39,845 nucleotides of DNA from a virus, in the IMG/VR virus record IMGVR_UViG_3300025133_008382, positions 1-39,845 of that record, one strand, 5' to 3'. Positions 1 to 39,845 of the stretch are shown piece after piece (positions within the stretch are counted from its first letter, which is position 1; every line of letters starts with the position of its first letter). Position numbers and translations under genes: made by a program. The notes under the pieces were generated by a model that searched no databases, was not told the origin of the DNA, and was given only the letters and a program-made list of their open reading frames with translations.

Positions 1-3000
1 ACAAGCGGACATACAGTCACTGCTAATGGTAATGCAGCTATCACAACTTCGGAGAAGAAGTTTGGAGCAGGATCTGCATACTTCGATGGCAGCGGAGATT
101 ATTTAAGTGTTCCAAGCAGTAGCAATTTTGTGTTTGGAACAGACGACTTCACGGTTGAAATGTGGTGCTATTCAACAGATAATCGCGACTTTGGCTCTCT
201 CATCGACAACCGCGCAGGATCAGTCTCCGGAGACTGGATGATTGGGTGTAAAGCAGATCACCAGCTTTATGTTTGGGGTGCCAACTCCTTTACAGTAACT
301 AGTGGCGCAACTCCACTAACAGAGAATATCTGGCATCATATCGCCTACACTCGCGCAAGCGGCACTCATTACTTATTTATTGATGGCACCCTAGTGGGCA
401 CCGGAAATGCTGCTAAAAATTATCAGCAAGTTGGAATTCTCTCCGTTGGTGCAAGAGGCGCCGGCGGCGAAAACTTCAAAGGCTACATCGACGACATCCG
501 CATCACAAAGGGTCTCGCCCGTTACACAGCAAACTTCACAGTTCCAGCAGCAGCACACCCACTTGCAACAACAATGCAAGACCCAAGTGCCTACACAGTT
601 ACTTACACCGCAACCGATGCAGCAAGCAATGTTGCAACAGCAACTCGCATAGTAAACGTCGAAGCTGACAATCCCCCAGTAATCACTCTTACTGGGAATG
701 CCAATATAACAGTCGAAGCCGGCACTTCTTATACCGACCCCGGCGCCACAGCAACGGACGACAATGATGGAAATCTCACCTCCTCAATAGTGACAACCAC
801 AGTTAAGGGAATATCAGGCGCAGTATATACAGAGGATTTATCGGGAGGATCAACCGGTTGGACAGACAACACCGTTACTTCCTATACTGCTACTAGAACA
901 GATACCAGCACAGCTATCTCAGGATATATGCACGGAAGGTTCGGAGGAACTAGCAATAATGAAAAAACCATTACTATCTCCGGAGCAACTGGGCAAACTA
1001 TTAATATTAAGGGTAAATATTTTATTCTTGATTCGTGGGATACCGAACCGGGAAAAATATATGTTAATGGAGTAGAAATGATTGGGTTTACCGCCGGCGG
1101 AGGCGGCTCACCGGTTTCTTTCTCAAATGGCTCGGGACTTGTTACTGCTCAATATCCTATTAGTGGATTTAACCACGATAAGGGATGGGGCAATGAGAAT
1201 GTTATAGAGTTTGATATCCCATACGTCATGACCAGTGATTCTGTTGTCCTCAAATTTTACGCAGGATTAAGTTCTGGAGCAAACGATGAATCAATGGGGT
1301 TTTCTATTGATGAAATTTCAATGCCAGAGATACCAGTTGGAAGCGTAGACGCTAACAGTGCGGCAGTATATACTGTGCGGTACAACGTAAGTGATTCAGC
1401 AGGCAATGCAGCCACACAGGTGATAAGGACAGTCACCGTGGCAGACACAACAGCACCAGTGATCACAGTAACAGGAGCTAACCCAGCAACAATAAATGCA
1501 GGAGCAACCTACACCGATGCTGGAGCAACAGCAGTAGATAATATTGACGGCGCAGTAGCAGTTGTGACTACAGGAGTAAGTGCCATAAGTGAAGCCGCAG
1601 ACGCAAATTGGAACGATGTCAAGCTGCTTCTACCACTTGATGGAAATGCAACAGACTCCTCCACTAGCGGACATACTGTCAGCCTAAACGGAAACGTTTC
1701 ACATTCTACAGCTCAACAGAAATTCGGCACTCATTCGGCACTCTTTAGTTCAAATGGTCAGGGCAAAATTACTCTTCCAAGCACACAAGATGTAGCTTTT
1801 GGAACAGGAGATTTCACGATTGAGATTCATGCATACTGGACCAGTGTTGCAATGAATACGGGGAGTATGTATCCCACATTTTTTGATAGTGGCTGTGGAT
1901 CCGGTCCTGGCCTTGCAATCAGAAGGCACAATAGCGGAAGCTCTTTACAGATTTTTGGACCAGGACACGCAGGTGGACAAACTATTGGGTGGACACCATC
2001 AGCCGGACAGTGGTATCATCTTGCATTTGTAAGAGATGCCGGCACATTTAAATTCTTTGTGGATGGTACGCTGGTGGGCACACAATCATTTAATTATAAT
2101 TTCGGCGTAGGATCTTGGCCTGTTGTTATTGGTGGATCACGCCACGAATCGGGTGAAGGTTTAAAAAATGTACATTTAGATAATGTTCGCATCACAAAAG
2201 GCGTAGCTCGTTACACAGCAAACTTCACAGTTCCCACAGCAGCACACCCAACAGCCAACTCAACAGGCGGAGCAATCGCAGGCACTCACACAATCACCTA
2301 CACAGCAACAGATGCGGCAAGTAACGTTGCTACTGCAACCAGAACAGTAAACGTCATTGCTGACACAACAGCACCAGTAATCACGGTTCTAGGAAATAAT
2401 CCAGAATCAACAAGCACTAATTTAGCTTATACCGATGCTGGAGCAACAGCAGTCGATGCAGTTGACGGAGCAGTGGCGGTTGTTACAACAGGACTTGATG
2501 CTATAGGAATCGCCGCAACAGAAACATTCGCCTATACTGGAGCCGATCAATCATTCGTAATTCCAGCCGGAATAACTTCAATCACAGCATGCTTATGGGG
2601 CGCAGGTGGAGCAGGTGGATATCCTGTAAACGGCGCAGGTGGACCAGGAGCAGCGGGCGGTTACGCCGAAGGAACAATCGCGGTTACTCCTGGTGAAACC
2701 ATTACATTAGTAGTTGGCGGAGCAGGAAACATAACATCTGGATCTAACACTTATACTCCCGTTGTATACGGCTTCGGCGGAAGAGGAAGGGTTCAATACC
2801 ACAACGGAGCAGGCGGCGCAGGTGGTGGTCTCGCAGGACTCTTTAGGGGATCCGCCGATCAATCAAACGCTTTAATTATTGCTGGTGGTGGAGCCGGCGG
2901 TGGTGGATATTTCACCTCAAACAATATCGCAGGAGCAGCCGGTGGACTTCTTGGACTCGACGGTGGAGATCCTGAATCCGGTACCGGTGGTACCCAAACA

Positions 3001-5181
3001 GCAGGAGGCACAGCAGCATCTGTTCAGTACGCTGGCACAGCCGGATCAGCGCTACAAGGCGGAAACGGTGGCCACATTTGTGGTGGTGGTGGTGCAGGTT
3101 ACTTTGGTGGCGCCGGCGGCGGACATGTCGGAGGCTCCGGAAGAACAGCCTCTGGTGGTGGTGGATCCTCCTTTCTCGGAACGACAACCGATTCATTAAC
3201 CCAGGCAGGCTCAAATGTAACTCCTCCATATCAAAGTTCCGATAAATATGTAGCAGGAGTTGGGGTTGGCGGAGCAGCTAACACTGTAGGTGGCCCTGCG
3301 CTTATCGTTATCTCTTATTCCTCTGGCAGTACAGCCGGAACACACACAGTTACTTACACCGCAACAGACGCAGCCGGCAATGCTGGAACTGCAACTAGAA
3401 CAGTTACTGTTATTCCAGACACAACAGCACCAGTAATCACAGTAACGGGCGATAATCCAGTTAATATACTTCCTGGAGCAGCCTACACAGATGCTGGAGC
3501 AACAGCAGTAGACAATATTGACGGAGCAGTGGCGGTTGTGACGACAGGTCTTGCAGCAATCGGGATCCCAACCACCGACGCGCTAGCTTATACCGGCGCC
3601 GAACAAACGTATATAGTACCAGCAGGAATAACTTCAATCACAGCAAAATTGTGGGGAGCAGGTGGAGGTAGCACCGCCAGCAGCGCAGGAACAGGCGGCG
3701 CCGGCGGATACACCGAAGGAACAATCGCAGTCACTCCAGGAGCCACTCTTAAAATAGTCACCGGTGCAGGTGGAGCAGCAGGCACGGCAGGATCCGCAGG
3801 AGCCGCCGGTTACGGTGGCGGTGGAGCAGGTGGCCCAAGAGGTGGCAGACAAGGCGCCGCTGGTGGCGGTTATTCTGGCATTTTCCTTAATACAGTTAGT
3901 CACAGTACAGCGCTACTCATTGCAGGTGGTGGTGGCGGCGCCGGCTTTCAATACGGACCAACCCCAGCCGGCAACGGTGGCGCAGGTGGTGGAACAACAG
4001 GCTCTGACGCACCTAATGTTGGAAACTATCCAAGTAACTGGGGCGGATTTGGAGCAACAGGTGGATCACAAACATCTGGTGGTGCAATCGGTAAAGCTTG
4101 GTTTCACAACGGAGGCGACCAGGGCTATCGTAACGCAACCGTGGGTTCTGCACTCCAAGGTGGAAATGGTGGAGACAGGGGCGACGACGTTGGCGGCGGC
4201 GGCGGTGGCGGCGGCGGCTACTACGGCGGTGGCGGCGGAGCAGGAGCCCAACCAGGCATCGGCGGTGGCGGCGGTTCCTCTTTTATAATAGGCACTGCAA
4301 CTAACTCACAAACTATTGCCGGCACGACATTCACGCCTCCACAACAAAGTGACGCGGATTATGTCGCAGGCACCGGCCTCGGCGCCGCTCTAACTAACAG
4401 CGGAGGAAACGGCCTAGTCACGATTACACATTCAGGCGGAGGTGCAATTGAGGGTACCCATACAGTTACTTACACAGCAACAGATGCATCAAGTAACGTA
4501 GCAACGGCAACAAGAACAGTTGTAGTAGCGCCACCATTTGTAAAGCCAGGACAGGGAGTTAATCGTTATGACTATATCTCAGACCCACTGGTAGTTGGTT
4601 TGGCCGCTCCCACTGGAGCAGGCGGTTTAGCTCAATCAGACGATGGCGAAGCTGGAATCTATGTTGATCTTGATGAGTTCTTACACGAGACAACAGGAGT
4701 AACGGTATGGACAAGAAACACCAGCGGTGTATGGTCAACTTGGGATGCAACTCCAACAAAGGGCTTCACCTTTCCATGGGGCACATCAGAGCAGTCAATA
4801 TATTTTCAGATTGGAGCCCCAAGTAATAAGTTTGTTCGAGTTGTTAAAATGCAGGAAGCAATTGTATACGATGCGAATAAAGCAGATGACGATGACAGTT
4901 CTCAGACTCTCAAAAGAAGAGGCGAGGCACCAATAACTTTGGATCCAACACTAGGTGAACCAGTCATTGAATTTGCTACCGTCAACTGGCCAGCCTTAGA
5001 GGTAAAAACATTCAAAACACCAAATCCGTTCACACCGGTTATTCAAGTTTGGACATATGAAGGAACTCTGGCGACACTAGCATCTCCAGGAGATTTTGAA
5101 ATTGATGTTATTGACCCAGATGCCGCATCTATAACCAGGCTAGTTGGCTCAGGCAATGTAAAAGTCCGGATAATGGACTAA
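1..5181 (+). CDS. Giant modular tail fibre/adhesin (LamG, DUF5011-type Ig-like, Gly-rich modules), 5'-truncated
   Basis: The frame is open from base 1, and residues before the first possible start (GTG at 130) already belong to a LamG fold, so the true start lies upstream of the window. Modules in order, by base: LamG/concanavalin-like domain (1-560); Ig-like DUF5011-type repeat with a PPVITLTG strand and a TDPGATATDD turn (660-800); an inserted beta domain (800-1330); a second Ig-like repeat (1340-1575); a second LamG (1600-2260), ending like the first in a VRITKG-ARYTANFTVP motif; Ig-like repeat (2280-2500); glycine-rich domain (2520-3330); Ig-like repeat (3340-3560); second glycine-rich domain (3580-4440); Ig-like strand and a unique C-terminal domain (4450-5181). 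LamG and glycine-rich modules in phage fibres usually bind surface glycans, so a host-recognition fibre is the best reading. The exact fibre type is inferred. A terminator follows directly. Confidence 0.85.
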   Translation, partial: TSGHTVTANGNAAITTSEKKFGAGSAYFDGSGDYLSVPSSSNFVFGTDDFTVEMWCYSTDNRDFGSLIDNRAGSVSGDWMIGCKADHQLYVWGANSFTVTSGATPLTENIWHHIAYTRASGTHYLFIDGTLVGTGNAAKNYQQVGILSVGARGAGGENFKGYIDDIRITKGLARYTANFTVPAAAHPLATTMQDPSAYTVTYTATDAASNVATATRIVNVEADNPPVITLTGNANITVEAGTSYTDPGATATDDNDGNLTSSIVTTTVKGISGAVYTEDLSGGSTGWTDNTVTSYTATRTDTSTAISGYMHGRFGGTSNNEKTITISGATGQTINIKGKYFILDSWDTEPGKIYVNGVEMIGFTAGGGGSPVSFSNGSGLVTAQYPISGFNHDKGWGNENVIEFDIPYVMTSDSVVLKFYAGLSSGANDESMGFSIDEISMPEIPVGSVDANSAAVYTVRYNVSDSAGNAATQVIRTVTVADTTAPVITVTGANPATINAGATYTDAGATAVDNIDGAVAVVTTGVSAISEAADANWNDVKLLLPLDGNATDSSTSGHTVSLNGNVSHSTAQQKFGTHSALFSSNGQGKITLPSTQDVAFGTGDFTIEIHAYWTSVAMNTGSMYPTFFDSGCGSGPGLAIRRHNSGSSLQIFGPGHAGGQTIGWTPSAGQWYHLAFVRDAGTFKFFVDGTLVGTQSFNYNFGVGSWPVVIGGSRHESGEGLKNVHLDNVRITKGVARYTANFTVPTAAHPTANSTGGAIAGTHTITYTATDAASNVATATRTVNVIADTTAPVITVLGNNPESTSTNLAYTDAGATAVDAVDGAVAVVTTGLDAIGIAATETFAYTGADQSFVIPAGITSITACLWGAGGAGGYPVNGAGGPGAAGGYAEGTIAVTPGETITLVVGGAGNITSGSNTYTPVVYGFGGRGRVQYHNGAGGAGGGLAGLFRGSADQSNALIIAGGGAGGGGYFTSNNIAGAAGGLLGLDGGDPESGTGGTQTAGGTAASVQYAGTAGSALQGGNGGHICGGGGAGYFGGAGGGHVGGSGRTASGGGGSSFLGTTTDSLTQAGSNVTPPYQSSDKYVAGVGVGGAANTVGGPALIVISYSSGSTAGTHTVTYTATDAAGNAGTATRTVTVIPDTTAPVITVTGDNPVNILPGAAYTDAGATAVDNIDGAVAVVTTGLAAIGIPTTDALAYTGAEQTYIVPAGITSITAKLWGAGGGSTASSAGTGGAGGYTEGTIAVTPGATLKIVTGAGGAAGTAGSAGAAGYGGGGAGGPRGGRQGAAGGGYSGIFLNTVSHSTALLIAGGGGGAGFQYGPTPAGNGGAGGGTTGSDAPNVGNYPSNWGGFGATGGSQTSGGAIGKAWFHNGGDQGYRNATVGSALQGGNGGDRGDDVGGGGGGGGGYYGGGGGAGAQPGIGGGGGSSFIIGTATNSQTIAGTTFTPPQQSDADYVAGTGLGAALTNSGGNGLVTITHSGGGAIEGTHTVTYTATDASSNVATATRTVVVAPPFVKPGQGVNRYDYISDPLVVGLAAPTGAGGLAQSDDGEAGIYVDLDEFLHETTGVTVWTRNTSGVWSTWDATPTKGFTFPWGTSEQSIYFQIGAPSNKFVRVVKMQEAIVYDANKADDDDSSQTLKRRGEAPITLDPTLGEPVIEFATVNWPALEVKTFKTPNPFTPVIQVWTYEGTLATLASPGDFEIDVIDPDAASITRLVGSGNVKVRIMD

Positions 5182-5203
5182 AAGGTGAGGATCCTCATTA
5201 TTC

Positions 5204-5228
5204 AAGGCGGGTTAATCCCGCCTTTTTT
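5204..5228 (+). terminator. Intrinsic terminator after the fibre gene
   Basis: A perfect 8-bp stem (AAGGCGGG / CCCGCCTT) with a 5-nt loop runs into a T tract, 23 nt after the fibre stop codon. It separates the fibre gene from the yeaH-spoVR-prkA operon. Confidence 0.9.
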
Positions 5229-5250
5229 GTATCTTTTCCCTAGTTTATAC

Positions 5251-5259
5251 CTATTTACA
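5251..5259 (+). promoter_or_regulatory. Putative late promoter (CTATTTACA) of the yeaH-spoVR-prkA operon
   Basis: CTATTTACA lies just before the Shine-Dalgarno AAGGAG and 18 nt before the ATG at 5278. The same CTAYTTAYA-like motif sits at similar distances before several virion genes in this window. It is AT-rich like T4 late promoters, but its function is inferred from position and recurrence only. Confidence 0.5.
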
Positions 5260-5277
5260 TAGGAAGGAGTAAGCTGT

Positions 5278-6492
5278 ATGAGCATTTTTCGTAAGCACAA
5301 AACAGTAGCAGACAGATCAGCGGCTGACCGTGCAAGACATAAAAAGAAAATAGAGAAAGCGATCAAGGAAGGGATTAAAGATGTAGTTGCAGAAGAGTCT
5401 ATCATTGGACAAAACGGAAAGAAGAAAATAAAGATTCCAGTAAAGGGTATAAAAGAGTATCGTTTTGTATATGGCTCCGGAGAACAAAACAAACAAGTTG
5501 GTTCAGCAGGCGATAAACAAATAAAGAAAGGCCAAGGTTTATCTCAGAGAAGAAAGGCCGGCCAAAAGCCAGGGAAACAAGCAGGTAACCAAGCAGGTGA
5601 AGAATACTATGAAGTAGAAGTAACCTTAGAAGAACTAGCAGAGTATCTCTTTTCAGACTTAGAATTACCAGAGTTAGAAAAGAAGAAGTTTCGTTTCTTA
5701 AAAGATGATAAACTAAAGAGAAAAGGTTATCGCTCAAAAGGAATTCACCCGAGACTCTCAAAGAAAGAAACATTAAAGAAAAGAATCAGAAGAAGAAAAG
5801 CAGCAGAAAGAGCAGGAACTTATGATCCAGAGAAGGACGAGAGGTTCCCCTTTCACGAAAGCGATTTGAAATATAAACATATGAAAGTTGTGAAAGAAGA
5901 ATCAAACATGGCTGTAATCTTTTTCTTGATGGATGTATCCGGCTCAATGGGAAAACAAAAAAAGTACCTCGCCCGATCCTATTATTTTCTCCTCTACCAA
6001 TTCCTCAGACACAAATACGAGAATGTAGAAGTTGTATTTATCTCACACACGACAGAAGCCAAAGAAGTCTCAGAAGATGATTTCTTTCATACAGCGAGTA
6101 CTGGCGGAACAAGAGCTTCTTCAGCATTCGAGATGACAAAAGATATAATTGAAAAACAATATCACCCAAGCAACTGGAACATTTATATCTTCTACTCCGG
6201 AGATGGAGAAAACTGGCCAGATGATAACAAGAAAGCTCTGAGCCTTATAGAACAATTAAAACAAATTTGCCGTATGATAGTATATACTGAGATTGATCCC
6301 TTCTTTGTTCAAGAGGCCCCAAGGAATATTGGGTCTCATTTGGCACAGTTACTAGGGGAATCATCGATAAGACAACTTTGGATGAATCTCGATGCTCTTG
6401 TCGGAAAACATTTTAAGAAAGCAAGAATAGCCACACCCTCAGACATCTGGCCAGTCTTTAATAGAATATTCGGAGGTAAAGACACACAATGA
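5278..6492 (+). CDS. yeaH: YeaH/YhbH family protein (DUF444, VWA-like)
   Basis: The protein has 404 residues, close to Bacillus YhbH and E. coli YeaH. The N-terminal half is very basic and probably disordered. A VWA-like domain starts near residue 212, with a MIDAS-type DVSGSMG (Asp219) and a later GGTRASSA that can supply the conserved Thr. A YSGDGENWP segment typical of the family follows. In bacteria YeaH is encoded with the PrkA kinase and SpoVR/YcgB and is linked to stationary-phase or stress responses and sporulation; its biochemical role is poorly known. Here it opens an operon with those same two partners, overlapping spoVR by ATGA. The start is supported by AAGGAG upstream. Family assignment is firm; the role in infection is unknown. 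Confidence 0.92.
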   Translation: MSIFRKHKTVADRSAADRARHKKKIEKAIKEGIKDVVAEESIIGQNGKKKIKIPVKGIKEYRFVYGSGEQNKQVGSAGDKQIKKGQGLSQRRKAGQKPGKQAGNQAGEEYYEVEVTLEELAEYLFSDLELPELEKKKFRFLKDDKLKRKGYRSKGIHPRLSKKETLKKRIRRRKAAERAGTYDPEKDERFPFHESDLKYKHMKVVKEESNMAVIFFLMDVSGSMGKQKKYLARSYYFLLYQFLRHKYENVEVVFISHTTEAKEVSEDDFFHTASTGGTRASSAFEMTKDIIEKQYHPSNWNIYIFYSGDGENWPDDNKKALSLIEQLKQICRMIVYTEIDPFFVQEAPRNIGSHLAQLLGESSIRQLWMNLDALVGKHFKKARIATPSDIWPVFNRIFGGKDTQ

Positions 6493-7808
6493 GTTATACT
6501 GTAAATGATTTAGATTATTGGGATAAAAAGATAAATGAGATCGCAAAAGAGAAGTATGGTCTCGAATGGTACCCTGTTGAATATGAAATAATAGATTTTC
6601 ACGAAATGATGGGGGCGATGGCATATGTCGGACTACCCACCCATTATCGTCACTGGAGCTATGGAAAAGCATTTGAAAGAACGCAAACCTCTTACAACCT
6701 TGGTCAGTCTGGCTTACCCTACGAAATGGTTATCAATTCTAATCCGTCTATCGCTTATCTGATGCTAGAAAATCCACTAAGCACGCATATCCTTACGATG
6801 GCTCATGTTGTCGGCCACGTACACTTCTTTACAAACAATAGAATGTTCAAGCATACAGGCGCAGATACAATTATCTCTCGTTTTAAACTAGCAGCCAAGA
6901 GAGTCCAGAGTTATATCGAGAATCCAAATATAGGAATAGATAAAGTTGAAAAGGTATTAGATGCAGCACATGCAATTCGATATCAACAACCAAGAACCCC
7001 CGGTATTAGAAGAGAGACACCTGAGGAACTAAGAGAAAAATATATAAACTTAATCAATAATGACTCAACAGGGAAGTTTGAAGACTTCGATATTAACAGA
7101 AAACCACTGGAATCGGACTATAACATACTATCTTTCATACGAGAGAACAATCATAACCTCGAAGAGTGGGAAAAAGACTTATTAAAGATAGCAGAAGACG
7201 AGGCAAAGTATTTTATGCCTCAAGCCCAAACAAAGATAATGAATGAGGGCTTCGCCTGCTATATACACTATAAACTATTACATGACTTAGAATTACCAGA
7301 CGATATGCACCTCGCCTTTGTAAAGCTGCACAACCAAGTTGTCAGATCTCATTTGGGGAAAATTAATCCATATCATCTGGGATTCGTAATGATGATGAAA
7401 ATAGCAGAAGAACACGGACACGAAGCAGTCATAGAAGCTGTAAATATTCACGATGATGAAAGTTTCCTTAGAAAGTATCTTGACTTTGATTTATGCAATG
7501 AACTTAACTTATTCTCCTATTCTTTTTCAAAAAAGCAAAGAAAACACGTAGTTCAAGATATTTCTGACGAAGATGGGTGGAAAGAGGTCCGTGACGCACT
7601 AGTTAGTACTGTGGGACTGAAGTCGGTTCCAGTAGTCTATGTCAGCGATGTTGATCCCAAGAGTGGGGTCCTCTACCTTCATCATGAGCATGATGGCAGA
7701 GATCTTGATATAGAGTACGCCAATCAGGTTTTTAAACATATTGAGAATCTGTGGGGCAGACGTGTTGTAATGTATTCTATTGTAGAAGGTGAAATATGGG
7801 AGTTCTAA
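6489..7808 (+). CDS. spoVR: SpoVR/YcgB family protein
   Basis: The protein has 439 residues, slightly shorter than B. subtilis SpoVR and E. coli YcgB. The N-terminus (DLDYWDKKINEIAKEKYGL, then a YPVEYEIID segment) and the central signatures MAHVVGHVHFF and NEGFACYIHY match the family. Conserved histidines and glutamates in these motifs could bind metal, but no catalytic activity is established for the family. SpoVR is a spore cortex factor in Bacillus, but homologues are widespread in non-sporulating bacteria, where they co-occur with PrkA and YeaH. The start codon overlaps the yeaH stop (ATGA) and the prkA start lies 2 nt after the stop, implying translational coupling. The gene order yeaH-spoVR-prkA differs from the usual prkA-yeaH-spoVR. 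Confidence 0.92.
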   Translation: MSYTVNDLDYWDKKINEIAKEKYGLEWYPVEYEIIDFHEMMGAMAYVGLPTHYRHWSYGKAFERTQTSYNLGQSGLPYEMVINSNPSIAYLMLENPLSTHILTMAHVVGHVHFFTNNRMFKHTGADTIISRFKLAAKRVQSYIENPNIGIDKVEKVLDAAHAIRYQQPRTPGIRRETPEELREKYINLINNDSTGKFEDFDINRKPLESDYNILSFIRENNHNLEEWEKDLLKIAEDEAKYFMPQAQTKIMNEGFACYIHYKLLHDLELPDDMHLAFVKLHNQVVRSHLGKINPYHLGFVMMMKIAEEHGHEAVIEAVNIHDDESFLRKYLDFDLCNELNLFSYSFSKKQRKHVVQDISDEDGWKEVRDALVSTVGLKSVPVVYVSDVDPKSGVLYLHHEHDGRDLDIEYANQVFKHIENLWGRRVVMYSIVEGEIWEF

Positions 7809-7809
7809 A

Positions 7810-9744
7810 ATGAGCAAAAAAACACAGAAATTTCTTAAGCTGGTTGAAAAACATCAGGAGAAAGCAAAAATTAAAAGATTTCGAGGAACAATGTCAGATT
7901 ACCTCAAAATGCTTGAAGGTGATTCTTCGGTAACGATGCTATCACACAAGCGCCTTTATGAGTCAATCATTGGCCATGGGATAACCAGGCTAGAAGAATC
8001 TGATTCACGGTGTCAGAAATTATTCGGAGGAGACAAGCTAAGAACCTATGATTATTTTCAATCTCAGTTCTTTGGTATGGAAAGGCCTCTTGCAAAAATA
8101 ATGAGATACTTGAGTTCAGCATCAATGAAAGGTGAAGAATCCAGACAAGTTCTACTTCTTCTTGGTCCAGTCGGCGCAGGTAAGTCTGCTCTAATGGAAC
8201 ATATCAAGAGCGCACTTGAAACTCAAACAATGTATCATATCGATGGGTGCCCTATCCACGAAGAGCCATTACACGCTCTTCCTCGATCATTGCGCTCAGA
8301 GTTCGAGACTATCTATGGAGTCAAGATTGAAGGTGATCTTTGCCCAGTATGTCGCTACACACTATTAGAAGATTTTGGCGGAGACTACATGAAACTTCCA
8401 GTCAAAGAATCTACCTTTTCAGTCAGAGGAAGAAGGGGCGTAGGCGTAGTTCCTCCTATGGACGCAAACACGCAGGATACGAGCCTTCTAATAGGGTCTG
8501 AGGACATCTCTAAGCTAGACTTGTATCCAGAGGATGATCCTCGTTGTTTATCCCTAAATGGGGCTTTCAACGTAGGTAATCGCGGTATCGTAGAATTCGT
8601 TGAAGTATTCAAAAACGAGATTGAATTCCTCCATACGATGATCACCGCAACACAAGAAAAATCAGTTCCATCACCAGGCAAGGGAGCTATGATTTATTTC
8701 GATGGTGTTATCCTTTCTCACTGCAATGAAGCAGAATGGAACAGGTTTAAGTCAGAGCATACAAACGAAGCAATCCTCGATCGTATTGTTAGAGTCAATG
8801 TACCATATTGTTTGGAAGTTGATGAAGAACAAAAGATCTATAATAAGATGCTTGGTAGTTCAGATTTTGATGCTCACATCGCCCCTCATACACTTGAGAT
8901 GGCCTCTATGTTTGCAGTACTCTCTCGTCTTAAAATCTCCAACAAGGTCGACCCCCTAACCAAAATGAAGATCTATAACGGAGAAGACGTAATTGAAAAG
9001 GGTATTATCCGTAAAATTGATATTGAGGATCTCCGAGATGAAGCCAGGGACGAAGGTATGACTGGAATCTCTACCCGCTTTATTATGAAAGCAATTGATT
9101 CAGCCCTATCTGATTCCGAGAAGGGAATGGTAACACCAATTTCTATTCGAGATGCCCTTATTAAACAAGTAAAGGATCAGATTGTTTCCGAGGAAGAAAG
9201 AGAAAGATTACTTCAGTTCCTCCAGAAAGATCTGCACGATGAATACCTCAAGATTCTAGAGAAGGAAATAACAAAAGCTTTTGTCTCTGCATACGAAGAG
9301 CAAGCTGAGTCACTTTTCAACAATTATCTCGATCATGCTGAAGCTTACGTCAATTCTACAAAAGTTAAAGATAGTATTACTAGTGAAGAAATGACACCAG
9401 ATGAGGACTTTATGGTATCAGTAGAAGAACAAATTGGTATTATTGGATCCTCAAGAGAAAACTTCCGTGCTGATATTACAGCCTATATGTTCTCCAAACT
9501 TCGCCGCAAAGAGAAGATTGACTGGAGGTCTTATGCACCTTTAGCAGAAGCTATTGAAAACAAACTAATGGCTTCAGTAAGGGAATTATCAAGAATTGTC
9601 ACCAAGTCTAAGTCGAGAGACAAGAAACAAAAAGGTAAGTATAATGAGATGGTAGAAACTCTAATTAACGAGTATGGATACAACGAATCCTCCGCAGAAG
9701 AGGTAATCAAGTTTGCATCCAATAATTTGTGGCGAGACTCCTAA
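7810..9744 (+). CDS. prkA: PrkA family serine protein kinase (YeaG-like)
   Basis: The protein has 644 residues, the full length of the family (E. coli YeaG is also about 644). The N-terminal AAA-type PrkA domain has Walker A GPVGAGKS (residues 119-126) and a family segment with MYHIDGCPIHEEPLHALP and CPVCRYTL. Walker B-like YFDGVILSHCNEAEW follows, where most relatives read ILAHSNESEW. The C-terminal PrkA domain is complete, with no sign of decay. PrkA proteins are reported Ser/Thr kinases, and some relatives have been proposed to act as AAA proteases. I chose ATG 7810 over GTG 7789 because the upstream start would overlap spoVR, and GGGAG lies before 7810. Phage-borne PrkA may reprogramme host stress or dormancy physiology; that is inference. 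Confidence 0.93.
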   Translation: MSKKTQKFLKLVEKHQEKAKIKRFRGTMSDYLKMLEGDSSVTMLSHKRLYESIIGHGITRLEESDSRCQKLFGGDKLRTYDYFQSQFFGMERPLAKIMRYLSSASMKGEESRQVLLLLGPVGAGKSALMEHIKSALETQTMYHIDGCPIHEEPLHALPRSLRSEFETIYGVKIEGDLCPVCRYTLLEDFGGDYMKLPVKESTFSVRGRRGVGVVPPMDANTQDTSLLIGSEDISKLDLYPEDDPRCLSLNGAFNVGNRGIVEFVEVFKNEIEFLHTMITATQEKSVPSPGKGAMIYFDGVILSHCNEAEWNRFKSEHTNEAILDRIVRVNVPYCLEVDEEQKIYNKMLGSSDFDAHIAPHTLEMASMFAVLSRLKISNKVDPLTKMKIYNGEDVIEKGIIRKIDIEDLRDEARDEGMTGISTRFIMKAIDSALSDSEKGMVTPISIRDALIKQVKDQIVSEEERERLLQFLQKDLHDEYLKILEKEITKAFVSAYEEQAESLFNNYLDHAEAYVNSTKVKDSITSEEMTPDEDFMVSVEEQIGIIGSSRENFRADITAYMFSKLRRKEKIDWRSYAPLAEAIENKLMASVRELSRIVTKSKSRDKKQKGKYNEMVETLINEYGYNESSAEEVIKFASNNLWRDS

Positions 9745-9801
9745 AAACAAAAAAAACTACCATTTTTCTGTATATTTATTAAAACATCATTATAAGATAA
9801 C

Positions 9802-9854
9802 AAACCACCCAAGTGTGATTCAACCAAACGTTTAAAGCATCTCGGTGGTTTTTT
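9802..9854 (+). terminator. Probable terminator after prkA, long loop
   Basis: AAACCACC (9802-9809) pairs with GGTGGTTT (9844-9851), followed by more T residues. The 34-nt loop is unusually long for a simple terminator and could hold extra structure. Confidence 0.6.
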
Positions 9855-9947
9855 CTTTATTATCATTTTTCCTCAATATTCTTTATCTTCCTTTTGAAGA
9901 AAAAAGGAGTAAGTAATGCGAGTGGGGAACTTTCTCTACTCAATGCC

Positions 9948-9976
9948 GTATCCCTTTAAGGGGGATACTTTTTATT
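9948..9976 (+). terminator. Terminator-like hairpin in the fibre leader
   Basis: GTATCCC (9948-9954) and GGGATAC (9962-9968) form a 7-bp stem with a 7-nt loop, followed directly by TTTTTATT. It lies between an upstream ATG with a strong Shine-Dalgarno (ATG 9916) and the likely fibre start at 9997, so it may be an attenuator rather than a simple end of transcription. Confidence 0.65.
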
Positions 9977-9996
9977 CCAATAGGAGGAAATATAAC

Positions 9997-12654
9997 ATGG
10001 CAAAAACAAGAATCCGTTTAGACGGACAAACAGACAACGACCTCGTAGATATGAATGGTAACGCAGTTCAAGATGGAACTGGTACTGATCTCTCTTCATA
10101 CGGAGTTGGTGGTCTGGAAGGTCATCTGCTACGCGCAGATGGCAAAATTCAACTCTCTGCTGAAATCGCAGCGATTGAATCTGGCCACGACAAGTCAGTA
10201 ACTACTAAAGAGTGGCAGGTGTCAAAGCATAATTATCTAGATGCAAAAATCGAAGATAATTCAGCCGCCAGCGCCGCAGAAATTTCGGTTGTGGCCGCCA
10301 ACCTGGCCCTCGAAGAAAGTCGTGCTCTCGCCGCAGAATCAGCCCTGCAAGCTAGCATCGACGCAGAGGCAGTTGCTGCCCGCGCCGCTGAAGCTGGCAT
10401 TCAAGCTGCTCTAGACACACAAGAAGCTAAAGAAGCTGCATACGAGGTATCTAACGACGCCGCTCTTGCTGCTGAAATCGCTCGTGCTACTGCTGCTGAA
10501 GTTGCACTTCAAGCTGATGTTGACTTAAACGAAGCTGACGGTGATACTGATCGCGCACTCATTCGTACCGAAATGGCTGCAAACGAGTCCGCTCGTGATA
10601 CTTCTGTTGAAGCAATCCGTGCAGCCCTTCAAGCTGATGTTGATCTAAATGAAGCTGATGGCGACACCGACCGCGCTGCTATCCGCAGTGAAATCGCTGC
10701 TGCAAAGCTCGTCGATGACGCTGCTCTAGCTACTGAAGTTGCTCGCGCAAGCGCTGCTGAAGCCGCTCTTCAAGCTGACGTTGATCAGAATGAACTAGAT
10801 GGTGACAACGATCGCGCTGCTATCCGCAGTGAAATCGCAGCCGCAAAGCTCGTTGATGACGCTGCTCTAGCTACTGAAGTTGCTCGCGCAAGCGCTGCTG
10901 AAGCTGCTATTCAGGCTGACGTTGATCAGAATGAATCTGATGCTGACGCTGCAATCGCAGCACTTCAAGCTGATGTTGACTTAAACGAAGCTGACGGTGA
11001 TACTGATCGCGCACTCATTCGTACCGAAATGGCTGCAAACGAGTCCGCTCGTGATACTTCTGTTGAAGCAATCCGTGCAGCCCTTCAAGCTGATGTTGAT
11101 CTAAATGAAGCTGATGGCGACACCGACCGCGCTGCTATCCGCAGTGAAATCGCTGCTGCAAAGCTCGTTGATGATGCTGCTCTAGCTGCTGAAGTTGCTC
11201 GCGCAAGCGCTGCTGAAGCTGCTATTCAAGCTGATGTTGATCAAAATGAATTAGATGGTGACAACGATCGTGCTGCTATCCGCAGTGAAATCGCTGCTGC
11301 AAAGCTCGTTGATGATGCTGCTCTAGCTGCTGAAGTTGCTCGCGCAAGCGCTGCTGAAGCTGCTATTCAAGCTGATGTTGATCAAAATGAAGCTGATGGC
11401 GATGCTGATCGCGCTCTCATCCGTACCGAAATGGCTGCAAATGAGACCAATCGTGATGCATCTGAAGCTGCTGCTATTCAAGCTGCGGTTAATAGCCTCA
11501 TTGATGCTGCTCCAGCCACACTGGACACTCTCAATGAACTAGCTGCTGCAATGGCCGACGATCCGGATTTCCATGCATCGATGGCGACTATTCATGCTGC
11601 TGCAACTACAGACCGCGCTCTCATCCGCACTGAAGCTCTTACTGAAAAGGGTCTCAAGGATGTTGCAATCGCAGCCCTTCAAGCTGATGTTGATCTAAAT
11701 GAAGCCGATGGCGACACCGACCGCGCTGCTATCCGCAGTGAAATCGCAGCCGCAAAGCTCGTCGATGATGCTGCTCTAGCCGCTGAAGTTGCTCGCGCAA
11801 GCGCTGCTGAAGCTGCTATTCAAGCTGATGTTGATCAGAATGAACTAGATGGCGACAACGATCGCGCTGCTATCCGCAGTGAAATCGCTGCTGCAAAGCT
11901 CGTTGATGACGCTGCACTCGCTGCTCTTCAAGCTGATGTTGATCAAAACGAAGCTGATGCTGATGCATCTTTTGTTGCTGCGACAACTGATCGTGCTCTA
12001 ATCCGCACTGAGATGGAAACTGAGTCACTTGCTCGTGAAGCTGCTGAAGCTGCTATTCAAGCTGATGTTGATCAAAACGAAGCTGACGCTGACGCCGCAC
12101 TCGCTGCTCTTCAAGCTGATGTTGATCAAAACGAAGCTGATGCTGATGCATCTTTTGTTGCTGCGACAACTGATCGTGCTCTAATCCGCACTGAGATGGA
12201 AACTGAGTCACTTGCTCGTGAAGCTGCTGAAGCCGCTCTTCAAGCTGACGTTGATCAGAATGAACTAGATGGTGACAACGATCGCGCTGCTATCCGCAGT
12301 GAGATGGAAACTGAGTCACTTGCTCGTGAAGCTGCTGAACTAGCGCTCCAGAATCGCGCAACCTTCCTAGAAGGTCGCGTTATGAAAGAGTACTTCGTTG
12401 TCGCACAGAATGCTGAAACTGATTTCGCACTTTCAGAGCTAGCAGAGCACGGATCCATTATGGTATTCGTTAATGGTCTTCTTCAAGAAGTCGATTACAC
12501 CGTCTCTGATGGTCAAGGTGGAACTACTACTACGGTACTAGACTACACCATGTCTGAAGCCGGTTCACCGCTCAAGTCTGTTGTAGTATTCAATGTCCCA
12601 GGATTAATCGCAGGAGACAGAGTATCTGTCAAATACGATAAGAGATTAGTATAA
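9997..12654 (+). CDS. Repetitive coiled-coil-like tail fibre/whisker protein
   Basis: The protein has 885 residues. An N-terminal head of about 80 residues contains RIRLDGQTDND and GGLEGHLLRADGKIQ. A long Ala/Glu/Asp-rich shaft (about residues 85-785) is built of recurring units such as AALQADVDLNEADGDTDRA, IRSEIAAAKLVDDAALA and EVARASAAEAA. It is predicted alpha-helical and probably a trimeric coiled coil. A C-terminal beta-rich tip begins near EYFVVAQNAETDFALSEL. The architecture fits a fibrous virion protein, though which fibre is unclear. I chose ATG 9997 because TAGGAGG lies 9 nt upstream. An in-frame ATG at 9916, also with a good Shine-Dalgarno, would add 27 residues across a terminator-like hairpin. 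Parts of the shaft are exact DNA duplications. A strong terminator follows. Confidence 0.82.
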   Translation: MAKTRIRLDGQTDNDLVDMNGNAVQDGTGTDLSSYGVGGLEGHLLRADGKIQLSAEIAAIESGHDKSVTTKEWQVSKHNYLDAKIEDNSAASAAEISVVAANLALEESRALAAESALQASIDAEAVAARAAEAGIQAALDTQEAKEAAYEVSNDAALAAEIARATAAEVALQADVDLNEADGDTDRALIRTEMAANESARDTSVEAIRAALQADVDLNEADGDTDRAAIRSEIAAAKLVDDAALATEVARASAAEAALQADVDQNELDGDNDRAAIRSEIAAAKLVDDAALATEVARASAAEAAIQADVDQNESDADAAIAALQADVDLNEADGDTDRALIRTEMAANESARDTSVEAIRAALQADVDLNEADGDTDRAAIRSEIAAAKLVDDAALAAEVARASAAEAAIQADVDQNELDGDNDRAAIRSEIAAAKLVDDAALAAEVARASAAEAAIQADVDQNEADGDADRALIRTEMAANETNRDASEAAAIQAAVNSLIDAAPATLDTLNELAAAMADDPDFHASMATIHAAATTDRALIRTEALTEKGLKDVAIAALQADVDLNEADGDTDRAAIRSEIAAAKLVDDAALAAEVARASAAEAAIQADVDQNELDGDNDRAAIRSEIAAAKLVDDAALAALQADVDQNEADADASFVAATTDRALIRTEMETESLAREAAEAAIQADVDQNEADADAALAALQADVDQNEADADASFVAATTDRALIRTEMETESLAREAAEAALQADVDQNELDGDNDRAAIRSEMETESLAREAAELALQNRATFLEGRVMKEYFVVAQNAETDFALSELAEHGSIMVFVNGLLQEVDYTVSDGQGGTTTTVLDYTMSEAGSPLKSVVVFNVPGLIAGDRVSVKYDKRLV
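10505..11168 (+). repeat. Exact 208-bp direct repeat, 456 bp apart, in the fibre shaft
   Basis: Bases 10505-10712 are identical to 10961-11168, including synonymous positions; the first difference is at 10713/11169. The spacing of 456 bp is 152 codons, so the reading frame is kept. This points to a recent tandem duplication or gene conversion. Confidence 0.92.
11914..12233 (+). repeat. Exact 137-bp direct repeat, 183 bp apart, in the fibre shaft
   Basis: Bases 11914-12050 are identical to 12097-12233, spaced 183 bp (61 codons) and therefore in frame. Together with the larger upstream repeat it shows that shaft length changes by unit duplication. Confidence 0.92.
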
Positions 12655-12686
12655 TCTAATTTCTCAGTCAACTGACTAATCTTTCC

Positions 12687-12722
12687 GAGCCCTCCTCGTT
12701 TTTCGGGGAGGGTTCTTTTTTT
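12687..12722 (+). terminator. Strong intrinsic terminator after the repetitive fibre gene
   Basis: A 12-bp stem (12687-12698 with 12704-12715, two G-T pairs) with a TTTTT loop is followed by seven T residues. A small perfect inverted repeat (AGTCAACTGACT) lies just upstream at 12665-12676. Confidence 0.93.
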
Positions 12723-12727
12723 CACAA

Positions 12728-12736
12728 CTACTTATA
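12728..12736 (+). promoter_or_regulatory. Putative late promoter (CTACTTATA)
   Basis: CTACTTATA comes right after the preceding terminator and 19 nt before the ATG at 12756. It matches the recurring CTAYTTAYA motif of the virion genes. Confidence 0.5.
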
Positions 12737-12755
12737 GAAAGATCGGAGACCCCAA

Positions 12756-13151
12756 ATGAATTTCTTAAAAAAGATAAAGAATATGCTCAACAAGCAGAAA
12801 GACACAGAAGTAGTAAAAGAGGAAACCCCGGAGAAAACAGAAGAGGTAATAGAAGAGAAGCCAATCATCCTTCCAGAAGAAATGATAATTTCATGGGAGA
12901 TAATAGCTCCAATCTTCAACTTACATCGTCTCAGCCAGAAAACAGAGAATGGTGTCGCTCGCCAACTATTACAAAACAGACGACAAGAGAGAGCAATGTT
13001 CGAGAGCCTTAATAAAATAGAAGAAGTTACTCAAGAAAGAGTAACAGAGGTCAAAGAAAAGATGGGGATCCCCGAGAACAACAGTGAATATGAACTCATT
13101 CTTCCAGAAGTAACAGGTAAAGACGGTAAATTCCAAAAGATCAAACAATAG
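12756..13151 (+). CDS. Hypothetical small acidic/basic protein upstream of the tail sheath
   Basis: The protein has 131 residues. The first 15 are basic (NFLKKIKNMLNK), then comes a Glu/Lys-rich linker to about residue 45. A helical region follows containing SWEIIAPIFNLHRLSQ and REMF-like heptads, with a short GKDGKFQKIKQ tail. No family is recognised. A terminator and late-type promoter precede it and the tail sheath follows, so a virion or tail-assembly role is likely from position alone. The start has GGAG upstream. It lacks a signal peptide or membrane segment. Confidence 0.65.
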   Translation: MNFLKKIKNMLNKQKDTEVVKEETPEKTEEVIEEKPIILPEEMIISWEIIAPIFNLHRLSQKTENGVARQLLQNRRQERAMFESLNKIEEVTQERVTEVKEKMGIPENNSEYELILPEVTGKDGKFQKIKQ

Positions 13152-13216
13152 AGTAATTCTCTTGTAGTAACTTCCTATAAAAATAACATAAAAAAAGACT
13201 TTGAGTTTTTCCAATA

Positions 13217-13246
13217 CTATTTATAAAGGAAAACAAAGTATTTATA
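13217..13246 (+). promoter_or_regulatory. Tandem putative late promoters of the tail sheath gene
   Basis: CTATTTATA at 13217-13225 and GTATTTATA at 13238-13246 lie 35 and 14 nt before the sheath ATG. These are two close copies of the motif seen singly at other late genes, and a doubled promoter would suit the most abundant tail protein. Function is inferred. Confidence 0.5.
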
Positions 13247-13260
13247 GGAGAATACCACTC

Positions 13261-16107
13261 ATGTCAACTAAAAAGTTTAAGTTCGTATCACCGGGCATCT
13301 TTCTCAACGAGGTAGATAATTCACAACTACCAGCAGATGCTGAAGCAATGGGCCCCGTAATTATTGGCCGCACAGCCTTTGGTCCATCAATGAGACCAGT
13401 GAAGGTCAATTCATTTTCAGAGTTCATCGAGACTTTCGGAAATCCAGTTCCTGGTAATCAGGGCGGAGATACCTGGAGACTAGGAAATCTAGCAGGCCCA
13501 ACTTATGCAGCATATGCAGCACAGGCATATCTAAGAGCAGGAGTTGGTCCAGTAACAATGATTAGGCTCGCAGGACAAGAGCACGATCAGGCAACCGGCT
13601 ACGCAGGATGGCAGACAGTAAAGGCAACGTCCGCCACGGCTTCCGGAAGTAATGGTGGAGCATACGGACTATACTTAATGTCAGGAAGTGTTTCGGGAAG
13701 CGCCGGCGGCGCCCAAGACGTAACAGGAACACTAGCAGCCATCTTTTATGTTAATGATGGAGGCGGTATGGCCCTAACGGGAACACTAGATGGTGGTACC
13801 ACAGCTACTGGCTCACAAGCCATCTTTACAACAAGCTCAGATAATTCTTGGAAGATGGAAGTTCGTGATAAGGACGGAGATACAAAACTAACTACAGAGT
13901 TTAATCTTACTCCATCTTCTAATAAGTTTATCCGCAATGTATTTAACACAAACCCAATGTTAGTTAATGGAGAGGTTGTAGACACCGGCTCTCTCGGCCA
14001 AGGCCAAAATACTTACTGGTTAGGTGAATCATTTGAAAACACTATTGCCTCTTCCGCACTAACTTATGAGTACGCTACTCTTATTCCGCTAGAGAGTGGA
14101 AGCGGAGATTTTGCTAATAGGGCAGCAATGCACCTAGAATCAACACCAGCAGCAACCGGCTGGTTCTTTTCACAAGACACCACAACAGATAGTGGATCAT
14201 ACGCATATGCAAGCATGCAAAACTTATTCAAGTTTCACGCTCTTGACGGAGGAGACTGGTCACAAAACAATCTTAAAATCTCAATCAAAGATCTCAAGTA
14301 TTCAAGAAATACAGACCCAGCAAACGCTTACGGTTCTTTCACGGTTCTCGTCAGAAGAGCTTCGGACAATGATAACGCAGTTCAGATTATTGAACAATAC
14401 ACAAATTGTAATCTAAATCCTGCTTCTGATGATTATGTTGGAACTAAGATCGGAGACAAAAAGTATGTCTGGGACGAACCCCAGCAAAGACTAAGAGAAG
14501 TCGGAGAGTTCAACAACAAATCCAGATATATCCGCGTAGAAATTAACTCAGAGGTTGCTTCAGGCCGCACTCCTGCCGAGCTACTGCCATTCGGTGTATA
14601 CGGACCAGCTAAACTTAAGGACATCGTACTCAAGCCAACCGGAACACTTGGAGCCGATGGATTTGAAGTATCCTCATCTGATGGATATGCGGCAAGTGAC
14701 TCATATCTAGGGAGAGCAACCGTCGATGGCGCCGTATTATCCTCTTCATATACAGACATTCACGCAAACACCCGGATTCTTCTTGAGATGCCAAAAGTCG
14801 CGACAAGGCTTTCAGCTTCTGACGGCGGAATTTCCGATCCAAAGAACGCATATTTCGGAGCAAAAACAACATACCACCCAACCACGCGACATGACGTAGG
14901 TTACGGTGATTATCTAAGACCATTTCCTGCGGGAACGGAAACAGAGCCCCAATTTACATTCACGCTAGACGAGGTTGTTACCTCTGGTTCCGCAACGGCA
15001 TATGTCGAAGCCGGCTCACGTAAGAGTAAAAGATCAGCCACTACCGGCGCCGGTAGTTGGAAAACAATCATCGATGCTGGATACACAAGATTCACAACTC
15101 CACTATTTGGCGGTTTTGAGGGCGTTGACATCCGAGAGATGGAGCCATTCAGAAATACTCTGCTTGCTGACCAGACCGACGTAAGCAGCTACGCATATAA
15201 CACCGTAAAGAGAGCAATTGATACAGTATCCGATCCAGAATACACCGAGTGTAACCTAATCACTATGCCTGGACTTACCGAGGATACTCTAACAACTCAT
15301 CTTCTAACTACTTGCGAGGATAGGGCAGACGCCTTGGCTCTATTCGATCTAGAATCAACTTTCTTCCCAGCAACAGAGGGCGAGGATTATAAAAACTTCG
15401 AAGATAGAGCACAATCAGTCGCAAGCGCAATAAACGCTTTTGAAGATCGTCAGATTAACTCTTCTTACGGCTGCACCTACTACCCCTGGACTCAGATTAG
15501 AGATTCAATCAGCGGCCAAATGCTCTGGGCACCACCCTCCATTGTCGCTCTTGGAACATTTGCTTCCTCAGAGGCAAAATCAGAGATTTGGTTTGCACCA
15601 GCCGGCTTTAATCGCGGAGGCCTAACAGAAGGTTCAGCAGGTATACCAGTTATCAGCGTATCCCGCAAACTAACTTCAAAGGATCGTGATGATCTTTACG
15701 AAGCAAATATTAACCCAATCGCATCATTCCCATCAGAGGGTCTAGTTGTATTCGGTCAGAAGACCACACAACAAACCCCCAGCGCTCTTGATCGTATCAA
15801 CGTTCGCAGAATGATGCTCTTCGTCAAGAAGGAAATCTCAAGAATTGCAGCAGGAATCCTATTCGACCAAAACGTCAAGGTAACCTGGAATCGCTTCTTG
15901 GGAGAGGTCAACCCATTCCTAGCTAGTGTTCAATCCAGATTGGGCCTAACAGAATATAAGGTTATCCTTGATGAAACAACCACAACCCCGGATCTAGTTG
16001 ATAGAAACATTCTATACGCTAAGATCTTCCTAAAGCCAGCAAGGGCAATCGAGTTTATCGCAATTGACTTTGTAATTTCAAGAAGTGGCGCTTCTTTTGA
16101 AGACTAA
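13261..16107 (+). CDS. Contractile tail sheath protein (T4 gp18-like)
   Basis: The protein has 948 residues. The N-terminus (KFVSPGIFLNEVDNSQLP, then GPVIIGRTAFGP) is the classic sheath start. The C-terminal third carries the conserved sheath core: NVRRMMLFVKKEISRIAAGI and a final KIFLKPARAIEFIAIDFVIS strand used in sheath-sheath linking. T4 gp18 is about 660 residues, so some 290 extra residues form surface insertions in the middle (about 130-450). The sheath contracts around the tube to drive DNA delivery. ATG 13261 is chosen over an upstream in-frame TTG at 13201 because TATAGGAG lies just before it and the family motif begins there. It is followed by the tube gene, as in T4. Confidence 0.93.
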   Translation: MSTKKFKFVSPGIFLNEVDNSQLPADAEAMGPVIIGRTAFGPSMRPVKVNSFSEFIETFGNPVPGNQGGDTWRLGNLAGPTYAAYAAQAYLRAGVGPVTMIRLAGQEHDQATGYAGWQTVKATSATASGSNGGAYGLYLMSGSVSGSAGGAQDVTGTLAAIFYVNDGGGMALTGTLDGGTTATGSQAIFTTSSDNSWKMEVRDKDGDTKLTTEFNLTPSSNKFIRNVFNTNPMLVNGEVVDTGSLGQGQNTYWLGESFENTIASSALTYEYATLIPLESGSGDFANRAAMHLESTPAATGWFFSQDTTTDSGSYAYASMQNLFKFHALDGGDWSQNNLKISIKDLKYSRNTDPANAYGSFTVLVRRASDNDNAVQIIEQYTNCNLNPASDDYVGTKIGDKKYVWDEPQQRLREVGEFNNKSRYIRVEINSEVASGRTPAELLPFGVYGPAKLKDIVLKPTGTLGADGFEVSSSDGYAASDSYLGRATVDGAVLSSSYTDIHANTRILLEMPKVATRLSASDGGISDPKNAYFGAKTTYHPTTRHDVGYGDYLRPFPAGTETEPQFTFTLDEVVTSGSATAYVEAGSRKSKRSATTGAGSWKTIIDAGYTRFTTPLFGGFEGVDIREMEPFRNTLLADQTDVSSYAYNTVKRAIDTVSDPEYTECNLITMPGLTEDTLTTHLLTTCEDRADALALFDLESTFFPATEGEDYKNFEDRAQSVASAINAFEDRQINSSYGCTYYPWTQIRDSISGQMLWAPPSIVALGTFASSEAKSEIWFAPAGFNRGGLTEGSAGIPVISVSRKLTSKDRDDLYEANINPIASFPSEGLVVFGQKTTQQTPSALDRINVRRMMLFVKKEISRIAAGILFDQNVKVTWNRFLGEVNPFLASVQSRLGLTEYKVILDETTTTPDLVDRNILYAKIFLKPARAIEFIAIDFVISRSGASFED

Positions 16108-16109
16108 TA

Positions 16110-16118
16110 CTACTTACA
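16110..16118 (+). promoter_or_regulatory. Putative late promoter (CTACTTACA) of the tail tube gene
   Basis: CTACTTACA starts 3 nt after the sheath stop and lies 25 nt before the tube ATG. It is the same motif class as upstream of the sheath. Confidence 0.45.
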
Positions 16119-16143
16119 GTAAGATACAAGGAGAAACCTAAAC

Positions 16144-16725
16144 ATGGCATTCTGGACAGACGCAACTTTACAAGACCCAAAGAGACAATATCGCTTTGTC
16201 GTAACCCTCGGCAACATGCCTTCTGGAGCAACTTGGTTCGCCAAAACAGCGAAAAAGCCAGAAATCAGTATTTCAGAAGTTGAGCACAACTTTCTAAATC
16301 ATAAATTTTATTATCCCGGTAGAGCAGAGTGGTCTACCTGCGAAGTAACGCTAGCAGATCCGGTTTCTCCAGACGCAGCAGCAGCAACAGCAGCTATTAT
16401 TCAAGCTAGTGGTTATAGACCACCCTCTGATGTGACGGACACTCGTACTATTTCAAAGAGAGATGCAGTCGCAGCCCTTGGAACTGTCGTTATCTCACAA
16501 ATTGATTCCGCAGGCAATGCTATTGAGACCTGGACCCTTTGGAACGCCTTTATTACCAACGTAACATACGGCGACTTGGACTACTCTGGTGATGAAATGA
16601 CAGAGATCTCAATGACATTCCGCTATGACTGGGCAGTTCTGGAAACAGCCAACAAGGCAGGAACAGCAGGCAAGGCAAGCGAATTTGCCGGCGATACAGA
16701 ATTCTTCAAGCCCGGTGTGTCTTGA
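16144..16725 (+). CDS. Tail tube protein (T4 gp19-like)
   Basis: The protein has 193 residues, close to T4 gp19 (163) and other myovirus tube proteins. It starts FWTDATLQDPKRQYRFVVTL and has a KKPEISISEVEHNFLNHKFYYPGR segment typical of gp19-like tubes. The C-terminal half has the GDLDYSGDEMTEISMTFRYDWA pattern that closes the tube beta-barrel. It forms the inner tube inside the sheath. Position directly after the sheath and before the chaperone agrees. GGAG precedes the ATG. Confidence 0.92.
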   Translation: MAFWTDATLQDPKRQYRFVVTLGNMPSGATWFAKTAKKPEISISEVEHNFLNHKFYYPGRAEWSTCEVTLADPVSPDAAAATAAIIQASGYRPPSDVTDTRTISKRDAVAALGTVVISQIDSAGNAIETWTLWNAFITNVTYGDLDYSGDEMTEISMTFRYDWAVLETANKAGTAGKASEFAGDTEFFKPGVS

Positions 16726-16758
16726 AACAAAAAACAAATATAAACAGAGAGGTGTTAT

Positions 16759-17625
16759 TTGTCTAGAAATAATCGCAATAGACTAAACAAAGGTCTAGAG
16801 CAAACGAAACCAGCAGATGCTGAAACTCCTTTGGCTAGTTTGTCAGATGAGGGCCTATTCTCATTTGCTAATCCAACAGAAATTGTGGAATTACCGTCTA
16901 AAGGCAGGTTTTATCCGGAAGATCATCCGCTACACAATGTTGCAGAAATTGAGATCAAACACATGACCGCGAAAGAAGAGGATATTCTAAGTTCTAGATC
17001 TCTTCTTAGAAAAGGGATAGCCATTGATAGGCTTTTGCAAAGTGTTATAATAGATAAGAGGATCAAAATAGATGATTTACTAATTGGGGACAAAAATGCT
17101 CTCCTGGTAGCAACAAGAATCACTGGCTACGGTGAGATATACGAGACAAGCGTTGTCTGCCCAACCTGTAGTACTAATGAAAAATACTCCTTTAACTTAG
17201 CGGACTTAGAAGTTAATCATAATGAAGAGCTACCAGAAGAAGTAGAGCTTACTGAATCTGGAACATTTAGGGTAATGCTGCCAGCCCTCAAAGTGCCTAT
17301 TGAGTTGAGATTACTAACAGGCAGAGAAGAAAGATATCTAACAGATCTTGAAGAGAGCAAAAGAAAGAAAAATCTCCCAGAATCTACGGTCACAGATCAA
17401 CTAAGACTTATTATCTGCTCTGTCTTAGATAAATCAGAGGGCCCCTTGATCAACCAGTTAATCAACAACCTTCCAACAACAGATTCCAGATTTATTCATA
17501 ATATTTATGACCAGATCGTTCCTAATATTGATTTTAGGGCTTCTTACGATTGCTCCTCATGCGATCACCGAGATGAAACAGTAGGAGTGCCGTTAACAGC
17601 GGCGTTTTTTTGGCCTGGGCGATGA
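16759..17625 (+). CDS. gp26/gp51-type baseplate hub or tail assembly chaperone, 0-frame product
   Basis: The 0-frame product has 288 residues and begins at TTG with GAGAGG 6-7 nt upstream. It resembles the T4_baseplate family (gp26/gp51): a FANPTEIVELPSKGRFYPE start, then KHMTAKEEDILSSRSLLRKG. Two Cys pairs (CPTCSTNEKYSF near residue 135 and CSSCDHRDETVGVP near 270) suggest a zinc-binding site. The protein ends FFWPGR, and related proteins often end in a similar aromatic motif. It lies between tube and tape measure, the usual place of tail assembly chaperones, where a programmed frameshift often makes a longer form. Just before the stop there is a T7 run, and the +1 frame continues for 66 residues. 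A chaperone for tape-measure assembly is therefore likely. Confidence 0.82.
   Translation: MSRNNRNRLNKGLEQTKPADAETPLASLSDEGLFSFANPTEIVELPSKGRFYPEDHPLHNVAEIEIKHMTAKEEDILSSRSLLRKGIAIDRLLQSVIIDKRIKIDDLLIGDKNALLVATRITGYGEIYETSVVCPTCSTNEKYSFNLADLEVNHNEELPEEVELTESGTFRVMLPALKVPIELRLLTGREERYLTDLEESKRKKNLPESTVTDQLRLIICSVLDKSEGPLINQLINNLPTTDSRFIHNIYDQIVPNIDFRASYDCSSCDHRDETVGVPLTAAFFWPGR
17605..17611 (+). promoter_or_regulatory. Predicted programmed frameshift site (T7 run)
   Basis: The 0-frame reads GCG TTT TTT TGG CCT GGG CGA TGA. A +1 shift (or -2, which lets Phe-tRNA re-pair perfectly on TTT) moves the ribosome into the frame continuing GGC CTG GGC GAT GAG. A GGAG element at 17584-17587 could act as an upstream stimulator. 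The exact shift type cannot be settled from sequence; slippage of RNA polymerase on the T run is an alternative. Confidence 0.7.
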
Positions 17626-17812
17626 GTATATCGAAGGTGTTTACGAAGAGTTCTTTCTATTAAAGTATTATGGAGGCTGGTCTTTCACGGAGGCTTATAA
17701 TCTTCCAACTCAAATTCGCAGATGGTTTTTGCAAAGACTTAGTAAACAAATCGAAAAAGAAAATAAGCAGCTAGAAGATGCTTCTAAAAATTCTAAGTCC
17801 AGTTCTAGATAG
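17612..17812 (+). CDS. Frameshift extension of the tail assembly chaperone (66 codons, no own start)
   Basis: This frame is open from 17597 to the TAG at 17810-17812. It encodes a coherent protein segment: GLGDEYIEGVYEEFFLLKYY, then a GGWSFTEAYNLPTQIRRWF stretch and a charged QRLSKQIEKENKQLEDA tail. There is no ATG, GTG or TTG near its beginning; the only near-cognate codon is CTG 17615, and the first TTG is deep inside. It is too long and too protein-like to be noise and most plausibly is fused to the preceding gene by frameshifting, giving about 350 residues in all. The EAYNLP-QIRRW pattern resembles the second part of tail assembly chaperones in other myoviruses (from memory). The stop codon lies inside a terminator stem. 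Confidence 0.78.
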   Translation, partial: GLGDEYIEGVYEEFFLLKYYGGWSFTEAYNLPTQIRRWFLQRLSKQIEKENKQLEDASKNSKSSSR

Positions 17813-17829
17813 AACTGGATTTTATTTTA
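17798..17829 (+). terminator. Intrinsic terminator overlapping the chaperone extension stop
   Basis: TCCAGTTCT (17798-17806) and AGAACTGGA (17811-17819) form a perfect 9-bp stem with the 4-nt loop AGAT, followed by TTTTATTTTAT. The frameshift product's stop codon is in the loop/stem, so ribosomes finishing the long form would disturb the hairpin. Confidence 0.85.
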
Positions 17830-17837
17830 TGTTTTAA

Positions 17838-17846
17838 CTATTTACT
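17838..17846 (+). promoter_or_regulatory. Putative late promoter (CTATTTACT)
   Basis: CTATTTACT lies directly after the terminator and 19 nt before the ATG at 17866, the same spacing as at 5251 and 12728. Confidence 0.45.
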
Positions 17847-17865
17847 TAGAATAAGGGCCCCTATA

Positions 17866-18177
17866 ATGAAAGACGAACAAACATTAGATTTAAACAACAA
17901 GCAGCTTAATGAAACTATTTATCGCCTATACGGATTTTGGATTAAACAGTTTCTCAAGCATGTTATGGGGCAAACTATGTTTGACCTCCCTAAAATTAAG
18001 GGTACCCCACTCCAAATTAATAGTTTTGCGAATACTATTTCAAAAGAAAAGAAATATGTCGAGGCGATAAAAGAATACGGCTTAGACGATAAGAAAACAT
18101 ACGCTCAGAAATCTAAACTAGAAAAAGCAGCAAAGGATTTCTTTAAAAAAACTGGTATCAAGTGGCCATTTAAGTAA
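17866..18177 (+). CDS. Hypothetical protein upstream of the tape measure
   Basis: The protein has 103 residues, is Lys-rich and predicted mostly helical (ETIYRLYGFWIKQFLKHVMG, then KKYVEAIKEYGLDDKKTYAQ). No signal peptide, membrane segment or known motif is visible. Its place between the frameshifted chaperone and the tape measure suggests a tail-assembly or tape-measure-associated role. It is followed after 17 nt by the tape measure gene with an AAGGAG, so the two are probably cotranscribed from the promoter at 17838. Confidence 0.7.
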   Translation: MKDEQTLDLNNKQLNETIYRLYGFWIKQFLKHVMGQTMFDLPKIKGTPLQINSFANTISKEKKYVEAIKEYGLDDKKTYAQKSKLEKAAKDFFKKTGIKWPFK

Positions 18178-18194
18178 AGGAGAAGTAACAAATA

Positions 18195-20402
18195 ATGGGT
18201 GATGAAGAAACCCCAACTCCAACTCCGGGCCCCGGCGCAGATCAAGACGAAGCCGTCTCCGATTCTAAAGCGCTATTGGATGCTGCCATGGAGGCACACA
18301 AATTAGCGCAAGAGACTCATGATCTCGCAGCGAGAACCAATAAAATAAAAAAACAAAACCTAGAAGACGCTAAAGCAGCAACCAGAGCTAAGGAGGAGGA
18401 GCTTGATGCCGCGAGAGAGGAATTAAAGATCCTGCGGGCCAAAGGGGACTCGTCCAAGAAAGCCAAGGAAGACACCCTTAAGACTATTCGGAAACTCGTG
18501 GAAGAAACTGAAAATCTTCGCACCGCATCCGAAGACTGGAAAAACGAGATTGATGCCGCTGACGAATTAGTCGACGATATATCAGAAGGACTATTCAATG
18601 CAGTCGGCCTCACGGGTAAGTGGGGCAAAGGCTTTAAGAATTTAAGCAAATCAGGAATCACCTTTAAGGGCATATCCGCCGATGTTGCAGCTAATATGAC
18701 CAAGGCAGCAGGGCCGGCAGCGATATCGGGCCTAATTATGATAGGCACTGAGATTTTTAAGGCAGCACTAGAGCTAGACGCTTTTTCTGCTGGATTAGCA
18801 AAAACAACGGGTATGACTGAATCCATGTCTGTGGAATTGACAACTATGTCCGTTGACGCCATGCGACTTGGTGTGACCCTGGAACAATCAGGAGCAGCAG
18901 TTAATGCTCTTTATAGTGAAATGACTTCTTTTAAGAATTCTTCGGAAGCTTCAAAGAGAACTATGATAGAAACAACAGCGATGCTAGAACATATGGGAAT
19001 TTCATCTCAAGAGACAGCAGGAAACATACAATTTATGACTGCCTCTCTTGGCATGAGCGGAACACAAGCGTCAGAAACCGTGGCAGAATTTGCTAATCTA
19101 GCAACAGAGATAGGCATGCCCATACAGCAAATGTCGTCTCAATTTCAAGCAAATGCTCCAATTTTAGCGAAGTTCGGCAGACAAGGACCAGAAGTTTTTA
19201 AGAAATTAGCAGTTGCAGCCCGCGCAGCAGGCATGGATGTTTCCAGCGTTCTTGCGATAACTGAAAAGTTTGATACATTTGAAGGCGCCGCACAATCTGT
19301 AGGCCAGTTAAATGCAATTCTCGGAGGCCCATTCTTAAACTCAATGGATATGGTTATGGAAACTGATCCTACCGAAAGAATGAGAATGTTAAGTCAATCT
19401 TTAAATGACGCCGGCCAAAGCTTCGATCAGATGGATTATTACACCAGAAAGTCTATTGCATCAGCAGCCGGCCTCAAAGACGTTAATGAACTGGCGCTAG
19501 TTATGAAAGGCAGATTTGATTTGGTCGGCGGCACGATGAATCAGTCCGCCGATGATATAGCTAAATTGGCCGAGAGACAACACGAATTTAATTCTACTAT
19601 GGAACAGCTTAAGCTAGTAACACAACAGGCGATCGTCCCGATAGCTAATGCTTTTTTACCAATGTTGAAGACACTTGGCGGCTGGTTACAAACAATCGCG
19701 CCCGCTCTACCATACATAATGGGCGCCCTTATAGCGATAGGTGTGGGTCTCACGGCATGGTGGATCGTGCCCTTTGGTGGCGCCGCAGCAGCAGTAGCGG
19801 GACTAGTATCGGGTTTAGTAACTTTAGGTGGGATGATTTTTCACTCAGTGGCCAGCCCAAGCTTACTCGCCGCTTTTAGTACTTATTTACCAAATGCCAT
19901 CAACAAACTAATAGAACCATTTAAGTGGCTACAATCAGCAATTGCCGGCGTCGGTTCCAAACTGAAAGATCTTGGAAAGCTTGTCTTCCACAGATGGGCG
20001 AGCCCAAGCTTAGATAAGGCACTCGGAGAGATTCTTCCCGCCTCAACCGGCAAGACAGCAAAGGGCTTTGTGGAACTAGAGGCAGATACAGCCGCATATA
20101 CTAAATCAGTCGGAGACTTAGGAAAAGCCAAAAATAAGGCAAAACTAGACACACCATCAGCAAATTTTACAGAGCCATCTCACACTACGGCAAGTATGCT
20201 TGAAATATTACGAGATAAAAAAGCTTCAGCAAAGGCTACCCCCGCCTCTAATGCCTCTACAAAACCCAACACGATAACCAAACAACCTCTTAAACTATCA
20301 CTAGAAATAGGCGGAAACCCACTCAAGGAGTATATCGTGGATATTGTCGACAAGGCAGTTGATGGAGAAAGCACAACAATTGTAGCCAGGAGAACGGCCT
20401 AA
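18195..20402 (+). CDS. Tape measure protein
   Basis: The protein has 735 residues. A Pro-rich head (ETPTPTPGPG) is followed by a long charged coiled coil (about 20-130), an Ala/Met-rich helical core (about 180-500) with EQSGAAVNALYSEMTSF and GMSGTQASETVAEFANLATE segments, and a strongly hydrophobic stretch (about 505-550, rich in Gly/Ala/Val with AWW). A C-terminal Ser/Lys-rich region ends the protein. This is the usual plan of a tape measure: helical rod, then membrane-active segment. It sets tail length and is ejected before DNA. AAGGAG precedes the ATG, and the stop overlaps the next start (TAATG). Confidence 0.85.
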   Translation: MGDEETPTPTPGPGADQDEAVSDSKALLDAAMEAHKLAQETHDLAARTNKIKKQNLEDAKAATRAKEEELDAAREELKILRAKGDSSKKAKEDTLKTIRKLVEETENLRTASEDWKNEIDAADELVDDISEGLFNAVGLTGKWGKGFKNLSKSGITFKGISADVAANMTKAAGPAAISGLIMIGTEIFKAALELDAFSAGLAKTTGMTESMSVELTTMSVDAMRLGVTLEQSGAAVNALYSEMTSFKNSSEASKRTMIETTAMLEHMGISSQETAGNIQFMTASLGMSGTQASETVAEFANLATEIGMPIQQMSSQFQANAPILAKFGRQGPEVFKKLAVAARAAGMDVSSVLAITEKFDTFEGAAQSVGQLNAILGGPFLNSMDMVMETDPTERMRMLSQSLNDAGQSFDQMDYYTRKSIASAAGLKDVNELALVMKGRFDLVGGTMNQSADDIAKLAERQHEFNSTMEQLKLVTQQAIVPIANAFLPMLKTLGGWLQTIAPALPYIMGALIAIGVGLTAWWIVPFGGAAAAVAGLVSGLVTLGGMIFHSVASPSLLAAFSTYLPNAINKLIEPFKWLQSAIAGVGSKLKDLGKLVFHRWASPSLDKALGEILPASTGKTAKGFVELEADTAAYTKSVGDLGKAKNKAKLDTPSANFTEPSHTTASMLEILRDKKASAKATPASNASTKPNTITKQPLKLSLEIGGNPLKEYIVDIVDKAVDGESTTIVARRTA

Positions 20403-21283
20403 TGCCTCGTTATAAAAATTCGTATGGCTCCAAGCACTGGAAGAATGCTAGCCACAAACAGAACGTTCACGATCCCACAACGTCATACGCCAATGGCTTT
20501 GACAACGATTTTTATATAATCATTGAAAGGGTTTCCAAAAAAGGGTCGACCGGGCTAGCCCCAGTAAAGTTCAAGGCAGCAATAACAAATTATTCTGAAA
20601 ACATTACAGCTAATTGGAACGAAGAACTCGTTTATGGGAAAATGGATCCCATAGCAACTTATCAAAATACTCAAAGAACAGTAAGCATATCGTGGGCCCT
20701 GATCGCAATGGATTTAGAGGAAGGAAAAGAGAACTTAGAAAAGGCAGCAAGACTACAGAAATTTCTCTACCCAGCATACGAAACCAAGAACGCAACAAGC
20801 ATGAAAGATAGTCCATTGTTGAGAATGAGCTTTTTAAATTTCTTAAAAGGAGCTAGCTCAGGCGCCCTTATGGGATATGTTTCTCAATTTAGCTATAGCC
20901 CAGCTTTAGAAGATGGGTTCCTACAAGAAGAGCGCAGGTTAGGGCTTATCCCGAAAAGAATAGAGATGGGTTGCGAGCTTAAAGTTTTGCACGAAGAAGA
21001 ACTTGGGTGGAAAACGGAAAACGGAGAATACACTTGGAGAGGAAGAAAAGAGTTTCCTTTTAACGTTGAAGATAATGATAGAGAGCTAAAGCCAGAAGAG
21101 ATCGCCGCCGAGAAAGCAGAAGCAGCAGAAGAACTCGCTGAATATTACCGAAACGCCCAGCGCTGGAAGGATGCAGATACTGAACGACGGTTAAGAGAAT
21201 ACGACGAGTTGCTAGCATCCACACCAGCCCCGGTAAAACAGAGTAAGTTTGCTAAATTCTTTGGAAAGAGAAAAAATGAGTAA
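20402..21283 (+). CDS. Putative baseplate/tube-proximal protein
   Basis: The protein has 293 residues. The N-terminal 200 form a likely beta-rich domain: FYIIIERVSKKGSTGLAPVK, then NYSENITANWNEELVYGKMD and a PIATYQNTQRTVSISWAL segment. This resembles tube-like domains of tail tube initiators or caps (gp48/gp54 role). The last 80 residues are charged helix (KPEEIAAEKAEAAEELAEYY) and a basic tail. It is coupled to the tape measure by TAATG and overlaps the gp53-like gene. A baseplate or tube-cap role is inferred from position and the domain pattern; family identity is not certain. Confidence 0.55.
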   Translation: MPRYKNSYGSKHWKNASHKQNVHDPTTSYANGFDNDFYIIIERVSKKGSTGLAPVKFKAAITNYSENITANWNEELVYGKMDPIATYQNTQRTVSISWALIAMDLEEGKENLEKAARLQKFLYPAYETKNATSMKDSPLLRMSFLNFLKGASSGALMGYVSQFSYSPALEDGFLQEERRLGLIPKRIEMGCELKVLHEEELGWKTENGEYTWRGRKEFPFNVEDNDRELKPEEIAAEKAEAAEELAEYYRNAQRWKDADTERRLREYDELLASTPAPVKQSKFAKFFGKRKNE

Positions 21284-21626
21284 TAGATACAACAACAGAG
21301 GCATAAAACTAAACAAATCACTCTTATACAAAGAGCTATTTGATAATCGAGGTATAAAGAAAATCCAGCAATATACAACTTCAAATGTAGCTCCCCTTAC
21401 TAACCAACAAGCAGTAGCAATAGAATATGATACCCAGATTTGGAAAACAGGAACTAGATTATATAAACTATCAGAAAAGTACTATGGTGATGCTGAATAC
21501 TGGTGGCTAATAGCTTGGTATAACAATAAGCCAACAGAATCTCATTTTAAGCTAGGAGATGTAGTCTACATCCCCCTTCCGTTTGAGAGAATTTTGAGTT
21601 ATTATAGCAACAATGTGAGGGACTAG
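21276..21626 (+). CDS. Baseplate wedge protein, gp53-like with LysM-type fold
   Basis: The protein has 116 residues. Its core reads TRLYKLSEKYYGDAEYWWLI followed by AWYNNKPTESHFKLGDVVYIP, which is the LysM-like signature shared by T4 gp53 and many contractile-tail hub/wedge proteins. In such proteins the domain binds neighbouring baseplate subunits rather than necessarily peptidoglycan. ATG 21276 is used instead of TTG 21249: GGAAAGAG precedes it and it overlaps the previous stop by 8 nt. T4 gp53 is longer (196 residues), so this is a reduced form. Confidence 0.78.
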   Translation: MSNRYNNRGIKLNKSLLYKELFDNRGIKKIQQYTTSNVAPLTNQQAVAIEYDTQIWKTGTRLYKLSEKYYGDAEYWWLIAWYNNKPTESHFKLGDVVYIPLPFERILSYYSNNVRD

Positions 21627-21628
21627 AG

Positions 21629-24600
21629 ATGGGTGGTAAAACCAAAAATTGCCAAGGAGGAGGTAAATATAACAATAGTCGCTATTGGACGGATGAACGA
21701 CTAAGAAAATCCTGGGGCTCCATTCTGGTAGTTTTTCCTTCTTCTGGCAACCAATTCTCTTTATCTACAATTTACAAAACTGAATCACAATGGCAACAAT
21801 ATCTTACAAAATATCCAATTGAAGGACCAGAATTTTTAAATCATGTCTCTGTGTTTACCTCGATGGATATCCACTATAATAAGGCCGCTATAATTGACGA
21901 AAAGTTATTGGAGGCACACGACTACATTAGAGAAGCAGTGGAGGAATCCCTTCCAGCCTCAAGCCGGTTTGCGTCTCAAGCCGGCTCTAATTTCCCTGAT
22001 GCAACGAATTTCACAGTATCTGATTCTGGAAAGGTTTTTACTAAGTTTAGGAAACCTTTTGACGGAGCTTTTTATAATTGGTATTATAGGATCCGAGATG
22101 GTAACGACGATTCCTGTATACTCGATTATAATTCTTCTACGGGTAAAATCACGGGTATTGATATTCTTCTAAGAGAAATTAAGGTCGCGGGCCCACCAAC
22201 TTCAAGAGATTTAATAGCTTGGTTATTTTTAATAAACCCCCTAGTTGTGGAGACTCTCAGAGCACGTAGCGACGAATTGCTTGAGGACGTGTTCAAAAAG
22301 ACCTCGTTCCGAAAACACCAGGCTGTCGACCAACTCGCAAAAACCAATGATCCCGAAATGCTAGAAAAGATTGCGAAAAGCATTTCTAATATAGAAGACA
22401 GCACCACCGACCCCGCAGGCTTTGGAGCCTCAAGAACGTGGAGCGAACAATGCCTTTTAAATAAAAAAATGAATAGTCTAGCTAGATTTCACAAAGGTGG
22501 GTTTCTCAATAGTTATTCCGATAATCCAAAAGAAGTATATCCAAAGAGAAAAAAATCATTTTTTATTGATTCAGAACAACCATCTACTCTTATAAACCAA
22601 CTAACAGCAGTTCCCGGCTCCTCCACATTTCTTAATATGAAGAATGATAAATATTCTAATCTTCTCCCAAGAATAGAATTATACGCCATAAATTATAAGA
22701 GAAAGGCCGATGGTACAGCAGATATGTCGTCTCCAACAAATTTAGAACAGATAATGTTTCCACAGAACACTCAAGTTTTTGGTGGAACAAACATCGGAAG
22801 GGGAGATTACGGAATTAAGTCTTTTAGTTGGGATCTAATCGGCTCAAATCCGAGAACAAAAAGAAACGATATCCAGGCCGAACTATCTATCTATTTCCAA
22901 TCTCTTGATCAGATATTCGATAAAAATCTAAATAACAATTTAATAAAACTATTGAAGCGCCCTCCTAGTTTAGATAGAAAAGAGGAGGAAGACTCTACTA
23001 AGAAGCCTGAAGAAAATGATATTTCCTGTAACAGCCGAGCTAAAGCGTCAAGCTTAGATAGAGCGCTAAATTTAGAATATTACGAGCTTAAAGCATTAGT
23101 GGGTTGGAAAGCAGCAGATAACTCGACCGCTCTCAGCGTTGACGATAAAAAGGCGATAAAAGCCCAAAACTTATCTCTATATTTGACCCTAATTGATCAT
23201 ACTTTTAATTTTTCTCAAGATGGGACATTCACATTAACAATAACTTATCGAGGAAGAGCCGAAGAAATGTTGTCTAAACATGTAGCGGATGCCCTGGCAA
23301 CACCAAAATTTAAACTAGAAAGAGAAATCTACAAAATCATAAAGAATTACGCCACAGGCCCCTCCACCGGCAGTGAGGACGAGACAAAAAAAGACAAACT
23401 TGAAGAGTTTAATAAAGAGATGGAAGAACACAATGCTGATTTTAAGAGAGAAGCCTTCTCAAGCATTATCAGGGACATGTCCGATAAAAATCAAATATTT
23501 TATTCACACCTCAAATCTAAAGATATGGTAGACTTTATTAATAAAGGGGTGGTACCGGATTTCAATCATATGAACCAATTTTATACAGACTTTGATATCA
23601 AAGGTGGGCTGGCGGGAGCCGTCAACCCCACCCAAACCCATCAGGATCTGGAAATCCCCCCAGAAGAGTCCGAAGAAGAGTCCACAAAAGACGAAGAGAA
23701 AGACATCGAGATCGGATCTGAATATCATTTTTCGTTCTTTTTCTTGGGCGATTTGCTGGATACTATTTTTGAAAGATCTTGTATCGCACCATCAGCCGAA
23801 GACAGCGTTCTTGAAAAATTTTTTGGTACTGGAGGTAAGGCAAGAAATGTCGGCTTAACTGGTGATGAGTGCGATAAGGCCAGAAAGCACGCAACGATAG
23901 CATTGGGGAAAAATAAAGAATTTTATGAGCAATTAAAAAACACAAAACTCATTTTAGGAAGTCTTCCACTTATCGATTCATCAGAACAAAGCGAATGTAC
24001 CGCGACGAATTATAATCTTGCTCAAATCCCAATTTCTACAACGTTGTTTAAAGACTGGTTCGCACACAAAGTCGTAGGAAGAGGAATAGACATTTACCCA
24101 TTTACCCAATTTGCAAGAGATATTATGAGAGAACTCGTAATTTATTCTCTTAGAGAACAGTGCGGAGAAACAGAAAAACTGAATGTTGTTTTAAAAACAA
24201 CTTCCCTAACAGGAAGAAGAGAGATCCAGAAAGCGCTGCCATTCGCAACTCTTTCCCAAACTTCTGGCCGATCGGCCCTTGAGGGAACACATGCGGATAA
24301 TTATATATCTATCCCAAGCTCTGCGACTGCGAATTTTAACCAATCAGAGTCCGAAGGAACAAAGCTTCATAGCATTATAATAATTTATGCGGAAGACTCA
24401 AAGATCCGAAGCCTCCGAGGAGATCCAAGTGCCGATGCCTCATCTGGAGTACACCATCTCAGATATGGCAGAGACCGTGGAATTGTTAAACAAATCCAAT
24501 TTACTAAAAACGATGTACCAGGCTTACGAGAAGCTAAATTTAGTAGAGACGCCCTAAATCCTCTCACCGAATTATCAACAATGTATAATGCTAGTATCAC

Positions 24601-24913
24601 TACTGTTGGAAATATTGTTTTCTGGCCAGGACAAAAGGTATATATTGATCCCATGGGAATGGGACACAAAATCGGTAATCCCTCAGATGCGAATTCTATA
24701 GCCGGCGTCTTGGGATTGGGAGGATATTATACTATAGCGGATGTGAGGTCATCGGTTGAAGCTTCCTCCTTCACAACAACGATAAAGGCAATATGGGAAT
24801 CTACGGGCCAAGATGGTATGACGATAACCCAGGTTACAACAGGCATTAATAGTTCTAACGACGCCGACGTAGCCGCTGCCGCCTTCCCAATCGACGAGGT
24901 GGAAGACCAATAA
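21629..24913 (+). CDS. Large baseplate/hub structural protein
   Basis: The protein has 1094 residues and starts 2 nt after the gp53-like stop. No catalytic motif is visible. The central part holds charged, low-complexity linkers (near residues 455-475 and 670-690). The C-terminal 130 residues, with SRDALNPLTELSTMYNASIT, a VFWPGQKVYIDPMGMGHKIG loop and LGLGGYYTIADVRSSVEAS, resemble the C-terminal domain found in hub-type proteins of contractile tails (gp27/gpD-like beta domains). A baseplate hub role is the best guess from this and from its place between gp53-like and another baseplate candidate. TAATG couples it to the next gene. Confidence 0.6.
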   Translation: MGGKTKNCQGGGKYNNSRYWTDERLRKSWGSILVVFPSSGNQFSLSTIYKTESQWQQYLTKYPIEGPEFLNHVSVFTSMDIHYNKAAIIDEKLLEAHDYIREAVEESLPASSRFASQAGSNFPDATNFTVSDSGKVFTKFRKPFDGAFYNWYYRIRDGNDDSCILDYNSSTGKITGIDILLREIKVAGPPTSRDLIAWLFLINPLVVETLRARSDELLEDVFKKTSFRKHQAVDQLAKTNDPEMLEKIAKSISNIEDSTTDPAGFGASRTWSEQCLLNKKMNSLARFHKGGFLNSYSDNPKEVYPKRKKSFFIDSEQPSTLINQLTAVPGSSTFLNMKNDKYSNLLPRIELYAINYKRKADGTADMSSPTNLEQIMFPQNTQVFGGTNIGRGDYGIKSFSWDLIGSNPRTKRNDIQAELSIYFQSLDQIFDKNLNNNLIKLLKRPPSLDRKEEEDSTKKPEENDISCNSRAKASSLDRALNLEYYELKALVGWKAADNSTALSVDDKKAIKAQNLSLYLTLIDHTFNFSQDGTFTLTITYRGRAEEMLSKHVADALATPKFKLEREIYKIIKNYATGPSTGSEDETKKDKLEEFNKEMEEHNADFKREAFSSIIRDMSDKNQIFYSHLKSKDMVDFINKGVVPDFNHMNQFYTDFDIKGGLAGAVNPTQTHQDLEIPPEESEEESTKDEEKDIEIGSEYHFSFFFLGDLLDTIFERSCIAPSAEDSVLEKFFGTGGKARNVGLTGDECDKARKHATIALGKNKEFYEQLKNTKLILGSLPLIDSSEQSECTATNYNLAQIPISTTLFKDWFAHKVVGRGIDIYPFTQFARDIMRELVIYSLREQCGETEKLNVVLKTTSLTGRREIQKALPFATLSQTSGRSALEGTHADNYISIPSSATANFNQSESEGTKLHSIIIIYAEDSKIRSLRGDPSADASSGVHHLRYGRDRGIVKQIQFTKNDVPGLREAKFSRDALNPLTELSTMYNASITTVGNIVFWPGQKVYIDPMGMGHKIGNPSDANSIAGVLGLGGYYTIADVRSSVEASSFTTTIKAIWESTGQDGMTITQVTTGINSSNDADVAAAAFPIDEVEDQ

Positions 24914-26184
24914 TGTTTAAAAAACTAAGACCAAGTTACGTTAATTTTGACTCTGCCGGAGGCTCTTCTTTTGACACATACGTCAACCAGCTAACCTACG
25001 ATTTGTATGCAATGCCCAATAGCTCTGAAATAAGTGTAATAAAAGACTTTTGGAGATTCGAAAACATATTTTATGGGAGGGTTAATAAAAAATATTCCTC
25101 TGTGATTGCATCTCCGAATAAGTTAGAAAGAATTGAGCAAGATGTTTATTTATTGGACTTTGTAGCAGATGCCTATAGACAACTACAGTTAGAGTTTCAA
25201 TTTGCAGTTTCAGAGAATAGAATCCCACAAGGAATACCTCACTTTTCAGACTTTAAGGCGGTAAAAGGTTATACTAATCCGGCAGCAATATACAATAAGA
25301 CCTTTGAGAAGGTTAAAAAAGCAACGGTTGATGCAATCATGAGAAATCCAGCAGCAGATAAGGCTAGTTTAACTTTCCGAGGCTTCTATGATGTCTTTTC
25401 ATCATTCTTGCCACTCACAGCAAAAGACTTTCCAGTTCTCCTATCGAGCGTCATGACCAGCAAGAAAACCTACTTACCACATACCGGAATATCCTTTGAA
25501 ATAGCAGATTTGAGTTACGGATCCGATAAAGCAAAAATTGAGATAATAGATTCTGCATGTTTTGAATTCTTCATAAACGCCGCAAGCAAATATGGCTTCT
25601 ACATCGATAAGAACGCACCCTGGCGCCTAGTTGCAAACCTAAGTTCAAAACCAATGGCGCTTTATATGTCTGCGAGGCTAGGAGGAGTAGGATCAGTAGG
25701 AAGCTATTTTAACTTCTATACAGAACAAGCCTGTTTCAAGGATTTTGACTCCCTCAAAGGCTTATGCGCTCAAACATACAATTTGCTAGTTGATACAAAG
25801 CCCTCAATCAACGAGGTTACAAGAACCGGCGAGGCCTCTTATTGTACAAAGGTATATAATAGACAACCACTGCTAGATAATGTTGAAGAAACTGTTCCAG
25901 AATCAGAATGGATTGATCTATACACCAAACTCCGGAATAAAGAACGAGAAGACTGGTTCCCCGACTCTAAAATAGAACAAATAACCAAGAATGCCAGCCA
26001 CATGAGAAACACAAGAGAAACGTTGAGATACATAGATAGATATTTCAATGATTATGAGATGGAGGAAGGATCCTTCAATTATGCTTTACAGAAATCTTTT
26101 TACAGAAATGTTGAAAAACCATTTGACAACTTCGATGAATATGTTATGTTAGTAGTGAGGCAGTTTAATAACCGCACTTACTAG
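24913..26184 (+). CDS. Hypothetical baseplate-region structural protein
   Basis: The protein has 423 residues with no recognised motif. Aromatic residues are frequent (FWRFENIFYGRVNKKYSS near the N-terminus; a CFEFFINAASKYGFYIDKNA segment in the middle) and there is no signal peptide or membrane span. It starts on the last base of the preceding stop (TAATG) and is the last gene before replication genes, so it is probably the final member of the tail/baseplate operon. Function unknown. Confidence 0.65.
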   Translation: MFKKLRPSYVNFDSAGGSSFDTYVNQLTYDLYAMPNSSEISVIKDFWRFENIFYGRVNKKYSSVIASPNKLERIEQDVYLLDFVADAYRQLQLEFQFAVSENRIPQGIPHFSDFKAVKGYTNPAAIYNKTFEKVKKATVDAIMRNPAADKASLTFRGFYDVFSSFLPLTAKDFPVLLSSVMTSKKTYLPHTGISFEIADLSYGSDKAKIEIIDSACFEFFINAASKYGFYIDKNAPWRLVANLSSKPMALYMSARLGGVGSVGSYFNFYTEQACFKDFDSLKGLCAQTYNLLVDTKPSINEVTRTGEASYCTKVYNRQPLLDNVEETVPESEWIDLYTKLRNKEREDWFPDSKIEQITKNASHMRNTRETLRYIDRYFNDYEMEEGSFNYALQKSFYRNVEKPFDNFDEYVMLVVRQFNNRTY

Positions 26185-26192
26185 GAGCATCA

Positions 26193-27401
26193 TTGCTTTT
26201 TCAAACACTCGATAATAAGCGAGAATGTGTAGGAATCGTCACAGACGGAGAATTACATTCCGAAATAGACGATAAACTACACCTCACACACACCTGGGAT
26301 TACTCTGAAATTCTCGGAGACAGAGATATCCAGTACGCCTATTTATATAGTGGCGGTAAAACCCTCAATGAAGCGTGTCCAGAGCACCTAGAAGGCGCCT
26401 TAGAAACTTGCTTAACCAGGATGAGGGGCTTTCTCCGTTCGCTCTCACAAACGGGCATAGACCTCAATAAGAACTGTTTCTTTGATTTGGTCCCGATGGA
26501 GTTCCTTCTTGAGTTCTGTGCTTTGAAGGATAGTATCTGTCAACATGTTTTTGCGAGCTATGAGAAGCCGCATAACTATGAGTTTTTATGCGATTTATTG
26601 CAAGTGGTTGGTAAGATCGGAACACAACAACTAAACATCAATTTAGGAGCCCTAACCCCTACTGAAATAGCCGAGACAAAAAACAGAAAATTTATTAAAA
26701 ATATTCAAGCGAAGAAGTTCTCTAAATATTGTGATTTTGACATCTTCGGAACAAAGACAGGAAGGCTATCAACTCATAAAGGATCGTTCCCTGCTCTTAC
26801 AATGCACAAACAGCTACGAAAGACAATAAAGCCAACAAACGACTTCTTTGTGGAGATCGATTATAATGCAGCAGAATTAAGAGTCTTACTTGCTCTCGCA
26901 GGGAAGGAACAGCCAGAGATTGATATTCATGAGTGGAATGTGAAGAACGTTTACAGAGGATTAATAACTCGCGAGGAAGCAAAAAAGAGAATCTTCGCTT
27001 GGCTATATAACCCAGACAGTAAAGACTACTTATCTTCTCGTGCCTATGAAAGAGACTCGGTGAGACAAAAGTACTCCACTCAGGGCCAAGTGACAACCTT
27101 TTGGTCCAGAGTTATCCCATCAGACGAGTTTCATGCAATGTCGTATATCATCCAATCAACGACCTCTGATCTATTTCTACGACAAATGATCAAAGTTAAT
27201 AACTTCCTACAAGATAAAAAGACTCACATTGCCTTCCCTCTTCACGACGCTCTCATCCTCGATTTTAGCGCAAAGGAGACAAATCTCATTCCAGAGATTA
27301 TTGATGTTTTTTCTGATACCGAATTAGGCAGGTTCAAAGTAGGTTCTTCCGCAGGCAAGAACTTTTTTGATATGAAACCCTTGACAAGTTATAACAAATA
27401 G
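26193..27401 (+). CDS. Family A DNA polymerase, polymerase domain only
   Basis: The protein has 402 residues from a TTG start preceded by AGGAG. Motif A is FVEIDYNAAELRVLLALAG (catalytic Asp223), the O-helix/motif B region is EEAKKRIFAWLYNP, and motif C is FPLHDALILDF (catalytic Asp352, with Ala where most PolA have Glu after HD). A DIFGTKTGRLSTHKGSFPAL segment upstream matches the conserved TGR motif of PolA. Only the polymerase half is present; no 3'-5' exonuclease motifs are seen in the N-terminal 200 residues. E. coli Pol I is 928 residues and T7 polymerase 704. This is presumably the replicative polymerase, as SSB, recombinase and helicase follow. Confidence 0.9.
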   Translation: MLFQTLDNKRECVGIVTDGELHSEIDDKLHLTHTWDYSEILGDRDIQYAYLYSGGKTLNEACPEHLEGALETCLTRMRGFLRSLSQTGIDLNKNCFFDLVPMEFLLEFCALKDSICQHVFASYEKPHNYEFLCDLLQVVGKIGTQQLNINLGALTPTEIAETKNRKFIKNIQAKKFSKYCDFDIFGTKTGRLSTHKGSFPALTMHKQLRKTIKPTNDFFVEIDYNAAELRVLLALAGKEQPEIDIHEWNVKNVYRGLITREEAKKRIFAWLYNPDSKDYLSSRAYERDSVRQKYSTQGQVTTFWSRVIPSDEFHAMSYIIQSTTSDLFLRQMIKVNNFLQDKKTHIAFPLHDALILDFSAKETNLIPEIIDVFSDTELGRFKVGSSAGKNFFDMKPLTSYNK

Positions 27402-27409
27402 GCTATATT
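27381..27409 (+). promoter_or_regulatory. Sigma70-type promoter for the tubulin-like gene
   Basis: TTGACA (27381-27386), a 17-nt spacer and TATATT (27404-27409) make a near-consensus host promoter at the very end of the polymerase gene. The expected transcription start is at about 27415-27417, on the ATG at 27416, implying a leaderless message. Confidence 0.75.
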
Positions 27410-27415
27410 ATAGTT

Positions 27416-28252
27416 ATGAATATTATAGGACTAGGAAAGGCAGGCGTTGCAGTAGCTACAGAGTTTGAGAAATATCCTCAATACAATGTATATAAGATTG
27501 ACGCCGATTTAGAGAAAGCTCCACGAAGTCTTCCTTTGCCCTCTTATACAACTCACGAGGAAGCAGAAGACAGCGCCCTTAAGCTAAAATCAGTATTTCC
27601 GAGAATGAAGAAAGACGATACTTTGTTTATTCTGGCAGGAGCAGGAAAGGCCTCTTGTGCATCTCTGGCCATCTTGGCTCATCTCAAGAGCAAGGGCAGC
27701 ATTACCATTCTATATATCCAGCCCGATCTAGATATTCTCACAGAACCCCAGAGAAAGGCAGAAAGAGTAGTAAGAAATGTGCTTCAAGAATACACCCGCT
27801 CAGGAGTATTCGAGAGAATCTATCTTGTCTCTAATCCAGTTGTTGAGGGAGTCCTCGGCGGCATCCCACTATCAAAATACTATGAGACTATCAATGAGAC
27901 AATTGTACACTCCATTCACATGATCAATATTTATACGAACAATAAGGCTCTTCACGGAGATCTCGGGAAAACAGCGGAAACTAGCCGCATATCAACAATC
28001 GGAATTTCCGAGGGCAAATTAAATAAAGAAAAGATGTTCTTTTCCCTTGACAACGTGAGAGAAGTAGGTTATATTTATGCTATTAACAAAGAGAAGATCG
28101 ACAAAAACCCAAAACTACTAAACGAAATAAGAAAGGAGATTAAATCAAATAAGAAAGAAGATACAAAAGTTTTTTCATTTGAGGTACACTCAACAGAATA
28201 CGACAAAGATTATAAATACATTTTAAAACACACACCACACATTCAACATTAA
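27416..28252 (+). CDS. Divergent tubulin/FtsZ-superfamily protein
   Basis: The protein has 278 residues. It starts MNIIGLGKAGV, as FtsZ starts with a Gly-rich loop after the first strand. DTLFILAGAGKASCASLAIL (glycine loop at residues 74-83) aligns with the tubulin signature loop GGGTGTG. YLVSNPVVEGVL aligns with the IIPNDRLL strand of FtsZ, and helix-then-loop ETINETIVHSIHMI leads to a SRISTIGISEG strand like the MGIG strand. The glycine loop is degenerate (Lys and Ala replace Gly-Thr-Gly), so GTP binding may be altered. The protein is shorter than FtsZ (about 380) or PhuZ (about 315), and the C-terminus is basic. It could be a phage cytoskeletal protein; a non-polymerising relative is equally possible. 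No Shine-Dalgarno is visible. Confidence 0.6.
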   Translation: MNIIGLGKAGVAVATEFEKYPQYNVYKIDADLEKAPRSLPLPSYTTHEEAEDSALKLKSVFPRMKKDDTLFILAGAGKASCASLAILAHLKSKGSITILYIQPDLDILTEPQRKAERVVRNVLQEYTRSGVFERIYLVSNPVVEGVLGGIPLSKYYETINETIVHSIHMINIYTNNKALHGDLGKTAETSRISTIGISEGKLNKEKMFFSLDNVREVGYIYAINKEKIDKNPKLLNEIRKEIKSNKKEDTKVFSFEVHSTEYDKDYKYILKHTPHIQH

Positions 28253-28291
28253 TAATACTAACAACAACAATTTAAAAGGAGAGAATAAAAA

Positions 28292-29059
28292 ATGGCACTT
28301 GATTTAACTAAAATTAAGGAACGACTAGGCGATGTAAATCGCAACGGCAAGGGCGGCAGGACCGCATTTTGGCGTCCACAGGATGGCACACAGGACATTC
28401 GTATTGTCCCAACTGCTGACGGTGATCCCTTCAAGGATTACTGGTTTCACTACAACCTTGGTGATAATCATCGAGGTGGCGTGTTATGTCCCAACAAGAA
28501 CTTTCACGAGCATTGTCCAATTTGCGAGTTTAAGGATCAACTTTGGAAGGATTATAACAAGTCTCAGGATCCCGACACCAGCCAACTGGCTAAGGATCTA
28601 TCACCCCGACAGCGTTTCTTCACACCAGTATTGGTACGTGGAGAGGAAGCAGAGGGAGTCCGAGTTTGGGGCTTTGGTAAGGAGGCATACACTGCGCTTC
28701 TTCAATTGGTTCTCAACGAGGAGTACGGTGATATCACTGATGTAGAAGACGGAACTGACTTGACGCTACAATATGGGAAGCCACCTGGGGCAACTTATCC
28801 GAAGACTGCACTCACACCTCGGCGCCGTACCGGCCCGTTATGTGATGAAAATCTCGGAGGAGAAGACAAGTGTGCTGAATTGCTCGAATCTGTTCCAGAT
28901 TTCGATACTATTTTCGTGCGTAAGTCGCCAGAAGACATGGAGCAAATTTTTAACGGATTTGTTTCGAGCCTGAACGGCACATCCGTCGAAGATACAGACA
29001 TTGAGGTGGAGACAACTGGAAATGCAGTTGACCAAGCCTTCAGTGATCTTGTGGGGTAG
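28292..29059 (+). CDS. Single-stranded DNA-binding protein (T4 gp32-like)
   Basis: The protein has 255 residues (T4 gp32 has 301). The N-terminus (DLTKIKERLGDVNRNGKGGR) is basic, as the gp32 cooperativity region. The OB-fold core has DIRIVPTADGDPFKDYWFHY, then a zinc-binding cluster CPNKNFHEHCPICEF like the gp32 His/Cys site. The C-terminal 35 residues are acidic (SVEDTDIEVETTGNAVDQAF), as needed for partner binding. It coats single-stranded DNA and recruits replication and recombination proteins. A strong AAGGAGAG precedes the ATG. The following UvsX-like and helicase genes fit. Confidence 0.88.
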   Translation: MALDLTKIKERLGDVNRNGKGGRTAFWRPQDGTQDIRIVPTADGDPFKDYWFHYNLGDNHRGGVLCPNKNFHEHCPICEFKDQLWKDYNKSQDPDTSQLAKDLSPRQRFFTPVLVRGEEAEGVRVWGFGKEAYTALLQLVLNEEYGDITDVEDGTDLTLQYGKPPGATYPKTALTPRRRTGPLCDENLGGEDKCAELLESVPDFDTIFVRKSPEDMEQIFNGFVSSLNGTSVEDTDIEVETTGNAVDQAFSDLVG

Positions 29060-29079
29060 TTAATGCCCAAAACCACAGG

Positions 29080-29122
29080 AAGGCATGGGTTTATGGATGC
29101 CTTGCCCCATTTCAAAACGGGG
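29080..29122 (+). promoter_or_regulatory. Two small hairpins upstream of the membrane protein gene
   Basis: AAGGCAT/ATGCCTT (29080-29086 with 29097-29103) and CCCC/GGGG (29105-29108 with 29119-29122) each close a 10-nt loop between the gp32-like stop and the Shine-Dalgarno at about 29130. No T tract follows; they may affect RNA stability or translation. An in-frame ATG at 29063 makes coding an alternative. Confidence 0.35.
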
Positions 29123-29140
29123 TTAATAAAGGAGAAAACC

Positions 29141-29380
29141 ATGGGAGCCATGGAATTGTTAAAGAAGTCAACAGGAGTTCTACGTGACCTCACCGAAGCA
29201 GGTATTTCATTACTTGGTCTAGGTGTCGTTGCTCAAATTCTTTTTGGCGCAACTGTTCCCTTCCTCAAGGTTGACGTTGTAGGTTCAATTGTGGATCTAA
29301 CGAATCAGCTTGGTAGCGAGGGTCTTGTTGGCCTTGTAGCTGTTGGTGTGCTAGCGCATGTCTTAACACGCAAGGAATAA
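29141..29380 (+). CDS. Small membrane protein, two hydrophobic segments
   Basis: The protein has 79 residues. A short amphipathic N-terminus (GAMELLKKSTGVLRDLTEAG) is followed by a hydrophobic segment (about 21-43), a polar loop with VDLTNQLGSEG and a second hydrophobic segment (about 58-73), ending in TRKE. This is a hairpin-like membrane protein; a holin-like role is possible but not shown, and the replication-gene location is atypical for lysis. ATG 29141 has AAGGAG at good spacing; the in-frame ATG 29063 has none. Function unknown. Confidence 0.65.
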   Translation: MGAMELLKKSTGVLRDLTEAGISLLGLGVVAQILFGATVPFLKVDVVGSIVDLTNQLGSEGLVGLVAVGVLAHVLTRKE

Positions 29381-29386
29381 GATAAG

Positions 29387-29441
29387 AGTCTGCCCGAAGG
29401 GTATACTTTAACAACCGCTGGCAGACCGGTCATAGTCTGCC
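29387..29441 (+). promoter_or_regulatory. Mutually exclusive hairpins (attenuator-like) upstream of recA/uvsX
   Basis: Three arms occur in order: GTCTGCC (29388-29394), GGCAGAC (29420-29426) and GTCTGCC (29435-29441). The middle arm can pair with either flank, with a 25-nt or an 8-nt loop. The second hairpin is followed by GCACTTTT. The layout matches a terminator/antiterminator or a protein-operator switch. A TATACT box at 29402-29407 lies in the first loop. Confidence 0.5.
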
Positions 29442-29464
29442 GCACTTTTACACAGGACAATATA

Positions 29465-30610
29465 ATGGCAAGATCAAAGAAAGAAAACCGAGCAGGCAAG
29501 CTATCCGCTGCCGACTTGAGATCCCGACTAAACAAGAAGGCTGGGATCAACGTAGCCCATGATCTAAAAGAGGATAACCCAACAGAAGTAAAAGATTGGA
29601 TCCCAACCGGCTCACGCTGGCTAGACTCAATCATCTGCCGTGGACAACTAGCAGGAATCCCTGTGGGCAAAGTTGTTGAGATTGCAGGACTTGAAGCAAC
29701 GGGCAAATCTTTTATGGCTTGTCAAATTGCAGCCAATGCTCAGAAGAAGGGCATCCGTGCAGTTTACTTTGATTCTGAATCTGCTATGAGTCCAGAGTTC
29801 TTGGAAAAGGGTGGAGTAGACTTAACAGACTTCATCTATGTACAAGCAACCTCTGTAGAACAAGTCTTGGAGAGCATCGAAGAGCTACTAGGAACAGGAG
29901 AACAGTTTCTTTTCATCTGGGACTCGCTAGCCCTAACTCCAGCTATCAGCGATGTAGAGGGCGACTTTAATCCTCAATCATCAATGGCTGTGAAGGCTCG
30001 TATTCTAGCAAAGGCGATGTCAAAGTTGACAATCCCCATTGCAAATTCAAATTCAACCCTGCTAATCTTAAACCAACTTAAGACTAATATCACCCGCTCG
30101 CCTTCCGAGGCACTCACCCGTCCCTATGTTACCCCTGGCGGCAAGGCTCTCATCTATGCCTATTCATTACGAATTTGGCTAACAGGTCGCAGAGCTAAGT
30201 CGTCAAGGGTACTAGACGAGAATGGGTTCCAGATTGGCTCAGAGGTCAAAGTTAGGATTGAGAAATCTAGGTTCGGAACACAGAACAGGGCCTGCAACTT
30301 TAGAATTCTGTGGGGAGCAGAAGTTGGGATTCAAGATGACGAAAGCCTCTTGGATGCAGTTAAGCATACCGACTCGATTGAACAGTCCGGCGCTTGGTAT
30401 AGCCTAATCTTTGCTGATGGAACCAAAGAAAAGTTCCAAGGACGCACATGGACCGAGAAGCTGAAAATTCCAGCTTTCCGACAAAGAGTTTACGACATAA
30501 TGGATGAAGAGATTATATACAAATTTGATCGCCGTGAAGGTAGCGCATCATCCTTCTACGATGATGACGACACGGCACCAGAACCCCAAGTTGAAATTGA
30601 GATTGGGTAA
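29465..30610 (+). CDS. RecA/UvsX-like recombinase
   Basis: The protein has 381 residues (T4 UvsX 391, E. coli RecA 353). Walker A is GLEATGKS (residues 75-82), followed by YFDSESAMSPEFLEKGGVDL typical of RecA-fold recombinases. Walker B is FLFIWDSLALTP, and a NQLKTNITRSPSEALTRPYV loop with TPGGKAL is the L2-like DNA-binding region. The acidic C-terminus (DDDDTAPEPQVEIEIG) resembles UvsX/RecA. It drives strand exchange in recombination-dependent replication with the gp32-like SSB. The upstream leader has alternative hairpins and only a weak Shine-Dalgarno (AGGAC). The stop overlaps the deaminase start (TAATG). Confidence 0.92.
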   Translation: MARSKKENRAGKLSAADLRSRLNKKAGINVAHDLKEDNPTEVKDWIPTGSRWLDSIICRGQLAGIPVGKVVEIAGLEATGKSFMACQIAANAQKKGIRAVYFDSESAMSPEFLEKGGVDLTDFIYVQATSVEQVLESIEELLGTGEQFLFIWDSLALTPAISDVEGDFNPQSSMAVKARILAKAMSKLTIPIANSNSTLLILNQLKTNITRSPSEALTRPYVTPGGKALIYAYSLRIWLTGRRAKSSRVLDENGFQIGSEVKVRIEKSRFGTQNRACNFRILWGAEVGIQDDESLLDAVKHTDSIEQSGAWYSLIFADGTKEKFQGRTWTEKLKIPAFRQRVYDIMDEEIIYKFDRREGSASSFYDDDDTAPEPQVEIEIG

Positions 30611-31008
30611 TGGAAATCACAGCGCGACATCGGAGGTATCTTTCGCTGGCTGCAAAGGTAGCTAGCAAGAACAAAACCTATGTCCAACAAAGACATGGCG
30701 CTGTCCTGGTCAAAGGGGGCAGCGTCATTTCTTTCTCTAATAATGAGAACCAACTTAAGCAATGGGTAGCAAGGTTTCGTCGTAGAGATCGAGGCATAGC
30801 TACGAAACACGCAGAAGTTGGATGCATTCATAACATTGATAGAAGCAAAACTACAGGATCAACCCTGTATGTCGCAAGAGTCAATAATCAAGGCGAGTTT
30901 CGTCTTTCAGAACCATGCCCCATGTGTCAGAGGGCCCTTAAAAATGCTGGCATCAAAAAAGTTTATTATACAATTAGCGAAGAAGAAATGGGAGTTATAA
31001 AACTATGA
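30610..31008 (+). CDS. Cytidine/deoxycytidylate deaminase-like protein
   Basis: The protein has 132 residues. The zinc-dependent deaminase signature is complete: HAE at residues 67-69 (zinc His and catalytic Glu) and PCPMC (Cys103, Cys106). The SEPCPMCQRALKNAGIKKVY segment is typical of the family. The likely reaction is deamination of a cytosine nucleotide or nucleoside, for example dCMP to dUMP for dTTP supply, in keeping with a neighbouring ribonucleotide reductase; the true substrate cannot be read from sequence. Translationally coupled on both sides (TAATG and ATGA). Confidence 0.85.
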   Translation: MEITARHRRYLSLAAKVASKNKTYVQQRHGAVLVKGGSVISFSNNENQLKQWVARFRRRDRGIATKHAEVGCIHNIDRSKTTGSTLYVARVNNQGEFRLSEPCPMCQRALKNAGIKKVYYTISEEEMGVIKL

Positions 31009-31979
31009 AAAGAGTAATGATAGTAGATTCAACAAATATATATTTTCGGTCCTACTTGGTAGATCCCAGCATGTCCGACAACGGACCACCAATCGGGGGA
31101 TACAAGGGCTTCATTAAAAGTCTTCAGAAGCTTTGTAGAGAAATCTGTCCAGATGAGATCGTTCTTATTTGGGATGGTGAAGGCGGTTCACAAAAGCGCA
31201 GGAAAATTAATAAGAACTACAAACAAGGTCGTAAGCCATTGCGGTTTAATCGACCTTCAGTTAATTTGACTCCAGAGCAATTGGAAAAAAATATGATCTG
31301 GCAAAGAGTTCAACTGGCCGAACTTTTGGACTCTACTCCCACTATCAATCTCATGCTAGACAATATCGAGGCTGATGACGTTATTGCATATGCTGCGAGA
31401 CACCAAATTTATGAAGATTATCAGAAAGTTATTGTATCGTCAGATAAGGACTTCTTTCAGCTTTGTAATGACACTACGGTAGTCTACAGACCCCCACCAA
31501 CTAAGAATTCTCCTCCGGTAGTTGTTACTCAGAAAACAATTATTGAAGAATATGGAATCCACCCAAGAAACTTTGCTTTAGCTCGCGCCGTAGACGGAGA
31601 TAAGTCGGATAATCTAGTTGGAGTAAAGGGAGTTGGCTTAGGCACTATTCAAAAGAGGTTTTCATTCTTCTCAGAGGATAGAGATGTCCTATTTGAAGAC
31701 TTATATACAGCTTGCGAGCAAGAAGAGAATCCACTGAAGGCTCATCACAACATTTTAGAGAGCAAGGAACTAATCGAGGAGAACTATACCATCATGCAAC
31801 TTTATTCTCCAGCGATGTCCGTCCAGGCAAAACAAAAGATTGATTACGCCCTTGAAGAATTCGCTCCAGAATTTAATAAAACAGAAATGCTATTAATGAT
31901 GCATAACGACGGTTTCGGACAACTCAACTTAAACGAGTTATTCGCCGTTTTTAAAAATATTGTACAAAAAAGCAAATAA
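31005..31979 (+). CDS. 5'-3' exonuclease, FEN/RNase H-type
   Basis: The protein has 324 residues (T4 RNase H 305). It has the PIN/FEN metal-site residues in order: VDSTNIYFR, LIWDGEGGSQKRRKINKNYK, NIEADDVIAYAA, VIVSSDKDFFQL and DGDKSDNLVGVKGVGLGT, the last being the helix-hairpin-helix that grips DNA. It probably removes RNA primers and flaps during lagging-strand synthesis. This is a separate gene, complementing the polymerase that lacks a nuclease half. It overlaps the deaminase gene by ATGA. Confidence 0.92.
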   Translation: MKRVMIVDSTNIYFRSYLVDPSMSDNGPPIGGYKGFIKSLQKLCREICPDEIVLIWDGEGGSQKRRKINKNYKQGRKPLRFNRPSVNLTPEQLEKNMIWQRVQLAELLDSTPTINLMLDNIEADDVIAYAARHQIYEDYQKVIVSSDKDFFQLCNDTTVVYRPPPTKNSPPVVVTQKTIIEEYGIHPRNFALARAVDGDKSDNLVGVKGVGLGTIQKRFSFFSEDRDVLFEDLYTACEQEENPLKAHHNILESKELIEENYTIMQLYSPAMSVQAKQKIDYALEEFAPEFNKTEMLLMMHNDGFGQLNLNELFAVFKNIVQKSK

Positions 31980-31983
31980 TATG

Positions 31984-32012
31984 TTGATTTATATCACCTA
32001 GCGTGTTATACT
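31984..32012 (+). promoter_or_regulatory. Sigma70-type promoter for the helicase-nrdJ genes
   Basis: TTGATT (31984-31989), a 17-nt spacer and TATACT (32007-32012) lie in the 55-nt gap before the helicase ATG, with the Shine-Dalgarno TGGAGAA downstream. Confidence 0.65.
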
Positions 32013-32034
32013 ATATATCTCACTGGAGAATTTA

Positions 32035-33426
32035 ATGAGTACCACCAAAAGAGACGACTTCAGCCGTTTCGGTAAAGAATTTCAAGAGTCTCTTTGTCAT
32101 CTCATTTTAATAGATCGCCCGTTCGCTGATCAAATGTTCGAAGTTCTAGATATGAACTTCTTCGAACAAAAATATCTCCAGGCCTTCATTTCTCTCATCC
32201 AATTATACCGCGAGGAGTTCAAAACACAGCCTAGCGATAGTGTGATGAAATCGCTGATCAGAACAAAACTCAGCAATCAATCAGATACGATCAAAAAACA
32301 AATTAGAGACTTTTACGCCAGGATCTCACGTTTTGAAAATGATGATGCTGAATACGTCAAAAAAACCGCCTTAGATTTTTGCAAAAAACAAAAACTTAAA
32401 GAGGCGATGTTAAAGTCGATTCCTCTGCTGGAGGAGTCCTCTTTTGAAGAAGTTGTCAGTATTATTACCAGCGCCGCCAACCTGGGCATTGATAGCGACT
32501 ATGGACACGACTTCATCCTAGACTTTGAGAAAAGGTTCGAGGTTAAAAGTAGAAATCCGATAACGACAGGCTGGGATGAAATTGATAAAATAACCCAAGG
32601 AGGCTTCGGCCAAGGGGAACTAGCAGTTGTGATTGCTGCAACAGGCGGCGGAAAAAGCCAATGCCTCGTCCATGTAGCAACTCAAGCCATTAAGGAGGGC
32701 AAGAACGTTGTATATTATACTTTAGAATTAGCGGACACAGTAGTTGGCGCCCGCTTTGATTCTTGCTTGACCGGAGTGCTGCTTAGGGACAGGTGGACAT
32801 TTAAAGAACAAATTTATGAAAGAATTCAAGAAGATGATTTGGGCAGACTAATTATTAAAGAGTACCCAACAAAGAGCGCTTCGGTGGAAACGATTAAAGC
32901 ACATCTGGATAAGCTTTCTAGAAAAAAGATAAAACCAGATATGATCATTGTAGATTATGCAGATTTACTGACTCAAAGGATAAATCTCAAAGAAAGGCGC
33001 CATCAGTTGGAATCTACTTATGAGGAGTTACGAGCACTGGCACAGATTAATAAATGCACCGTAGTGACGGCCTCTCAGACAAATAGGAGCGGCGTTAATT
33101 CTGACTTAATCACAATGGAGGTTATTTCAGAAGCATTTAACAAGTGTTTCGTCGCAGACTTCATTTTCTCTATTTCGAGAACCCTAGAAGAGAAAGAAAT
33201 CAATTCGGGGAAATTCTATATTGCGAAAAATAGAAACGGACCAGACGGAATTATATATCCAGCTATTATTGACTACTCCAAAGTATACATCGACATTCGC
33301 CCCTCTACAGGCGAAAGTATTGGAGATGTCCAAGACAACGCGAAAAAGAGGCAAGAAGAGAAATTATCATCGATGTATAAAAAATACAAAAAGAATGGGA
33401 AGAAGAAAGATGAACCAAAAAAATGA
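32035..33426 (+). CDS. DnaB-like replicative helicase (gp41 role)
   Basis: The protein has 463 residues (T4 gp41 475, E. coli DnaB 471). A helical N-terminal domain (about 1-150) is followed by the RecA-type motor: TGWDEIDKITQGGFGQGELA, Walker A ATGGGKS (residues 202-208), Walker B PDMIIVDYADLL, then a VVTASQTNRSG motif and a KNRNGPDG segment with the arginine-finger region. The C-terminus is basic (KKYKKNGKKKDEPKK). It unwinds DNA at the fork. No primase gene is seen in this window. A sigma70-type promoter precedes it, and its 3' end overlaps nrdJ by 17 nt. Confidence 0.92.
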   Translation: MSTTKRDDFSRFGKEFQESLCHLILIDRPFADQMFEVLDMNFFEQKYLQAFISLIQLYREEFKTQPSDSVMKSLIRTKLSNQSDTIKKQIRDFYARISRFENDDAEYVKKTALDFCKKQKLKEAMLKSIPLLEESSFEEVVSIITSAANLGIDSDYGHDFILDFEKRFEVKSRNPITTGWDEIDKITQGGFGQGELAVVIAATGGGKSQCLVHVATQAIKEGKNVVYYTLELADTVVGARFDSCLTGVLLRDRWTFKEQIYERIQEDDLGRLIIKEYPTKSASVETIKAHLDKLSRKKIKPDMIIVDYADLLTQRINLKERRHQLESTYEELRALAQINKCTVVTASQTNRSGVNSDLITMEVISEAFNKCFVADFIFSISRTLEEKEINSGKFYIAKNRNGPDGIIYPAIIDYSKVYIDIRPSTGESIGDVQDNAKKRQEEKLSSMYKKYKKNGKKKDEPKK

Positions 33427-36400
33427 ACAAGAGGTAAGGGAAAAAACCTTACAATACTTTGATGGCGATGAACTGGCCACAAATGTATGGATGAGTAAGT
33501 ATGCTCTCCGAGATCTAGACGGAAATTATTTAGAACAGACACCAGCAGATATGCACGAGCGTCTTGCAAAAGAGTTTGCGAGAATAGAACAAAAATACCC
33601 CAACCCAATGAGCGAAGAGGAAATCTTAGGATTATTTGCAAACTTCAAACAAATAGTCCCGCAGGGATCCCCTATGAGCACCGTAGGAAACCCCTTTTAC
33701 TTACAAACTGTAGGAAACTGCTATGTTATTGATCCTCCAGAGGACTCTTACGGCGGCATCCTTAAAACAGATCAGCAACTAGTTCAAATAGCCAAAAGAC
33801 GAGGAGGCATCGGCTTTGATATTTCCAAGATTCGGCCCCATGGCCAGCCCACCAAAAACGCCGCAAGAACTACTGACGGAATTGGTGTATTTATGGAGCG
33901 CTTCTCAAACTCCTGTAGAGAAGTAGCGCAAAATGGACGAAGAGGAGCACTGATGCTCACAATCTCCGTTCATCACCCAGATATCCACACTTTTGTCAAT
34001 ATAAAGCGAGATCTCAGGAAAGTCACAGGCGCAAATATCTCCATTAGAGTATCTGACGAGTTTATGAATGCAGTAGACAACGATACAGAGTTTGAGCTTC
34101 GTTTCCCCGTTGATTCGGAGACTCCAAAAGTAAGGAAAATGGTTTCTGCAAAAGAACTCTGGGATGAAATCGTAGATTCAGCACACCAGTCGGCAGAACC
34201 TGGAATTCTGTTTTGGGACAACGTAATAACAAATACTCCATCTGACGCATACGAGGAATTTAGGACAACATCAACAAATCCTTGTGTTATAGGAGAAACC
34301 TTAATAGCAGTAGCAGACGGTAGAAATGCTGTAAAAATACAGGATCTGGCAGAGCAGGGCGCTGATGTTCCGGTATATTCTACTGATACAGAGAGCGGAC
34401 AAGTACAAATTAAGATGGCCAGAAATCCTAGAAAAACTGGAGAAAAAGCTGAAGTTTGCAAACTTACCCTTGATGACGGCAGCAGCTTAATAGCCACTCC
34501 TGGTCACAAGGTACTCTTGAAGAACGGCACATACACCGAAATTAGAGATCTACAGTTCGGAGATTCTATCTTTCCGTTTAACAGCTTTAATTCAAATAAT
34601 TATCGACAAATATCCCAAACAGGGAAAAAGATGACCGGTGGAATTTGTCGCAACCGGCGCCAATACCGACTTATTCACGAGTTTTATAAAGGACAGGTTG
34701 ATCCTAAGACTTACGCGATACATCATCGCGATTACAATTCCTTTAATGACAATATCGATAATCTAGAGACTATGCTGCACGAAGACCACCGAGAGTTGCA
34801 TGCACGACTAATGAGAGGCAAAAACAACCCCTATCACCGGATGACAGATATCTGGAAATTTAAGTTTGCTTCCCATCCAGGAGAATCAAATCCTAAATTT
34901 ACTGGACACAGCAACGAACAGATTCTGGAAGCAGCCAGGGATCTATATCTGAAAGAAGGCAAGTTTAGTGTTAGATCGTGGCAAAAATATGCCAAAAAGA
35001 ATGGTTATCCCCAGACAATATCCAACAAGTTTCGTTTTGAGAATTGGGATAACTTTAGGAATCTAGTCATCAACAATCATAAGGTTGTATCAGTCGAGAG
35101 CGCTGGCTATAGAGATGTATATAACTTGACAGTTGATGATAACAACAACTATCATGTTATAACCTCTCATAAGGACGAGAACTTTACTAACTCATCTGGG
35201 ATTTGTATCAAGAATTGTGGCGAGATCGCCATGGGCACCGATTCATGTCGCTTAATGCTAGTGAACACTTTTGGCTTCGTCAACAACGCATTTACACCAA
35301 ATCCTTCGTTTCAGTGGAAGAAGTTCGGCCAAGTAGTCCAAAAGGCCCAAAGGCTTATGGATGATATCATCGATATTGAGGTAGAGTGTATTGATCGTAT
35401 CTTGGCAAAGATTAAGAGAGACCCAGAAAGTCAAGAATCCAAACAAACAGAAATAGACTTATGGCAGACATTTAGAGATAACTGTATTCGAGCCCGCCGC
35501 ACAGGCTTAGGCCAAACAGGTCTAGGTGACACTCTCGCTGCACTTGGAATTCAATATGGCTCAGGTGATTCTATCAAGTTCGTCGAAAAACTCTACAAAA
35601 CCATAGCCATAAACGCCTATAAAGCGTCCTGTATGCTCGCCAAGGAAAGGGGAGCATTCCCAGCCTTTTCCTTTGATAAGGAGCGTTCTAACCCCTTTAT
35701 CGAGCGTGTAATCAACTCGGATGACGAGCTAAAAGACCTCTACTATAAGCACGGCCGCAGAAACATCGCCCTCACTACAACAGCCCCTGCTGGAAGCGTT
35801 TCAATCCTCACTCAAACCACCTCTGGAATTGAACCAGCATTCCTATTAGAGTACAAGCGCCGTCGCAAGCTAGACAGCACAGAACCAGACTCCGTGGTCG
35901 ACTATGTTGATGATTTGGGCGACAGGTGGCAGGAATATGATGTGTATCATCACAATTATCGAAAATGGATGACTGTCTCTGGAAAATCCGGTATTGAGAA
36001 TTCGCCATATCACAAAGCAACCTCAAATGACATTAACTGGGAAGCCTCTGTTGACTTACAAGCAGCAGCCCAAAAGTGGGTTTGTCATGCTATCTCAAAA
36101 ACCTGCAATCTTCCAGCAGAAGCCACGCAAGAGCTTGTTTCTGATGTATATTTTAGAGCCTGGAAAGCCGGCTGCAAAGGTTTCACTATTTATCGCGATG
36201 GCTCTCGTGCGGGCGTCTTACTAGCAAATGAAAGGGAAGAGGTCACCACCTTCCCACAGCACTCTGCCCCTAAGCGCCCCGAGGCTTTAGAATGTGATAT
36301 TCATCATACAACAATACAGGGAGAACGGTGGATTATTCTCATTGGACTAATGGACAACAAGCCATATGAGGTTTTTGGCGGCCTTTCTAATCTTGTCGAG

Positions 36401-36799
36401 ATCCCCAAAAAGTATGTTGCAGGAAGAATTGAAAAAACATCGTATAAGTCCAGAAATGGAAGGTATGATCTTGTATTCGGTAACAATGGAGATAGTGGAG
36501 CAGTAAGGGATATCGTAAACGTCTTTGATAATCCAAACCACTCAGCTACGACGCGTCTTATCTCTCTATCTTTACGTCACGGAGCATCCATCAAATATAC
36601 TGTGGAACAGCTACTCAAAGACAAGAACAGCGATATGTTTAGCTTCGTAAGATGTATTTCGAGGGTACTAAAACAATATATCGAAGATGGAGAATGTTCC
36701 AGTGATAAGACCTGTGAAAGCTGTAATGCAGAAGATACCCTAATTTATATGGAAGGGTGCGTAACCTGCAAGTCTTGCGGATTCAGTAAATGTGGATAA
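33410..36799 (+). CDS. nrdJ: Class II (adenosylcobalamin-dependent) ribonucleotide reductase with intein
   Basis: The precursor has 1129 residues: 818 of reductase plus a 311-residue intein. It starts at ATG 33410 inside the helicase 3' end, preceded by GGGAAGAAG; longer in-frame starts would lie deep in the helicase gene. Reductase motifs are GNCYVIDPP (redox Cys), GGIGFDISKIRPHG, NP-intein-CGEI around the catalytic Cys603, and APAGSVSILTQTTSGIEPAF, the class II phosphate-binding loop. A TSCPD-like region (about 960-1060) and a C-terminal CESC...CKSCGFSKCG Cys cluster are typical of NrdJ. No small radical subunit is encoded nearby, as expected for a B12 enzyme. It converts ribonucleotides to deoxyribonucleotides and needs host cobalamin or salvage. 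Confidence 0.93.
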   Translation: MNQKNEQEVREKTLQYFDGDELATNVWMSKYALRDLDGNYLEQTPADMHERLAKEFARIEQKYPNPMSEEEILGLFANFKQIVPQGSPMSTVGNPFYLQTVGNCYVIDPPEDSYGGILKTDQQLVQIAKRRGGIGFDISKIRPHGQPTKNAARTTDGIGVFMERFSNSCREVAQNGRRGALMLTISVHHPDIHTFVNIKRDLRKVTGANISIRVSDEFMNAVDNDTEFELRFPVDSETPKVRKMVSAKELWDEIVDSAHQSAEPGILFWDNVITNTPSDAYEEFRTTSTNPCVIGETLIAVADGRNAVKIQDLAEQGADVPVYSTDTESGQVQIKMARNPRKTGEKAEVCKLTLDDGSSLIATPGHKVLLKNGTYTEIRDLQFGDSIFPFNSFNSNNYRQISQTGKKMTGGICRNRRQYRLIHEFYKGQVDPKTYAIHHRDYNSFNDNIDNLETMLHEDHRELHARLMRGKNNPYHRMTDIWKFKFASHPGESNPKFTGHSNEQILEAARDLYLKEGKFSVRSWQKYAKKNGYPQTISNKFRFENWDNFRNLVINNHKVVSVESAGYRDVYNLTVDDNNNYHVITSHKDENFTNSSGICIKNCGEIAMGTDSCRLMLVNTFGFVNNAFTPNPSFQWKKFGQVVQKAQRLMDDIIDIEVECIDRILAKIKRDPESQESKQTEIDLWQTFRDNCIRARRTGLGQTGLGDTLAALGIQYGSGDSIKFVEKLYKTIAINAYKASCMLAKERGAFPAFSFDKERSNPFIERVINSDDELKDLYYKHGRRNIALTTTAPAGSVSILTQTTSGIEPAFLLEYKRRRKLDSTEPDSVVDYVDDLGDRWQEYDVYHHNYRKWMTVSGKSGIENSPYHKATSNDINWEASVDLQAAAQKWVCHAISKTCNLPAEATQELVSDVYFRAWKAGCKGFTIYRDGSRAGVLLANEREEVTTFPQHSAPKRPEALECDIHHTTIQGERWIILIGLMDNKPYEVFGGLSNLVEIPKKYVAGRIEKTSYKSRNGRYDLVFGNNGDSGAVRDIVNVFDNPNHSATTRLISLSLRHGASIKYTVEQLLKDKNSDMFSFVRCISRVLKQYIEDGECSSDKTCESCNAEDTLIYMEGCVTCKSCGFSKCG
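34283..35215 (+). mobile_element. Intein with HNH homing endonuclease, inside nrdJ
   Basis: The intein has 311 residues. Block A starts CVIGETLIAV (Cys1), block B is DGSSLIATPGHKVLL, and block F is RDVYNLTVDDNNNYHV. The C-terminus reads SSGICIKN with Asn last and extein Cys as +1. The usual penultimate His is Lys. A central HNH-type endonuclease (YAIHHRDYNSFNDNIDNLET, then DHRELH) and a helical DNA-binding region near NSKFRFENWDNF-like text follow. The insertion is exactly between NP and the catalytic Cys of NrdJ, so splicing restores NPCGEI. In-frame and intact, so it is probably active. Confidence 0.9.
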
Positions 36800-36803
36800 T
36801 TAC

Positions 36804-36831
36804 TTGACAAATTTGAACAATGTGTTATATT
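36804..36831 (+). promoter_or_regulatory. Sigma70-type promoter of the groES-like operon
   Basis: TTGACA (36804-36809), a 16-nt spacer and TATATT (36826-36831) lie between nrdJ and the next ATG at 36860, with AAGGAGAG after it. Confidence 0.75.
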
Positions 36832-36859
36832 TATAGAACAAGCCAAGGAGAGAAGAGTA

Positions 36860-37144
36860 ATGACAACATTCATACCAAGAAACAGATATTTAAGAATTCA
36901 GAGAAGACCAACAACCGAAGAGGCAATCGACAATTTGGGCCTTGTGCTTCCAGAGGGATACGAGCCTCCAAAGAATACTCATGAGGTAGTCGAAATTATT
37001 GAGTTATCACCAGACACAAAGCCCTCCTTCCAAAGAGGCCAAAGCGCCCTAGTCCTGTCGCAGATGATCGAAGACATCGAAGTAGAAGGCGAGGTTATTT
37101 CTCTTATTCTAGAGAACCACGTCGTAGGGATTCTGGGCACCTGA
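36860..37144 (+). CDS. GroES-like co-chaperonin (gp31 role)
   Basis: The protein has 94 residues, the size of bacterial GroES (97). The pattern matches the Cpn10 beta-barrel: FIPRNRYLRIQRRPTTEEAI at the N-terminus, a mobile-loop region DNLGLVLPEGYE, HEVVEIIEL for the middle strand, and a LILENHVVGILGT end like the usual ...EDDILAVL. Phages often encode a GroES-like partner (T4 gp31) to fold large capsid proteins on host GroEL. The mobile loop is unlike GroES in sequence, so the assignment is by pattern, not by certain homology. A TGATG overlap couples it to the next gene. Confidence 0.65.
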   Translation: MTTFIPRNRYLRIQRRPTTEEAIDNLGLVLPEGYEPPKNTHEVVEIIELSPDTKPSFQRGQSALVLSQMIEDIEVEGEVISLILENHVVGILGT

Positions 37145-37389
37145 TGTCTGACAAAACTACCTCTTTATTCGTAGTAAAAATTACCGACAACGAAGACAAC
37201 ACCTGCACCGTTGACTTTCAATACGACGAAGACTTTAAGAAATGGTTTCTTGAAAGTCAGGGCCTCAAACGCTGGAGCACCTCGCGATTTGAGAAAGTGG
37301 TAAGACTAGCAATAGAAGAATACGCCACTGCTAGAGGAAAATCTGTTTTCTTAGAAAATGCAGTTTTAGACCCCGAAGAAGAGAACTAG
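37144..37389 (+). CDS. Hypothetical acidic protein
   Basis: The protein has 81 residues. It begins with a beta-like part (SLFVVKITDNEDNTCTVDFQ), then a helix with WFLESQGLKRWSTSRFEKVV and an acidic tail ending PEEEN. No motif is recognised. The start overlaps the stop of the groES-like gene (TGATG), so the two are translated together. Function unknown. Confidence 0.7.
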   Translation: MSDKTTSLFVVKITDNEDNTCTVDFQYDEDFKKWFLESQGLKRWSTSRFEKVVRLAIEEYATARGKSVFLENAVLDPEEEN

Positions 37390-37390
37390 A

Positions 37391-37615
37391 ATGAAACTAC
37401 GTCTGGGCAAAAAAAGCTTAAGAGTTCTTTTATCTTTTTTCAAGAAAAGGAATAAAGATAAACTATTTATTATCGGACTCTTCTCCTCTAGCGTGGGAAG
37501 TTCGAATAAATACATTCCTAATTTAAAGTTTTCATGCATCTTGATGAATGTTATTATATTTGAAATTACATTTTTCTATTTTAGAAAAGTTAATGCTAAT
37601 AAGCCGACCCTATAG
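37391..37615 (+). CDS. Doubtful small ORF, basic and hydrophobic
   Basis: It encodes 74 residues starting one base after the previous stop, with only a weak purine-rich upstream. The product has a basic N-terminus (KLRLGKKSLRVLLSFFKKRN) and a Phe/Ile-rich C-terminal segment (VIIFEITFFYFRK) that could span a membrane. Base composition is more AT-rich than the neighbours. It could be a small membrane protein or a non-coding stretch; a CTATTTATT motif at 37463-37471 supports the latter slightly. Confidence 0.35.
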   Translation: MKLRLGKKSLRVLLSFFKKRNKDKLFIIGLFSSSVGSSNKYIPNLKFSCILMNVIIFEITFFYFRKVNANKPTL

Positions 37616-37632
37616 CCAAAGGAGAATTCGAG

Positions 37633-37902
37633 ATGAAAGAAGTAAGCTGTGATCAATTACCTTGTTATGAAGAAGTCGCCACCCAAGAGGAGGAAGGTAT
37701 CCCCACCGAGTTAAATTATAATTTAAACAATGTTACAAAGCATGTAACCAGGGCAGAGGCCAAAGCCGGAGACCCATTGTTTGACTTGAAAAAAGCAAAA
37801 TGGTATCTTGAAAGGGAAATCCTTATGATAGAGAGAACAACAACTGACTGGAACTTCGATCGAGAACAATTAAGAAATCTCAAGGATGGACACAACTTTT
37901 AA
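37633..37902 (+). CDS. Hypothetical protein
   Basis: The protein has 89 residues. Cys and acidic residues dominate the N-terminus (KEVSCDQLPCYEEVATQEEE), and the C-terminal half is helical (DLKKAKWYLEREILMIERTT, then DWNFDREQLRNLKDG). AAAGGAG lies at good spacing before the ATG, so it is probably real. No family recognised. Confidence 0.65.
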   Translation: MKEVSCDQLPCYEEVATQEEEGIPTELNYNLNNVTKHVTRAEAKAGDPLFDLKKAKWYLEREILMIERTTTDWNFDREQLRNLKDGHNF

Positions 37903-37910
37903 GTTGCAGC

Positions 37911-37919
37911 CTACTTATA
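37911..37919 (+). promoter_or_regulatory. Putative late promoter (CTACTTATA) of the thioredoxin-like gene
   Basis: CTACTTATA is followed by AAGGAGG and lies 17 nt before the ATG at 37937, the same arrangement as at 5251, 12728 and 17838. Confidence 0.5.
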
Positions 37920-37936
37920 ATAAGGAGGATATTTAA

Positions 37937-38479
37937 ATGTCCAAATTTTTATTTTTACTAGTCTCTGCACTTTCTTGCTGCACACCAAGGTTAAGCAGCT
38001 TTACCTCTGATGAATGTGGCGGAGCAATCGAAGAAGTCGCTTGTGATTTTGAGTTCGAGGATAAAGAAGCAAACATCAACACAGTGTGGGAACATCACGA
38101 AAAAGTTATTGTGCTAGATTTTTCTGCTATGTGGTGCGGCCCGTGCCAAACAGCATCATTTTATTCAGAAACTATTCTGGAGTCTTATCCAGAAGATGAG
38201 ATTGTGTGGATCACAGTATTAACAAGTAATATGTCCGGCCAAACCCCAACTTCAGAAGACTTGAATACTTGGGTTACTCACTTTGGGTTATACAACGAGC
38301 AGTCTATCGTCCTCTCTGGAGATAGAGATTTTATTCGTGGTTACAACATTCCTAGTTATCCAACTTTTTACATCATTAATAAAGATATGGTGATCACCGA
38401 GGTTATAGCTGGGTGGAGCGGCCTGCTAACAATCCAGGCAATCGACGATGCCTTTAGTTCAACAGAAGAATCAGAATAA
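37937..38479 (+). CDS. Secreted thioredoxin-fold protein (TlpA-like)
   Basis: The protein has 180 residues. The N-terminus (SKFLFLLVSALSCC) is a short hydrophobic signal ending in Cys14-Cys15, a possible but imperfect lipobox. The thioredoxin domain has VIVLDFSAMWCGPCQTA with the active site WCGPC (residues 66-70) and a likely cis-Pro loop in NIPSYPTFYIINKD. TlpA-like proteins are envelope thiol-disulfide reductases. Here the product would act in the host periplasm or membrane rather than on NrdJ in the cytosol, unless the signal is not used. A late-type promoter and a perfect Shine-Dalgarno precede it. A role in virion disulfide handling or envelope stress is speculative. Confidence 0.82.
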   Translation: MSKFLFLLVSALSCCTPRLSSFTSDECGGAIEEVACDFEFEDKEANINTVWEHHEKVIVLDFSAMWCGPCQTASFYSETILESYPEDEIVWITVLTSNMSGQTPTSEDLNTWVTHFGLYNEQSIVLSGDRDFIRGYNIPSYPTFYIINKDMVITEVIAGWSGLLTIQAIDDAFSSTEESE

Positions 38480-38492
38480 GCTTACAACAAGA

Positions 38493-38501
38493 CTATTTAT
38501 A
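38493..38501 (+). promoter_or_regulatory. CTATTTATA motif touching the start codon of the next gene
   Basis: This is the late-type motif CTATTTATA, but it ends only 2 nt before the ATG at 38504 and there is no Shine-Dalgarno. If it is a promoter, transcription would begin inside the codon region; otherwise it shows the motif is not solely a promoter. Confidence 0.3.
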
Positions 38502-38503
38502 GT

Positions 38504-39217
38504 ATGAAACTATTATTTGAAAATTGGAGAGAGTATCTTCGGGAAGAAAACACCTTCGAAGAGCTAGAAGAAGTCTTTGGCTTACCCAAGGGAGGCTGGG
38601 GCAAAGGCGACATTGAAAATAGGGATCCATCTCAATATGATGAAGCTGCCAATGAAGCCTGGGAATACCTTCAAAGATACTCGGGCGATATATCCGTTGC
38701 AGCAAGACAGCAAGATCTTAGGCCATCCTTAGTGATGGGCATTTTGATAGATGAATACATAAGGATGTATCCACGAGCGCTCGGAGATTTAATGGGTTAT
38801 ATTGGTTTGAAAAATACCTCTATGGGCATCGGCCAAACTAAGGGAGAAACCGCAAAAAAGATATCAGAGAAAGGTCTCTATGTTCCTCCTGGTTATTCTT
38901 CAGACATGAGCCTGGGAGAATTACAGCGCCTTATCGCCAAAGACGATATAATCGGAATTAATTATACAGCAGCTTATATACGCTATGTGGAAGATCTTTG
39001 GGGTGAAGATGTCTGGGCAGAAGTACCAGAAGAAGAGAAAGACGCAATCTTGATGACCCTCTACTCACACCCTTCTGGAGAAAAACCCCGCCGGCCAGGT
39101 GAAGAAGGCTGGAAAGAAAAAGGCGCCCCCGGCGCTTCTGAGCGCGGCAGGAGGGCATCATCTGCTGGAAGCGTAGCGGCCACCTCACTAGGTTTAGCCG
39201 AGAGATCCAAGAAGTGA
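38504..39217 (+). CDS. Lytic transglycosylase-like protein with a shared N-terminal motif
   Basis: The protein has 237 residues. Residues 1-14 (MKLLFENWREYLRE) recur in the next gene. The middle has a lysozyme-like pattern: SVAARQQDLRPSLVMGILID with Glu84 as candidate catalytic acid, then NTSMGIGQTKGETAKKISEK, like the S-x-GIGQ segment of lytic transglycosylases, and YTAAYIRYVEDLW. The C-terminal 45 residues are basic, Gly/Ser/Ala-rich and probably disordered. It may cleave peptidoglycan during entry or lysis. The N-terminus resembles the T4 capsid-targeting sequence, so packaging into the head is conceivable. It overlaps the following GTG start by GTGA. Confidence 0.6.
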   Translation: MKLLFENWREYLREENTFEELEEVFGLPKGGWGKGDIENRDPSQYDEAANEAWEYLQRYSGDISVAARQQDLRPSLVMGILIDEYIRMYPRALGDLMGYIGLKNTSMGIGQTKGETAKKISEKGLYVPPGYSSDMSLGELQRLIAKDDIIGINYTAAYIRYVEDLWGEDVWAEVPEEEKDAILMTLYSHPSGEKPRRPGEEGWKEKGAPGASERGRRASSAGSVAATSLGLAERSKK

Positions 39218-39845
39218 AACTCCTATTTGAAAATTGGCGGAGGTACCTAAATGAAACTTCAATACTTCCAGATGTAGTCAAAACCGGCCTTAAACAAGCA
39301 ATGCTAGATTCTAAATTTTGGCTGCAACCACACAAAGACAACGATGTAGACGAAGACAGAAGTGAAGTAACAGACAAGGGAAACGGTTTACTTAAGTCTC
39401 CTGCAACCAGGGCCCTCGAAGACGCCCTAAACAAAGCAGCCGAGGATCTAGGAACAGAACTTGACTTCGTTATAACAGCTACAGGAGATAGTACTTATTA
39501 TCTCAAACCAACTGGCCTCTACAGCGCCGGCTATCCCAACAACTGGCTTATGCACGGTGTTTATACCGGACCACTGAATGGAAAGCATGTCGTTGGTATA
39601 GAACTGCGCACATTGTGTGATGAGTATGACGTAGAGGAAGTACTCGATGCAAATGAACTAGTAAACATTCTATCCAGAACAATTAACCACGAACTTGTCC
39701 ACTACCTACAGCTTAAGAAGCAGGCTCATTCAAGAGGTCTTAGCGACGAAGCCGCATGGGACGAACTAGAGAAGGATCCTAAGCAGATAGCTAGAACCAG
39801 CGATAGGGGAGAGTACCTATCCCTTCATAACGAGATCGATGCTTT
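39214..39845 (+). CDS. HExxH metallopeptidase-like protein with the same N-terminal motif, 3'-truncated
   Basis: Translation starts at GTG 39214, overlapping the previous stop, and runs off the window end after 210 codons. The N-terminus is MKLLFENWRRYLNET, close to the previous protein's start. A zinc-protease motif NHELVHYLQ has HELVH at residues 159-163, and NEIDA (Glu207) near the window end could supply the third ligand, as in many gluzincin-like enzymes. No signal peptide is seen. The substrate is unknown; a structural role in the head or processing of a phage or host protein is possible. Family not identified. Confidence 0.65.
   Translation, partial: MKLLFENWRRYLNETSILPDVVKTGLKQAMLDSKFWLQPHKDNDVDEDRSEVTDKGNGLLKSPATRALEDALNKAAEDLGTELDFVITATGDSTYYLKPTGLYSAGYPNNWLMHGVYTGPLNGKHVVGIELRTLCDEYDVEEVLDANELVNILSRTINHELVHYLQLKKQAHSRGLSDEAAWDELEKDPKQIARTSDRGEYLSLHNEIDA

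Follow-up and report, generated by a model that had tools for sequence, protein, structure and literature searches.

The stretch of DNA analyzed here, called the window, comprises positions 1 to 39,845 of IMG/VR record IMGVR_UViG_3300025133_008382 (39,845 nt). Three full-length open reading frames are located on its plus strand at positions 5278 to 9744, encoding a DUF444 (YeaH/YhbH) protein of 404 aa with an N-terminal basic region and a VWA domain with intact MIDAS (5278..6492), a SpoVR protein of 439 aa (6489..7808), and a PrkA/YeaG AAA+ ATPase of 644 aa (7810..9744). For the PrkA reading frame, GTG 7789 is a possible start but ATG 7810 the likelier one. The genes yeaH and spoVR overlap in an ATGA (−4 nt), spoVR and prkA are separated by 1 nt, and the three reading frames are translationally coupled. 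Linkage and co-orientation are as in the bacterial PrkA-YeaH-SpoVR module, but the order is yeaH-spoVR-prkA instead of prkA-yeaH-spoVR. The preliminary description of this locus had claimed a complete triad, tight coupling, and an order unlike the usual bacterial one. All three claims agree with these data, and prkA-yeaH-spoVR is the norm among the sampled bacteria, yet two Bacillota chromosomes (L122 and L123) share the phage order.

The operon is situated inside a tailed-phage head-tail gene block, and the genes flanking it are phage virion and replication genes. Upstream, a structural protein of 1,683 aa, whose domains are of the LamG, Ig-like, and glycine-rich types, is encoded at 130..5181 (+), followed by an intrinsic terminator at 5204..5224 (+; AAGGCGGGTTAATCCCGCCTT plus TTTTGT, 8 pairs, regional fold z = −3.58) that closes this structural gene and insulates the operon. 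A promoter-like motif of the late type, CTATTTAC (CTAYTTAY), at 5251..5258 (+) is positioned 27 nt 5′ of yeaH, and a ribosome-binding site, AGGAAGGAG, was read from the sequence at 5261..5269 (+). Terminators had been described at both ends of the operon. The upstream one is clear, but its downstream counterpart at 9802..9851 (+) is a weak terminator-like hairpin, AAACCACC...GGTGGTTT plus T-run, with a long loop and a fold of −15.5 kcal/mol; its z was −1.55, 14 of 200 shuffles were equally good, and the scan for canonical terminators did not return it. The next gene (9916..12654, +; 912 aa as listed) encodes a tail-fibre-like protein with weak PHROG tail matches, for which ATG 9998 with a Shine-Dalgarno sequence is a better start than 9916. 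The tail sheath gene (13201..16107, +) and those for tube, hub, tape measure, and baseplate follow.

All three products are clearly assigned to their families, and their motifs are intact, as had been stated before. PrkA scored 468 bits with AAA_PrkA (PF08298) and 266 bits with the PrkA C-terminal domain (PF06798), which together cover residues 27 to 635, and a sequence search for solved structures matched the PrkA relative 9xip at 1.6e-96. The Walker A motif GPVGAGKS and HCNEAEW of the conserved sensor region are kept in 39 phage copies and match the bacterial motifs. The DUF444 protein (PF04285, 372.7 bits) carries the MIDAS residues D219xS221xS223 (DVSGS), T278, and D309, invariant in the 39 phage copies, but is a divergent member of its family because it scored below the NCBIfam YhbH equivalog cutoff (384 versus 468 bits). 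SpoVR scored 385 bits with PF04293 and 39 bits with SpoVR_C (PF24755), and was below the PRK11767 equivalog cutoff of NCBIfam (285 versus 679). Its H106xxxH110 and N252-E253-G254, a probable metal-binding site, are invariant in the 39 phage copies, and H106, H110, and E253 are kept in 23 of 23 compared sequences, which include those of bacteria, Thermus phages, and huge phages. The sequence search found no solved SpoVR or DUF444 structure. The structure model of the DUF444 protein matches VWA folds in the PDB with E values down to 5e-07, including the Rea1/MDN1 MIDAS fold, while Foldseek of SpoVR against the PDB gave no confident match (best E value, 0.099). The HxxxH...E pattern had suggested a peptidase, now kept as an idea only: an HExxH gluzincin metallopeptidase was rejected since H-V-V-G-H is without the catalytic Glu, although a downstream Glu is present, and gluzincins such as the M61 aminopeptidase appeared in the Foldseek list only at E values of about 0.6 or worse.

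What is conserved in this triad corresponds to an AAA+ ATPase, its partner of the MIDAS/VWA kind, and a SpoVR that probably binds metal. An AAA+ ATPase is paired with a MIDAS VWA protein or domain also in the MoxR/RavA-type AAA+ proteins with their VWA partner and in Rea1/MDN1, and the DUF444 model resembles the MIDAS folds of the latter. However, PrkA belongs to an AAA family of its own, and SpoVR has no counterpart in these systems. The “kinase module” label used in the preliminary description, taken here to mean that PrkA would phosphorylate host or virion proteins on serine, is backed by the family annotation and by earlier in vitro phosphorylation by Bacillus subtilis PrkA, cited in PMC13001217. 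This reading is improbable, because the conserved nucleotide-binding motif is an AAA+ Walker A, and a 2026 study characterized the Bacillus anthracis PrkA homologue as an AAA+ protein with negligible kinase and protease activity (PMC13001217). Window PrkA showed no match to a Pfam protein-kinase domain and is on this basis not assigned to the Hanks-type serine/threonine kinases.

The position of the promoter-like motif bears on the time of expression. A total of 14 CTAYTTAY sites are present in the window, 6 of them 11 to 34 nt upstream of gene starts with 0.39 expected (P about 1e-6); besides the site at 5251, the motif precedes the starts at 12756, 16144, 17866, 37937, and 38504. The operon shares this motif with virion genes, as had been noticed from the sequence, and the placement therefore supports late expression of the operon. 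The genes at 27416 and 36860 exhibit TTGACA/TATATT-type boxes instead, and a sigma-70 scan of 4900 to 13300 found 11 sites versus 15.1 expected and thus carried no information. The T4-type late promoter TATAAATA was dismissed as the late promoter here because its single exact match in the window is inside a coding region at 28211. In related loci, CTAYTTAY is located at −27 (L002 and L003) or, in a second sub-lineage, mostly at −14 to −25, but no more than 16 of the 78 loci have the exact motif ahead of yeaH.

A total of 80 IMG/VR loci were retrieved by PrkA similarity, 78 of them with room for the full triad, and in 78 of these 78 the genes yeaH-spoVR-prkA were linked in one order and on one strand, with gaps of −8 to 13 nt between yeaH and spoVR and of 1 to 69 nt between spoVR and prkA. 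The co-occurrence of DUF444, SpoVR, and PrkA in phages, for which a search had been proposed, is thereby established. This phage group occurs across dozens of environmental samples and is apparently marine. When all of GTDB was scanned for the PrkA motifs of the phages, only four matches resulted, three of them on contigs that appear to be phage and one on a contig of Alicyclobacillaceae, and an IMG/VR scan with PrkA of Thermus phage MN1 gave no relatives. Assembly chimerism, recent capture from a host, or a bacterial contig mislabeled as viral should also be considered. Nothing specific points to such an event here, although the INPHARED record LAU1, with a host-like yeaG-yeaH at its very start, suggests that such artifacts occur. 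Chimerism or host contamination was rejected because independent contigs (for example, L002, L003, L005, L013, L014, and L034) join the triad to head or sheath genes; moreover, one contig of 305,838 bases, which has redundant ends and represents a genome of about 280 kb, carries the triad together with sheath, UvsX, DnaB, and RNR. The carrier lineage consists of tailed phages that are at least partly jumbo.

Recent acquisition was likewise contradicted by the gene trees, the dN/dS ratios, and the congruence with DnaB. In each of the three gene trees, with a bacterial sampling of about 260 genomes from three phyla, the marine-type copies form one clade (SH-aLRT, 98 to 100) instead of being nested singly in bacterial clades, and the nearest relatives are in all three trees the same chromosomal Bacillota subfamily with the order prkA-yeaH-spoVR. 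The three phage trees agree with each other (Mantel r, 0.80 to 0.86), and the module has diverged in parallel with the DnaB helicase of the phages (r, 0.77 to 0.88). Where measurable, dN/dS was about 0.02 to 0.06, and the module is under strong purifying selection. A chimera, a mislabeled contig, or a recent capture is accordingly hardly conceivable.

The Bacillota copies are also the closest bacterial ones to the window triad, with 55% to 59% identity of PrkA. All three families are full length in the bacterial prkA-yeaH(yhbH)-spoVR(ycgB) module, with the same Walker A, MIDAS, and SpoVR H/H/E residues. Bacillus contains PrkA-YhbH-SpoVR, and Escherichia coli YeaG-YeaH with YcgB elsewhere. Compared to these, the phage operon has its phage promoter motif, a phage-only clade, and a shorter SpoVR, 439 aa versus roughly 450 to 550 aa in most bacteria. 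The triad is not unprecedented in phages. Single members had been mentioned before for some large myoviruses, but cultured Thermus phages and huge phages carry all three. The Thermus phages phiYS40, TMA, MN1, phiLo, and Lalka8/27 have the same genes in the same order, with one open reading frame inserted in TMA, but on a separate PrkA, SpoVR, and DUF444 clade, with about 32% to 36% PrkA identity to the window and a very diverged SpoVR. The uncultured huge phages of about 600 kb, LR745206, LR756502, LR756504, and LR756511, and their IMG/VR kin differ in having the bacterial order prkA-yeaH-spoVR where the genes are linked; their copies form two branches apart from the marine-type clade, three near the gammaproteobacterial type and LR756511 near the Bdellovibrionota type. 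Ralstonia jumbo myovirus RsoM2USA encodes SpoVR (ORF28) and PrkA (ORF30) close together (PMC8504454), a DUF444 partner not being named as such. This would probably be a separate acquisition, since its SpoVR is 56% identical to a Vibrio protein (PMC8504454).

From the motifs and the published PrkA biochemistry, we infer an AAA+/VWA mechanism. A large tailed-phage lineage would have acquired PrkA-YeaH-SpoVR long ago as a unit and kept it as a co-inherited operon in permuted order. PrkA would remodel a target using ATP hydrolysis, YeaH would recruit or position this target like the VWA part of the MoxR/VWA and Rea1-MIDAS pairs, and SpoVR may be a dedicated third component, either a substrate of the PrkA-YeaH pair or a protein working alongside it; its role is a guess because of the Foldseek result. 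Switched on late together with the virion genes, the machine would most likely put or hold the infected cell in the same state as the copy of the host itself does under starvation or in stationary phase, allowing a slowly maturing large phage to complete its assembly. In E. coli starved for nitrogen, YeaG and YeaH jointly put a brake on metabolism (PMC10954441). The triad is intact, tightly conserved, rearranged in order, and preceded by a late-type motif, so these phages apparently depend on a machine with which their hosts survive stress. We give about even chances to a long-held, lineage-conserved, late-expressed remodeling unit that most likely keeps the starved host productive. The host-state target is the least certain part of this proposal, and the host may be kept stress-adapted, as previously suggested. 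Late expression fits an early host takeover poorly, and the low number of loci with the exact late motif and a SpoVR without a confident fold match also speak against this proposal.

The main rival is a virion morphogenesis factor that folds, remodels, or covalently matures fibres, neck, or head instead of acting on host physiology. The position of the operon in a virion block, as described before, was found only in the window's sub-lineage, between the genes for major head protein/head-tail adaptor and tail sheath, and, as an independent case, in Thermus phage Lalka8, with portal/minor head genes on one side and terminase genes on the other; together with the virion-type promoter motif, this favors such a factor. 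In most other sub-lineages, however, the operon does not adjoin virion genes but is located beside those for PhoH, a helicase, phosphomannomutase, or sigma-like proteins, or in an opposite-strand island, and these changing flanks weaken placement as an argument for a virion role. Related sheath-bearing contigs, among them those of 64.6 kb and 36 kb, are without the triad, which should therefore be dispensable for this tail type unless encoded off those contigs, and bacteria use the module without virions. A virion role is a possibility of second rank, clearly behind the host-state proposal. Somewhat short of even, but ahead of the virion role taken by itself, is a broader view. The module would be a physiological necessity for the whole lineage of large marine phages, as a late AAA+/VWA/SpoVR remodeler for arresting or protecting starved hosts or for virion maturation, and several unrelated large-phage lineages would have acquired it independently, two of them ending with the same rearranged order.

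The PrkA-YeaH-SpoVR module is widespread in bacteria as a stress module. The joint retention of its three parts in phages, under strong purifying selection, is a pointer to the minimal functional unit, and the diverged phage copies provide many sequences for locating essential residues. The phage triads further suggest an active management of starved hosts by large phages, a notion open to test in the cultured Thermus phages with the module. As auxiliary “sporulation” cargo, the genes would instead promote dormancy or sporulation of the host to preserve the phage genome. The gene spoVR was reported to be the most abundant sporulation AMG in viromes of oxygen-minimum zones and was interpreted in this way (PMC8940887). 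However, the family is common outside spore-formers, with PrkA matches in 27 of 120 genomes sampled in the phylum to which G002 (titled Methylococcaceae) belongs and in 57 of 59 sampled in the phylum of G003 (titled Halobacteriovorax). No integrase was seen within the window, and the late-type motif and strict conservation of the operon disagree with such cargo too, making it slightly less probable still than a kinase function. The spoVR signals read as “sporulation” genes in metagenomic surveys may often be this yeaH-spoVR-prkA operon.

The three genes of the PrkA module, noted in the preliminary description as complete, full length and closely coupled, are indeed present at positions 5278 to 9744, all on the same strand: yeaH (DUF444/YeaH-YhbH, 404 aa), spoVR (SpoVR, 439 aa) and prkA (PrkA, 644 aa counted from ATG 7810). 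The domain scores of all three products far exceeded the curated cut-offs, yeaH and spoVR overlap in ATGA, and prkA starts 1 nt past the spoVR stop. The window is an IMG/VR virus record of 39,845 bases, and apart from the operon it is tailed-phage DNA. A long Ig/LamG structural protein is encoded upstream of the operon; downstream of it are a fibre-like gene and the genes for sheath, tube, hub, tape measure and baseplate, and beyond these virion genes a DNA polymerase-like gene and those for SSB, UvsX, dCMP deaminase, exonuclease, DnaB and ribonucleotide reductase. The large subunit of the reductase (33221 to 36799) is split by an HNH-type intein at about residues 353 to 663, with the junctions NPC^VIGETL...IKN^CGEI. 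A terminator-like hairpin (9948 to 9968) is located just within the ORF listed from 9916, and ATG 9998 is preceded by a better ribosome site than the 9916 start; the region between 9916 and 9998 is possibly a leader or attenuator ahead of the fibre gene.

A scan of IMG/VR with the PrkA of the window yielded 142 relatives, the best 80 of which were fetched. All 78 loci with room for it contained yeaH-spoVR-prkA on a single strand, the first spacing ranging from −8 to 13 nt and the second from 1 to 69 nt, and the other two contigs start at or inside spoVR. Several independent contigs join the triad to head or sheath genes with confirmed homologues. This linkage upholds a genuine phage operon and, together with the constant triad, rules out a chimera or host contamination. 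One relative is encoded on a contig of 305,838 bases (G002:C5; loci L083 and L217 to L232) that had been assigned to a Methylococcaceae MAG. Its opening 25.7 kb recurs at the contig end with 99.9 to 100% identity, which indicates a genome of about 280 kb, and it further encodes sheath, tube, UvsX, DnaB, SSB, ribonucleotide reductase and several tRNAs. This contig is apparently the genome of a jumbo phage placed in the wrong bin, and the lineage of the window therefore includes jumbo phages. Its locus L083 (TMED69 phage) contains an additional ORF of about 83 aa between yeaH and spoVR. The lineage is termed “marine-type,” a presumed origin taken from the titles of copy-bearing MAG contigs (TMED69, Halobacteriovorax). 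PrkA was absent from contigs with about 50% identical sheaths, which are fragments of up to 64.6 kb, and the triad is not universal among the sheath-bearing relatives in this fragmentary comparison.

Three protein trees were compared, with a bacterial group of 28 to 33 rows (including one host-like phage record, LAU1), Thermus phages and huge phages. That the phage copies may form a clade of their own had been considered before and was found for each gene: every marine-type copy was on one side of a single branch (SH-aLRT of 100 for PrkA, 99 for SpoVR and 98 for YeaH). The closest cellular copies in all three trees belong to one small Bacillota group (L117 to L120), a sister group that is provisional because the bacterial sample comprised about 260 genomes from three phyla. 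These copies are chromosomal, with genes for a histidine kinase, an aminotransferase and a Na+/H+ antiporter among the neighbors, and are arranged as prkA-yeaH-spoVR. A second, ordinary PrkA is encoded in one of these genomes (G039) and in a related Alicyclobacillaceae genome (G004). In the phylum of another cellular genome, G003, many members including G003 possess extra distant PrkA-like proteins (about 720 to 800 aa, about 24 to 28% identity) beside the ordinary PrkA. Within the phage clade, the trees of the three genes were concordant (Mantel r of 0.80 to 0.86 versus permutation maxima of up to 0.16), triad divergence followed that of the phage DnaB helicase (r of 0.77 to 0.88, 13 genomes), and dN/dS was 0.02 to 0.06 in comparisons with unsaturated synonymous sites. 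The operon is therefore old, mostly vertically inherited and functional. One conflict, at locus L031, suggests occasional exchange.

The search for co-occurring DUF444, SpoVR and PrkA in other phages also recovered the triad in Thermus phages and huge phages, so that PrkA-YeaH-SpoVR in large phages is of a kind already existing in public genomes. The order of the window is reproduced exactly in Thermus phages MN1, phiLo and Lalka8 and, interrupted by one additional ORF, in TMA; these copies form a separate clade. In contrast, huge phages of about 600 kb contain the bacterial order prkA-yeaH-spoVR, linked in three of four cases, and their copies are in two branches, near gammaproteobacterial-type and near Bdellovibrionota-type copies. 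The PrkA of one huge phage (L189, LR756511) clusters with the Bdellovibrionota type, a possible hint at a past or present host. The bacterial order was also found in 97 further IMG/VR loci. Because the regions retrieved by two of the queries overlapped, one contig may be counted double in this number, and some of the loci may come from bacteria (one PrkA is 98% identical to that of E. coli). This scattering points to probably repeated acquisition of the module by large phages. The order of the window, described before as unlike the usual bacterial one, differs from that of L117 to L120 but recurs in a second, separate phage clade and in two Bacillota chromosomes (L122 and L123). In Enterobacter phage LAU1 (L116, MN688132), yeaG-yeaH opens the record and clusters with E. 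coli, probably as host DNA beside a prophage. As far as the consulted literature shows, the scale, age and strict conservation of the operon in the lineage of the window, its permuted order and regulation there, and the repeated uptake by large phages are new.

A strong terminator (5204 to 5224) is located upstream of the operon, followed by the motif CTAYTTAY at 5251, 27 nt before yeaH. All 14 occurrences of this motif in the window are on the coding strand; shuffled sequences contained it 5.3 times on average and at most 12 times. Six sites are 11 to 34 nt upstream of gene starts versus 0.39 expected, with a p value of about 1e-6 that is optimistic because the motif was picked after inspection of these same upstream regions. 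One of these sites belongs to yeaH, three to the gene that leads to the sheath gene, the tube gene and the gene before the tape measure gene (12756, 16144 and 17866), and two to genes near the right end of the window (37937 and 38504). Two replication-side genes (27416 and 36860) are instead preceded by TTGACA/TATATT-like boxes, giving two putative promoter classes, one replication-side and one for virion and other genes. CTAYTTAY precedes yeaH in 16 of the 78 loci and is missing from most of the rest; its position is −27 in L002 and L003, whereas a second sub-lineage has it mostly between −14 and −25. The promoter-like motif previously ascribed to both operon and virion genes was thus recovered, and its distribution favors late expression of the operon without proving it.

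The reading as a “kinase module” is weak: PrkA has an intact AAA+ core, and B. anthracis PrkA showed negligible kinase or protease activity (PMC13001217). The MIDAS residues of YeaH are all intact, and the VWA folds matched by its model include the MIDAS domain of Rea1/MDN1. All phage and bacterial SpoVR sequences in the comparison retain H106xxxH110 and E253, which look like a His/His/Glu metal site on two helices in a confident model (pLDDT 85.7). This site lacks the HExxH glutamate, and the model gave no confident match in the PDB. The best reading is an ATP-driven remodeling machine of AAA+ PrkA, its VWA partner YeaH and SpoVR, which would be produced late in infection.

Such a machine may act on virion proteins instead of host physiology. 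In the sub-lineage of the window, the operon has the major head and head-tail adaptor genes on one side and the sheath gene on the other, and in Lalka8 it is flanked by portal/minor head and terminase genes, so the virion-block location described before holds there. It does not in other sub-lineages, in which the operon is near a PhoH, helicase, phosphomannomutase or sigma-like gene or, in some, stands alone opposite to the direction of its neighbors. Because the flanks differ, position by itself is no proof of a virion role. The chances that the remodeling machine acts on host physiology are about even, and virion proteins are the less likely targets. The host-stress idea of the preliminary description is plausible; YeaG and YeaH of E. 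coli jointly function as a metabolic brake under nitrogen starvation (PMC10954441).
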